46,801 nt of DNA, from NCBI GenBank assembly GCA_944349635.1, contig CALVNH010000008.1:1-46801 (forward strand). Direction: 5' to 3'. The notes below the pieces were generated by a model, which saw nothing but the letters and a program-made list of their open reading frames with translations, was not told the origin of the DNA and ran no database searches. This stretch comes from an uncultured Clostridia bacterium. Its GTDB lineage: Bacteria; Bacillota; Clostridia; Christensenellales; CAG-917. Within the stretch, counting starts at the first letter, position 1; each line of letters starts with the position of its first letter. Shown one piece after another: positions 1 to 46,801 of the stretch. The position numbers and the translations under genes are program-made.

Positions 1-189
1 TTCCGCCGCGACCAACACGGGCGACTGTTCCGCCGCGACCAACACGGGCGACTGTTCCGCCGCGACCAACACGGGCGACTGTTCCGCCGCGACCAACACG
101 GGCTACTGTTCCGCCGCGAGCAACACGGGCAACTGTTCCGCCGCGACCAACACGGGCGACTATTCCGCCGCGAGCAACACGGGCGACTG
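1..189 (+). repeat. Seven tandem 27-bp repeats encoding SAATNTGDC
   Basis: Seven head-to-tail 27-base units, the first three identical and the rest differing by one or a few bases. Each unit encodes nine residues (SAATNTGDC with variants GYC, SNTGNC, GDY). The array probably continues left of the window. The unit length is a multiple of three, so gain or loss of copies keeps the frame. Confidence 0.95.
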
Positions 190-382
190 TTCCATTGCTG
201 TCGCGTGGGGCGCAAAAAGCAAGGCCCGGGCGGCGCTTGGGTCGTATATCGTGGTCGCGGAGTATGACGAGGCCGGCGATTTCATCGGCGCAAAAATGGG
301 GAAAGTCGATGGCAAACGCCTTAAGGCGAATGTTTACTACACGCTTTGCAACGGCAAGTTTGTCAAGGCAGAGGAGGATTAA
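2..382 (+). CDS. Nonapeptide-repeat phage protein, DUF7666-like C-terminus (5' end cut by window)
   Basis: Frame 2 is open from the window edge to TAA at 380-382; no start is visible, so the gene is partial (126 residues seen). The first 63 residues are seven SAATNTGDC-type nonapeptides, likely to stack as a beta-solenoid like other short-period repeats. The remaining part begins SIAVAWGAKSKARAALG and ends in a small basic domain with a YYTL-NGKFVKAEED tail. I recall this arrangement from phage proteins annotated DUF7666. Function is unknown. It sits upstream of and is nearly fused to a small HTH gene. An ORF at 195-386 in another frame is a shadow of it. Confidence 0.8.
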   Translation, partial: SAATNTGDCSAATNTGDCSAATNTGDCSAATNTGYCSAASNTGNCSAATNTGDYSAASNTGDCSIAVAWGAKSKARAALGSYIVVAEYDEAGDFIGAKMGKVDGKRLKANVYYTLCNGKFVKAEED

Positions 383-580
383 ATGACCTTTAAGGAACTT
401 CGGAAGACAAAATTCAGAACCGCGCGAGAGTTTGCAGCCGCTCTCGGCGTGAACGCGCCACGCGTGCAGAAATGGGAGGAGGGGTACAACATACCCACTA
501 CTTACTTGCGCCCCGTGGCGAAACTGCTTGGGGTATCTGTTAACGCATTGCTTGACTGCATAGAGAGGGGGAGGAAGTGA
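383..580 (+). CDS. Small XRE/Cro-type helix-turn-helix protein
   Basis: A 65-residue protein made almost entirely of one Cro/C1-type HTH: a FRTAREFAAALGV helix pair, a recognition helix with RVQKWEEG, then a final helix ending VSVNALLDCIE. The ATG follows the previous stop directly, with GAGGAGG at 371-377 as ribosome binding site. The stop overlaps the next gene's GTG. It probably binds DNA as a dimer and controls early phage genes; its operator is not identifiable here. Confidence 0.8.
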   Translation: MTFKELRKTKFRTAREFAAALGVNAPRVQKWEEGYNIPTTYLRPVAKLLGVSVNALLDCIERGRK

Positions 581-777
581 CCACAATGACAAACGTCGCG
601 CTTATGGACTTGCCCGTCATTCGCATTAAAGATATTCAGTCTGCTTTTGGAATGTCATACGACGCGGCGGCGCGTTTTATACGCACCGTGAAGGCGTACA
701 GCGACGTGTTCGGCATTCGCGGATGTATCGCTCATCAGGACTACGTCAACTATGTAAATCGTGAGGCGAAAAAATGA
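577..777 (+). CDS. Small DNA-binding-like phage protein (excisionase/HTH type)
   Basis: 66 residues from a GTG that overlaps the preceding stop (GTGA); an in-frame ATG at 586 is an alternative start. The stretch VIRIKDIQSAFGMSYDAAARFIRTV has the spacing of a helix-turn-helix, and the basic C-terminus (YVNREAKK) fits DNA binding. Similar small proteins in Clostridia phages are labelled excisionase-like or HTH proteins, but nothing here shows an excision role. Translational coupling on both sides places it in the early operon. Confidence 0.6.
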   Translation: MTTMTNVALMDLPVIRIKDIQSAFGMSYDAAARFIRTVKAYSDVFGIRGCIAHQDYVNYVNREAKK

Positions 778-935
778 AAGTGATTCCATGCAGCAAAGAT
801 TGTCCCAACCGCACCGTCGGGTGTCATGCGATGTGCGCAAAATATCGCACATTTAAGGTGATTCAAAACAGACAAAACAAACGCCGAAGAGAGGCCGTGA
901 TGAATGATATATACGGAACGAGGGTTGGAAGATGA
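774..935 (+). CDS. 53-aa cysteine-rich phage protein
   Basis: Begins at an ATG overlapping the previous TGA (ATGA) and ends overlapping the next ATG. Residues 6-21 carry C-x3-C-x6-C-x3-C, with a histidine at 18, then a strongly basic helix (QNRQNKRRRE). Small proteins opening with CSKDCPNRT-type sequence are common in prophages of Clostridia. A zinc-binding, nucleic-acid-contacting role is an inference; no function is established. Confidence 0.7.
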   Translation: MKVIPCSKDCPNRTVGCHAMCAKYRTFKVIQNRQNKRRREAVMNDIYGTRVGR

Positions 936-1084
936 GTCGGCTAAATGTAGAAGAATGGGAGGAAATGACGCCCATTGAAAAAGACATCGTACTTTTTCTT
1001 GTTGCGACGGGAGCGGAGATACCCACAAGAAAAGAACTGTGCCGGTTAATACTTTTTGGAGGGAGATATGGACGAACAGTTTAG
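932..1084 (+). CDS. 50-aa hypothetical phage protein
   Basis: Starts at the ATG of an ATGA overlap at 932 and ends at TAG 1082-1084, running 17 bases into the next gene. The N-terminal part (LNVEEWEEMTPIEKDIVLFLVATGAEIPTRKEL) looks like a compact helical domain, possibly a small HTH. I do not recognise a family. It is kept because coupling, coding frame and composition all match the flanking genes. Confidence 0.55.
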   Translation: MSRLNVEEWEEMTPIEKDIVLFLVATGAEIPTRKELCRLILFGGRYGRTV

Positions 1085-1490
1085 ACGCATTGAAGCGCAG
1101 TATATGACGCCGCCCGAATATGAGGCACCCGAGGAAAAGCTCATCTGCGATTGGTGTGGGCGCGAGGTCGATTCTTTGGAGGGGATTCTTATGTCGGGTG
1201 CTGACGGGAATTATCACGGTGTCTGTCGTGAATGCCTCAAAGCGGCGGCAACCGTGGAAAACGCTCTTGCATATTCGGATAGCGTTTACGGCAAAGACGC
1301 GTATGAAGACACGTTTATCGCGGAGCTGTACTCGAAAGAAGCTCTTGTGTCCCTTGCGCGGAAAGACCTTACGGCGCGAATTGAGGCGGGCATAGGCATT
1401 GACATTGCCTGTTTAAAAAAGGCGGCAGAACGCTACTGTATGTTTGACGATAACGGATTTATCGACTTTATCAACGGGAGGAAATTGTAA
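1068..1490 (+). CDS. Zinc-ribbon-like hypothetical phage protein
   Basis: 140 residues. The ATG at 1068 is chosen over an upstream in-frame TTG (1056) because GGAGGGAG at 1058-1065 sits just before it. Residues near 29-32 (CDWC) and 56-59 (CREC) form two CxxC pairs about 24 residues apart, a likely zinc ribbon. The rest is helical with no recognised motif. The stop overlaps the next ATG (TAATG), so it is coupled to the recombination gene downstream. Function unknown. Confidence 0.75.
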   Translation: MDEQFRRIEAQYMTPPEYEAPEEKLICDWCGREVDSLEGILMSGADGNYHGVCRECLKAAATVENALAYSDSVYGKDAYEDTFIAELYSKEALVSLARKDLTARIEAGIGIDIACLKKAAERYCMFDDNGFIDFINGRKL

Positions 1491-2293
1491 TGGATTTCAG
1501 AACTTTGAGAGCGGACGAGATAGAGTGCCGCGTTGGAATGATTAAAACCAATGGTTTTTCTCTTTTGCTTTATAAAGACGCGCGGTGCGATATGCGCATA
1601 CTTGACGAGGCAGGCGTTAAGTGGACCCGCCGGCACTATGAGTGCAAAGGGAACCTTTTTTGTGAAGTCGGAATTTACGACGAAGAATTAAAACAGTTTA
1701 TATTCCGTTCTGACTGCGGAACGGAATCTAATACCGAGAAAGAAAAGGGAGAAGCCTCGGACAGTTTCAAGCGCGCCTGTTTTAACTGGGGTATAGGGCG
1801 TGAACTTTACACCTCGCCGTTTATTTGGATTAACGACAACGTCAAGCAAGTAAACGGGAAAAATATACCCGCGTTTAGGTCGATTAAGGTTGTGGACATT
1901 GACTACGCCGACGGCAGAATAACGAAGTTGCGAATAAGCGGCGACGGAAACACGATATTTGAATACGGCTACGGCGGACAACCACCGCGCAAGACGGTGC
2001 CCGCGAGAGATTCGTCTGCCGAGGGCTCTAAGTCGCGAGAGATGGCTCACGGCGCGTCAAACGTGAGTCACACGTCGTATCACGCATTACAGATGACGGG
2101 TGAAGAGGCGCACAGCTTAAAGGTGAAGAGTGGCAAGCGGCTTGATGAACTTACCGACGAGCAGTTGCAGCGGTTTGCCGAAGCAGACACAAGCGACCGA
2201 TACAAAGCGGCGGCGGAACTTTTGCTTAAAGAGCGAAATGAAGAAGACGCTTATTTTGAAACGCTTGTTTCGGAGGAGGATTTGCCGTTTTGA
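1490..2293 (+). CDS. Rad52/22-family single-strand annealing protein
   Basis: 267 residues. The N-terminal half matches the Rad52/22-type fold of phage recombination proteins: a RADEIECRVG start, SLLLYKDARCDMR, then the conserved GTESNTEKEKGEASDSFKRAC and FNWGIGRELYTSP segments. Such proteins form rings on single-stranded DNA and anneal complementary strands during phage recombination and replication. Residues after about 165 are low in structure and charged, probably a tail for partner binding. It starts at the last base of the upstream stop and ends overlapping a TTG-started gene, a typical recombination pair. Annealing activity is inferred from family. Confidence 0.82.
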   Translation: MDFRTLRADEIECRVGMIKTNGFSLLLYKDARCDMRILDEAGVKWTRRHYECKGNLFCEVGIYDEELKQFIFRSDCGTESNTEKEKGEASDSFKRACFNWGIGRELYTSPFIWINDNVKQVNGKNIPAFRSIKVVDIDYADGRITKLRISGDGNTIFEYGYGGQPPRKTVPARDSSAEGSKSREMAHGASNVSHTSYHALQMTGEEAHSLKVKSGKRLDELTDEQLQRFAEADTSDRYKAAAELLLKERNEEDAYFETLVSEEDLPF

Positions 2294-2841
2294 AATTCGC
2301 AGGAAAGTTTGAAAGGATAACATACACGGCGAAGGGCGACGCGGAGATTACGTTTTCCACCGCCCAACGCGTCGAAGCGGAAAAGGTAAAGACGATTGCC
2401 GATAGACTGCTTGACGTAAAGGTAGAGCCACATCACGAACGGAGAAGTCTTGACGCAAACGCCTACTTTTGGGTGCTTGCGCAGAAGTTGGCGGAAAAGT
2501 TGTCGTTACGCGGGCAAAAGCCCGTCAGTGCGGAGGAAGTTTATCGGAATTATATCCGTGACATCGGTGCATATCAGATATTGCCCGTCAAGGTGGACGC
2601 GGTTGAGCAGTTCACCAAAGCGTGGGAAAGTCACGGCAAAGGGTGGGTCGTGGTATTCATAGGCGAAAGCAAGTTAAAGGGATATGCCAACCTGCAAGTG
2701 TTCTATGGTTCATCGGTTTATAACAAGGAGCAAATGGGGCGACTTGTCGACGCGGTTGTGGCGGATTGCAAAGAGTTCGGCATCGAAACCAAAACGCCCG
2801 AAGAGATAGCAAATATGCTGTCGCTTATGGAGGAGGAGTAA
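2290..2841 (+). CDS. NinB-like phage recombination-associated protein
   Basis: 183 residues from a TTG at 2290 overlapping the upstream TGA; GGAGGAGGA at 2273-2281 supports this start. It carries RRSLDANAYFWVLAQKLAEKL and a C-terminal FYGSSVYNKEQMGRLVDAV segment. I associate these motifs with phage proteins placed beside annealases and labelled NinB/Orf-like. NinB helps load or replace recombination mediators on SSB-coated DNA. The length is somewhat above lambda NinB. The family call is tentative; its position next to the Rad52-type gene supports a recombination role. Confidence 0.5.
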   Translation: MKFAGKFERITYTAKGDAEITFSTAQRVEAEKVKTIADRLLDVKVEPHHERRSLDANAYFWVLAQKLAEKLSLRGQKPVSAEEVYRNYIRDIGAYQILPVKVDAVEQFTKAWESHGKGWVVVFIGESKLKGYANLQVFYGSSVYNKEQMGRLVDAVVADCKEFGIETKTPEEIANMLSLMEEE

Positions 2842-3197
2842 TGCGCAGAACGACGCTTTGTCAAACGTGCTTTTGCACTGTTTGTGCGTGGCACACGATG
2901 TTCAAACCCGTAGAAGGGTGGGAGGCGACTCCGACAGAGCTTGCCCAACCAGACGGAAAGATTATCAGCTCTTTTGATGTGATTAAGTGTCCGTTATATA
3001 AAGAGCGCGCCCAGGACGCTGGGTGGACGGAAGTTACAAAAACAGATTTTGTCAAGATGTTGAAACTCGACGCAAAATCGTTTTCGCAAAAATTTATGTC
3101 GGGCGATTTGTGGAGTTTTGCGTTAAAGAGAGGGTATCTTTTCAAAACATACGGCGACGAAGAGAACAATCTTGCATGGTTTATAAAAAGGCGGTGA
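2841..3197 (+). CDS. Cysteine-rich phage protein
   Basis: 118 residues from ATG 2841, which shares its A with the previous TAA; AGGAGGAG lies just upstream. The N-terminus CQTCFCTVC has five residues' spacing typical of metal-binding knuckles, with a further CPLY near residue 51. The C-terminal half (KTDFVKMLKLDAKSFSQKF) resembles a small HTH. Possibly a zinc-dependent DNA-binding protein. No family is assigned. Confidence 0.7.
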   Translation: MRRTTLCQTCFCTVCAWHTMFKPVEGWEATPTELAQPDGKIISSFDVIKCPLYKERAQDAGWTEVTKTDFVKMLKLDAKSFSQKFMSGDLWSFALKRGYLFKTYGDEENNLAWFIKRR

Positions 3198-3200
3198 ATT

Positions 3201-3770
3201 ATGGACTACAAACAAATTTATGCAAAGAAGAAGGCAAACGAGGCGCGCATTAAAAAGGTGTGTCCCACGGTGTCCGAGCGTTCGGGAATATATGTGTTGA
3301 CGCGTACCGACGAGGACGGGTTCAAATACGCATACGTTGGACAGGCGAAAAACTTGCTGTCGCGCCTTGCAGACCACCTTTCGGGGTATCAGCACATCGA
3401 CCTTTCAATCAAAAAACACGGACTTTATGGCAAGGATAACCCTATGGGGTGGATTATCAAATTTGTGGAGTTCCCCATTGAAGAACTGGACGAGTGGGAA
3501 CGGTATTTCGAAAAAATCTATGCAAGCGAAGGGTATCAGCTCCGTAACAAGACGTCAGGCGGTCAGGACAGCGGCAAGCGTAGGATTGCCGAAAACAAAC
3601 CGGCACGAGGGTACTATGACGGAATCGCGCAGGGAAGAAAGAACCTTGCAAAAGAACTGCGGCACCTTTTCGACTTGCACTTGACCGTCGATTTGAAAAA
3701 GGACACCAAACTCGCGCAAAGAGCGTTGTGCAAATTTTGGGACTTAATCGGGGAGGAGATAGAAGAATGA
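3201..3770 (+). CDS. GIY-YIG domain nuclease
   Basis: 189 residues. The GIY-YIG hallmarks are present: SGIYVL (residues 28-33), YVGQAKNLLSRLADH (45-59) with the usual second Tyr-Val-Gly and catalytic Arg, and an acidic helix (LDEWERYFEKIYAS) that can supply the metal-binding Glu. The protein is longer than a bare GIY-YIG domain; residues after about 115 are basic and probably bind DNA. Such enzymes nick or cut DNA. In a phage early region this could serve homing, recombination or packaging. There is no intron nearby, so it looks free-standing. Confidence 0.85.
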   Translation: MDYKQIYAKKKANEARIKKVCPTVSERSGIYVLTRTDEDGFKYAYVGQAKNLLSRLADHLSGYQHIDLSIKKHGLYGKDNPMGWIIKFVEFPIEELDEWERYFEKIYASEGYQLRNKTSGGQDSGKRRIAENKPARGYYDGIAQGRKNLAKELRHLFDLHLTVDLKKDTKLAQRALCKFWDLIGEEIEE

Positions 3771-4210
3771 TAAGCCAAAAAGATATGAATTATCTCAAAG
3801 AGTTGCGTTGGCGTTTGAACGACATAAACAACGATTATGAAAGGGCTGTTTATAAATACATCTGCTTCTCATTTCAGGAATGGAAATACGGCCGACGGCA
3901 AAGCAAAAACGTAACGAAAGAAGAGTTGCTTTCCCATCTTTGCCGAATAGGGCTTTCAAAAAGGCGTGCCGACGGAAAACTTCCCGATGACCGCAAAGTG
4001 CGCGAGGCAGCTCGTGAGCTTCTCAAACAGGGATTGCCCGTTATGGCAACAGCGCAAAACAAGGGATATTTCATCGCGGAAACTGTGTCGGAAATAGACC
4101 GTCCGCAGAAACAAAACAAGGCACGCGCAACGGCGATTTTGGCGGTTGACAAGGGCTACGACAAGGTGCGCACGTTGCTTTCGGGGCAAGGGAGGATATT
4201 CGGAGCATGA
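3767..4210 (+). CDS. Hypothetical phage protein, HTH-like
   Basis: 147 residues. The ATG at 3767 overlaps the upstream TGA and follows GGGAGGAGAT, so the longer in-frame opening from 3728 is rejected. The middle (VTKEELLSHLCRIGLSKRRADGKLPDDRKVREAARELLKQGLPVMATAQNKGYFIAE) reads like a winged-helix segment with a wing at the PVMATAQNKGYF hairpin. Position before the DUF6291 gene suggests a replication or regulatory accessory role. No firm family. Confidence 0.65.
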   Translation: MISQKDMNYLKELRWRLNDINNDYERAVYKYICFSFQEWKYGRRQSKNVTKEELLSHLCRIGLSKRRADGKLPDDRKVREAARELLKQGLPVMATAQNKGYFIAETVSEIDRPQKQNKARATAILAVDKGYDKVRTLLSGQGRIFGA

Positions 4211-4944
4211 GCGAGGGTAAGAGAAAATCAATGAAATGCGACAGCTTCATTTTCTACGCGTCGTTTTTCGAGGCTATAAAAGAGCTCCCCGACGAGAATC
4301 AGCTCGCGCTTTACAACGCGATTTTTGAGTACGGGCTCAACGGGGTTGAGCCTAATCTCACGGGGATAAACAAGACCGTGTTTACGCTTATTGCGCCGCA
4401 ACTCAAAGCCAACCGTGTGCGCTATGAAAACGGCTGTCTTGGCGGTGAATACGGGGCGCGTGGTGGTGCGCCAAAAGGCAATCAAAATGCGAGAAAACAA
4501 CCCCAAAACAACCCCACCCCGAAACAAACGGAAGAAAAAAACAACCGTGAAACAACCCCTAATCAACCCCAAAACAACCCGAAAACAACCCCTAATGAAA
4601 ATGAAAATGAAAATAATAGTTTGTTAAAAATAAATGAAATAAAAAATAAATTCAGGCGCGCGGGCGCGTATACGGGAGTGTTTGACGATGTGATAGATGA
4701 GGTTTTGACTTTTTTGGTTGAAGCCACGGAGTTGCCTCGTCCGCTCAAATTCAGCGGCGTTACATATACTGCCGAAGATTTTCGGCGAATTGCCGACACG
4801 ATGACCGTCGAGGATTTGTGCCGAATAGTCAACACGCTTTTGTTGCATAAGGACGATATAGTCGACGCTCGGTATTACGTTTTAGGTGTGATTGCGAATA
4901 TCGCGGGAGGGAAAAACAATGGCACATCAAATCAGCATCTTTGA
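4207..4944 (+). CDS. DUF6291-type phage replication-region protein
   Basis: 245 residues, overlapping the upstream stop by four bases. The N-terminus (SFIFYASFFEAIKELPDENQLALYNAIFEYGLNG) and the following GG-x-APKGNQNARKQ segment match proteins annotated DUF6291. These usually sit where a DnaD-like replication protein is found in related phages. Residues about 95-145 form a low-complexity Asn/Pro/Lys/Thr linker. The C-terminal domain (150-235, FDDVIDEVLTFL ... DARYYVLGVIANIAGG) resembles a small DnaD-type helical domain. The gene runs 26 bases into the methyltransferase gene. A role in replication initiation is inferred from position. Confidence 0.7.
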   Translation: MSEGKRKSMKCDSFIFYASFFEAIKELPDENQLALYNAIFEYGLNGVEPNLTGINKTVFTLIAPQLKANRVRYENGCLGGEYGARGGAPKGNQNARKQPQNNPTPKQTEEKNNRETTPNQPQNNPKTTPNENENENNSLLKINEIKNKFRRAGAYTGVFDDVIDEVLTFLVEATELPRPLKFSGVTYTAEDFRRIADTMTVEDLCRIVNTLLLHKDDIVDARYYVLGVIANIAGGKNNGTSNQHL

Positions 4945-6826
4945 AGAAATCATAGTGGACAATTTTGCGGGTGGCGGTGGCGCTTCGACCGGTATTGAGC
5001 TTGCCCTCGGGCGCCCGGTGGATATAGCTATCAATCACGACCCTGCGGCGATAGCAATGCACCGCGCAAACCACCCTTTTACGGAGCATTATTGCGAAAG
5101 CGTATGGGACGTTGACCCGGTAGAGGTTTGTCGCGGGCGCAAGGTTGCCTTAATGTGGCTGTCGCCCGATTGCAAGCATTTTTCCAAAGCAAAAGGTGGA
5201 AAGCCTGTCGAGAAGCATATAAGAGGGCTTGCGTGGATAGCGGTTCGGTGGGCGGCAACCGTGAAGCCTCGTGTAATCATTCTTGAAAATGTCGAGGAGT
5301 TCAAAACTTGGGGACGGATAGACCGCGTTACCGGGAAACCCGACGTCATTCACAAAGGCGAAACATTCCGTAGCTTTGTCAACGCACTTAAACATCACGG
5401 TTATGCTGTCGAATGGAGAGAACTTCGTGCGTGCGATTACGGTGCGCCGACGAGCCGTAAAAGGCTAGTTTTGATAGCTCGGTGCGACGGCAAGCCGATT
5501 GTCTTTCCGAAACCTACACACGGCAAGGGCAGAGGATTAAAGCCGTACAGAACGGCGGCGGAAATAATAGATTGGACGTTACCGTGTCCGTCAATCTTTA
5601 CGCGACAAAAGCCGCTTGTCGAAGCGACACTTCGTCGTATTGCCCGTGGACTTGACAAGTTTGTCATTAACGCGGAAAAGCCGTTTATCGTCCCGATAGG
5701 TTACGGCGAAAGAGAGGGACAAAAACCGCGCGTTCAGGATATAGACGAGCCGGTGAGCACGGTGGTGTCGACAGTCAAACAAAATGTGGTGGAGCCTTAT
5801 CTCACAAAATTCAACGATGTGAGCAAAGGACAGGCGATAGACACGCCGCTTGATACGATAGTGGCGGGCGCAACAAGGTTTGCAAAGGTTGACTCGGTAT
5901 TGACTCCGTTCGTCGAACAGGCAAATTTCGACAACACCCCGATTTCTGCAGCTGAACCTCTTTCGACGGCAACGGGCGTAAATAAACATAGACTTGTTAC
6001 CCCGAAATTGTCCCCGTTCATTGAACAGGCTTTTGGCGGAACTTACGAGGGGAATGGCGCGAACGCAGACAGCCCGTTGCCTACAGTCACGGCTACCGAC
6101 CACAACAGATTGGTTGCAGCTTCGCTTATACAGTATCACAGCGAAACGAATTACAAAGAAACAAGAGCGTACTCACTGGAAGAACCGATAAAGGTTGTCG
6201 ATGCTTCAAATCGATATGGTTTATCCGCGGCATACATATCAAAGTATTACGGCGGCACTTATGACGGTGCCGGGAGCGGAGCAGATGAACCGCTACATAC
6301 CGTCACCGTGGAAGAACGGCACGCCGTGGCAGGTGCATTTTTATCCCACTTTTACAAGGGGAACGGAAGCGCACAGGGGAGCGCGGCTTACGAGCCCGTC
6401 CCGACCGTAATGGGCAATAATAAAGCCTCAGTCGTAACGGCAAAACTTACCCCCGCCGACCTTAAATGCAACGAGTTTGGGTATTGGGCAGAGATACGGG
6501 CGATATTGAACAGATATGTCGGGTATACGTTGGCAGACGACGAAATACTGCTCATCGACATAAACGACAATTTCTATTTCCTCTCGGACATTGGAATGAG
6601 AATGCTCACGCCGCGTGAACTGTATCTTGCGCAAGGGTTCCCGAGTGACTATCAGATAGAGTTTGATTACAACGGAAAGCCGTACAGCAAAAAAGAGCAG
6701 GTTGCTCGTTGCGGAAACGCAGTATGTCCTCCGCTTGCGGAAGCGGTGGTGAGGGCGAACTTGCCCGAATATGCAGGCGGCAAAGTCAAGACAATGGAAG
6801 AACTTGTTGCCGAAATGGTGGCATAG
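4919..6826 (+). CDS. Phage DNA (cytosine-5) methyltransferase with repeat-built target region
   Basis: 635 residues; the ATG at 4919 follows GGGAGGG. Motif I is DNFAGGGGASTG (14-25). The catalytic loop is SPDCKHFSKAKGG with Cys85. ENVEEF (123-128) supplies the catalytic Glu, and SRKRLVLIA (179-187) fits motif VIII. The C-terminus holds LTPRELYLAQGFPSDY and ARCGNAVCPPLAEAV (motifs IX-X). The loop is SPDC, not the usual PPC, as in a phage-associated branch. The protein is far longer than a typical 330-450 residue enzyme because residues 255-506 are seven degenerate repeats. It methylates cytosines in phage or host DNA, probably to evade restriction; specificity is unknown. Confidence 0.9.
   Translation: MAHQISIFEEIIVDNFAGGGGASTGIELALGRPVDIAINHDPAAIAMHRANHPFTEHYCESVWDVDPVEVCRGRKVALMWLSPDCKHFSKAKGGKPVEKHIRGLAWIAVRWAATVKPRVIILENVEEFKTWGRIDRVTGKPDVIHKGETFRSFVNALKHHGYAVEWRELRACDYGAPTSRKRLVLIARCDGKPIVFPKPTHGKGRGLKPYRTAAEIIDWTLPCPSIFTRQKPLVEATLRRIARGLDKFVINAEKPFIVPIGYGEREGQKPRVQDIDEPVSTVVSTVKQNVVEPYLTKFNDVSKGQAIDTPLDTIVAGATRFAKVDSVLTPFVEQANFDNTPISAAEPLSTATGVNKHRLVTPKLSPFIEQAFGGTYEGNGANADSPLPTVTATDHNRLVAASLIQYHSETNYKETRAYSLEEPIKVVDASNRYGLSAAYISKYYGGTYDGAGSGADEPLHTVTVEERHAVAGAFLSHFYKGNGSAQGSAAYEPVPTVMGNNKASVVTAKLTPADLKCNEFGYWAEIRAILNRYVGYTLADDEILLIDINDNFYFLSDIGMRMLTPRELYLAQGFPSDYQIEFDYNGKPYSKKEQVARCGNAVCPPLAEAVVRANLPEYAGGKVKTMEELVAEMVA
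5681..6436 (+). repeat. Seven degenerate ~36-residue repeats inside the methyltransferase
   Basis: Each unit has a hydrophobic strand, often a Y/F-x-GGTY-x-G segment, an acidic residue followed by P, then a -P-(L/V)-x-T-(V/A)-T- strand and a basic N-(R/K)-(H)-x-(V) end. Examples are DSPLPTVTATDHNRLV, DEPLHTVTVEERHAV and YEPVPTVMGNNKASVV. The repeats are diverged at DNA level, so they are old. They lie where a target-recognition domain would be expected. Confidence 0.75.
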
Positions 6827-6838
6827 AGGGTGGGCACT

Positions 6839-6985
6839 ATGAGCAAATCCACGGCAAACGCGCTTTTACAGCACCTTGTCGCCGAGCTTACGAAGCTGTG
6901 GCGTGGGGAGGCAAGCGAGATACAAACGGCAGAGCAGGCGTATGAGATATGCGCGGAGATAGTAAAGGAGGCAGAGGAGCAATGA
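6839..6985 (+). CDS. 48-aa hypothetical phage protein
   Basis: ATG at 6839 follows GAGGGTGGG. The product is a small, largely helical and mildly acidic protein (NALLQHLVAELTKLW ... EQAYEICAEIVKEAEEQ). Its TGA overlaps the next ATG. Heptad-like hydrophobic spacing suggests a dimer or partner-binding helix. No family is recognised. Confidence 0.6.
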   Translation: MSKSTANALLQHLVAELTKLWRGEASEIQTAEQAYEICAEIVKEAEEQ

Positions 6986-7368
6986 AAACACGCGAAGAAC
7001 TGATTGAGGAAATGGCAAAGGCAATTAACACAACGGGCGTAGCGTTGGACGGAACAGATTACGCTTTCGGTGTTTATGCCGATGACGACCATTTTCACAG
7101 AACGGCAAGTGCTCTTTACGACGCAGGCTACCGCAAGCAGAGCGACATTGTGAGGGAGTTTGTGGAGCGGTTGTTCGCGAAAATTCGTCCGATGTATTTT
7201 AGTCTCATCGGAAGAAACGTAGGCAAAATAATCGACGAACTTGCCAAAGAGTACGGCGTGGAGTGCCACTATCTCGTGCAGTTAATCGAATATATGAGTG
7301 GACAGGGTGCGGACACCATAAGCAACCCTAAAACGGGTGAAAAGTGGACTTTCGGGAAGGAGGACTGA
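6982..7368 (+). CDS. Hypothetical phage protein
   Basis: 128 residues from the ATG at 6982 in an ATGA overlap, preceded by GGAGGCAGAGGAG. It has a DFUxxx-like small N-terminal segment with YAFGVYADDDHFHRTASALYDAGYRKQSDIV, a pattern common in phage early-region proteins of Clostridia. The C-terminal part (about 60-128) is mixed helix. No catalytic motif is visible. Function unknown. Confidence 0.65.
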   Translation: MKTREELIEEMAKAINTTGVALDGTDYAFGVYADDDHFHRTASALYDAGYRKQSDIVREFVERLFAKIRPMYFSLIGRNVGKIIDELAKEYGVECHYLVQLIEYMSGQGADTISNPKTGEKWTFGKED

Positions 7369-7371
7369 ACT

Positions 7372-7845
7372 ATGGACGATAGAGAGAAGATAATAAGCAT
7401 AATCCGACCGATTATTAAGGAACAATATCTTATGCGTTGCAAAGAACCCGACGGTTGTGATAATTGTTGGATTTCTTGCTCCGTAAACGAGAGGGCAAAA
7501 GCACTTGCCGATGCGCTCGTCGCCGCGAACATAGGCGATGTGACGGAGTACAAGAAAACAATCCGCGACCTTAACACCGATGTTGTAGCGTATCGAGCGT
7601 TAAGCAAAGCGGATACCCTCGAACAAATAATCGAGGGACAAAAAAGTTTAATCGACGAATACAAGCACCGCGCCGAGGTTGCGGATAGGGCATTAATGTA
7701 CGCCGTCAGCGAATACCGTTGCGATGAGTGTCCGTGTGCTGAATGCAACGCCGAAATACGAGGTTCGCAAGAGTGTATAGAACTCATTTGTGCGGAGCAC
7801 ATACAACAAGCCGAACGCGAAATCGCGGAGGAGAAAGGGGAATGA
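7372..7845 (+). CDS. Cysteine-rich coiled-coil phage protein
   Basis: 157 residues with AAGGAGG upstream. An N-terminal cluster (CKEPDGCDNCWISC, about residues 23-36) and a second cluster (CDECPCAECNAEIRGSQEC, about 116-134) flank a helical middle. Two separate CxxC-rich knuckles suggest zinc binding. The stop overlaps the next ATG. The family is not recognised and no activity is claimed. Confidence 0.65.
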   Translation: MDDREKIISIIRPIIKEQYLMRCKEPDGCDNCWISCSVNERAKALADALVAANIGDVTEYKKTIRDLNTDVVAYRALSKADTLEQIIEGQKSLIDEYKHRAEVADRALMYAVSEYRCDECPCAECNAEIRGSQECIELICAEHIQQAEREIAEEKGE

Positions 7846-8360
7846 CATTTGAAGAACTTAACGAAATGAATGACCCTTGTAAAGATTGCCCGCTTAATGA
7901 AACCGAGTATTGCAACCGCAGGGCGTGTATGGAAGATGAGCCGCCTTGTGCGTGGGCAGAGGGTGATATAGACGAGTGGATAGCAGGTGTAGAAGATACT
8001 AATAGAAGGCTTGATGAAGCCGAGAATAGACGGATAAGGGAACAAGAAATGAAAGCCGAAATAGCGCGAAAAAAGGAGGAAACTGAACGCAGAATGCGGC
8101 TGTTTTGTAAAGAAGAAATAGGTGCAGTAAAAGCATTGAAAAATCAATACGATAAATTAAAAAAACTTGTAGATTATGCCATCTGTTATGCGGAGGCAAC
8201 AAATTTTGCAAATGAAGCATTTGGCTATAAAGAAAGGATTAGTGTGAATCCTGAAATAAAGGTTGAATTGGAAGAACTAAAAGCAAGACTAATGGAAGCA
8301 CAACAAACATACGAAGAAAAACGAAAAGAATTTTATAGATTGGAGGAGGAGCGGAAATGA
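7842..8360 (+). CDS. Cysteine-rich N-terminus plus long coiled coil, phage protein
   Basis: 172 residues from the ATG at 7842 (ATGA overlap, AAAGGGG upstream). Residues 12-40 hold CKDC, CNRRAC and a further Cys, a knuckle-like cluster ending DEPPCAW. Residues about 55-105 and 130-172 are charged helix with heptad spacing, predicted coiled coil. The second half is visibly richer in A/T than the flanking genes. Function unknown. Confidence 0.65.
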   Translation: MTFEELNEMNDPCKDCPLNETEYCNRRACMEDEPPCAWAEGDIDEWIAGVEDTNRRLDEAENRRIREQEMKAEIARKKEETERRMRLFCKEEIGAVKALKNQYDKLKKLVDYAICYAEATNFANEAFGYKERISVNPEIKVELEELKARLMEAQQTYEEKRKEFYRLEEERK

Positions 8361-8821
8361 CAAAATGCGGAAAATCATTTTTGCCCGAGTGTGAATACTT
8401 TGCCACGAACGGTTGCGTGTCACCGTTTAATTGCCCGTATAAAGTAGAAAATGAAAGTATTACAACAGCAACAAGTACGCCGTGTAATCTTTATCCGCTC
8501 GAAACAGACAAAGACAAGGAAATCTCCCGCCTGACCGCCGAAGTCGCTGAACTCCGCGCGAGGTTGGAAAAGGCGGTGGAGTTGCCCGTTAAGGTGGGGG
8601 ATTGGGTATATTGCATTGATGATAATCGGATTATAGGTGGGGAGGTAAACGAAATACGTATTGAAGAATTTAATACCACAATAACATTTGTGCGATATGA
8701 TTTTGACGGTGAGTATATTGGCGAGTGGTATGTCAGTTTGGAAAATTATAACAAAACTTGGTTCACTACTCGCGCCGAAGCCGAAGCACGGCTCAAAGAG
8801 TTGCAGGGAGGGGAGAGATGA
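8357..8821 (+). CDS. Cysteine-rich phage protein with SH3-like C-terminus
   Basis: 154 residues, ATGA overlap with the previous gene and GGAGGAGGAG upstream. The N-terminus has Cys at 4, 12, 20 and 26 (C-x7-C-x7-C-x5-C), then a helix (ISRLTAEVAELRARLEKAVEL). The C-terminal domain (VKVGDWVYCIDDN ... GEVNEIRIEE ... WFTTRAEAEARLKEL) is a pattern frequent in Clostridia phage proteins. It is likely a small beta-barrel followed by the TRAEAE helix. No function is known. Confidence 0.65.
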   Translation: MTKCGKSFLPECEYFATNGCVSPFNCPYKVENESITTATSTPCNLYPLETDKDKEISRLTAEVAELRARLEKAVELPVKVGDWVYCIDDNRIIGGEVNEIRIEEFNTTITFVRYDFDGEYIGEWYVSLENYNKTWFTTRAEAEARLKELQGGER

Positions 8822-9183
8822 AAGACTACAAACGGATAACAATGCGAGAATTTGCAGGGGTTACGGGCGACGCAATTTATAATCGTCTTGCCGAACTCGA
8901 AGACAAAATTGAGAGCGGACAGTTTATAGAATTGCCCTATGCTCCCGACCGCATTGATGTTGGGTTTACACAAACGGTGCGGTCGATACGCGATGACTCG
9001 GTGGAACTCCGCACGCCTATCTATATCGCCTTGAAAAAGGATACTTTGGAAGAGGCAAGCGCAATGCTCAAAGAACTGGAACAGAACGCGGCAGAACGTG
9101 ACGACAACGCAGACGCAATTATTTATGGACTGCGTACAGTAATCGGCGCACTCAAAGCCGATAAAAATTCCGACGAGAGGTAG
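8818..9183 (+). CDS. Hypothetical phage protein
   Basis: 121 residues from ATG 8818, overlapping the upstream TGA; GGGAGGGGAGAG is the binding site. The N-terminus (DYKRITMREFAG ... IYNRLAELEDKIESG) resembles phage proteins that open with a short helix and a LAELEDKIE segment. The C-terminus is helical and charged. It lies just before the late regulator. No family is assigned. Confidence 0.6.
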   Translation: MKDYKRITMREFAGVTGDAIYNRLAELEDKIESGQFIELPYAPDRIDVGFTQTVRSIRDDSVELRTPIYIALKKDTLEEASAMLKELEQNAAERDDNADAIIYGLRTVIGALKADKNSDER

Positions 9184-9186
9184 CCT

Positions 9187-9636
9187 ATGATACAACGTGA
9201 AAGGCAATACAAAGACCCGCGCCTGAACGCCGCCGCCGAGGAGCTGTGGAGTTACAGACAGCGGCAGTTTGAAATCAAACGCTTGCAGGCAAAATCCGAG
9301 GAACTCCGTGACCGGTATTCTGTGGGGGCAATCGCCTATGACGGCATACGGGTGCAAGGCGGCGCACGCAAAGACAAGCTCGTCCAAATCGCTGTTGAGT
9401 GGGCAGACCTGCAAGGGGAGATAATAGCGCGCACAGCGGAAGCAGAGCACGCCTTGTGGGAGATAGAATCCCGCCTACGTACTCTCCGTTATAACCAACG
9501 ACAAGTACTTGAATTATACTACATAAAGGGCTATTCCGTCATTAAGATAGCGGAGATGATGAACTATTCAGAGATTGGCGTGCGGAAGATAAAGTACAAT
9601 GGACTCAAATCCTATGCGTATGGAGCAGATGCTTGA
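9187..9636 (+). CDS. ArpU/RinA-like phage late transcription regulator (DUF1492-type)
   Basis: 149 residues with GAGAGG upstream. The first 110 residues are helical (ERQYKDPRLNAAAEELW ... GARKDKLVQIAVEWADLQ). The C-terminal 45 residues hold a sigma-70 region-4-like HTH: LRYNQRQVLELYYIKGYSVIKIAEMMNYSEIGVRKIK. This domain order is that of the DUF1492/ArpU/RinA proteins that switch on packaging and structural genes. The gene is the last of the early operon, directly before the late control region and terminase genes. Activation of the late promoter is inferred from position and family. Confidence 0.82.
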   Translation: MIQRERQYKDPRLNAAAEELWSYRQRQFEIKRLQAKSEELRDRYSVGAIAYDGIRVQGGARKDKLVQIAVEWADLQGEIIARTAEAEHALWEIESRLRTLRYNQRQVLELYYIKGYSVIKIAEMMNYSEIGVRKIKYNGLKSYAYGADA

Positions 9637-9640
9637 AATG

Positions 9641-9660
9641 TATCGCTAAGTATCTCTAAG
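9641..9660 (+). repeat. Two tandem TATC(G/T)CTAAG repeats, candidate activator site
   Basis: TATCGCTAAG is followed directly by TATCTCTAAG. The 10-base period puts both copies on the same DNA face. They lie immediately after the late-regulator gene and about 15-35 bases before a possible -10, where a class-II activator would sit. Regulator binding is inference. Confidence 0.45.
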
Positions 9661-9933
9661 ACGTGATAAACTGGTATTGTGGAAAAGCGGGGGAGAGCCT
9701 CCGACAGACCATATTAAACCTCCGGGGCGGCGGATAAATCATTCTCCATTCTCATCCTCAAACGCCGCCCCATCCTCTCTCGATGACACAGGCGAATTTT
9801 GCCTTTGATGTCATGTCCGAAGAACAAAGGGAATGCTTGCGCGGGGCATTCAGAAACCTTAGCAAGAAGCAGACAGGAGTGCACCTCCTCGGATGAGCAG
9901 GGAATAACTTATTCTTCGGATCTATACTTTGGG

Positions 9934-9957
9934 AGCCTACCTTCGGGTGGGCTTTTC
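9934..9957 (+). terminator. Intrinsic terminator before terS
   Basis: AGCCTACC (9934-9941), UUCG loop, GGTGGGCT (9946-9953) with one G-U pair, followed by TTTCC. It could stop early transcripts or attenuate the late leader. Confidence 0.75.
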
Positions 9958-9985
9958 CTTATCATGAAACAGGAGGTGTCCGATT

Positions 9986-10372
9986 GTGGCGAAGAGCAAA
10001 TACGAAAGCCACGTTGCGCCACGATTGGAAGAGATAAAAGACTGGTGCAGGAACGGTGCGACGGACGAGCAAATATACAATAGGCTGGGTATAAGCAGGA
10101 ATGCGTTTTACGAGTATCAGAAAAAACATCGTGAGTTTTATGAGTCCCTAAAATACACGAAAGAATATTGCGACGGGCAGATAGAGAACGCGCTGTTCGA
10201 GGCGGCGAAAGCGGGAAACGTGACCGCTCAGATATTCTGGTTAAAGAATCGCCGCTCGAAAGTGTGGAGGGAAAAACCCGAGGAAGACACCGGGGATAAA
10301 GCGGACGGCGGCGTGCATATCAACATCAACATAGCGGACTGCAAAGGCGGTGGGGACAATGTCGGCGAGTAA
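9986..10372 (+). CDS. terS: Phage terminase small subunit
   Basis: 128 residues from a GTG at 9986, with AGGAGGTG at 9971-9978. The N-terminal HTH (IKDWCRNGATDEQIYNRLGISRNAFYEYQKKHREF) is that of small terminases, which recognise the phage packaging site. The middle (CDGQIENALFEAAKAGNVTAQIFWLKNRRSKVW) is the conserved oligomerisation/adaptor segment of this family. Residues after about 95 are a glycine- and acid-rich tail. It overlaps the large subunit gene by 14 bases, the usual arrangement. Confidence 0.88.
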   Translation: MAKSKYESHVAPRLEEIKDWCRNGATDEQIYNRLGISRNAFYEYQKKHREFYESLKYTKEYCDGQIENALFEAAKAGNVTAQIFWLKNRRSKVWREKPEEDTGDKADGGVHININIADCKGGGDNVGE

Positions 10373-11675
10373 TACAACCGTGCCTATCCAGTATGCGCCG
10401 CTGTTCGATGATACTGTCACGGAAATCGTAGAGCCGTCGGGGAGGTGTTCGGCGAAGACGACGTCAAACGAAATCCTTGCGATTGCGTTGATGTGCGCAG
10501 GTCGCAGAAACAATGTCTGGTATTGCAGAGCAGAGAAAGGGGACATCAGAGAAACGGTGTTCTCTTCTCTTATAGTGACAATCCAGCTTATGGGGCTGGA
10601 TAAGTTCTTTACGTGGAGCTTATCGCCGTTCACGGTCACTTGTACGCTTACAGGAGCCCGGTGCTATTTCAGCGGGATAAACGGCAAGACGGACGATGAC
10701 ATGACCGCCACAAAGGGTTTTACTCCGCAGGGCGGCACGCTTGCCTTGTGCGTTCTGGACGAAGCAGACCAAGTCAAGCATTATAACCATATCACGGCGT
10801 GGGAGAGCACGGCGTACCGTTTCTTGCTCCCTCACGGAAAGCTCGTGTATGCTTACAACCCCCCGATGAACCGAAACCATTGGGCGTATCAATTCTTCGG
10901 GGATAAGGTCAAAAACGGAGCGACGAGGATATATGCGACGTGGGAAGACATCCGCGAGCTTTTACCTGTCAAGACGATACAGCAGATAGAGAAGTTCAGG
11001 AAGGACGACCCGGAGTACTACCGTTACTGGTACTTGGGTGAACCCGTGAACTTCAAAGGGATGGTTTATCCGCAGTTTGACCGCGCCAAGCACTGCAGGG
11101 ACATCTTCAAGTTCTTTGCCGAGCGGGACGTCATCCGCGAGCTCATAATCGGCATAGACGAAGGCACGGCGTTCGACAGCACTTGCGCAACGGCTCTCGC
11201 GGTTATGCAGAGCGGTAGGGCGGTAGTGGTGGACTGCTTGGAGGTAGACCCGGTGCAGACGGGTCAAAAAGCACCCACGGAAGCGAGCAGGGAACTTTAC
11301 AAGTGGCTCACGCGGTTGCTTATGAATTTCCCGTTTTTGCAAAGGGTGTCAAGACGGTGGATATTCGAGTGTGCGGAGGGCGGACAGCAACTCAAATTGC
11401 AGTTCGAGCACGACTATCACGAGAACTGTTGCCTTGTGACACAGAAGTCCATACAAGGGGACATCAAACGAGTGAGAAGTATGCTGGCAGACGGCGTACT
11501 TTTCTTTTACAGCGTTCCCGGGAAGAACACGACGGAACTGCTTATGGCGGACATCGAAAGCTATGTGTTCGACGAGAAGACGGGAATGCCGAAGAAACAG
11601 CAGCGCGACGACACGATAGACAGTTTGGAGTACGCGACCAAGCTCTATTATGATGTGCCGCTTGCTGTGATATAG
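10359..11675 (+). CDS. terL: Phage terminase large subunit
   Basis: 438 residues; the ATG at 10359 follows GGTGGGG, and a GTG at 10350 is an alternative. The ATPase part has SGRCSAKTT as Walker A (27-35) and LCVLDEADQV as Walker B plus catalytic Glu (130-139). The nuclease part begins at about 260 (LIIGIDEGTAFDSTCATAL, Asp267), continues through FECAEGG and ends with DDTIDSLEYA. The enzyme pumps DNA into the prohead and cuts concatemers. Walker A has Cys and Ala where Gly is common, a change seen in this branch. Essential late gene, directly before the portal gene. Confidence 0.93.
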   Translation: MSASNTTVPIQYAPLFDDTVTEIVEPSGRCSAKTTSNEILAIALMCAGRRNNVWYCRAEKGDIRETVFSSLIVTIQLMGLDKFFTWSLSPFTVTCTLTGARCYFSGINGKTDDDMTATKGFTPQGGTLALCVLDEADQVKHYNHITAWESTAYRFLLPHGKLVYAYNPPMNRNHWAYQFFGDKVKNGATRIYATWEDIRELLPVKTIQQIEKFRKDDPEYYRYWYLGEPVNFKGMVYPQFDRAKHCRDIFKFFAERDVIRELIIGIDEGTAFDSTCATALAVMQSGRAVVVDCLEVDPVQTGQKAPTEASRELYKWLTRLLMNFPFLQRVSRRWIFECAEGGQQLKLQFEHDYHENCCLVTQKSIQGDIKRVRSMLADGVLFFYSVPGKNTTELLMADIESYVFDEKTGMPKKQQRDDTIDSLEYATKLYYDVPLAVI

Positions 11676-11683
11676 GAGGTCTT

Positions 11684-13291
11684 ATGGCAAACACGAATAC
11701 AACGCCTACATACACGACGGCGGCGACGAGCCTTCCGTCCAGGAGAGCGTTCAGACAATATTTCAGGGCGCGTTGGCAGAACATGCAGAACATCGTCAAC
11801 GACACGGTGTTTTATGCGCTTGTACCGCCTCGCTTTCTGACTTACTACCGCGCTTTCATTGAACAATGGCTGGATTGGGCGCGGGGATTTGTCCCGCAGC
11901 TTCATCGTCAGGACTTCTTCTCCACGGGCATCGGGTACACGGTGTGCGACATCTTTGCCCGCGAATGTATGAGCGGCGGCTGGCGTATAGACAGCAAGGA
12001 TGAACAGACGGCGGAGTTTTTCGAGGAATACGCCGCAAAAGGAGATTTCGAGAGCCTGTTCAACGAGATGTTCTTTCACGCCAATGCGGGAGGGAATGCG
12101 TTGCTTGCGCTCACGCCTAACTGCGGCGGGGTGTATGCCTCCGTCTATCCCGTGAACCGTTGCATATTCGACATCGGCAGAACGGGCGACATAACGCACG
12201 CGGAACTCTTCAATCGCTTTACGACTGCGGCAGAGCCTTACTACTCAATGGAAACCCGCATAATGATAAACGGCAAGGGATACTACTTCGTGTCCTTGAT
12301 GCAGGGGTCAAACAATGTCGTTTCGCCGACGTGGAGCAGAAAGCAGAGCCTGCGCGACGTGCCGAAGGAAATCCGCTCTCAATGGGAGTACTGTTACGGT
12401 GACATCAAGCCGGGACAATGGTATACGCTTCCGATTGCGATAGGCATCGGGCTTTATAACGTGAAGAACAAGAGCGTGGCGGTGGCGATAAGCGACTTGC
12501 CCGGATACAGCGACAGCACGCTGCATACCGCGCTCGACGTGTTGTATTCCATCGACTTCAACTACACTCAGCAGCAGATGGATATGTACTGGGGACGTAC
12601 GAGGATACTGCTTCCGAAAGAGATGCGCTCCCGAAATGTTCTCACGAGTTTTCCGCAGAATTTCACGCCTACATCCGCAGACGGTGCGCCGTTGCCGCAG
12701 ATGCACATTGCGCCGACCGTAGACAATCTCGACGACGCTTTCGACACAGCGGCACTCGGTGACGACGTGTATTGCAAGGTGGTTGACCAGAACAGCGTAG
12801 ACGGCAAACCGATACAGCCTGAATTCATACAGCCCGATTTGCGTGGGGAAGCGCACAAGTACATCCGTGACGCAGACCTCGAACTGCTGGCGAGCAAGGT
12901 CGGGCTTTCGTCCTCGACGCTTGCGAATCATCTGTCATACACGCAGAGCAAGACGGCGACGCAGGTCGTTGCGGAAATGGATACGACGGAAATCAGCGTG
13001 AACAACAAGCGCAATCTTGCGTCCGTAGCCATAAACGCGATGCTTAAAGCTGTGGCGCGGTTTTACGGGCTTATTGAAGACGTGCAGATAATCTGGAACA
13101 AGTACGGGGTCAACACGCCGCAGGAGAACACAACGCTTATGAGCGAGTATCAGGCAGGGCTGATGACAAAGCGCGAATACCTCAAACGCCGTTTCCCAGA
13201 CCTCACGGACGACCAAGTCGACAAATGGATAGAGGAGTTGAAAGCGGAAGACCCGCCTATGCAGCAGGCTTTTAATCTCGGAGGCTTCTGA
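11684..13291 (+). CDS. Phage portal protein
   Basis: 535 residues, TATAGGAGG upstream. Position between terL and the head morphogenesis gene, size, and internal pattern identify it as portal: an N-terminal helix-rich base, FFSTGIGYTVCDIFARECMSGGWRI (about 78-102), FHANAGGNALLAL, and a helical stem around GLSSSTLANHLSYTQSKTATQVVAEMDTTEISVNNKRNL. That last segment is the portal stem/crown signature. The portal forms the dodecameric DNA channel at one capsid vertex. The stop overlaps the next ATG by one base. Confidence 0.9.
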   Translation: MANTNTTPTYTTAATSLPSRRAFRQYFRARWQNMQNIVNDTVFYALVPPRFLTYYRAFIEQWLDWARGFVPQLHRQDFFSTGIGYTVCDIFARECMSGGWRIDSKDEQTAEFFEEYAAKGDFESLFNEMFFHANAGGNALLALTPNCGGVYASVYPVNRCIFDIGRTGDITHAELFNRFTTAAEPYYSMETRIMINGKGYYFVSLMQGSNNVVSPTWSRKQSLRDVPKEIRSQWEYCYGDIKPGQWYTLPIAIGIGLYNVKNKSVAVAISDLPGYSDSTLHTALDVLYSIDFNYTQQQMDMYWGRTRILLPKEMRSRNVLTSFPQNFTPTSADGAPLPQMHIAPTVDNLDDAFDTAALGDDVYCKVVDQNSVDGKPIQPEFIQPDLRGEAHKYIRDADLELLASKVGLSSSTLANHLSYTQSKTATQVVAEMDTTEISVNNKRNLASVAINAMLKAVARFYGLIEDVQIIWNKYGVNTPQENTTLMSEYQAGLMTKREYLKRRFPDLTDDQVDKWIEELKAEDPPMQQAFNLGGF

Positions 13292-14376
13292 TGGCAGACG
13301 AACCGAGGGCGTTGCGCGAGGGATTGCGCGAACAGACGATAATCATCGAAGACACGACGGCGGAGCTGAAACGGCTGCTCAACCAGGCGGTGTTCGGCGG
13401 AATGCTTGAAGCGGAGTTCATCAAGAAGGCGGACAAGCTCATTATTGACAGCACCGACGAGATGAAGGACGACACCCTGAAAGCAAACGCACGTGCGATA
13501 CTGCGACGGTTCGCGAGGACGCAGTTCAAAAAACTGCGGGCAATCCTCATAGGAAACCGCGTAGGCTTTTCTTTCGCGGCGCTGGCATTGGTCAAGAGGA
13601 TTTACAATGCCGAGAGCGCAAAGGACAAGGAAACGGCTTACAGGGCATTACAGCGTATCGAGCCGCAGTTTGCCGACATGCAGATTACGTTCGAGCCGGG
13701 CAGGGCGGGGACGTGGAGATGGGCTACGCCACTCCGTATGTACTCCGAGGATTATATGAACGCCGTAGACCGCACCGCCGAAATGCTTGCTAAGGACAGC
13801 CCGAAAGACATTGACGGCTTGCCGCTTCGGTTGAAGTCCGAGATGTATGTCCGTTACCAGTGGCAGCAAGAGAATATGCGCGAGCTTCGGGAGAGCGGCG
13901 TAAAACTCGTGTGGATAAGTTCGCACGAGAATTGTTCGGAGAGATGCCAGCCTTATCAGGGGCGTCTGTACAGTATGGACGGGACGAGCGGCGTACGGGA
14001 CGGGACGCGCTATGTGCCGATAGAGGAAGCGACAGACCGTTATTATACGACCAAAGCGGGAGTGACATACAAGAACGGAACGCTGTCGGGGTTCAACTGT
14101 CGACATTACACGATACCGTACACGGAAGACGGCGAACGTCCGCCGAAGCTCACGGACGAGCGCATAGAAAAGGCGCGGGCGATAGAGCAGGAACAGCGGC
14201 GGCTCGAACGGCGCGTATACCACCTCAGGGAGAAGTATTACGCATTCAAAGACCAGAACGAAAAACGTGCGCTGAACTATTACAGGCAGGCGGCGCAGGC
14301 GAAGCGGGATTATGTCCGTTTCTGCCGCGAGAACGAAGTGGCGTGGTATCCGTCGAGGATAAGAGTCAACCCGTAA
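13291..14376 (+). CDS. Phage minor capsid protein 2 (head morphogenesis)
   Basis: 361 residues, starting on the last base of the portal stop. The N-terminal 190 residues are helical. Residues 208-272 hold the conserved Cys/His motif of the phage minor capsid 2 family: WISSHENCSERCQPYQGRLYSMDG ... FNCRHYTIPY, with Cys at 215, 219 and 270 and His at 212 and 272. The C-terminal 80 residues form a charged helix. Such proteins sit inside the procapsid next to the portal and are needed for head assembly. A strong terminator follows. Confidence 0.88.
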   Translation: MADEPRALREGLREQTIIIEDTTAELKRLLNQAVFGGMLEAEFIKKADKLIIDSTDEMKDDTLKANARAILRRFARTQFKKLRAILIGNRVGFSFAALALVKRIYNAESAKDKETAYRALQRIEPQFADMQITFEPGRAGTWRWATPLRMYSEDYMNAVDRTAEMLAKDSPKDIDGLPLRLKSEMYVRYQWQQENMRELRESGVKLVWISSHENCSERCQPYQGRLYSMDGTSGVRDGTRYVPIEEATDRYYTTKAGVTYKNGTLSGFNCRHYTIPYTEDGERPPKLTDERIEKARAIEQEQRRLERRVYHLREKYYAFKDQNEKRALNYYRQAAQAKRDYVRFCRENEVAWYPSRIRVNP

Positions 14377-14399
14377 AACAACGGCGCGCAAGCGTCATC

Positions 14400-14424
14400 G
14401 GCTCCGAGAAATCGGGGCTTTTTT
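14400..14424 (+). terminator. Intrinsic terminator after the minor capsid gene
   Basis: GGCTCCGA (14400-14407), GAAA tetraloop, TCGGGGCT (14412-14419), then a run of T to 14424. It probably sets the ratio of scaffold and capsid to upstream genes; read-through or a further promoter must feed the next genes. Confidence 0.88.
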
Positions 14425-14452
14425 AATGAAATCAAACAAGGAGGAAACCGCT

Positions 14453-14983
14453 ATGGCGTTTTTCGATAAGTTCAAAAAATCCAAACAGGAGGAAGCAAAA
14501 CCAATGGCGAAAATCGACGAAGTTCTCCGCGCGCTCGAAGAGTTGTCGGAGGACGAGAAGCAGAAGGTTGCCGCGAAACTTGCAAGCCCCGCAGACAAGA
14601 ACGGGGACGGCAAGGAAAGCACGACCGAGCAAATCGAGAGCGCGGCAGAGCATATCGCCGAGAAAGGCGCGGACGAACAGTCCGTGAAAGACCGAATTGA
14701 CGAGAGCGTTGCCGCACAGGAACGCGCGGAAGGGGACGAAGACGAACAGTCGGCAAAAGACCGCGTGGATGAAGCAATCGGCGAGGACGAACACCTTGCG
14801 GAGGAAGCGGAGGAGAAAGCCGCCGAACCCGCATACGACCCGCGCCCGGACATTGCGGCGATACGAGAAGAGGTCAAAAACCTGAAAGAGCTCGTGGTCA
14901 AATCGCAGCAGAACCCCGAACCCGTCAAGAGCGACGAGATGAAATCCAAGCTCGACGACGCGGCGGCAATCTATCTCAACTAA
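14453..14983 (+). CDS. Capsid scaffolding protein
   Basis: 176 residues from the ATG at 14453, which has AAGGAGGAA at the right distance. An in-frame ATG at 14426 abuts the terminator, and another at 14504 also follows AGGAGG, so a shorter form is possible. The protein is very rich in Glu, Asp, Ala and Lys, almost wholly helical, with no hydrophobic core. Residues 135-160 form a coiled coil (DIAAIREEVKNLKELVV). Size, charge and position directly before the major capsid gene are those of a scaffold that fills the prohead and is then lost. No separate head protease gene is seen. Confidence 0.8.
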   Translation: MAFFDKFKKSKQEEAKPMAKIDEVLRALEELSEDEKQKVAAKLASPADKNGDGKESTTEQIESAAEHIAEKGADEQSVKDRIDESVAAQERAEGDEDEQSAKDRVDEAIGEDEHLAEEAEEKAAEPAYDPRPDIAAIREEVKNLKELVVKSQQNPEPVKSDEMKSKLDDAAAIYLN

Positions 14984-15008
14984 AAAACACGGCAAGGAGG
15001 AAATGTAA

Positions 15009-16577
15009 ATGCCTATCAACAACCCCGTTGCCACTTACGGCAACATCGAAGGGCTCATCAAAAACGTACTGATGGGCTCCGGAGCAACCCAGCAAGACCC
15101 CAACGGTCGGTATTATGTTGACGGTCAGGCGATTAATGTCGAGATGTCCAGAGCAATCGCCGAGGCGATATATCTCGAAGAGCTGTTCCAGCCCGGCGTA
15201 AACTGCACCGCCGAATACACGACCGACACCTCCGGTGCAGGCGCGGTGCGTATCCTGCTCGACACGCTGTTCCGTCCCTCGTCCCGCACGCTGTCTTACG
15301 GCGGCAGGAAAGGCACGCCTGGCAACAGCGGCGTGTTTGACGCAAATCCGCCCGTGATGCCCACTACGGATGAAATCCTGCTGTATCTCAATCAGGTCAA
15401 CACGCAGGACATCATCTTCGCGGACCTTGCGAAAGAGTACATTCCGCTCAACATTATGACTTCGAAAATCAAGGGATACGGTCAGTCTGTCGCACAGGAC
15501 AGAACGGCGTCCACCCTTGCGGAAGTCATCGGCAACTGCATTTACCGCGCGCTCAACGACGGTCAGAACCTCGTCAGCGGTTTCGACGGCACGCAGGAAA
15601 ACGCCTACGCAAACCTCATTTCCCAGCTCAATGCGCTGTTCACCAACGGCGACCCCGTTACGGGCGCGATGCAGTTCCCCGTCGAGGGCAGAGTGATATT
15701 CCTGCGTCCCTCCGGCTACAACATCTTCAATCGCAACAGCGGCGTCATCCTGAACGGCTCGAACCTCGCGCAGGAAATGCTCCGCGACTTCGACCTGTCC
15801 AAGAATATGAGCGAGCGCAGGTACGTTTCTCAGTACTACATCGGCGAGTTCGGCAGACTGCACTTCTTCATCGTTCCCGACGCAATCTGGACGATGGCAG
15901 AAGCATACCTCGGTCTTGCGGCAGGCTCGCTCAAAGGCTTGCAGGGCGTTGCGTATTCCGCAAGCTCTCTCGCAGTCGGCAGAGCGGTTGACCTCGGTGT
16001 GAAGCTGCAAGACAGCAACCCGCCTTATCCGCGCGGCATAATGGCGCGACCCGTCAACCTGTGGGGTCACGAGATGATAAGAAAAGGCTATCTCATCGGC
16101 GACAGCACGTTCACCATCGACTACCTCGGCACCACGCTCAACATCCCGAACAACGCGAAGCTGTATCCCATCGCGCCCGCAGACCTCGGCACCGTTCTTT
16201 TCGGCGAGAACAAAGCGGCAAGCGTCGACGTTCCCGTGTACGGCGAGGACGGCACCGTCATCGGCTTCAAGCGCGTTGCAAAAGGTCAGTATCCTTCCGG
16301 GGACAACTGGCAGAGCGGTATGCCTCATGTGGCCGATGTCGTGGCTTCCGTGCCCGGCGGTAGCTACACCGGCGCGCAGTCCGTCACTCTCACCTCGGCG
16401 ACCAGCGGTGCGGACATCTACTACACCACGGACGGCACCACGCCCACGAAAGAGAGCAACAAGTACAGCAAGGCTGTGTCTGTCGCAAGCACCAGCACGC
16501 TGAAAGCAATCGCGGTGAAAGAGGGCTATACGCCTTCCGACGTCACCACCGAAAGCTACACCATCACCGGCGGTTGA
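15009..16577 (+). CDS. Major capsid protein with C-terminal Ig-like domain
   Basis: 522 residues; AAGGAGGAAATG gives a strong binding site, fitting high expression. Residues 1-435 are the capsid fold, supported by position after the scaffold and by sequence typical of tailed-phage shells: an N-terminal arm, a helix EMSRAIAEAIYLEELF, and RVIFLRPSGYNIFNRNSG. Residues 441-520 form a separate beta domain, VPGGSYTGAQSVTLTS ... IYYTTDGTTPT ... STLKAIAVKEGY, the signature of the chitobiase/hexosaminidase C-terminal Ig-like family. That domain should decorate the capsid outside and may hold carbohydrates. A terminator follows. Confidence 0.9.
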   Translation: MPINNPVATYGNIEGLIKNVLMGSGATQQDPNGRYYVDGQAINVEMSRAIAEAIYLEELFQPGVNCTAEYTTDTSGAGAVRILLDTLFRPSSRTLSYGGRKGTPGNSGVFDANPPVMPTTDEILLYLNQVNTQDIIFADLAKEYIPLNIMTSKIKGYGQSVAQDRTASTLAEVIGNCIYRALNDGQNLVSGFDGTQENAYANLISQLNALFTNGDPVTGAMQFPVEGRVIFLRPSGYNIFNRNSGVILNGSNLAQEMLRDFDLSKNMSERRYVSQYYIGEFGRLHFFIVPDAIWTMAEAYLGLAAGSLKGLQGVAYSASSLAVGRAVDLGVKLQDSNPPYPRGIMARPVNLWGHEMIRKGYLIGDSTFTIDYLGTTLNIPNNAKLYPIAPADLGTVLFGENKAASVDVPVYGEDGTVIGFKRVAKGQYPSGDNWQSGMPHVADVVASVPGGSYTGAQSVTLTSATSGADIYYTTDGTTPTKESNKYSKAVSVASTSTLKAIAVKEGYTPSDVTTESYTITGG

Positions 16578-16591
16578 TGAGTAACCGCACA

Positions 16592-16616
16592 GGGCAGGGT
16601 TTCCCCTGCCCTTTTT
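16592..16616 (+). terminator. Intrinsic terminator after the major capsid gene
   Basis: Perfect 8-bp stem GGGCAGGG (16592-16599) and CCCTGCCC (16604-16611), 4-base loop, then TTTTT. It isolates the abundant capsid transcript. Confidence 0.92.
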
Positions 16617-16668
16617 GCCCTTTCGAGTATTGGCGGTGCAACTCCGCCGAAGGGCGCAAGGAGAGCAT

Positions 16669-17169
16669 ATGAAACCTTTTAACGACGAAATTATGACATA
16701 CGACCTGAACGAGCACAAATATTACCTCACATCGAACGGAGTGAACAAAGCCATCGGGGTAAATCTCGACCTCGCTTTGAACAGCGGATTGAGCGGCAAT
16801 CCGTTTGCGGTCAGAAACTTCCTCGAAAACGTCACGGAAACGGTGTACGAGTACATATACGAGGACAGCAGCTCCGAGGCGTATCTCGAATATCTGCTTG
16901 CGACATACGCGCCGCTCCGCGATGTAGTGCGAAGAATGCTGCTTGCGCAGGTTAAGTACGCCATTATGAACAACTTTGTGGACGAATTTTCGGGCGTCAA
17001 CATAGCAAAAGGCTCGGCAATGGACGGACGTGTGCTCCGTTCGGCGGTGCGCGTTGCGCCGCAGGTGGACAGGCTTTGCAGACAGAACGTGCCCGGGATG
17101 AACTTTTGCCTGAAAACGATAACGGAACTGCCGTTGCTTCCGTCGTGGCTTTACAGGCAGGGATATTGA
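16669..17169 (+). CDS. Putative head-tail connector/adaptor protein
   Basis: 166 residues; the ATG at 16669 follows AAGGAGAG. An N-terminal short strand pair (IMTYDLNEHKYYLTSNGVNKAIGVNL) precedes a helical bundle (NFLENVTETVYEYIYED ... LEYLLATYAPLRDVVRRMLLAQVKYAIMNN). The helical bundle plus position right after the capsid gene fit a gp6/gp15-type adaptor that docks on the portal. The terminator upstream implies read-through or a weak promoter. The call rests mainly on position. Confidence 0.65.
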   Translation: MKPFNDEIMTYDLNEHKYYLTSNGVNKAIGVNLDLALNSGLSGNPFAVRNFLENVTETVYEYIYEDSSSEAYLEYLLATYAPLRDVVRRMLLAQVKYAIMNNFVDEFSGVNIAKGSAMDGRVLRSAVRVAPQVDRLCRQNVPGMNFCLKTITELPLLPSWLYRQGY

Positions 17170-17179
17170 GGAGGAGAGT

Positions 17180-17551
17180 ATGGGGGTTGATATTTACGGA
17201 AAACTCACCAACAACTCGGCGGCTGTATTCCCCGCGAAATGGTATCCGACGCGCGGTGACCGTGAAAAGTATGTGGACGTCAGGGTGGAGCTTGTTGGCA
17301 CGATAGACCGCAGGACGGGCTATCCGATACAAAATCTGCGCGCCTCGACGAAAGGCACGGCGGTGCGGCTGGCACAGTCCCTGCCCGTTGAGGAAAAGCA
17401 GGAGATGTCCTTTCTCGGCTTCTGGTGGATTATTGACGAGGTACGCTACGACCTCAGCGCAGTCAATCCGCAGGCGGCTGCGTTCGGAGACCCGATGAAG
17501 AACGCGGTGGTGGAAGTCACGCTCATAGGCAGCGGACGGAAAGCGGAATAG
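17180..17551 (+). CDS. Putative head-closure/neck protein
   Basis: 123 residues, GGAGGAGAG upstream. Mostly beta strand (AVFPAKWYPTRGDREKYVDVRVELVGTIDRRTGYP ... MSFLGFWWIIDEVRYDLS ... NAVVEVTLIGS). A small beta-rich protein after the adaptor is where head-closure proteins lie in siphophages. No sequence family is recognised, so the role is positional. Confidence 0.5.
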   Translation: MGVDIYGKLTNNSAAVFPAKWYPTRGDREKYVDVRVELVGTIDRRTGYPIQNLRASTKGTAVRLAQSLPVEEKQEMSFLGFWWIIDEVRYDLSAVNPQAAAFGDPMKNAVVEVTLIGSGRKAE

Positions 17552-17560
17552 GAGCTGCTT

Positions 17561-18142
17561 ATGGACGTAGGGTTTCTTTTCGGGTGGGCGAAGGAGCAGG
17601 GTGTCAAAGTGCCGCAGAAGTCGGACGGAAGCGCAAACATAAACGAGTTGTTTGCGATGTACGACGAATGGAAAAAGAAAGGCGGAGAAAGTAAATCGGA
17701 AAGTGCAAGTGATAGTTCAGCCAATGACCAACAGAACAGTGCGGAAGAAACTCCCGAACCGCATAATGTAAGTGCATTATTAGGTGAGGAATTCAAAGGC
17801 GTAAAAGGACAAGATGCCGTCAACAAATTGCTCAAAGAAAAGCAAGGGCATGTTAAAGGCGCATTTCATCGCGAAGATATAGGGGATATAGACCTCATCT
17901 GGGGCGATGATACATGCGGTTTGCAACATATACTCAAACGTCGCGAAGAGCAAGGAATAAATGCGCAGGAATTTGTAAAAGACCTTGCGGAAGTGGTGGA
18001 GAAAGGCTCTTATCGTAAACAGAATAAGAGAGGAAATTACGAATTGCTTTACAACGGCAAAATGGCAATAGTTTCTCCCGAATTGCAAGGCAACAAAATG
18101 ACTTTTCTTGTAACGGCATTTAAGACAACAATAAAGAAATAA
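17561..18142 (+). CDS. Protein with PBECR-type (barnase/EndoU/ColicinE5-D/RelE-like) nuclease domain
   Basis: 193 residues. Residues 1-43 look like the surrounding phage genes in base composition. Residues 44-70 are a Ser/Asn/Glu-rich linker. From about residue 75 the DNA turns A/T-rich and encodes a compact domain: GHVKGAFHREDIGDIDLIWGDD (96-117), LQHILKRREEQG (121-132), FVKDLAEVVEKG and GNYELLYNGKMAIVSPE. This matches the phage-borne barnase-EndoU-colicin-RelE (PBECR) fold family, metal-free RNases found in polymorphic toxins and in phage head genes. His97/His103/His123 and basic residues could act in catalysis. It may ride in the virion or act as a moron toxin. No obvious immunity gene is adjacent. 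Confidence 0.72.
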   Translation: MDVGFLFGWAKEQGVKVPQKSDGSANINELFAMYDEWKKKGGESKSESASDSSANDQQNSAEETPEPHNVSALLGEEFKGVKGQDAVNKLLKEKQGHVKGAFHREDIGDIDLIWGDDTCGLQHILKRREEQGINAQEFVKDLAEVVEKGSYRKQNKRGNYELLYNGKMAIVSPELQGNKMTFLVTAFKTTIKK

Positions 18143-18167
18143 AGCGCCCCATTTACAGGAGCGCTTT
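18141..18167 (+). terminator. Weak terminator-like inverted repeat
   Basis: AAAGCGC (18141-18147) pairs with GCGCTTT (18161-18167) right at the stop of the nuclease gene. Only three T follow, so termination is likely to be partial. Confidence 0.4.
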
Positions 18168-18241
18168 GTGTAGCCTTTGGATGGACGCCGGTCTCAAAAG
18201 AGATGTCCCATCATTCGAAGACAGCGGTGGCGAGTTTTCTG

Positions 18242-18270
18242 TTGTCAAAGACCTTACACCTTTATTATAT
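18242..18270 (+). promoter_or_regulatory. Candidate sigma-70 promoter inside the structural operon
   Basis: TTGTCA (18242-18247), 17-base spacer, TTATAT (18265-18270). It lies in an A/T-rich 180-base gap after the nuclease gene and 55 bases before a small membrane-protein gene. Confidence 0.55.
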
Positions 18271-18325
18271 GCAAAACGCGCAAAAAGTCAAGCTGCTTAT
18301 GCAAAAAGCGTAGACGGAGGAGAAT

Positions 18326-18478
18326 ATGACAACAATAAACATCATCGGCGTGGTGATGCTCATCGGAAGCGTGCTGGGATACGGCGCGCTTTTTCTTTGG
18401 GTGCTCACGGCGGACAAACGCAAAGCGCGGAAGGAGGGGAAGCAATGGAACAATCGCAATTCATCGCGCTCACGATGA
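18326..18478 (+). CDS. 50-aa single-TM membrane protein
   Basis: ATG at 18326 with GGAGGAG at 18317. One hydrophobic segment (residues 5-28, INIIGVVMLIGSVLGYGALF) is followed by a strongly basic tail (DKRKARKEGKQ), giving a tail-inside orientation. It overlaps the next gene by 34 bases in another frame. Small one-TM proteins can be holins, exclusion proteins or toxins; nothing here decides. Its place between a nuclease-domain gene with its own promoter and a tail gene is unusual. Confidence 0.5.
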   Translation: MTTINIIGVVMLIGSVLGYGALFLWVLTADKRKARKEGKQWNNRNSSRSR

Positions 18479-18747
18479 ACGCATTTCAACTCTTCCGCAC
18501 CATAGTGCCGATAGAAACCGGCAACATGCGATACAACGCGACGAACTATATGAATATGGGCGGGTTGTCGTGTCAAATCAAGGTGGACGCAAACATCGCG
18601 CCCTATGCGGTGTACACAAACGCGCCGTGGCGTTCTCCGCGATGGCACGGAAAAAAGAACCCGAACGAAGGTTGGGTAGAGGGCGGAGTGGAACTCATCG
18701 CGATGTATCTGGCACAATCCCTCGGCGGACGGGTGATAAAGGAGTGA
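18445..18747 (+). CDS. HK97-gp10-like tail completion/minor structural protein
   Basis: 100 residues from the ATG at 18445, which follows AAGGAGGGG; the longer in-frame opening from 18166 would cross the promoter gap and is rejected. The sequence (FRTIVPIETGNMRYNATNYMNMGG ... VDANIAPYAVYTNAPW ... EGWVEGGVELIAMYLAQ) has the PIETGNLR-x-ATAPYAxxxE-like layout of HK97 gp10/tail completion proteins. These close the tail tube top or join head and tail. Position agrees. Confidence 0.68.
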   Translation: MEQSQFIALTMNAFQLFRTIVPIETGNMRYNATNYMNMGGLSCQIKVDANIAPYAVYTNAPWRSPRWHGKKNPNEGWVEGGVELIAMYLAQSLGGRVIKE

Positions 18748-18750
18748 AAT

Positions 18751-19629
18751 ATGATAAGCACGACACAGATAGCAAACGAAATCGAAAGCAGATTTAACGA
18801 GATAGCGGCGGGTGCGAACCTGCCGTTTGTCTTTCGGATATACGCCAACATCGGGGAGTACAAGGCGGCAGAGGAAGACCCGACAAGAAAGAAATTGCCC
18901 ACGCCTGTCGTGAACGGCGTACTCATTGCGTTTCCTGCGCAGATTGTCCCGTTGCAGGGGGTGAAGAGTTTCGCGATGCAACAACTGCTCACGGTGTACG
19001 CACCCGTGAAGCCGAACGCCGAAGTGAACGGCGTCGGCATAGAAGAGGTGATGACCGTTGTGAACGCGTTCGCGGAGAGCAGCGCAGGGCTTGCAGGGGC
19101 GATGTCAGACGGCGAGAACAACTATGCGTACGTGCTTGCACCTCAGCTCCCATCTGTGGGAAGTGAAGGGTGGGAACTCGGCTTTGCCGCTATCCCCGTG
19201 AGTGTGTCCCTTGCGTGGCAGTTCATCGAGGGCGGCGTCGTGGGGAACAACGTCAAAATCACGGTGGGCGGTCAGGAAGCCGTGCTCCTTGAAGGCGGAT
19301 TTTCCCGCACGCGCATAGCGGACACCAACCCACGCGAGGGGAGTGAAGAGATGACGACAGTCATCGGACAGCAGGGGCTGACGCTCCGTGTGCTCGTGCC
19401 GTACATCAGCGGCGGCGTGGGGCAGCAGCTCGTCACCGACACGCTCACGGGCGCATTGGACAAGACCTATGCCGTGACCTACTCGGACGGCGTGGCTTTC
19501 ACGGACAGCGCGCCTTTTGCGGCGAAGATGGTGGCGACAAACATTGCGTTCAGTTTCAACCCCGGCACGACGTGCTCGGTGGAAGCGACGTTCGTGCTTG
19601 CAGACGGGGAGGTGTACGGAAATGCCTGA
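18751..19629 (+). CDS. Tail protein, possible terminator-tube fusion
   Basis: 292 residues, three bases after the previous stop. Residues 1-155 (helix, IGEYKAAEEDPTRKKL, then repeated beta strands) resemble a tail terminator or minor tail protein. Residues 165-292 (NNVKITVGGQEAVLLEGGFSRTRIADTNP ... DGVAFTDSAPFAAKMVATNIAFSFNPGTTCSVEATFVLADG) read like a tail-tube-type beta barrel. A single gene covering both jobs would be unusual but fits the very compact tail region. Domain identity is inference from strand pattern and position. Confidence 0.5.
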   Translation: MISTTQIANEIESRFNEIAAGANLPFVFRIYANIGEYKAAEEDPTRKKLPTPVVNGVLIAFPAQIVPLQGVKSFAMQQLLTVYAPVKPNAEVNGVGIEEVMTVVNAFAESSAGLAGAMSDGENNYAYVLAPQLPSVGSEGWELGFAAIPVSVSLAWQFIEGGVVGNNVKITVGGQEAVLLEGGFSRTRIADTNPREGSEEMTTVIGQQGLTLRVLVPYISGGVGQQLVTDTLTGALDKTYAVTYSDGVAFTDSAPFAAKMVATNIAFSFNPGTTCSVEATFVLADGEVYGNA

Positions 19630-20149
19630 CGTATCGTACGAAATCATCATAAGGGAAGTGAGCGGCGGCGGAACAGGCAGCGGTGCGCCTTCGGGCGGAG
19701 GCGGCACTCCTGCGCCGTCTGACAGCGGGGGGAGCGGCAAAGGCACTCCGTCCAACACGGGGTGGCTCAACGACATCTACGGCGCGTACAAGACCATCAA
19801 GGGCTTTGCGCCAATCGCAGCGGCGACAAGCGTGGCGAAGAACATCTTTCAATGGCAGATAGGGCTCGTGGGAAGAAATATGGGCAACTCGCTCGTGCAG
19901 GAGAAGATAAACTACGGAATGCAGCTTGCGGGTCAGATAGGCTCGTCCGTGGGGATGTTCGGTCTGGGCGCGGCTCTCGGCAACCCGCTCATGAAGATAG
20001 CCGGCGTGACCAGCGGCATCAACACGCTTATCAACTACGCCCAGCAGAGAGAGCAGTTCAACTATGAGCGGAATATGGAGAACGTGTCCCGCGCTTTGCT
20101 GATGGAGCGAGCGGGTCCGTCTTTCAACAGAAGTAGGAACGATTTGTAG
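19622..20149 (+). CDS. Short Gly-rich, hydrophobic tail protein (tape-measure position)
   Basis: 175 residues from the ATG at 19622 (GGGGAGG upstream), overlapping the previous gene by eight bases. Residues 1-22 are a beta pair, 23-52 a Gly/Ser/Pro linker, and 55-150 alternate hydrophobic and glycine-rich helices (TIKGFAPIAAATSVAKNIF ... IGSSVGMFGLGAALGNPLMKIAGV). It occupies the slot of the tape-measure protein but is many times shorter. If it measures the tail, the tail must be very short; it may instead be a membrane-penetrating or ejection protein. Confidence 0.55.
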   Translation: MPDVSYEIIIREVSGGGTGSGAPSGGGGTPAPSDSGGSGKGTPSNTGWLNDIYGAYKTIKGFAPIAAATSVAKNIFQWQIGLVGRNMGNSLVQEKINYGMQLAGQIGSSVGMFGLGAALGNPLMKIAGVTSGINTLINYAQQREQFNYERNMENVSRALLMERAGPSFNRSRNDL

Positions 20150-20160
20150 GAGGAAAGGCT

Positions 20161-20448
20161 ATGTTCAGTTACAAGACAGAGATAATGGAAAACGGAGCGT
20201 GGACGGCTCTCAAAGGCTGGGTGATGCCGTTCTCGGACGGTGCGAGCCTTGACGAGGGATTGGACAGCGGCAAGCTCAATCTCTCAATGTGCGAGCGTAG
20301 GGACGCGCTCAGACCGTTCACGAGAGTGCGTATAAGCGTGTATGAAGGGGAGAGCGCAAGCGGCACGCCCGTGGAAATCATCGAGCGCGTGGTGATAAGC
20401 GACGTTGTAAAAATGCGCAGAGTTGGGACAGATAGCCTATGGGCATAA
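20161..20448 (+). CDS. N-terminal fragment of a split tail/baseplate protein
   Basis: 95 residues, TAGGAGGAAAG upstream. It starts as intact phage tail proteins do (MFSYKTEIMENGAWTALKGWVMPFSDGASLDEGLDSGKLNLSM) and stops abruptly after VVKMRRVGTDSLWA. In related proteins this position runs on into a DHNIxLIExTKxLE segment. That segment is found at the start of the gene at 22424. About 2 kb of A/T-rich cargo separates the halves. It may still work as a separate chain or be a remnant. Confidence 0.75.
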   Translation: MFSYKTEIMENGAWTALKGWVMPFSDGASLDEGLDSGKLNLSMCERRDALRPFTRVRISVYEGESASGTPVEIIERVVISDVVKMRRVGTDSLWA

Positions 20449-20455
20449 ATGCTTT

Positions 20456-20490
20456 ACATTTTAATGTGAAGAAGAGAATAATTTCACATT
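20456..20490 (+). promoter_or_regulatory. Overlapping palindromes, candidate operator
   Basis: ACATT-TT-AATGT (20456-20467) shares its right arm with a second palindrome, AATGTGAA (20463-20470) / TTCACATT (20483-20490). Three ACATT half-sites thus lie just upstream of a -35 box at 20495, a typical layout for a repressor or activator. Confidence 0.6.
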
Positions 20491-20494
20491 GTAA

Positions 20495-20523
20495 TTGACT
20501 TGGATGGACTGATGATTTAAAAT
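20495..20523 (+). promoter_or_regulatory. Sigma-70-type promoter of the protease gene
   Basis: TTGACT (20495-20500), 17-base spacer, TAAAAT (20518-20523), 38 bases before the protease ATG. The cargo therefore need not depend on phage late transcription. Confidence 0.7.
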
Positions 20524-20560
20524 CAAATGGCCAAAATAGTATAGAAAAGAGGGCGGTTAT

Positions 20561-21493
20561 ATGCCAAATTGGAGCGAGATATTGCAAGAGGTTCAGCGCA
20601 ATCCTTCTGGGGTTGACCAAATACGCAGAGGATATCTTAAGCGATTGTCTGATATCACCGGACGTAATACTATTGCGTACTATTCTGGTTTTCTACAGAA
20701 GGCTAACATCGATGCTTCAATATCTGATATTGATAAAAACGGCTTTATGACTGTGATAAACAAATTAGATAGAGACAAAGGGCTTGATATTATTTTACAT
20801 ACCCCTGGAGGTGATTTGGCGGCAACCGAATCAATTGTTGAATATTTGTATCAAATATTTGGGAATAATATAAGAGCCATAGTCCCTCAACTTGCAATGT
20901 CAGCAGGGACAATGATAGCATGCTCTTGTAAAAGTATTGTGTTGGGAAAACATTCAAGTATTGGACCTATAGACCCGCAATTTAGAGGATTGCCGGCATC
21001 AGGCGTTATAGAGGAATTTGAGATGGCAAAGCAAGAAATAGCAAACAATCCCTCTAGTATTCCTTTGTGGCAAGTTATAATAAGCAAATATCATCCTACT
21101 TTTTTAGGTGAGTGTGAGAAGGCAATAGAGTGGTCAAAAGAAATAGTAACCAATTGGTTGCAACGTAATATGTTGCGAAACGACAAATATAGAGCAAAAC
21201 ATGCAAAAAAGATAGTTGAATTATTAAGCGACCATAATGCAACAAAAACACACGCACGACATATAGGAGTAAATGATTGTATAAAATATGGATTAACTGT
21301 TGAGAAGTTAGAAGAAGATGCAAATTTTCAAGATGCGGTATTAAGTGTCCATCATGTTTATATGATAACATTTGCTATGACCAACGCAATTAAAATTATT
21401 GAAAATCAAAACAGCGTAGCTATGATTATAACTGCTAATACTCCGCAAATTCCGCAGCAAGTTATGATGCCTCAGCAAAGGATGCCTTTTTAA
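20561..21493 (+). CDS. Clp-fold serine protease (SDH/SppA-like), prophage cargo
   Basis: 310 residues, GAGGGCGG before the ATG. The Clp/crotonase protease fold is clear: DIILHTPGGDLAATESIVEYLY (76-97) forms the oxyanion side. AMSAGTMIA holds the probable nucleophile Ser114. LGKHSSIGPIDPQFRG holds His131 and Asp138. The order matches the serine dehydrogenase proteinase group related to SppA and ClpP. No signal peptide or membrane segment is seen, so it acts in the cytoplasm. The C-terminus ends in a Gln/Pro/Met-rich tail (IPQQVMMPQQRMPF). It is A/T-rich compared with flanking phage genes and has its own promoter. Substrate unknown. Confidence 0.85.
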   Translation: MPNWSEILQEVQRNPSGVDQIRRGYLKRLSDITGRNTIAYYSGFLQKANIDASISDIDKNGFMTVINKLDRDKGLDIILHTPGGDLAATESIVEYLYQIFGNNIRAIVPQLAMSAGTMIACSCKSIVLGKHSSIGPIDPQFRGLPASGVIEEFEMAKQEIANNPSSIPLWQVIISKYHPTFLGECEKAIEWSKEIVTNWLQRNMLRNDKYRAKHAKKIVELLSDHNATKTHARHIGVNDCIKYGLTVEKLEEDANFQDAVLSVHHVYMITFAMTNAIKIIENQNSVAMIITANTPQIPQQVMMPQQRMPF

Positions 21494-21529
21494 GCTGGCA
21501 GGAATATGTTAAAGTAGGGAGGATGAAAT

Positions 21530-21745
21530 ATGACAGAGCAAAATAAGAAGCGTAAAGAATATTCTGATACTCCTGCAATTAGTGATGAAATCCTTGATTT
21601 TTATAAACAATTGGGGATTGATATATCAGCAATTGATGGGACACAACAGTATTATGATACGCATACTCCATATAAAAAATGTGGAATAACCCAAAATGTT
21701 CCATTTACAATAGGGAATTCAACAACAGTTATTTTAGACCCCTAA
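21530..21745 (+). CDS. 71-aa hypothetical protein downstream of the protease
   Basis: ATG at 21530 with GGGAGG upstream, 36 bases after the protease stop, so probably co-transcribed. The product is hydrophilic, with a basic start (QNKKRKEY), an acidic helix (ISDEILDFYKQLGIDISAID) and a strand-rich end (ITQNVPFTIGNSTTVILDP). No family recognised. It could be a substrate, adaptor or inhibitor of the protease; this is only inferred from pairing. Confidence 0.6.
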   Translation: MTEQNKKRKEYSDTPAISDEILDFYKQLGIDISAIDGTQQYYDTHTPYKKCGITQNVPFTIGNSTTVILDP

Positions 21746-21772
21746 TGAGTTTTGGTATGGCATAGGGAAAAG

Positions 21773-21799
21773 AAAGGACGCTATTCGGCGTCCTTTTCC
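21773..21799. terminator. Bidirectional intrinsic terminator
   Basis: Perfect 9-bp stem AAAGGACGC (21773-21781) and GCGTCCTTT (21788-21796), loop of six, with T-rich flanks on both strands. It lies between the convergent 71-aa gene and the minus-strand membrane gene, whose stop is inside the stem. Confidence 0.88.
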
Positions 21800-22374
21800 T
21801 TTGTCAGCTCCGCGACCTGTCGTTCCAGTTCCGCTATGCGCTCGGACTTGGTAGGCTTGTGCTCGCGGGGAGAACGGTTCGCAATACGGGGTTGCAGCCG
21901 CGTAGTGTAAAGCCAAATAAATGCCATGAAGAGCAGACAAGCGTAAATAATCGCCATTATAAACACCCCTGCATTAGGAGGCACATCAGACTTTGCCCAT
22001 TCTGACACCATATAAATTGTGCCAAAGAATATTGCTGAAAACGGTATCAAGCTAGAAAGGAAATAAAAGGGATGCTTTTTTGCAAGTAATATAGCAATGA
22101 TTTGGTTAACCCACAAGATGAGATAAACGAATAATATCGCAAAAAGATAGAGTTGATACTCACTTAAACTCTCATTGGGAATGTCGTTGTTATCTGAAAT
22201 AAGAGAGCATAAGTTAACCAAAATCTTAAAAGCACTACTTTCAAACTGCTCATACCCAACCCAATATTCGTTTGGGGAAACGTAGGGGATAAAAAGCATT
22301 GCTAAAAACAACACGAGAAGCACTAATGAAATGTATAAAGAGCGTTTAGTAATTAACGTGCTAAGAGTGTTCAT
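21781..22374 (-). CDS. Four-TM membrane protein with C-terminal coiled coil, prophage cargo
   Basis: 197 residues. On the minus strand GGGAGG stands eight bases before the ATG (complement of 22372-22374), so this start is preferred over the GTG at 22383. Predicted membrane segments are about 13-32, 73-98, 103-125 and 136-158. The tail (SERIAELERQVAELTKEK, 177-194) is a short coiled coil. The TM part is A/T-rich, while the tail region is G/C-rich, suggesting a joined origin. It is the only minus-strand gene in the prophage section and converges on the protease genes. Membrane exclusion or sensing is possible; no family is known. Confidence 0.8.
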   Translation of the reverse strand: MNTLSTLITKRSLYISLVLLVLFLAMLFIPYVSPNEYWVGYEQFESSAFKILVNLCSLISDNNDIPNESLSEYQLYLFAILFVYLILWVNQIIAILLAKKHPFYFLSSLIPFSAIFFGTIYMVSEWAKSDVPPNAGVFIMAIIYACLLFMAFIWLYTTRLQPRIANRSPREHKPTKSERIAELERQVAELTKEKDAE

Positions 22375-22423
22375 AGGGTGCACCTCCCAAAAAATTTTAA
22401 CTTAAAAAAGGAGCAAAAGCAAT

Positions 22424-25135
22424 ATGAAAGCACTTTTTGACCACAACATTGAGTTGATTGAACTGACAAAACTACTTGAACGAGAAGTATGTGATACCAT
22501 GACTGTGACCAATTATCTTGGTCATGATTTTTCAAACGGACAATATTCACAGGTCTTACCGAGCACTGAAACAATTCATGATGTGAATATCGAATCGCAG
22601 GGGGAACTTACAACTCCACTATTTGGTCCGATATTATATTCAGGAACACCGGTTTCGGTTAGAGTGCCTATATATTACTTCTTTGGAAAAGTAGGTTTGC
22701 AGATTCAGAATCAATACTTTAATGCTCAAATTACTGTATTAGAGCCGGACGAGACTCAGCATATTTTCCCTGATAATACTCCTTATGCTCAATATGACGG
22801 AACAGAGTTTCAACCTAAAAACTATCCGAATATAACATTTGAGATAACCAAAACAGGACAATATAACTTCATTACAAAATACAGCTATATAGGGGGAGCG
22901 CAGATTAGTAATCCTGATATTATAGTTACATATTCGATAAATGTGCTGTCAAGCACTCCCAAATCAAAAGATTGGACGATAACCGACGTCGTCAACCGTA
23001 TCCTTTCCGCAGGGGTGACACGGCGTGTGGGTATCGACACACAGAAGTATGTTTTCGACGAAACGCAAGCGGCGAACTATGCGAACGTGAAAGCTCCGGA
23101 GTTCTTCTTCACGCGGGGGACGTTGTGGGACGCGCTGTCCACCGTGGGCGGGTTCATCCACGCCATACCGAGGCTTGTAGACCAGAACCGCGAGGACGGA
23201 CGGCTCACCGTGCGTTTTGACGAGCTGAACTCGGACGAAGAATATGATATGAGCAATCTGCCGTCCGTGCGCTACTACGACGAGCAGATTTCGGGGGAAG
23301 AGTATTGCGAGGAGATAGACAGCCCCGCGCAGAACTTGCTGAACACCACGGACAAAGCCACGGGTGCGGTGACAGAGCCGAGCAACGGCGGTTGGCGTGC
23401 GGTGAACTGCCCAGAAAGCGACTATGAGATTTCCGCCAATACGATGATATTCCCCACAGACCAGCCTTTTTATCAAGTCACGGGGCTTGAAGTCAAGTGG
23501 GGGCAGAATGGCACCGCGCTCAACGCGTTTCCATATCTTTACGAGGCGGCGGAATACAGGGGGCTGTCTGGGTATGAGGGAGAAACGTATCCCTATTCGA
23601 AGGCGTATGCGCTTTGCTATTCACAGGGCGGAAAAGAAATAACGGGCTTGAACTTTGTCATAGAGGACGCGGTAAGCAGCGCATATCAAAGCTATGCCAT
23701 TGTCAACATCCTTAAAGCCCTCGGCGTTGACATCAACAATGACGCGGACTTCGCGAACAATCTGTTCTATCGCATAACCTACATCCCGCAGTCAGAACTC
23801 CGCGTGACGCAGAAGAAGCCGTACCTCACGCACGTCGGCAAGGGCACGCTCATCTACAACCAGGGCGGCAACACCATCGAGAGCGAGTATTTCGGACAGA
23901 AGATGAAAGGCGCGATTGCGAGGATAGGGAACGTCATCCGGCGGCGGACGTTCATTTGCAACAAGTTTGTCAAAGTGCCGAAAATCGGACAGACCTATTC
24001 GCCCGACGGCGTGCCTGAGAAAATCTCGAATGTGGACTGCTCGTACGAGAAGTTGTACATCAAAGTCACGGTGACCAGTGTGCCGAACTTCAACCGTCTT
24101 GCGGAATACACGGGCGTGAACTCGAACTACCGCTTGTACGACATCTCCGAGAAGCAGAGCGTAGACCGTTTCGTGCATTATGAGGAGAGCTGCGTTTTGA
24201 GCAACAGCGCACTTGACACGGGAACGCCTATGATAACCGGCGGGAACGGGTTGAGCGCTTATATGTCAATGTTCACGACAGCGGCGGAAACAGACAATCC
24301 TTATAAAGTAACGGCGGCTTTGTTTAACAGCCGTGCCGGGAGAACGGAAGAAGACGCAGCAACGGGGGTGGAGAACAACCCGATAACTCTCGCCTGCGCG
24401 TCGTTCGGCTTCGGGACTTCGCTTGTGTTCTACGCCAACACGCAGGACAACTACGGGGCAGGGCGGCAGTCTTCGGACGATTATTGGCAGTCGAGCTCCA
24501 AAAAACGCACGAGCAAGCAGGTGCAATACAGCGACGGGCTCGGTAACCTTTCCACAATGGACGTGACGTTCGGGACAGCGTTTACGGCGAGCGACAGTCT
24601 GCCGTTCGATTACCCGCAGGGGAATGAAAATTCTCTCATTGCGTCACAGCGATTGCTGAACTCGGCAAGCAACCCGTTCTTCATCAGCAAGGACAGCAGG
24701 GAAGCGATACACTTCTCATATCAACTGCATCATCAGGCGGACACCTTTGACATCGTCATCGGCAACGGGCTTTCAAAATTCAATCCGCTCGTATCGGCAA
24801 AAAGGAAAGCCTTGCGCTTCATCTGGTTGACACAACGTCCTCTTGACTTAATCAATCCGAAGATATCCGCCTATTATCAAGACCCGAATTTCCCCACGGT
24901 GACCGCGGATGCCGACAGCTCAAAGCGCAGATTCTCAATCGGCGCTATGACCAACCCGACAGGGCGGACGGTATATGGCTGGGCTATAGTCTCAATGGGC
25001 GAGATAGGTGGCATAGACGATATTGTCGTCGGTCAAAATTATCCGAGCGGACTTGAAAACGGAGCGACAACAAAGCCCCTCTATTTCAACTTCGTAGACA
25101 ATTCAATCCTCGCCACCCTCGGTATGGCGGAATAG
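22424..25135 (+). CDS. Tail hub/baseplate protein, C-terminal part of a split gene
   Basis: 903 residues; AAAAAAGGAG precedes the ATG at 22424. Residues 4-36 (LFDHNIELIELTKLLEREVCDTMTVTNYLG) continue the motif broken off in the 95-residue upstream gene. Residues 1-183 are A/T-rich and beta-rich. From about 22975 the DNA returns to phage composition with DWTITDVVNRILSAGVTRR, a hub-type domain, then a long beta-rich structural part to the stop. The protein probably forms the tail tip/baseplate. The composition break marks recombination in which the cargo and the 5' end of this gene arrived together. Splitting of the N-terminal 90 residues may affect assembly. Confidence 0.78.
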   Translation: MKALFDHNIELIELTKLLEREVCDTMTVTNYLGHDFSNGQYSQVLPSTETIHDVNIESQGELTTPLFGPILYSGTPVSVRVPIYYFFGKVGLQIQNQYFNAQITVLEPDETQHIFPDNTPYAQYDGTEFQPKNYPNITFEITKTGQYNFITKYSYIGGAQISNPDIIVTYSINVLSSTPKSKDWTITDVVNRILSAGVTRRVGIDTQKYVFDETQAANYANVKAPEFFFTRGTLWDALSTVGGFIHAIPRLVDQNREDGRLTVRFDELNSDEEYDMSNLPSVRYYDEQISGEEYCEEIDSPAQNLLNTTDKATGAVTEPSNGGWRAVNCPESDYEISANTMIFPTDQPFYQVTGLEVKWGQNGTALNAFPYLYEAAEYRGLSGYEGETYPYSKAYALCYSQGGKEITGLNFVIEDAVSSAYQSYAIVNILKALGVDINNDADFANNLFYRITYIPQSELRVTQKKPYLTHVGKGTLIYNQGGNTIESEYFGQKMKGAIARIGNVIRRRTFICNKFVKVPKIGQTYSPDGVPEKISNVDCSYEKLYIKVTVTSVPNFNRLAEYTGVNSNYRLYDISEKQSVDRFVHYEESCVLSNSALDTGTPMITGGNGLSAYMSMFTTAAETDNPYKVTAALFNSRAGRTEEDAATGVENNPITLACASFGFGTSLVFYANTQDNYGAGRQSSDDYWQSSSKKRTSKQVQYSDGLGNLSTMDVTFGTAFTASDSLPFDYPQGNENSLIASQRLLNSASNPFFISKDSREAIHFSYQLHHQADTFDIVIGNGLSKFNPLVSAKRKALRFIWLTQRPLDLINPKISAYYQDPNFPTVTADADSSKRRFSIGAMTNPTGRTVYGWAIVSMGEIGGIDDIVVGQNYPSGLENGATTKPLYFNFVDNSILATLGMAE

Positions 25136-25158
25136 AGGGAACGCCGCAAGGCACACGG

Positions 25159-25189
25159 AGCACTCTCCCGAAAGGGAGGGTGCTTTCTT
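25159..25189 (+). terminator. Intrinsic terminator after the hub gene
   Basis: 11-bp stem AGCACTCTCCC (25159-25169) and GGGAGGGTGCT (25174-25184) with one G-U pair, GAAA loop, then TTCTT. Confidence 0.88.
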
Positions 25190-25218
25190 ATACAAAAAAC
25201 ACAAGGAGGTACAAAAAT

Positions 25219-26649
25219 ATGCTTTTTCTTTTGCAAGGCGACGGGACAATGCAACGGCTTGACAGCGGGCGTATCTTTCAGGGCTCGAACAACTTCACGG
25301 AGCTGGGCATTATATATCCGTATCAAGGCGTTACACTTTCGGTGGCGTTCACGCTGCCCAACGACATAGACACATACTACACGCCGCTTCCGCCGCTCGA
25401 ACCCTACACGCTTAAAGGGAATAACGGCGAAACGAAAGTCTTCGAGAACCTTTATTACACCTCGACCCGCATACCATCAAGCGTCACGGCAATGCAGGGG
25501 AGCGTCAAGGTGACGGTGCTTGCGACTGCGGCGGCAGAGGTGACAACAGTTGATAACGAAGGCAGACTGACTACCGAGGAACAGGCGGTGCTGTGTACCT
25601 CATACGCGGCAACTTTTATGGTGGAGTATGCGGCACTTCCTGTTTACACCGTTCCCGATGACCCGACGGAAGCGGACTTCCAGAAGCTCGTGGAACTGCT
25701 TACAGTGTATCAAGGCACGATTTCGGGCGAAGTTGCGGAACTTAAGACCAGAATGACCACGGCGGAGGGCGACATCGGCACTTTGCAAGCGGACATGACC
25801 GAGGCACAGGGCGACATATCCTCGCTTGAAAAGCGAATGACCGCGGCGGAAACGGACATTGACAATTTGCAGTCCGACATGAGCACGGCGGAGGGCGACA
25901 TTTCCTCTCTCAAGACGCGCATGACCGCCGCCGAAGAGAATGTAGAGGAATTGCAGTCCGACATAACCACTGCCAAAGCGAATATATCCGCCCTGCAAGC
26001 GGACATGACCGAGGCGCAGGGGGACATCTCGTCTCTCGAAACACGGATGGCGGACGCCGAGGACGACATCAACACGGCGCAGAGCAATATCACCGCGTTG
26101 CAGAACGACAAGCAGGACAAGACGGACAGTTCCCTCGATACAGCGGATAAAACCGTTGTCGGGGCTATCAACGAGATATACGAGGAATTGACGCAGGGCG
26201 GCGGAGTGAACTCGCGCCTTGACACGCTGGAAGCCGAATTGAATGTGCTTGACAGCCGCGTCGAGGACGTGGAGGAGAAAACCGCGCAGCCGCTCATGAC
26301 GGATTTTACGGTGGACGTTGACGCGGCGACGGCGACAAAGTTCTACAACAACGGCGACAGCTCGACAATCCCCCTGCCCGCAGGCGGCGGCACGGGAGGC
26401 GGTGGCGGCGTGTCGACATTCTCTTTCGCGGAAGCCACATGGGTTCAGCAGACCGACGGGACTTATACATTGACGCTCACGGCGACGCAGACGGGAAAGA
26501 GCAACAACAACTACACCGCGCTTGTGGCGGCGGCAGACGGCACAGGGTTCTCACTGCTTGCAATCGCGGTTATTATCAACACGGACGGATCTCTTTACAT
26601 CGAAGGCGTGACAACGCCTTTCGCCGGAAGAGTGACAATCATAGGCTAG
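25219..26649 (+). CDS. Baseplate/fibre protein with long coiled-coil stalk
   Basis: 476 residues; the ATG at 25219 follows AAGGAGG, and the upstream in-frame opening crosses the terminator. Residues 1-145 resemble a baseplate-upper-type beta domain. Residues 168-298 are a regular coiled coil built of 28-residue (four-heptad) units such as LQADMTEAQGDISSLE and its variants. The same 16-residue stretch recurs at 189 and 259. Residues 330-354 form a second short coil, followed by a Gly-rich hinge (388-398) and a C-terminal beta domain (400-476). It likely trimerises and links the tail tip to the receptor-binding fibre downstream. Confidence 0.75.
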   Translation: MLFLLQGDGTMQRLDSGRIFQGSNNFTELGIIYPYQGVTLSVAFTLPNDIDTYYTPLPPLEPYTLKGNNGETKVFENLYYTSTRIPSSVTAMQGSVKVTVLATAAAEVTTVDNEGRLTTEEQAVLCTSYAATFMVEYAALPVYTVPDDPTEADFQKLVELLTVYQGTISGEVAELKTRMTTAEGDIGTLQADMTEAQGDISSLEKRMTAAETDIDNLQSDMSTAEGDISSLKTRMTAAEENVEELQSDITTAKANISALQADMTEAQGDISSLETRMADAEDDINTAQSNITALQNDKQDKTDSSLDTADKTVVGAINEIYEELTQGGGVNSRLDTLEAELNVLDSRVEDVEEKTAQPLMTDFTVDVDAATATKFYNNGDSSTIPLPAGGGTGGGGGVSTFSFAEATWVQQTDGTYTLTLTATQTGKSNNNYTALVAAADGTGFSLLAIAVIINTDGSLYIEGVTTPFAGRVTIIG

Positions 26650-26659
26650 GAGGCAGACT

Positions 26660-29221
26660 ATGGCAAAATATGTGCAAAAATTTCCGGGCAAGATAAGCGT
26701 TGCGGGGCTCGATTCGAGCGAACCGGTAACAGCCCCTCAATTCAACGGTGCCCTTAACGGCAATGCGACCAACGCAACCAATGCCGAAACGGCAACTGCT
26801 GTCCCTGCAACGCTAGTTCCGAACAATGCGGATTTGAACGATTACAGGGGCGAGAACTACTGGGGCAAGCGATTTTATGCTGGTGGCAACAACTCTGTGC
26901 AGAATCTCCCGTATAGTTACAGCGCGGGCTTTTCTCTTGAAGTATTAAAGTCGGGGAGCAATTCCACGATTCAGCGTCTTTCCGCAATGACCAGCGAAGG
27001 CAACAATATTCCCACTATATACACACGGTCGGTCACCGATGTAGTGACAGGGGACGGGACGTGGTCGGAGTGGCAGGAAGTCGCCGAAGCTAACGGTACT
27101 TATCCCAAAATGAAGGTTGGCGAGGCTCAAAAGCTATCCATGCGTGCGAATGTTTTGGGCGCGGGACAGCTTGGCTGGTACAAGCTCGGGACAGTCACCG
27201 TCGAGAGACTGAAAGCAATCCAAAACACGAACGCGTCATACTCGCTTTTCATGCTTGTGAACGGTGCGAACCCGCCTGGCATAAATAACAGCGCGGCGCG
27301 CTCTGGGATTATTGAGATAGACACCGTTGTTGTAAGTGGCGGACAGATTCAATTCGAAAACGGTTATACAGCTATAAAAGTTCTTTGCGGGAACATTGAC
27401 GTGAACGATTTTGCGGTCGGGATAGACTCTGTGGGAACTACCTTAACAGTGTACATGGACGCTCGTGAAAACGGGGTCGGAACACGAACTGCATTTTCTG
27501 TCATTAGTGAAGTTTATGGCGCGATGAGCGGAAGTGCTTTTGAGTTTGGATGGGCGTTTTACGGCGCTACGGCTCCTGCGGACGCTGTGTACGCACAAGT
27601 GAGGAACAATGCTTCGGGAGCAGAGTATCTGTCTCGATTCGCATACCTTTTTGCGGGAGCTTCTCAAACGGGATGGTGGAAGCTCGGCTCTATTAAAAGT
27701 GATGGAATGGGTGTGAGTCAAAATCGCTCATGCGTGTTTTTAGTAAACGGCGTTCTATCAAATCAAGGTCTCTCGACGGCTGGTGAAACAGGCTTTTTAG
27801 AATTTGACGTGAGAAAAGAATCTGCCATAACTGACGCGAAACTAAGCGTTCTGGGCGGCAATCTTAACGCGGATGAGTTTTGCGTGGTTTTGTCTCAAAC
27901 TGAGGCGACGGTTTATATTAAACTCCCGTCTCAAGATAACGCTTTTGCGGTCACAATGTTTAGTGAGGACGGCGTGAGCGCGAGCAAGGCTTCTCCGCTT
28001 TTTGAGTTCGACACTCAATTTATAGGGTCTTCCACTCCATCTGGCGCGCAGTACGCGGTTGTGAGAAACAATGCGAGCAGAGCCGAGGCTACATTAATTC
28101 CTAACGGCATAGACATAAACACCTATCGCGGAAATGACTACTGGGGTAAAACGTACTATGCGGGCGGCTCTAATACTGTGCAGAATATACCTGTTTCTGG
28201 TGCAGGGTTTATCCTTGAAGTGTTGCGTTCTGGCTCTGCTTCAACTGTGCAAAGAATAACGACGATGGCGGCAGGCTCAAATAATCAGCCGACTGTTTAT
28301 ACGCGCAGTGTTGTAGACAGCACGACAGCCGCAGATGGCACTTGGACCGCGTGGACGGAAGTTGCTGAAGCTAACGGCACTTATCCCAATATGAGCGTCG
28401 GAAGCGCGACAAATGCGACAAATGCGACAAATGCGACAAATGCGACAAATGCGACAAATGCGACAAATGCGACAAATATAATCCCCAACGAAAACAGAGC
28501 GGTAAACCCGCTTGGACGAAATGCCGATAGTGTGGTGGGCAATGATTCCACAGCTTTGGGGTATAAAACCTCCGCGTCTGGCTTGGGTTCCACTGCAATA
28601 GGTGCCGCCGCCAGAGTGTTTGGCATTACTTCCACGGCGTTGGGGTTCGGCGCCCAAGCTTCCAGTACAGACTCGAACACCATGCAACTTGGAAACTCTT
28701 CCCTTTCCGCACTTCGTTGTCAAGTCAACCTAACCGTGACTTCCGACAAGCGCGATAAAACGGATATATCCAATATAACTTCCGCGCTTGAATTCATTAA
28801 CAAGCTCAACCCCGTCACGTTCGTGAGCAATGACCGCGTGAATTATATATCCGAATCCGACAAGGAATCCGAAAATTACCGTAAATACGGAATGTGCGAG
28901 TACGACCGCATAGCGCATGCGGCAGGCACAAAAAAAGGCGAACGACGCAGGTGCGGTTTGCTTGCGCAGGAAGTCGTTGAGGCTATGCAGTCGGTGTACG
29001 GCACGGACAACTACGCGAATGTCGTCAACGACAATTTTCACGACTTGGCACAAAAGCCGTCCGATGTGGAAAACAAATACACGCTTGCATACGCAAACCT
29101 TGTGCCTTTCCTTATCGGCGCGATAAAGGAATTGAACGCAAAAATCAAAGCCCTTGAGAGTAAACTTATAACCTCAAGCGGCGTGACAGGAGCACAAGCG
29201 AACAAGGAGGAGGCAATATGA
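26660..29221 (+). CDS. Tail fibre with pyocin-knob modules and S74 intramolecular chaperone
   Basis: 853 residues. Residues about 50-155 and 505-580 are two copies of a pyocin-knob-like module (YRGENYWGKRFYAGG ... TIQRLS ... TWSEWQEVAEANGTYP and its counterpart). Two central GWYKLG/GWWKLG modules are also related to each other. Residues 583-606 are eight Ala-Thr-Asn repeats. Residues about 620-680 are YadA-head-like left-handed repeats (STALGYKTSASGLGSTAIGAAA). From 694, SDKRDKTDI ... RCGLLAQEVVEAM ... LVPFLIGAIKELNAKIKALE is a peptidase S74 chaperone. It folds the trimer and cleaves itself before Ser695. Receptor binding is the likely role. Confidence 0.85.
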   Translation: MAKYVQKFPGKISVAGLDSSEPVTAPQFNGALNGNATNATNAETATAVPATLVPNNADLNDYRGENYWGKRFYAGGNNSVQNLPYSYSAGFSLEVLKSGSNSTIQRLSAMTSEGNNIPTIYTRSVTDVVTGDGTWSEWQEVAEANGTYPKMKVGEAQKLSMRANVLGAGQLGWYKLGTVTVERLKAIQNTNASYSLFMLVNGANPPGINNSAARSGIIEIDTVVVSGGQIQFENGYTAIKVLCGNIDVNDFAVGIDSVGTTLTVYMDARENGVGTRTAFSVISEVYGAMSGSAFEFGWAFYGATAPADAVYAQVRNNASGAEYLSRFAYLFAGASQTGWWKLGSIKSDGMGVSQNRSCVFLVNGVLSNQGLSTAGETGFLEFDVRKESAITDAKLSVLGGNLNADEFCVVLSQTEATVYIKLPSQDNAFAVTMFSEDGVSASKASPLFEFDTQFIGSSTPSGAQYAVVRNNASRAEATLIPNGIDINTYRGNDYWGKTYYAGGSNTVQNIPVSGAGFILEVLRSGSASTVQRITTMAAGSNNQPTVYTRSVVDSTTAADGTWTAWTEVAEANGTYPNMSVGSATNATNATNATNATNATNATNATNIIPNENRAVNPLGRNADSVVGNDSTALGYKTSASGLGSTAIGAAARVFGITSTALGFGAQASSTDSNTMQLGNSSLSALRCQVNLTVTSDKRDKTDISNITSALEFINKLNPVTFVSNDRVNYISESDKESENYRKYGMCEYDRIAHAAGTKKGERRRCGLLAQEVVEAMQSVYGTDNYANVVNDNFHDLAQKPSDVENKYTLAYANLVPFLIGAIKELNAKIKALESKLITSSGVTGAQANKEEAI
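28406..28477 (+). repeat. Eight perfect 9-bp tandem repeats (GCGACAAAT) in the tail fibre
   Basis: Eight identical units encode (Ala-Thr-Asn)8 as a linker between the knob and head-like modules. A shorter related run lies near the N-terminus (GNATNATNAETA). Slippage would change linker length without changing frame. Confidence 0.95.
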
Positions 29222-29682
29222 CAATCGACATCAATCTTAATTACGGCTACGGACGGCTCTCGGTAAGAGAGCCGTTTTTGATAGCCACTGACACACCCGT
29301 CGTGCTGGCGTTTCATTCGGACTACGCGCTCAAAGACACGCTGGTCAAGTTCACATCGGACACGGGGAAGTCATGCTCGTTCCGCATGAGCAATTTGTCG
29401 GAAATCGAGATCCCGCAGGCGTTCGTGCACGCGGGAAAACTCGACGTCGAGGTGGCACTTGTAGTCAAAGAAAAGGTCGTCAAGCGGTGGAGCGTCGAGC
29501 CGATCGTTTTTGCCGAGCACGACACGGGTTTTGTGGGGTTGCCTGAACTCGAACAGATACTCGCCGACCTCGCCTCCGTGAAATCTTACGGCACGACCAT
29601 TGCCGCGCTCACAAAGGCTTTACAGGACGTTGACAAGCGTCTTGCAGACATTGAGGATATCGTCAAAGATACTCTCGAATAA
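29218..29682 (+). CDS. Hypothetical protein after the tail fibre
   Basis: 154 residues, AAGGAGGAGG upstream, ATGA overlap with the fibre stop. The first 100 residues are beta-rich (VVLAFHSDYALKDTLVKFTSDTGKSCSFRMSNLSEIEIPQAFVHAGKLDVEVALVVKEKVVKRW), and the end is a coiled coil (VKSYGTTIAALTKALQDVDKRLADIEDIV). This looks like a small trimeric baseplate or fibre accessory protein. No family is assigned. Confidence 0.65.
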   Translation: MTIDINLNYGYGRLSVREPFLIATDTPVVLAFHSDYALKDTLVKFTSDTGKSCSFRMSNLSEIEIPQAFVHAGKLDVEVALVVKEKVVKRWSVEPIVFAEHDTGFVGLPELEQILADLASVKSYGTTIAALTKALQDVDKRLADIEDIVKDTLE

Positions 29683-29708
29683 ACACACCCAAAAAGGAGA
29701 TAACTTTT

Positions 29709-30272
29709 ATGACCTACGAAGAAATCAAAATTCTTGCCGAACAACTCATTCAGCAGTATGCACCGTCGCTTGAAAAGTATACGTTCATAATTGTGGGCGT
29801 GATATGCGGCGTAGTCTTGCTTGTAAATGTCTTGTCCATGATAAGCCGTTTCAAACAGGCAAACGTCAAACTCAAAGAGATTTCAACGCCGCTCCAAATC
29901 AAAGACGAAATCACCGCCGCGCTTTCGGAAAAACTGTCCGAAATGCTTAATTGCTCCCTCGACGTCAATATTTCCGCGCAGATAAGTGAAGCGGTGGAAA
30001 AAGCCGTCAAATCGTTCGAGGACGAAACAAAGAATATCAACGCGAAACTTTACGCAGACAGCCGCCTGACGGCTACCGTCGCCGAGATGATGAGCACGTC
30101 GCGCAAGATTACCGAAGAACAGCGCGCCCAACTTGCCGCCCTTATCGCGGAAAGCACAGAATTGATAAATGCGCCCGTCGCCGAGGAAAAACCCAAACTG
30201 CACCTTACTATGACGAGCACCGAGAACACGAAAAGTGTACAGACAGAACAAAGCAAGAAACTGACTATATAA
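29709..30272 (+). CDS. Single-TM protein with cytoplasmic coiled coil, end of prophage
   Basis: 187 residues, AAAAGGAG upstream. One membrane segment at 24-46 (FIIVGVICGVVLLVNVL) is followed by a basic stop (RFKQ) and a long helical domain (55-160) with a disordered tail. It is the first of three consecutive membrane-protein genes that replace the expected holin/endolysin cassette. It could be a holin-like, spanin-like or exclusion protein; the sequence gives no decision. Confidence 0.65.
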   Translation: MTYEEIKILAEQLIQQYAPSLEKYTFIIVGVICGVVLLVNVLSMISRFKQANVKLKEISTPLQIKDEITAALSEKLSEMLNCSLDVNISAQISEAVEKAVKSFEDETKNINAKLYADSRLTATVAEMMSTSRKITEEQRAQLAALIAESTELINAPVAEEKPKLHLTMTSTENTKSVQTEQSKKLTI

Positions 30273-30285
30273 AGGGGGTGAGGGT

Positions 30286-30792
30286 ATGAAGAACATCGGA
30301 AAACCCTCTTTTTGGCTGTCCATTTTTGAGCAAATAGTGTACATTGTGCCGACGTTGACGACCGTTTTGTACTACTATTTCGACGAAATTCAGTACACCG
30401 CAAGTGCCACGTCAAAGTTCACATTCGCAACCGCTGTCGCACTTTTCGTGTTTTTCATCGTGTACAAGCACTTTGCGAAAACGAAATTGCAGGAACTGCG
30501 GCAGAGCGTCGTACAAACTGAAACGGACTTGAAGAACGAGCCCGCAAGCAATGCCGAGAAACGCGCCTTGCTTGCCGAAAACGCCCGCAAAGACCGCTCG
30601 CGACTTGACACGCTTGACCGAGTGCAGATACTTATAGCGTTGGTGATATTCGCGCTTGCCGTGTATATCGTCGAACAGGCGACAATCGGGCTGACAACGC
30701 TTGCGTTCATCGCCTTGTGTTCCGTCGCGGCGGGAACAGGAGTTCATCTCGGCGTGTTAAAAGTCAAAGCAAAGGAGGCGGTGAAGAAATGA
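30286..30792 (+). CDS. Four-TM membrane protein, end of prophage
   Basis: 168 residues, GGGGGTGAGGG before the ATG. Membrane segments are about 9-33, 45-63, 113-132 and 134-157, with a charged helical hairpin (66-110, QELRQSVVQTETDLKNEPASNAEKRALL) between pairs two and three. The stop overlaps the next gene (ATGA). No channel or enzyme motif is seen. The charged loop likely faces the cytoplasm and contacts the neighbouring proteins. Confidence 0.65.
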   Translation: MKNIGKPSFWLSIFEQIVYIVPTLTTVLYYYFDEIQYTASATSKFTFATAVALFVFFIVYKHFAKTKLQELRQSVVQTETDLKNEPASNAEKRALLAENARKDRSRLDTLDRVQILIALVIFALAVYIVEQATIGLTTLAFIALCSVAAGTGVHLGVLKVKAKEAVKK

Positions 30793-31694
30793 AAGACAAG
30801 ACCAACAACGCGCTGTCGATATTCATCAAGGCGTCAATGCCCGTCATCGCCATAGCGGGGCTTATCCTCGGACAGTTTGTTACTTTTGGGGCGAAGTTCT
30901 CGTTTGGTGTCACGGATACCACAAAAATGATATTGTCAGCGGTCGCGCTTTTCTTCTTCTATATGCCGATACGCGACATATTTTTGCAGACGTTCAACGG
31001 CAGTCAACGGACGCGCGACAAAAAGGACGCATACCAAAAAGGCGTGGACTTTGTATGCGCAGAGCGCACAAAGGCGTTCAAAGAATACTGTTTGATTGAG
31101 TATGAAGAACGCAAGGAAAAGACCGTGGACACCATTCTGCGAAACACGGAGTACACGTTCAAATCCTTGCGCGAAAAGTACAAGTTCGACGCCGCTCTCG
31201 TCAAAGCCGACACCGACTTGTCCAAACGCGACCGAGGCGCACTTTTGCGGGCAATCCGCGAGGAGCGCAGGATTAAGCCTGAAACGGTGGACACCATTCT
31301 GCCGTCGGGAAAGCGCGTCGCCCACAGTCATCGCCGTGTTCGTTCAAACCCTGAATTGCTTTCGGCGCGGACGCTGACCGTGAAAAGCATTACAAGCGTC
31401 ATATCCTGCGTGGCGTTCGTTTCTATCGGACTTTCGCTCGTTGAGGGCACGACCGCCGTTGAAATAATCACGACCGTAGTTTTGCTCGTCGGCTTGTGCC
31501 TGTGGCAGATGTTCTCGGCATTCACGGCGGCACGACAAATCAACAACGAGTTTTGCAATGAACTTTCCGAAAAGACGATGTTCCTTTTGGAATTTGAGGA
31601 GTACACCAAGCGCAACACGCCCACGGCTGTAACGATTGCCGGGACCGAAGAACCTCGTGAAACGTACAAAATGATTATCCAAAAAGAGGAATGA
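30789..31694 (+). CDS. Four-TM membrane protein with large cytoplasmic domain, last prophage gene
   Basis: 301 residues from the ATG at 30789, overlapping the previous stop; longer in-frame openings are rejected for lack of spacing. Two membrane segments at 15-38 and 45-62, a charged cytoplasmic domain of about 130 residues (RDKKDAYQKGVDFVCAERTKAFKEYC ... LLRAIREERRIKPETVDTIL), then two more at 197-219 and 222-245, and an acidic tail. This 2+2 arrangement repeats that of the preceding gene at larger size. No family is recognised. A strong terminator follows at once. Confidence 0.7.
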   Translation: MKDKTNNALSIFIKASMPVIAIAGLILGQFVTFGAKFSFGVTDTTKMILSAVALFFFYMPIRDIFLQTFNGSQRTRDKKDAYQKGVDFVCAERTKAFKEYCLIEYEERKEKTVDTILRNTEYTFKSLREKYKFDAALVKADTDLSKRDRGALLRAIREERRIKPETVDTILPSGKRVAHSHRRVRSNPELLSARTLTVKSITSVISCVAFVSIGLSLVEGTTAVEIITTVVLLVGLCLWQMFSAFTAARQINNEFCNELSEKTMFLLEFEEYTKRNTPTAVTIAGTEEPRETYKMIIQKEE

Positions 31695-31727
31695 AAAAAG
31701 CCCCTGCCTAGTGCGGGGGCTTTTTTT
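31695..31727. terminator. Terminator ending the prophage late operon
   Basis: GCCCCTGC (31700-31707) pairs with GCGGGGGC (31713-31720) with one G-U pair. It is flanked by AAAAA on the left and TTTTTTT on the right, so it works on both strands and starts at the stop of the last gene. Confidence 0.92.
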
Positions 31728-31728
31728 A

Positions 31729-31800
31729 TGGCACAAAATATGGCACAAAACAATTCAAACTGGCGCAAATTGGCACAAACTGGCGCAAAAATTTTGCACA
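31729..31800 (+). repeat. Short direct repeats TGGC(A/G)CAAA, candidate integrase arm sites
   Basis: TGGCACAAAA, TGGCACAAAA, TGGCGCAAAT, TGGCACAAAC and TGGCGCAAAA begin at 31729, 31741, 31761, 31771 and 31781. A degenerate copy lies at 31751 and an inverted one at 31792-31800. The 10-12 base spacing and location between the last phage gene and the ssrA 3' end are those of arm-type sites for a tyrosine integrase. Confidence 0.6.
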
Positions 31801-31811
31801 GAGAAAGGCGA

Positions 31812-31835
31812 AAACCCTACTGTTTAGTAGGGTTT
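31812..31835 (-). terminator. Terminator for ssrA on prophage-supplied DNA
   Basis: Perfect 10-bp inverted repeat AAACCCTACT / AGTAGGGTTT with a four-base loop, ten bases past the mature tmRNA 3' end. On the minus strand it ends in TTTT. Confidence 0.8.
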
Positions 31836-31844
31836 CGTGTTTTG

Positions 31845-32206
31845 TGGTGGAGGTGCGGGGAGTCGAACCCCGGTCCAATCAACCGTTAGCGGTGCTTTCT
31901 ACATGCTTATCCTACGTTTGATTGTATCGCACTTCGGTACGTGGGCGAACCTCGGATTGACGAGCCCGTGAAACAGCAATCTTACCGGGCGATGGGATTG
32001 CGTTGTCTGTTTTTATGATGCCGCTTGGCCGGGGAACAGAAAACCCGACGGCGACACGCTGACTAAATTATGCAGCGAGGGCGAACTCCATAGAGGAGCT
32101 CTTTTGATTGCTTTTCGCGTTTAATTTTTATTTCCGATTTTAACGCAGACGAGCCTGCGGCATGCTTACCCCGCCTCAAACTGACTGTCGAAGCCGGTAC
32201 ACCCCC
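31845..32206 (-). ncRNA. ssrA: Transfer-messenger RNA (tmRNA); prophage attachment gene
   Basis: 362 bases on the minus strand. The 5' GGGGGUG pairs with 3' CACCUCC as acceptor stem, and CCA is encoded at 31845-31847. The T-arm has GGGGTTCGACTCCCC. The 5' section (CCGGCTTCGACAG) is the usual tmRNA D-arm analogue. The tag frame, near 32070-32120, reads AKSNQKSSSMEFALAA and then TAA, ending in the canonical ALAA degradation tail. tmRNA frees stalled ribosomes and tags the unfinished protein for proteolysis. Its 3' end abuts the prophage, a common integration site that leaves the gene intact. Confidence 0.95.
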
Positions 32207-32229
32207 GTATGTGATTTGCGGGTAAAGTG

Positions 32230-32257
32230 ATTATACCACAGCTTACGGAAAAATCAA
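32230..32257 (-). promoter_or_regulatory. ssrA promoter
   Basis: Minus strand TTGATT (32252-32257), 16-base spacer, TATAAT (32230-32235). Transcription would begin about 17 bases before the mature 5' end, leaving a short leader for RNase P to remove. Confidence 0.75.
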
Positions 32258-32352
32258 CCGAAAAGGTGAACGGAAAGAGTCATTCGGCAGATTGAGACAC
32301 AAAACGCGCGTGCAAAGCGCTTCTTAAAATGCGGTGCGGGCGAGCGGAGACC

Positions 32353-32381
32353 TTGACATTTATTTGGATAAACTATATTAT
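32353..32381 (+). promoter_or_regulatory. Consensus promoter upstream of the esterase gene
   Basis: TTGACA (32353-32358), 17-base spacer, TATTAT (32376-32381), 143 bases before the esterase ATG. The interval 32258-32352 holds nothing else I recognise; the leader of about 135 bases has no clear fold. Confidence 0.75.
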
Positions 32382-32524
32382 CTATTCAGGATATTACGAC
32401 GGAAATCCGTGTCGAGGCGATTGTCGTTCGGCAAGAGCTTAAACAAATATGGGCGTTTCGTGTTGATGGTCTCGGGACGACCTTTTGTTTATACCGCAAC
32501 CGCGTTGTTTCGGAGGGGAAAAGC

Positions 32525-33487
32525 ATGACTTTGAGTGATTTTTTCGTAAAACTCGCGCGTGAGTCGTTGGGGAAGAAGGACGGCGCGAGAATGGCAAAAC
32601 AGACCCCGCCCGACGGGGTAGAGGTGAAAGAATACTTTTATTCGAACGACGGCGACGCGATGCACAGACTCAACGTGTATCGTCCGACGAATGAGGACGG
32701 TGTTTTGCCTTTGGTGTTCGACATTCACGGCGGAGCGTGGATATACGGCGACAAAGAGTTAAACAGATATTACTGCATGTATCTTGCATCCAAAGGGTAT
32801 GCCGTGGTGAACATGAGTTACAGACTGTTGCCGTACACCGATTTGCGCGGGCAGGTGCAGGATATTTTCGCCGCCGCCCGCTTTGTATGCGGAATAGCTC
32901 AAAAGGAAGGCTTGGACACGAATCGTGTTATGCTGACGGGCGATTCGGCAGGAGCACACTTATCGTGTCTTTTCTATTGTATCAACGAAAAAGCGGAGCT
33001 TGCGGAGCTTTACGGAGTGGAGCGTGTCGGCTTTGACGTTAAGTGCATGGTGTTGAGTCACGGTGTGTGCGACATACACGAAATGGTGCTGACCAAAAAG
33101 GATAAAAAGAATCCTTTTGCGTTTGCGGCACAGAAGAAGTATGACTCAATGATGTTCGGGGCTCATCCGACGCGGTCTCCGCTTTATGCAAAATCATCGC
33201 TTGAAGAGGTTGCCGACGGAGTGAATTTCCCTCCCGTGATGATTATCGGGTGCGAAAGGGATGTATATCTCATGCACACGTTGAGATTGAAAAGATTCTT
33301 CGAGAACAGGAGCCCGAAGTTTTTGTATCATTTCGTAAACAGGGAGGAGGGACCTTATCTCGGGCACGTTTACAACATTCTGCGCTTCGAGTGGGAGGAG
33401 TCCGTCAAGGCGAACGACAGTTCGCTCGCGTTTTTCGACGAATGTTGTTCCGACAAGGACACCGCCTGCGGGAGAGCGGACAAATAG
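32525..33487 (+). CDS. Alpha/beta hydrolase, HSL-type acetyl esterase
   Basis: 320 residues; CGGAGGGG precedes the ATG. The hormone-sensitive-lipase family marks are clear: DIHGGAW (66-72) gives the oxyanion HGG, and TGDSAGAHL holds nucleophile Ser141. CERD contains the probable acid Asp246, and LGHVYN holds His281. No signal peptide, so cytoplasmic. These enzymes cut short acyl or acetyl esters, including acetylated sugars and small carboxylic esters. The C-terminus (ECCSDKDTACGRADK) is a Cys-containing tail beyond the fold. It stands alone between ssrA and the DUF1538 genes. Substrate unknown. Confidence 0.88.
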   Translation: MTLSDFFVKLARESLGKKDGARMAKQTPPDGVEVKEYFYSNDGDAMHRLNVYRPTNEDGVLPLVFDIHGGAWIYGDKELNRYYCMYLASKGYAVVNMSYRLLPYTDLRGQVQDIFAAARFVCGIAQKEGLDTNRVMLTGDSAGAHLSCLFYCINEKAELAELYGVERVGFDVKCMVLSHGVCDIHEMVLTKKDKKNPFAFAAQKKYDSMMFGAHPTRSPLYAKSSLEEVADGVNFPPVMIIGCERDVYLMHTLRLKRFFENRSPKFLYHFVNREEGPYLGHVYNILRFEWEESVKANDSSLAFFDECCSDKDTACGRADK

Positions 33488-33633
33488 CGTTTTGCGGTAT
33501 AGCGTGTCCGATGCGGGCATAATTTAACGATAGCGGAGGGCCGGACGAGCAGAGATTGCCGAACGCACGTTATCGCTGCGAAAATACGTGATGCATATAA
33601 AATTGTCGGAGGGCGAAATTCACAACAGGTCCG

Positions 33634-35148
33634 ATGAAAAATTTTGTCAAGAAACTGAAAGAATCCGTCGTTGCGGTGATACCCATCACCGCGTTGATTC
33701 TCATACTCAATTTTTCACTCGGCGGCATGCCCTCTCTCAATCTTGCGGCTTTCGGGGTGGGTGCGTTTTTGCTCATTGCGGGAATGACGCTTTATTCTCT
33801 CGGCAGTTCTGTGTCCATGGAACCCATGGGAGAACACCTTGGAGCAAAGGTCACCGGCACAAACAAAATTCCGTTGATTCTTGCCGTGTGCTTTGTCGTG
33901 GGAGTCATCATTACGGTTGCCGAACCTGATTTGACCGTGCTTGCCACGCAGATAAATTCCATTCCGAACTCCGTGTTGATAATTGCCGTAGGGCTGGGCG
34001 TCGGGGTGTTCATGACGATTGCGGTGCTGCGCATATTCTTGAAAATCCCGCTCAATCTGTTGCTTATATTCATGTATGCGGTGGTGTTTGCGGTGGCGGC
34101 ATTCGTACCTGCCGACTATCTGCCTTTGTCCTTTGATTCCGGCGGAGTCACCACGGGTCCGATAACCGTGCCTTTCGTGCTTGCGTTCGGCATAGGCATA
34201 TCCAACGTTGTGGGAGGTTCGCGCTCGCAGGAGGACAGTTTCGGCATGGTCGGAATATGTTCGGTGGGACCCATACTTGCCGTGCTCATTCTTGGTCTGG
34301 TTTACGACAGCGAAGCTTACGCCGAAGTGGTTCTGCCGCAGGATTTCACTTCCTTCGGTCACGTTATGCAGACCTACCTCCATGCGCTTCCCGTCTATCT
34401 CAAAGAGGTAGGAATCGCGTTGGCGCCGATATTCGTATTTTTCATAATCTTCCAGTTTATCATGCTGAAACTGCCGTATAAAAGCCTGTTCAGGATATTT
34501 ATCGGTGCCGTATACACATATATCGGGCTCACGCTTTTTCTCACGGGAGTGAACGTGGGATTTATGCCTGCGGGCACATATATCGGCGGAGCGCTTGCCG
34601 ATGTGAACAAGTGGATTGTGGTCCCGGTTGGCGCTCTGGTAGGTGCGTTGATTGTGCTTGCGGAGCCTGCCGTGCACATTTTGATTTCGCAGGTGGAAAG
34701 CATAACGGGCGGCGCGCTGTCGAGAAAAAATATGTTGTTCGTGCTCGTCATTTCCATGGCGGTTGCCGTGGCTTTGAGCATGATTAGGGTGGCGACGGGA
34801 ATATCGATTTGGTACATAATCTTGCCCGTATACGTGGTTGCGTTGGGGCTTTCGTTCTTCGTGCCGAAGATGTTTACCGCCATAGCGTTCGACTCGGGCG
34901 GCGTTGCGTCGGGACCCATGACGGCGACGTTCCTGCTGCCTTTTGCAATGGGAGCCGCGGCGTCCGTGGGCGGCAACATCATCACCGACGCTTTCGGAAT
35001 CATCGCTTTCGTTGCCATGACGCCGCCGATAGCCGTTCAGATGATGGGCATCGTTTACAAAATCAAGAAGAGCGTCGCAAGACGCGAAGCCGAAGCGCGT
35101 TACCGCGAACTTCTCGCCCGCGAAGGCGAAATCATTGTTTTGGAGTGA
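33634..35148 (+). CDS. DUF1538 membrane protein (duplicated), putative PII-linked transporter
   Basis: 504 residues with about 12 hydrophobic segments. It is an internal duplication: each half carries a matching motif, FDSGGVTTGPITVPFVLAFGIG at about 167-188 and FDSGGVASGPMTATFLLPFAMG at about 417-438. This is the DUF1538 signature, a family of inner-membrane proteins of unknown substrate. The half-repeats suggest an inverted- or tandem-repeat transporter with the SGG segments lining the path. Two PII-like genes follow within the same operon, so activity is probably gated by a PII-type sensor. Confidence 0.85.
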   Translation: MKNFVKKLKESVVAVIPITALILILNFSLGGMPSLNLAAFGVGAFLLIAGMTLYSLGSSVSMEPMGEHLGAKVTGTNKIPLILAVCFVVGVIITVAEPDLTVLATQINSIPNSVLIIAVGLGVGVFMTIAVLRIFLKIPLNLLLIFMYAVVFAVAAFVPADYLPLSFDSGGVTTGPITVPFVLAFGIGISNVVGGSRSQEDSFGMVGICSVGPILAVLILGLVYDSEAYAEVVLPQDFTSFGHVMQTYLHALPVYLKEVGIALAPIFVFFIIFQFIMLKLPYKSLFRIFIGAVYTYIGLTLFLTGVNVGFMPAGTYIGGALADVNKWIVVPVGALVGALIVLAEPAVHILISQVESITGGALSRKNMLFVLVISMAVAVALSMIRVATGISIWYIILPVYVVALGLSFFVPKMFTAIAFDSGGVASGPMTATFLLPFAMGAAASVGGNIITDAFGIIAFVAMTPPIAVQMMGIVYKIKKSVARREAEARYRELLAREGEIIVLE

Positions 35149-35159
35149 GGTGATTTGCC

Positions 35160-35501
35160 GTGAAACTTAAAGTGTTGGTAGTCATCGTCGACAAGGGAAA
35201 GACGGAGAAAATTCTGTCCGCGCTCATCGAGTGCGGCGCGAATTATCCGCACGCCACTCTGGGCACGGGCACCGCGCCGACGGCACTTGCGGAGGTGTTG
35301 GGATTGGGAGATTCCGAAAAAGGAGTCGTTGTCTGTACGGTGGACGAGGACGGCGCAAAAAGAGCTTTCGAGTGTCTGAAAGACAAGTTCGAGTTTTGCA
35401 CCAAAGGCACGGGGATTGCGTTCACCGTACCCATGGAGAGCGTCGGCGGACCTGCAACGCTGTGTATACTTGCGGGAAGAACGGAGGAGGTTCCGAAATG
35501 A
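35160..35501 (+). CDS. PII-like signal protein (first of pair)
   Basis: 113 residues from a GTG at 35160 after GTGAGGTGA. It has the ferredoxin-like beta-alpha-beta pattern of PII proteins (KVLVVIVDKGKTEKILSALIECGANYPHATLGTGTA ... GVVVCTVDEDGAKRAFECL ... GTGIAFTVPMESVGG). The T-loop is short compared with GlnB, and the uridylylated Tyr is absent. Such PII-like trimers bind nucleotides or small ligands and regulate an adjacent membrane protein. Start 11 bases after the DUF1538 stop and a four-base overlap with the next gene show one operon. Confidence 0.75.
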   Translation: MKLKVLVVIVDKGKTEKILSALIECGANYPHATLGTGTAPTALAEVLGLGDSEKGVVVCTVDEDGAKRAFECLKDKFEFCTKGTGIAFTVPMESVGGPATLCILAGRTEEVPK

Positions 35502-35815
35502 ATTACAAACTGATTGTGACCATCGTCAACAAGGGCTTTTCCACCGCGGTGATGGACGCCGCAAGGAGCGCGGGCGCAACGGGCGGCACCATCATAAACG
35601 CCAGAGGAGCGGGTGCTCACGAGGCGGAAAAACTTTTCGGCATAGCGGTGCAACCCGAAAAAGAAACCGTGCTCATAATAGTGGACGGAAATTCCTGCGC
35701 GGACATAATGAAATCCGTAATCGCGAAAGCGGGATTGAACACGTTGGGTGCGGGGATATGTTTTTCCGTACCCGTGGACGACGTGTTGGGCGTTGCTCTC
35801 GGCATAAACGACTGA
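35498..35815 (+). CDS. PII-like signal protein (second of pair)
   Basis: 105 residues from the ATG at 35498 (ATGA overlap, GGAGGAGG upstream). The N-terminus KLIVTIVNKGFSTAVMDAARSAGATGGTIINARGAG is the PII beta1-alpha1-beta2 with the GGTIINARG segment at the T-loop base. LIIVDGNSCADIMKSVIAKAG is the second alpha-beta unit. It resembles the first protein only loosely, so the two may form a hetero-trimer or sense different ligands. It likely regulates the DUF1538 protein; the link is by gene order. Confidence 0.82.
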   Translation: MNYKLIVTIVNKGFSTAVMDAARSAGATGGTIINARGAGAHEAEKLFGIAVQPEKETVLIIVDGNSCADIMKSVIAKAGLNTLGAGICFSVPVDDVLGVALGIND

Positions 35816-35820
35816 ATTGC

Positions 35821-35890
35821 ACGGCGACACTCGCCGTCGGTTGGGACGGATTCCGTTAAGGTTGCCGTTCAGGGTTGTGCCGACGGAATC
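35821..35890 (+). other. Stem-loops after the PII genes
   Basis: ACGGCGA/TCGCCGT (35821-35837, three-base loop) and GATTCCGT/ACGGAATC (35849-35856 with 35883-35890). Neither has a T run, so they may be 3'-end stabilisers or weak terminators before the glycine-cleavage operon. Confidence 0.4.
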
Positions 35891-35918
35891 GGGGCGGAGT
35901 TTGTTTTGTGTTTTGCTC

Positions 35919-35947
35919 TTGATTATAACTTATAAAAGTTATATACT
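35919..35947 (+). promoter_or_regulatory. Promoter of the glycine-cleavage operon, leaderless start
   Basis: TTGATT (35919-35924), 17-base spacer, TATACT (35942-35947). The ATG of lplA is at 35954, just where transcription should begin, and no Shine-Dalgarno is present. Confidence 0.7.
35925..35942 (+). promoter_or_regulatory. Palindromic operator between -35 and -10
   Basis: ATAACTT-ATAA-AAGTTAT, a perfect 7-bp palindrome filling the spacer. A bound repressor would block RNA polymerase. The regulator is not in the window. Confidence 0.6.
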
Positions 35948-35953
35948 GTTGCT

Positions 35954-36961
35954 ATGACGGTGGAGAGAGCTGTTTTCATTGACAATCCGGGCACCAACGT
36001 GTTCGTGAATCAGGGGATAGAAGCCTCTCTTTTGGAGAGCCTCGCCGAGAACGAAACGGCACTCTGCCTTTGGTCCAACGACAGCGCCGTCGTCGTAGGC
36101 CGCAATCAGAACCCGTATGCGGAATGCAGGGTGGATTTGCTCGAAAGCGAAGGCGGACTGCTGGCAAGACGTCTTTCGGGCGGCGGAGCCGTTTATCACG
36201 ACGGCGGAAATCTCAATTTTACTTTTGCATCTTTCAAAAACAATTTCGATAAAGCAAGAAATTTGGAAATAGTGCTGAAAGCCGTGCGCTCTCTCGGCAT
36301 CGACGCCGAAATCGGCGGACGGAACGATTTGCTTTGCGGTGGCGCGAAGTTCAGCGGCAACGCTTATTACAGCCGCGGGGAAATGTCTTTGCATCACGGC
36401 ACGCTTTTGCTCTCCACGTCGGCGGACAAGGTGGCGCGCTACCTCACTCCGGACTCCCGCAAGTTCGTCGGCAAAAGCGTGCGCAGCGTGAGTTCCCGCG
36501 TGTGCGCTCTCGGTGATGCGAATCCTGCCGCCGCGGACAGGGGAAAAGTGGCAAAAGCTCTCGAAAACGCTTTCCGCGAGGCATATCCGCAGGCGGAATT
36601 CCGCGAGGAGACTCCGTTCGGGTTGGGGGCTGAAAAGATTTTGAAGTGGACGTCTTTCTTCAATGCCGACGAATGGCGATACGGCAAGAAAACGGAGTTC
36701 GATTTGCGTTTTTCCGCGGAAGTGCTCGGCAGATTCGCCGAGGTTTTCGCCAAAGTGGAGAACGGAGTTCTGTCGGAAGTTCGCATTGATACGGATTGTA
36801 TGGACGCCGACGCCGTCTGTGCCGTGGAAGAAAAAATGAAGGGAGCGAGGCTGGTTTCCCGCGACAGGGCGGAACTTGCCGAATACGTTGCGGAAGATTC
36901 CGTGACGGAAGAAGCGCGCGCATTGATTGAGCGTGCGGCAAAGGAGTGGTATGCGGTATAA
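35954..36961 (+). CDS. lplA: Lipoate-protein ligase A
   Basis: 335 residues. The conserved ligase motif RRLSGGGAVYHD is at 72-83, GNLNFTF follows, and GGAKFSGNAYY contains the catalytic Lys132. The C-terminal domain (about 240-335) is the accessory lobe of bacterial LplA. It activates lipoate with ATP and attaches it to GcvH Lys59 encoded downstream. The start is fixed by FIDNPGTNVFVNQ aligning with the family N-terminus. The ATG lacks a Shine-Dalgarno and sits at the predicted transcription start. The gene overlaps lpd by 11 bases. Confidence 0.9.
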   Translation: MTVERAVFIDNPGTNVFVNQGIEASLLESLAENETALCLWSNDSAVVVGRNQNPYAECRVDLLESEGGLLARRLSGGGAVYHDGGNLNFTFASFKNNFDKARNLEIVLKAVRSLGIDAEIGGRNDLLCGGAKFSGNAYYSRGEMSLHHGTLLLSTSADKVARYLTPDSRKFVGKSVRSVSSRVCALGDANPAAADRGKVAKALENAFREAYPQAEFREETPFGLGAEKILKWTSFFNADEWRYGKKTEFDLRFSAEVLGRFAEVFAKVENGVLSEVRIDTDCMDADAVCAVEEKMKGARLVSRDRAELAEYVAEDSVTEEARALIERAAKEWYAV

Positions 36962-38288
36962 TCTTGTCGTGCTTGGCGGAGGACCGGCCGGATATACGGG
37001 CGCGATTCGCGCCGCAAAACGCGGTATGAAGGTCGCGCTTGCGGAAAGCGGTGAGATGGGAGGAACCTGCCTGAACCGCGGTTGCATTCCGACGAAATGC
37101 CTGTTGCATTCCTCAGAACTTTTCCGTTCGCGCGGGGAGTGGGAAACTCTCGGAATAACGGGAGCGGATTTTTCCGCGTTGCGGTTCGACCAGAACAGGG
37201 TTTACGAGAGAAAGGACGCCGTCGTAAACGGTTTGCGTGACGGAGTGAAAGGTTTGCTCCGTTCGTGCGGCGTCGATGTCTATGAGGGCAAGGGCAGACT
37301 GACTTCGGCGCATTCGGTGGAAGTAAACGGCGAAACGCTGGAAGCCGATTTCGTGCTGATAGCAACGGGTTCGCGCCCCGCGTTGCCGTCCGTCAAAGGC
37401 ATTGAAAAAGCACTGACGTCGGACGAAGTGCTTGCGCGCCCTCTCGACGCGTCTTCCGTCGTCGTGATAGGCGGCGGAGTCATAGGTGCGGAACTCGCCT
37501 GCTATTTTGCGGGTGTGGGCAAAAAGGTGAGCATAATAGAATTCGCGGAAAGGATTTTGCCTTCCGTGAGCAAGGACATATCCGTGCAGCTTTCAAGCTC
37601 GTTGAAGAAGAGCGGCGTGGAAATTTTCGTCGCGTCGGAGGTTACGGAAGTGACGGATTCGCGTGTGTTGTTCCGCAACGCGAGCGGAGAGCACGAAGCG
37701 GAATGCGACGCAGCGGTGGTTGCCGTCGGCAGGCGCGCGAACGTGGAAGACATAGGACTCGAATCCGTCGGAGTGGAATTCGACCGCACGGTAAAAGTGG
37801 ACAAAAACATGAGAACGTCGGTGCCCAACGTCTATGCGGCGGGCGACGTTGCGGACGGCATTCAGCTTGCGCATTATGCTTCGGCGGCGGCAATCCGTGC
37901 TGTGGAAGATATGTGCGGAACGGATTGCAAACCCGATATGAGCGTCGTGCCCGCACTTATATACACGCAGCCCGAAATAGCCTCTGTCGGAAAGACGACA
38001 GGGTGCGCAAAGAGCGGCAAGTTTTTGTTGGGTGCAAACGGCAAAAGCCTGATTAACGGCACAAACAGAGGGTTTATCAGAGTTTTTTGCGATGATAAAG
38101 ACGTGATTGTGGGGGCTGAGTTGTTCGGTAACGGCGTTACGGAGATTGTCGGAGAGCTTGCTCTTGCCGTAAAGGAAGGGCTGAGCGCGGAGAGCGTGGC
38201 GCAGACGATACACGCTCATCCCACCGTTTACGAGAGCGTCGCGGAAGCGTGCGAGGACGTGTTCGGACTGGCGACTCACAAAAAATAA
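36951..38288 (+). CDS. lpd: Dihydrolipoyl dehydrogenase (L-protein)
   Basis: 445 residues; AAGGAG precedes the ATG at 36951. FAD-binding LGGGPAGYTGAIRAA (8-22) is followed by the redox disulfide CLNRGCIP (Cys40, Cys45). NAD-binding VVVIGGGVIGAELACYF is near 173, and the C-terminal catalytic HPTVYE (His423, Glu428) is intact. It lacks a lipoyl domain. It reoxidises dihydrolipoyl-GcvH with NAD+ in the glycine cleavage cycle. No other 2-oxoacid dehydrogenase gene is near, so glycine cleavage is its probable main use. Confidence 0.93.
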   Translation: MRYNLVVLGGGPAGYTGAIRAAKRGMKVALAESGEMGGTCLNRGCIPTKCLLHSSELFRSRGEWETLGITGADFSALRFDQNRVYERKDAVVNGLRDGVKGLLRSCGVDVYEGKGRLTSAHSVEVNGETLEADFVLIATGSRPALPSVKGIEKALTSDEVLARPLDASSVVVIGGGVIGAELACYFAGVGKKVSIIEFAERILPSVSKDISVQLSSSLKKSGVEIFVASEVTEVTDSRVLFRNASGEHEAECDAAVVAVGRRANVEDIGLESVGVEFDRTVKVDKNMRTSVPNVYAAGDVADGIQLAHYASAAAIRAVEDMCGTDCKPDMSVVPALIYTQPEIASVGKTTGCAKSGKFLLGANGKSLINGTNRGFIRVFCDDKDVIVGAELFGNGVTEIVGELALAVKEGLSAESVAQTIHAHPTVYESVAEACEDVFGLATHKK

Positions 38289-38318
38289 AAGGTTCCGACG
38301 GGAACGGCAGGGGGAATT

Positions 38319-39389
<1,071 letters not shown>

Positions 39390-39454
39390 ACAAAGCGTTT
39401 GCGTCGGTGCCTCACGCCGTCCGCAACCGAGATAAAACCGATAAGGAGACCATT

Positions 39455-39805
39455 ATGAAACAGTACACCAAAACGCACGAATGGGTAGAAGTCGCTTCCG
39501 ACGGAACGGCATACGTCGGCATAAGCAAGTTCGCCGCCGACGAACTGGGGGAAATCGTTTTCGTCGACCTTCCCGAAGAGGGGCAAAAGGTCGCGGCGGG
39601 CGAAAGCTTCTGCGAAATCGAATCCGTCAAGGCCGTGGCGGAAGTCAACTCGCCCGTGAGCGGCACTATATGCAAGGTGAACGACGCGCTTGCCGATTCT
39701 CCCGAACTGCTGAGCGGCGGCGGAGAGTGGATTTGTGCCGTTACTCTTTCGGAGCCCGTGGGCGAACTTATGGACGAAGCCGCATACGAGGCGTCGCTCA
39801 ACTGA
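39455..39805 (+). CDS. gcvH: Glycine cleavage system H protein
   Basis: 116 residues from the ATG at 39455, preceded by AAGGAG; a longer in-frame opening inside gcvT is rejected. THEWVE opens the lipoyl-like barrel. EIESVKAVAEVNSPVSG carries the lipoylation site Lys59, and it ends MDEAAYEASLN. The protein shuttles the aminomethyl group between GcvP, GcvT and Lpd. It is slightly shorter than usual but complete. The Cys at 53 near the lipoyl Lys is notable, not known to matter. Confidence 0.95.
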   Translation: MKQYTKTHEWVEVASDGTAYVGISKFAADELGEIVFVDLPEEGQKVAAGESFCEIESVKAVAEVNSPVSGTICKVNDALADSPELLSGGGEWICAVTLSEPVGELMDEAAYEASLN

Positions 39806-39827
39806 CTGAAAATTCAACGGAGATATT

Positions 39828-41138
39828 ATGTCGGATTATCTTTCCATTACACCTGCCGAACGTGAGGCAATGCTCGGCAAAATCGGCGTCGGCGACGTGT
39901 CGGAACTCTATGCCGACATTCCCGCAACCTTGCTCAAAAAGAAGGTGAAACTTTCTGAGGGAAGGTCACAGCAGGAGACGTTCAGGGCAATGAAGGCCCT
40001 CGCCGCGCGTAACAAGAATTACGACAGCGTTTTCCTCGGCGCGGGCAGCTACAACCATTACATTCCGTCCGTGGTCAAAAGTCTTGCTTCACGCGAGGAA
40101 TTTCTGACAGCCTATACTCCTTACCAGGCGGAGATGTCGCAGGGCATACTTCAATCGGTGTTCGAGTATCAGACTATGATATGCAGACTGACGGGGATGG
40201 ACGTTGCCAATGCGTCTCACTATTCGGGAGCGACTGCGGCGGCGGAGGCGTGCATAATGTGCGCGGACAAGACCCCGAAAGTCGTAACTTTCGACAACGT
40301 AAACCCCGACACTCTGGACACGTTGGGCACCTATCTGTCGGCAAGGAAAATAGAGCTCATCGTGCTTCCCGCAAAGGGCGGTCTGGCGACGGAACTTCCC
40401 GAAAGCGTGGGTAAAGCGGGTGCGGTCTACCTGGAATCGCCGAACTATTACGGACTTATCGAGAACGTTTCTGCGGTTGCCGAGAGCGGCAAGGCGCACG
40501 GAGCGGCCGTTATTCTGGGATGCAATCCGTTGTCGCTTGCGTTGTTCAAAACTCCGCGAGAACTGGGTGCCGACGTTGCCGTGGGCGACGGGCAACCTTT
40601 CGGAATGCCTCTTTCCTTCGGCGGACCGTATCTCGGTTATATCGCCGTCACGAAGGACAGAATGCGTAAACTGCCCGGCAGAATCGTGGGCGAAACGACG
40701 GACGCTGACGGCAGGCGCGCATACGTTTTGACGTTGCAGGCGCGCGAACAGCACATCAGGAGAGAGAGGGCGACTTCCAACATCTGTTCCAACCAGGCGC
40801 ACTGTGCGCTGACCGCGGCAATTTACCTCGCCGCAATGGGGCCGCAAGGTCTTAAAGACGTTGCCACGGTATGCGCTTCCAATGCGCACTACCTGGCTTC
40901 GAAGCTGGAATCCGTGGGAGCAAAGCGTTTTTACAACGGAGAGTTTTTCCACGAATTCGTGACCGTGACTCCCTTCAAAGCCGCCGACATTCTCCGAGCG
41001 TTGGACGCCCGTGGCATTTTGGGCGGGTTGGCTTTGGACGAACACAGAATTTTGTGGTGTTGCACGGAAATGAACACGAAAGAGGACATGGACGCCGTGG
41101 TCGAAACTGTGGAGGCAACTTATGCAAACTTTGTTTGA
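39828..41138 (+). CDS. gcvPA: Glycine dehydrogenase (decarboxylating) subunit 1
   Basis: 436 residues. It has the N-terminal-half GcvP pattern ([91 protein letters not shown]). Subunit 1 lacks the PLP lysine and pairs with subunit 2. Together they decarboxylate glycine and load the aminomethyl group on lipoyl-GcvH. GcvP is split in most Firmicutes. The stop overlaps gcvPB by 17 bases. Confidence 0.95.
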
Positions 41139-42543
41139 AAAATCCGTGGCGGGCAAACGCGGCGTCACCGTTGCGCCGCCCGAGGTGGAAACATATTCGT
41201 TTGACGAAAGTCTTCTCCGCACGGAACTCGACCTTCCCGAACTTGCGGAAGTCGATACCGTCCGTCATTATACCGCTCTTTCCAAAAGAGCGTTCGGGGT
41301 GGACGACGGCTTCTACCCTCTGGGGTCGTGCACGATGAAGTACAACCCCAAACTCAACGAGGAAATTGCCGCTCTTCCCGGATTCGCGCAGGCGCACCCG
41401 TTGACAAGAGCGGACAAAGTGCAGGGTTCACTTGCCGTTATTGATACTTTAAATGCCTATCTTGCGGGAATAACGGGAATGGACGCCGTGACTCTGCAAC
41501 CGTGTGCGGGAGCTCACGGGGAATATACCGGGTTGCTTGTAATAGACAGATATCACAAGAGCAGAGGTGATTTCAAACGCACGAAAGTGCTGGTGCCCGA
41601 CAGTGCGCACGGCACCAATCCCGCATCCGCGGCAATGGCGGGCTTCGAAGTGGTGTCCGTCAAGTCCGACGGGGACAAAGGCGTGGACATCGAGGAACTG
41701 AAAAAAGCCGTAGGCGAGGATACTGCGGCGTTGATGCTCACCAATCCGACCACGCTGGGACTGTTCGAAAAGAACATTCTGGAAATCGCGGACATCGTTC
41801 ATGCTGCGGGCGGACTGATGTATTACGACGGTGCCAATCTCAACGCGGTGATGGGAGTCGTGCGCCCGGGGGATATGGGGTTCGACGTCGTGCACCTCAA
41901 TCTGCACAAGACGTTTTCCACGCCTCACGGCGGCGGCGGTCCGGGGTCCGGCCCCGTCGGCGTCAAACGGGCTTTGAAACCTTTTCTTCCCACCCCCGCC
42001 GTCGTTTCCACGGAGAAAGGCTTGCGTTACGAAAAAGGGAAGCAATCGATTGGCAAAGTGAGTGCTTTTTACGGCAATTTCGGAGTTTACGTCAAGGCAC
42101 TGGCATACATCGTGACGTTGGGGGGCAAAGGGTTGCGCGCCTCTGCCGAAACGGCCGTGCTGAACGCAAACTATCTGCGCGCGAGAATAAACGAGTTCTA
42201 TCCCGTCGGAGAACAGAGATACTGCATGCACGAATTCGTGCTTTCGATGAAGAAGCTCAAAGACGAAACGGGAGTGACGGCTCTCGACGTGGCAAAGGCA
42301 CTGATTGACCGCGGAATTCACCCGCCGACGATGTATTTCCCGCTCATAGTGGAAGAGGCTCTTATGTTCGAGCCCACGGAGACGGAGAGTAAAGAAAATC
42401 TCGACCGTGCCGCCGACGCGTTGCGCGAAATAATACAAGAGGCATACACCGCGCCCGAAAAACTGCACACGTCGCCTCACAACGCACCCGTTCGCAGACC
42501 GGACGAAGTGGCGGCGGCGAGGAATCCCGTGCTTCGCGCGTAA
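41122..42543 (+). CDS. gcvPB: Glycine dehydrogenase (decarboxylating) subunit 2
   Basis: 473 residues. [13 protein letters not shown] and [14 protein letters not shown] are family signatures, and [25 protein letters not shown] holds the PLP lysine Lys263. It is the catalytic half of the P-protein, releasing CO2 from glycine. ATG 41122 lies inside gcvPA, so the two are translated in fixed ratio. It is the last gene of the lplA-lpd-gcvTHPAPB operon. The downstream 90 bases hold a new promoter. Confidence 0.95.
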
Positions 42544-42561
42544 TGCCTTTCGATGCGGATA

Positions 42562-42590
42562 TTTACACGCCGAACGAAATATGCTATAAT
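42562..42590 (+). promoter_or_regulatory. Promoter for the small membrane-protein gene
   Basis: TTTACA (42562-42567), 17-base spacer, TATAAT (42585-42590), 44 bases before the ATG at 42634, with AGGGAGG as binding site. Confidence 0.72.
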
Positions 42591-42633
42591 AATATAAAAT
42601 TTATGAATCGGTTTAACCGATAGGGAGGTAAAC

Positions 42634-42870
42634 ATGGCAAAAAGCAAAAAAGCGGCAAAGAAAGATTATTTCGGATTGCCTTACATCGTCAGCGTCATTC
42701 TTGCGATAATTCCCGTCACCGCGTGGTTGTTCGGTGCAATCACCAGACTTCTCGAAGGCAAAATCGTTGCGGGACTCATCCGTCTGTTCGGTTTCGGCCT
42801 CATCATCTGGGTTGTCGACCTGGTGCTCATGATTGTGAGAAAGTCGATTTGGAGACTTCTCCCCGTGTAA
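42634..42870 (+). CDS. 78-aa two-TM membrane protein
   Basis: A basic N-terminus (MAKSKKAAKKDYFG) precedes two membrane segments, about 17-36 and 48-68, and a short cytoplasmic end (RKSIWRLLPV). Small proteins of this shape are common in Clostridia and lack a known role. It has its own promoter and binding site, so it is a real gene. Both ends should be cytoplasmic by the positive-inside rule. Confidence 0.78.
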   Translation: MAKSKKAAKKDYFGLPYIVSVILAIIPVTAWLFGAITRLLEGKIVAGLIRLFGFGLIIWVVDLVLMIVRKSIWRLLPV

Positions 42871-42876
42871 TGGAAT

Positions 42877-43074
42877 ATGGACAAATCGGATAATTCCGTC
42901 ATATTTTGCGGTTACGACTTGAAGCAAGCGCTTAACGAGCTTGCTTTTTGTCACTATCCCGTAGAAGTGGCGGCGGACTCGGAAAGGGGAGAATTCGCGT
43001 CGTTCGACGAAGCCGCGGACTTTTTCCGCGGCAAAGAGGGAGCGGAATTCAGAATTTCGGCGGACGGACAATAG
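42877..43074 (+). CDS. 65-aa hypothetical protein
   Basis: ATG at 42877, six bases after the membrane-protein stop, without a good Shine-Dalgarno, so it may depend on translational coupling. The product is acidic with no membrane segment (FCGYDLKQALNELAFCHYPVEVAA ... ASFDEAADFFRGKEGAEF). Codon use matches neighbours. Family unknown. Confidence 0.5.
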   Translation: MDKSDNSVIFCGYDLKQALNELAFCHYPVEVAADSERGEFASFDEAADFFRGKEGAEFRISADGQ

Positions 43075-43189
43075 TCCGTGCGTTCCGCTTTCGTCCGTCG
43101 GTCTTTTTAACCGAAAGCAACCGTTCTGCGGACACGTCGGTACGCCGCGTGTTCACGGGGCGGAGGCCGTTCTTCGGAGAAAACATTTT

Positions 43190-45085
43190 ATGAAAAAAGA
43201 AAAGTCTGCTTCCACGGGTGGCGTAGGAGCGTTGAAAAGTCTCGCTTCCTGCATAGGCGAGTACAAATTGCCGTCGGTGCTTACTTCCGTATTTGTGGTG
43301 TTCGAGGTCATTATGGAAGTTTGCATTCCTCTCATAATGGCACAACTTGTCGACGTCGGGCTGAAACAGGAGCAACCGCCGTTCACTTTTATGTTGCGGC
43401 TGGGCTCTTTCGAAACGGAAATGTTCTCCATCTCGGGCAGGACGGATTTCGTGCTGATATGCGGCGCGCTCATGGTGTTCATGGCATTGCTCTCGTTATT
43501 CTGCGGAGTGATGTCGGGTCGCTATGCAGCAATAGCCGCCACGGGATTTTCCATGAACGTCCGACGCAAAATCTATTACAATGTGCAGGAGTTCAGTTTC
43601 GCCAACCTCGACAGATTCAACACCGCAAGCCTCGTGACCCGTCTCACCACGGACATCACCAACGTGCAAAACTCGTATATGATGATTATACGAGTGCTTG
43701 TGCGTGCGCCCGTCATGCTTATTCTGGCACTCGGAATGGCGATTTCCATAGACCCTGAGCTTGCCGTCGTGTTTGCCGTGGCGTTGCCCGTCATCGTCAT
43801 AGGGTTGATTGTCGGCATAGTGGTGGTCTATCCCAGATTCACCAAAATGCTTCACAAATACGACGACATGAACGAGAGCACGCAGGAGAATCTCACCGCG
43901 ATAAGGACGGTCAAGACTTTCGTGCGCGAGGACCACGAAACCGAGAAGTTCAAGAGAGTCAGCTCCACGGTGCAGAAATTGCAGTTCTCTGCGGAGAAAA
44001 TGCTGGTCATCGCCATGCCGCTCATGCAGTTCGTGGCGTACGGCTGTATAGTTGCGGTGGTATGGTTCGGCGGCAACAAAATCGTCGTCGGCGATATGCA
44101 GATAGGCATGCTGACTGCGTTTTTGAGCTACATCATGCAGATTCTGATGTCGCTCGGCATGGTTGCGATGGTGTTCGTCATGTTGGTGCTGTCGCGGGCT
44201 TCTGCAGGCAGAATAGCAGAGATTTTCAACGAGAAAATCGACATAGAGGACAATCCCTCTCCCAAAGCTTCGGAAGTCGCGGACGGCAGTATCGATTTCG
44301 ATAACGTGAATTTTTCTTACAGCAAAAACCCCGACGTTCTCAATCTCGAAAACGTCGACTTGCACATCAGAGCCGGTGAGACCGTGGGCGTGATAGGCGG
44401 CACGGGCTCCGCAAAGACCACTCTCGTTCAACTGATACCGCGTCTTTACGACGTGTTGGAAGGCAGTGTGAGAGTGGGCGGCGTGGACGTCAGGGATTAC
44501 AGACTGGAAGATTTGCGAAAGGCCGTCGGCATGGTATTGCAGAAGAACGTGCTGTTTTCGGGCACCATAAGGGAAAACCTCAAATGGGGCAATCCCGACG
44601 CTACGGACGAACAGATGGAGCATGCGGCGAAGGCAGCGCAGGCACACGACTTTGTCACGGCTTTTCCCGACGGTTACGATACGGACCTCGGACAAGGCGG
44701 CGTGAACGTGTCCGGCGGGCAGAAACAGAGGTTGTGCATTGCAAGAGCATTGCTTAAAAACCCGAAAGTGATGATTCTGGACGATTCCACTTCCGCCGTG
44801 GATACCGCGACTGACGCCGCAATCAGAAAAGGTTTGAAGGAGGAATTCCGCAATACCACGGTTATAATCATTGCACAGAGAATAAGCTCGGTGGAGGAAG
44901 CGGACCGCATCGTCGTTATGGATAAGGGTAAAATCGCGGCGGTGGGCACGCACGAGGAATTGCTTGCGTCCAACCACATTTATCAGGACGTTTATTATTC
45001 CCAACAGAAGGGTTCGGACGCCGTTGTCGAAGGAAATTCGGACGCGCCTGTGAACGCGGCAGGGGAGGACGGCAACAATGGGTAA
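43190..45085 (+). CDS. ABC exporter half-transporter with degenerate ATP site
   Basis: 631 residues. Six membrane segments occupy about 15-330, typical of type IV (exporter) ABC proteins. The nucleotide domain has GGTGSAKTT as Walker A (near 401-409), VLQKNVLFSGTIRENL (Q-loop), VSGGQKQR as signature, and ILDDSTSAVD as Walker B. The residue after Walker B is Asp instead of the catalytic Glu. That marks the inactive-site partner of a heterodimer like TM287 or BmrC. Walker A has Ala for the usual Gly. The C-terminal 30 residues are acidic. It overlaps the partner gene by eight bases. Confidence 0.9.
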   Translation: MKKEKSASTGGVGALKSLASCIGEYKLPSVLTSVFVVFEVIMEVCIPLIMAQLVDVGLKQEQPPFTFMLRLGSFETEMFSISGRTDFVLICGALMVFMALLSLFCGVMSGRYAAIAATGFSMNVRRKIYYNVQEFSFANLDRFNTASLVTRLTTDITNVQNSYMMIIRVLVRAPVMLILALGMAISIDPELAVVFAVALPVIVIGLIVGIVVVYPRFTKMLHKYDDMNESTQENLTAIRTVKTFVREDHETEKFKRVSSTVQKLQFSAEKMLVIAMPLMQFVAYGCIVAVVWFGGNKIVVGDMQIGMLTAFLSYIMQILMSLGMVAMVFVMLVLSRASAGRIAEIFNEKIDIEDNPSPKASEVADGSIDFDNVNFSYSKNPDVLNLENVDLHIRAGETVGVIGGTGSAKTTLVQLIPRLYDVLEGSVRVGGVDVRDYRLEDLRKAVGMVLQKNVLFSGTIRENLKWGNPDATDEQMEHAAKAAQAHDFVTAFPDGYDTDLGQGGVNVSGGQKQRLCIARALLKNPKVMILDDSTSAVDTATDAAIRKGLKEEFRNTTVIIIAQRISSVEEADRIVVMDKGKIAAVGTHEELLASNHIYQDVYYSQQKGSDAVVEGNSDAPVNAAGEDGNNG

Positions 45086-46801
45086 GAGTACGACGAAACA
45101 CACCGCGAAAAAGAGCGGTATGGCTGCGAAATACGGCAAGTCGAACAGATACAAGGCACAGAACCCCATGGCGACGTTCAAGCGTATAATGAGCTATTTC
45201 AAGCCTTTCAAAGGAAGACTCGTTTTTGCCGCGATATGCCTTGTGGGGAATGTGGTCGCAAACGTAGGCGGAACTTTCATGTTGTCCATCATCGTCGACC
45301 GGTATATCGAGCCTTTGGTTTCGGGAGCGTCGAACGTGACGATTGCGGACTTCGCCTTGATGACAGGCATAATGGCGGCGGTTTACATCGTCGGCGTTGC
45401 TTTGCATTACGGCTACAACTGGATTATCGTCAGTATGACAACGAAAATTTTGCGGAATATCCGCGACGAGATGTTCGAGAAAATGGAAAAACTGCCAATC
45501 AGATTTTTCGACACTCACACCCACGGCGAGATAATGAGCTGTTTCACAAACGATACGGATACCCTGCGCGAGCTCATCGCAAACGGCATTCCGTACCTCA
45601 TTTCCAACGGTCTCACGGTAATCGGAATCTTCGTGATGATGGTCTATCTCAGCCCGCTTCTCACGTTGTTCATAATAGTGATGTTGGTGATAATGTTCTT
45701 GCTTGTAAAGTACGTCGGAGGCAAGTCGGGCAAGCATTTCATCCGTCAGCAGAAGGCAATCGGCGTGCTGGACGGATATGTTGAAGAACACATTGACGGA
45801 ATGCGCGTGGTCAAGGTGTTCTGCCACGAGAACGAGGAAAAGGCGGCATTCGACGAAATCAACGCCGATTTGCGTTTTGCTTCCCGCAAGGCGCACACGT
45901 ACGCCAACATTCTCATGCCCATGCTGGGCAACCTGGGTTACGTCAACTACGCGATTACCGCGATTGCCGGCACGTTGCTCACCGTTGCGGGCGCGGGGGG
46001 AATGAGCATAGGCAAGCTGGTGTCCTTCCTGCAATATTCCAGACAGTTCAATATGCCCATAGGACAGATGTCGCAGCAAATCAACAGCATACTCATGGCT
46101 CTGGCGGGCGCGGAACGCATTTTTGCGCTCATAGACACTCCGCCCGAAACCGACGAAGGTTATGTGACGCTTGTCAACGCCACGGAGGACGAGCAGGGCA
46201 ATGTCCGCGAGTCCGACGACTATACGGGGCAATGGGCGTGGAAGCACTTCCACAAGGCGGACGGAACCACCACTTACGTCAAATGGCGCGGTGAGGTGGA
46301 GTTCGAGGACGTCACTTTCGGGTACGTCCCCGAAAAAACGGTGTTGAAGAACATCAATCTCGTGGCGCTTCCCGGACAAAAAATCGCGTTGGTGGGGTCA
46401 ACAGGCGCTGGGAAAACCACGATAACCAACCTTATCAACCGCTTCTACGACATCGAGCAAGGCAAAATCAGGTACGACAACATCAACATCAGAAAAATCA
46501 AAAAGGACGACCTGCGTCGTTCTCTGGGAATGGTGTTGCAGGACACTCATCTGTTTACCGGCACCGTGCGCGAAAACATACGCTTCGGCAATCTCAACGC
46601 CACGGACGAGGAGGTGGAAGCCGCCGCACGTCTTGCCAATGCTGACTATTTCATTCGGCATCTGCCGCAGGGTTACGACACCATGCTCACGGGTGACGGC
46701 GGCAATCTGTCGCAAGGGCAGAGGCAGTTGCTTTCCATCGCAAGAGCCGCGGTTGCCAATCCGCCCGTGCTCATTCTCGACGAGGCGACGTCTTCAATCG
46801 A
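45078..46801 (+). CDS. ABC exporter half-transporter, partner subunit (3' end cut by window)
   Basis: The frame from ATG 45078 is open to the window end, giving 574 residues of an incomplete gene. A basic N-terminus (about 35 residues) precedes six membrane segments. A linker insert of about 45 residues (ETDEGYVTLVNATEDEQGNVR ... VKWRGE) leads into the nucleotide domain. GSTGAGKTT is Walker A (near 438), LQDTHLFTGTVREN the Q-loop, and LSQGQRQLLSIARA the signature. LILDEATSSI keeps the catalytic Glu. It is the hydrolysing half of the heterodimer. Cargo may be drugs, lipids or peptides; no cue in the sequence. Confidence 0.9.
   Translation, partial: MGKSTTKHTAKKSGMAAKYGKSNRYKAQNPMATFKRIMSYFKPFKGRLVFAAICLVGNVVANVGGTFMLSIIVDRYIEPLVSGASNVTIADFALMTGIMAAVYIVGVALHYGYNWIIVSMTTKILRNIRDEMFEKMEKLPIRFFDTHTHGEIMSCFTNDTDTLRELIANGIPYLISNGLTVIGIFVMMVYLSPLLTLFIIVMLVIMFLLVKYVGGKSGKHFIRQQKAIGVLDGYVEEHIDGMRVVKVFCHENEEKAAFDEINADLRFASRKAHTYANILMPMLGNLGYVNYAITAIAGTLLTVAGAGGMSIGKLVSFLQYSRQFNMPIGQMSQQINSILMALAGAERIFALIDTPPETDEGYVTLVNATEDEQGNVRESDDYTGQWAWKHFHKADGTTTYVKWRGEVEFEDVTFGYVPEKTVLKNINLVALPGQKIALVGSTGAGKTTITNLINRFYDIEQGKIRYDNINIRKIKKDDLRRSLGMVLQDTHLFTGTVRENIRFGNLNATDEEVEAAARLANADYFIRHLPQGYDTMLTGDGGNLSQGQRQLLSIARAAVANPPVLILDEATSSI

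Follow-up and report, generated by a model that had tools for sequence, protein, structure and literature searches.

A phage tail-hub gene divided around a recurrent antisense membrane-protein gene and variable cargo: a possible superinfection-exclusion locus

Background

Why should a prophage tail gene be found in two open reading frames, with a membrane-protein gene on the opposite strand between them? The question is raised by a locus in a 46,801-nucleotide stretch of DNA from an uncultured Clostridia bacterium (contig CALVNH010000008.1), referred to here as the window. The features of the locus are listed in Table 1. A preliminary description of the same DNA had proposed that a block of cargo genes split a single tail gene, and its claims are considered below together with the results that bear on them.

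Table 1. Features of the divided hub locus (positions in the window)
Feature	Position	Strand	Basis or remark
Hub N-terminal piece, 95 aa	20161..20448	+	Matches first ~100 residues of intact hubs
Leader of protease cassette, promoter-like TTGACT-17-TAAAAT (20495-20523)	20449..20560	+	Consensus match alone; counts near chance
SDH-type (ClpP-fold) serine protease, 310 aa, Ser114	20561..21493	+	PF01972, phrog_11747, alignment
71-aa protein, possible small protease partner	21530..21745	+	No family match
Terminator-like hairpin separating convergent units	21773..21796	-	Terminator call
Divergent protein, four predicted transmembrane (TM) segments, charged C-terminal tail; recurrent split-hub partner	21781..22374	-	Likely ATG at 22374; ORF extends to 22383
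Main hub piece, 903 aa, own ribosome site AAAGGAG	22424..25135	+	Second part of split hub
Hub hypervariable AT-rich domain, about residues 41-184	22544..22975	+	Window base composition; variability in relatives

One hub gene in two open reading frames

A single open reading frame spans both hub parts in 16 relatives. The joined parts therefore align to a continuous gene and are not always separate genes, which bears out the proposal of one split tail gene, and by this comparison the 95-aa and 903-aa ORFs belong to a single tail-hub gene. The 95-aa piece, which ends in RVGTDSLWA, is 39% identical to the intact hub L049 (E = 2e-17) and 38% identical to L052 (E = 3e-16), and the main piece begins MKALFDHNIELIELTKLLERE. 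Separate N-terminal pieces are also present in G026, G200, G323, G265, L072, and L083. Seven full-length hubs, including that of the window, share a restart motif (site 1), while later cuts lie about 40 residues past site 1 in four hubs and further on in L078. The one-ORF hubs of the 16 relatives and the shared restart motif together place the split beyond chance. The position of the cut maps to a predicted loop.

Both parts of the hub have been kept, the second with a fresh start and ribosome site as first described, and a Shine-Dalgarno match of 4-6 nt precedes every one of 14 hub pieces, of which 12 are full-length and two are fragments, a tally made without a chance control. A 28-row tree of the hub core requires six changes of the intact label, at least five of them forced by the starred branches. 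In the split pair G323 and G270, dN/dS was 0.13 for the separate N-piece and 0.10 for the hub, at a saturated dS of about 2.5 and with the G270 N-piece on another contig. Conservation of this kind suggests that the pieces assemble and that the two-piece hub probably still works. The hub is reduced to a fragment in split loci G027, G355, G371, G409, and G265 and in the second locus of G200.

The 903-aa protein used alone as a query found no viral contigs, and a two-row alignment then worked. The hub has no match in Pfam or PHROGs, and a PDB sequence search with the hub profile gave two weak hits (E = 0.56 and 0.89). In a Foldseek search with an AF2 model of the intact hub (pLDDT 72.7, pTM 0.73), the best match was a DT57C baseplate chain (E = 4.4e-5); a T5 tail-tip chain (E = 3.9e-4) and, in fourth place, a Neisseria tail protein (E = 0.019) were also matched, with TM-scores of these matches only 0.08-0.21 and unrelated proteins interspersed. 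Because of these low scores and the unrelated proteins, the model supports a likeness to T5-like baseplate hubs or gp27-like tail proteins at the level of the general class alone.

Protease and other cargo

The 1,975 bases between the hub pieces are A/T-rich, as was described, with 37.2% G+C compared to 53.8% in the upstream 2.5 kb and 53.9% in the hub core. The Clp-fold serine protease recognized earlier was confirmed by matches over the core to the SDH-type ClpP-like proteases (SDH_protease, PF01972, E = 3.8e-21 and 75.8 bits at a gathering score of 31.3; phrog_11747, E = 4.9e-99). Ser114, which lies in MSAGTM and which we take to be the nucleophile, is invariant in all 13 aligned sequences. 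The protease scores only 86 bits against the named SDH equivalog of NCBIfam, for which the cut-off is 250, and a PDB sequence search found nothing for it. No family in Pfam, PHROGs, NCBIfam, or PADLOC matched the 71-aa ORF. It was the best of 363 window ORFs against an HMM of the small genes adjacent to relatives' proteases, at an E of 0.12 that is not significant. Upstream of the protease, at a distance of 80 nt or less, all 12 relatives viewed have a small ORF (58-112 aa), again without a chance control and leaving aside the near-copies L008 and L012 and the cut L013. PADLOC returned nothing for the three cargo genes.

A survey of the locus, which had been suggested, showed that related phages carry different cargo at the same place: a protease, a nuclease, a papain-fold toxin, antitoxin-like genes, or none. 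In L049, the slot ahead of the hub holds a SecB-like protein (PD-T4-9_C, 3.6e-14) that has an HTH antitoxin-like protein as its neighbor. Similar cargo is also found outside the split slot in the window, where a PBECR1 nuclease is encoded at 17561-18142.

The idea that the protease, the 71-aa protein, and the four-TM protein form one module did not hold. None of the viral loci L002-L013, which carry the protease, showed a match to the window TM protein, and the TM gene recurs at loci that lack the protease. A TM gene occurs without any cargo in G200, where it is the entire insert, and in L083, L081, and L084. On these comparisons the common feature of the split loci is the TM gene and not the protease.

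The membrane-protein gene

Four hydrophobic segments were found in the TM protein of the window, in agreement with the original call, and are also predicted in those of G026, G200, G323, G270, and others. The TM-protein model is helical and poor (pLDDT 64, pTM 0.40). The window protein had no match in Pfam, PHROGs, or NCBIfam at an E of 0.01 or in PADLOC at an E of 1, and the copy in G027 had a sub-threshold match to DUF6541.

An antisense TM gene abuts the second hub piece at all seven site-1 loci, divergent to the new hub start, with six of the proteins in the four-TM family and one in the two-TM family. At the five later-cut loci the TM gene is antisense in three and sense in two. Among the 16 intact hubs, an antisense TM gene adjoins six, and none is nearby in nine; some of the unsplit hubs have a four-TM gene alongside. 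The contigs of two intact hubs (L051 and G337) stop near the hub, so absence of the gene is uninformative there, and four others (L050, L074, L076, and L135) have nearby antisense ORFs that are short and contain two hydrophobic segments but no charged tail; these were not counted. A single TM family marking all of the splits was considered and rejected, since the four-TM HMM scores the two-TM proteins only weakly; those of L083, L081, L082, L084, G313, G424, and L075 form their own family with L135 and G213.

In G323 and G270 the TM gene has a dN/dS of 0.18 at a dS of 1.8, which suggests purifying selection on the protein. An open TM ORF stands beside the broken hub start in five of six such loci (G027, G200b, G355, G371, and G409, the exception being G265). 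In six of the ten loci examined that lacked a full hub hit, the TM ORF is the sole match to the phage proteins of the window (G339, G029 contig 6, G030, G028, G165, and G374 contig 20); as for the other four, L170 and L176 have phage genes, L177 has a 40-aa TM fragment, and L178 has nothing above threshold. Four-TM genes persist in host chromosomes without recognized phage genes. Between G027 and G028 the host DNA is 85-89% identical on both sides, and the TM-bearing stretches that it encloses differ.

The hypervariable domain and joint exchange

The A/T-rich first ~183 codons of the downstream hub piece had been read as a sign of import; in the window, codons 1-184 have 36.4% G+C. This composition is mostly that of a general hypervariable domain, A/T-richer than the hub core in seven of seven split hubs and 11 of 12 intact hubs, so on its own it does not prove import. 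What remains in its favor is that the contrast between core and domain in the window, 17.5 points, is the largest among these 19 hubs, and that exchange is seen in one pair.

In that pair, L049 and L052, identity is 99% in the hub core and 98% in the J segment, compared to 33% in the variable domain and 55% in the TM protein. The corresponding dS values are 0.09 and 0.11 in the conserved parts versus 2.0 and 1.3 in the variable domain and TM gene, which indicates that both of the latter were exchanged. Cargo differs on both sides as well, and identity dips briefly to 81-92% elsewhere (the tail fibres are not comparable). A search for close kin returned those two contigs only, plus a shorter third with 75% capsid identity, so the joint exchange is documented in one close pair. 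Across the starts of the TM gene and the hub, DNA identity is 84-85% in both G323/G270 and G355/G270, and in G323/G270 both neighbors of this stretch diverge.

Signals in the insert and its nature

Between 20380 and 22480 there are 11 promoter-like sites compared to 7.0 (sd 2.3) in shuffled sequences, and two terminators compared to 1.2. Because these counts are close to the shuffles, the calls are weak on their own; the block does contain promoter-like sites, as the preliminary description had it, but its own promoter is weakly indicated. The window TM gene has a promoter-like TTGCTT-17-TAAAAT 19 nt before its ATG (P = 0.38 versus shuffles). Ahead of 24 TM genes the mean promoter score was 9.17, versus 7.54 in shuffles, and P = 0.05 was reached in nine. 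The hairpin between the convergent units has a 9-pair stem and is called a terminator only on the minus strand; with a short plus-strand T run, its action in both directions is plausible only.

Two other kinds of element were rejected. A self-splicing intron or intein does not fit, as there is no Rfam intron (a tmRNA is the sole Rfam hit in the window above the gathering score), each hub part has its own stop and start, and an antisense gene lies between. For a programmed excision element, there is no recombinase among the three ORFs of the insert, there are no direct repeats at its ends, and the G200 insert is the TM gene alone.

Proposed explanation and its alternatives

The explanation that we favor, with a probability of about 0.5, combines a hub-linked TM gene for superinfection exclusion, a cargo slot in the hub gene, and a two-piece hub that probably works. 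The embedded block would probably be expressed in the lysogen, where a variable outer loop of the membrane protein could be exposed on the cell surface and the protein could block DNA entry by phages whose hub bears a matching hypervariable domain. With the TM gene set against that domain, lock and target would be exchangeable together. The protease and its 71-aa neighbor would be a distinct unit of cargo, perhaps a protease that acts against phages inside the cell, and during lytic growth the N-piece and the hub piece would assemble into one working hub. The lysogenic defence or exclusion role suggested at the outset is thus plausible, and exclusion itself we infer. More tentatively, the TM protein and the hypervariable domain may be a co-diversifying lock and key, an exclusion gene matched to the hub type of its own phage and embedded in or against that hub gene, with conserved DNA anchors through which both could be swapped as a unit and the split as the price of linkage.

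The finding of two TM families lowered our estimate for the favored explanation from 0.55 to 0.50 and slightly raised two alternatives. One is that these are ordinary moron cassettes, the hub slot simply tolerating insertions and the membrane gene being functionally unrelated to the hub. The highly varied cargo, similar cargo elsewhere such as the PBECR1 nuclease, the weak links between the two membrane-gene families, and the nine of 16 intact hubs with no such gene nearby are all consistent with this. It is nonetheless rather unlikely, because the TM gene recurs at the same place and mostly in the same orientation at site-1, later-cut, and intact hubs, and in L049/L052 was exchanged together with the variable domain of the hub. 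The other is a dead end, in which the window and other split prophages are defective and their hub pieces decaying. The seven site-1 and five later-cut hubs, which have long uninterrupted reading frames preceded by a ribosome-site match and occur in diverged phages and in viral contigs, make this improbable even with the fragmentary hubs noted above, as does the dN/dS of the split N-piece, for which dS is saturated.

Two further alternatives concern the membrane gene itself, and both seem quite improbable, the second marginally more so. As an immunity partner for neighboring toxin or protease cargo, it would be expected beside such genes, as it is in the window, G026, G323, G270, and L072, but it also stands without cargo at the four loci named above, and host chromosomes carry four-TM genes without matched phage genes. 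Antisense control, in which the transcript or promoter of the divergent gene keeps the hub or tail operon silent during lysogeny and the protein is incidental, would account for the TM start facing the hub start at all seven site-1 loci; against it, the TM protein is apparently under purifying selection and persists where no hub is recognized.

Known exclusion proteins offer partial parallels to the exclusion role that we favor. HK97 gp15 is a tail-region membrane protein. Passages on it describe a prophage moron superinfection-exclusion protein that blocks DNA injection (PMC10883804; also a reference title in PMC13190303), and mention neither a split structural gene nor hub-domain exchange. 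Like gp15, the window TM protein is prophage-encoded, a likeness of description rather than sequence. In the same source, P22 SieA is an inner-membrane protein with three predicted TM segments and three diverged types, two of which did not differ in target specificity, and it targets the injection proteins of incoming phages (PMC10883804). SieA and the window TM protein are both membrane proteins, the latter by prediction, and are again likened by description and not sequence. SieA is not known to lie within the gene of its target. The Ltp protein of S. thermophilus phage TP-J34 is described as a lipoprotein whose gene belongs to the lysogeny module rather than the tail operon. The literature searched, little of which was subscription literature, yielded no example of a hub gene divided by an exclusion gene.

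The locus is of wider interest because, in a group of prophages from gut bacteria, a virion gene has repeatedly been divided into a pair of ORFs housing a likely prophage defence gene. The locus also suggests physical linkage of an exclusion protein with a virion domain that it possibly recognizes. Should the favored explanation be true, sequence could serve to sort gut phages into exclusion groups and to pinpoint the host-facing portion of the hub, and the cargo slot, with its proteases, nucleases, and toxin-antitoxin sets, could be mined for anti-phage candidates.

Loci outside the counts

Several loci were omitted from the counts: L073 and L085 as copies of L072 and L075, L080 because its N and J parts were undetected, and distant or partial hubs (G229, G073, G123, G414, G425, G427, G454, G462, G433, G439, G157, G394, G015, and L136). 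The twelve split hubs also exclude G213, in which a 145-aa N+J piece is followed by an antisense two-TM gene and the hub was not recognized, and G265, in which an N-piece, cargo, and a hub fragment form a split without a TM gene. The f19 loci (G126, G245, G326, and G374), likewise omitted, have a short hub-like ORF ahead of antisense TM genes and may represent a third cut site.

Continuity of the hub gene

All of the features named in the preliminary description were found at their positions in a check of the window ORFs. The window belongs to a draft genome of 1.35 Mb, in which it is contig C8, and carries a prophage that adjoins a tmRNA gene. The insert separating the hub pieces has a G+C content of 37.2%, versus about 54% in the surrounding operon. 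The 95-aa and 903-aa proteins had been proposed to be parts of one gene, and comparison with intact relatives bears this out at the sequence level. When the two were searched as separate queries, never concatenated, each hit the same single ORF in four viral contigs (L049-L052; 997, 1090, 977, and 985 aa), and profile matches placed both parts within one ORF in 12 further relatives, for a total of 16. In the alignment to L049, the 95-aa piece corresponded to residues 3-101 and the main piece started at residue 100. Relatives of the hub were uncommon, occurring in 4 of 43 genomes in the host's family and 23 of 396 in its order; a wider hub profile found them in 8 of 46 and 13 of 74 genomes of two other families. 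Named relatives pointed to gut Clostridia, including Christensenella and Gallimonas.

Features of the window and of related loci (G, genomes of host relatives; L, individual loci or viral contigs; slot, cargo beside the transmembrane (TM) gene)
Locus	Feature	Position (strand)	Match or basis
Window	N-terminal hub piece, 95 aa	20161-20448 (+)	
Window	Main hub piece, 903 aa	22424-25135 (+)	
Window	Slot: SDH protease	20561-21493 (+)	
Window	Slot: 71-aa protein	21530-21745 (+)	
Window	Four-TM gene	21781-22374 (-)	
Window	PBECR1-type nuclease gene	17561-18142	PF18809, 3e-13
Window	tmRNA gene	31845-32206	
G026	Slot: HEHLH-motif protein, acidic protein		motif by eye
G323	Slot: PBECR3-like protein		E 0.0015, below Pfam cut-off
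G270	Slot: aspartyl-protease-like protein		E 1.3e-4, just below cut-off
G371	Slot: protein resembling that of G270		by eye
L072, G270 contig 44	Slot: PBECR1 nucleases		
G265	Slot: papain-fold toxin		4.4e-7
L082	Slot: M78 peptidase		
L078	Slot: SocA/Panacea antitoxin		
L133	Slot: HigBA-like pair		by eye; 104-aa member without Pfam match
G200, L083, L081, L084	Slot: nothing evident		
L049	Two toxin-like genes	4861-5508; 7400-7984	
L170 (G009)	TM gene, HigBA-SecB-like set	6694-8698	by eye
L121 (G270 contig 44)	N-piece, then PBECR1 nuclease	8249-9101	

Recurrence of the split

The split is not peculiar to the window phage, as judged from the related loci, but recurs in other phages. Six other full-length hubs (G026, G200, G323, G270, L072, and L083) restarted at the same site as the window's (site 1), just before the motif (Y/F)xxxIxLIExTKxLER, and fragment hubs with this restart were found in G027, G200 (a second locus), G355, G371, G409, and G265. 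The N-piece of G270 is on a separate contig and may come from a second prophage. In four loci (L081, L082, L084, and L133) the cut follows the motif segment J, about 40 residues beyond site 1, and the latest cut, in L078, left a first piece of 336 aa.

A hub-core tree of 28 rows (16 intact, 7 split at site 1, 5 split later) needed 6 changes of the intact label, at least 5 of them forced by starred branches, and grouped the window with the intact L049-L052 and the split G026 (100/98). Recurrent splitting, loss, and exchange of this region are all compatible with the tree.

In L064, L065, L066, and L068 (G126, G326, G374, and G245), a short hub-like ORF preceded one or two antisense TM-coil genes, possibly marking a third cut point, mid-hub. 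The N-piece and nuclease of L121, close to a contig end, are possibly a second split locus of the G270 genome.

A membrane-protein gene and variable cargo

In all seven site-1 loci a small membrane-protein gene was antisense to the hub gene, and the starts of the two faced each other. Three of the five later-cut loci likewise had an antisense TM gene, and the other two (L133 and L078) had a sense one. A tail of at least 35% charged or Gln residues was found in five of the seven site-1 TM proteins (not G323 or G270), and the insert of G200 consisted of the TM gene alone. Among the intact hubs, an antisense TM gene was just upstream in G313, G424, and L075 and just downstream in L049, L050, and L052, and a sense one was upstream in L135; the remaining 9 of 16 had no such gene nearby. 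In L170, from a prophage of a related host, a TM gene and toxin-antitoxin-like set occupied the expected place of the hub, and no hub was recognised there.

The TM proteins belonged to two families. The four-TM family included the split loci of the window, G026, G200, G323, G270, and L072 and the intact L049, L050, and L052, while two-TM proteins related to one another were found in L083, L081, L082, L084, G313, G424, L075, L135, and G213. The link between families was weak, mainly through hydrophobic and coiled segments. They may be branches of a single, very ancient family, or else unlike membrane genes were recruited to one position.

A survey of the locus for other cargo, as the preliminary description had suggested, showed that slot contents differ among relatives (see table). 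Upstream of the intact hub of L049, the slot contained an antitoxin-type gene (HTH_3, 8.5e-11) and a toxin recognised by eye, a probable toxin-antitoxin pair, and a SecB-like chaperone matching PD-T4-9_C (3.6e-14). The two toxin-like genes of L049 had a near-identical start (KHPRDGDGKFTDKGGG), which may be a common leader domain on different payloads; the DNA of these slots was 77-80% identical between L049 and L052. Relatives of the window protease (L002-L007, L009-L011, and L137-L139) came from Porphyromonas, Shewanella, and Gordonia phages and viral contigs. An ORF of 58-112 aa was just upstream of the protease in 12 of 12 relatives looked at, a count without a chance control, which suggests a two-gene unit.

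Exchange of the variable domain and the TM gene

L049 and L052 were 97.6% identical across 8.3 kb that encode head and tail proteins. Beyond this stretch, identity dropped to about 50-65% in three long blocks: the slot before the hub, the hub variable domain, and the far part of the TM gene together with cargo downstream of the hub. Elsewhere there were shorter dips to 81-92%. Protein identity was 86% in the N part, 98% in the J segment, 33% in the variable domain, 99% in the core, and 55% in the TM protein. The dS values were 2.0 (variable domain) and 1.3 (TM gene) compared with 0.09 in the core (0.24 in the N part), indicating that both were replaced, jointly in this pair, and had not simply evolved fast. 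Between the split hubs of G323 and G270 (core 70%), the variable domain was 36% and the TM protein 56% identical; the ends of the TM protein were conserved and its first outer loop was not, and 256 bp spanning the TM and hub starts were 85% identical. A matched TM/variable-domain pair would be expected to look like this, although the pattern comes from a single close pair and a single moderate one, in which cargo had changed hands too.

The AT-rich start of the main hub piece had been read as a trace of recombination. The A+T content of the variable domain exceeded that of the core in all 7 split hubs and in 11 of the 12 intact ones, making this largely a general trait of the domain, although the contrast in the window was the largest of 19.

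Retention in host chromosomes

Of the loci in which the hub was reduced to a start fragment, five still had an open TM ORF (G027, the second locus of G200, G355, G371, and G409), and one, G265, had none. G029 kept the TM gene and N-piece at a tmRNA gene, the same type of site as the window prophage. In 6 of 10 further loci (G339, G029 contig 6, G030, G028, G165, and G374 contig 20), inspected over 12-14 kb each, the TM ORF was the sole match to window phage proteins; phage genes unlike the window's could escape detection there. These copies were drawn from a search with the four-TM family, in which 28 of 396 genomes gave hits, several of them weak. The TM ORF was in tandem in G029, G165, and G374, and the 85-89% identical host flanks of G027 and G028 enclosed differing TM-bearing stretches. 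This pattern of retention favors the TM protein itself being of benefit to the host.

Expression, assembly, and possible function

The best sigma-70-like site before 24 four-TM and related genes scored a mean of 9.17 versus 7.54 in shuffles, and the -10 box ended 16-24 nt ahead of the start used in 15 of the 24. Individual scores had P of 0.05 or less in nine; the window copy had P 0.38. All 14 hub pieces were preceded by a Shine-Dalgarno match of 4-6 nt, a figure without a chance control. By eye, the TM leaders of G026, G027, G029, and G030 had an inverted repeat between the -10 box and start (AAAGCACCTC..GGGAGGTGCTTT in G027) that was not seen in the window copy; it could mask the ribosome site in longer transcripts.

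In an AlphaFold model of the intact L049 hub (pLDDT 72.7, pTM 0.73), with pLDDT 60-70 near the cut, the loop at 91-99 that joins strands 73-90 and 100-109 coincides with cut 1 (about residues 92-101). The second cut was near a low-confidence stretch (133-140) ahead of the variable beta domain (139-267), and the core began at helix 278. It is plausible from this model that the domain is kept by two chains meeting across the loop. The separate N-piece had a dN/dS of 0.13 between G323 and G270, with dS saturated, and we infer that the hub assembles from two pieces. T5-like baseplate chains ranked first in Foldseek with low TM-scores, and for this reason hub is the likely class rather than a proven one.

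Prophages are known to express membrane exclusion proteins, such as P22 SieA, HK97 gp15, and Ltp, as passages of PMC10883804, PMC13190303, and PMC3952083 describe. In its proposed role, the TM protein would be expressed in the lysogen, reach the membrane, and keep out phages that bear the cognate hub domain; the protease would act separately. Family searches (Pfam, PHROGs, NCBIfam, and PADLOC) gave no match linking the window TM protein to SieA, gp15, or Ltp. What looks new is the location, within a structural gene and against a domain varying along with the TM gene; literature searches turned up nothing like it.

Other features of the window prophage

The PBECR1-type nuclease gene, in an AT-rich dip among the head-tail joining genes, marks a second cargo slot, and its relative in G213 was 50% identical. 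No long tape-measure gene was present among the window ORFs between the capsid and hub genes (16577-20149). In this interval a 175-aa Gly-rich, partly hydrophobic protein precedes the hub, as do its homologs in many relatives.
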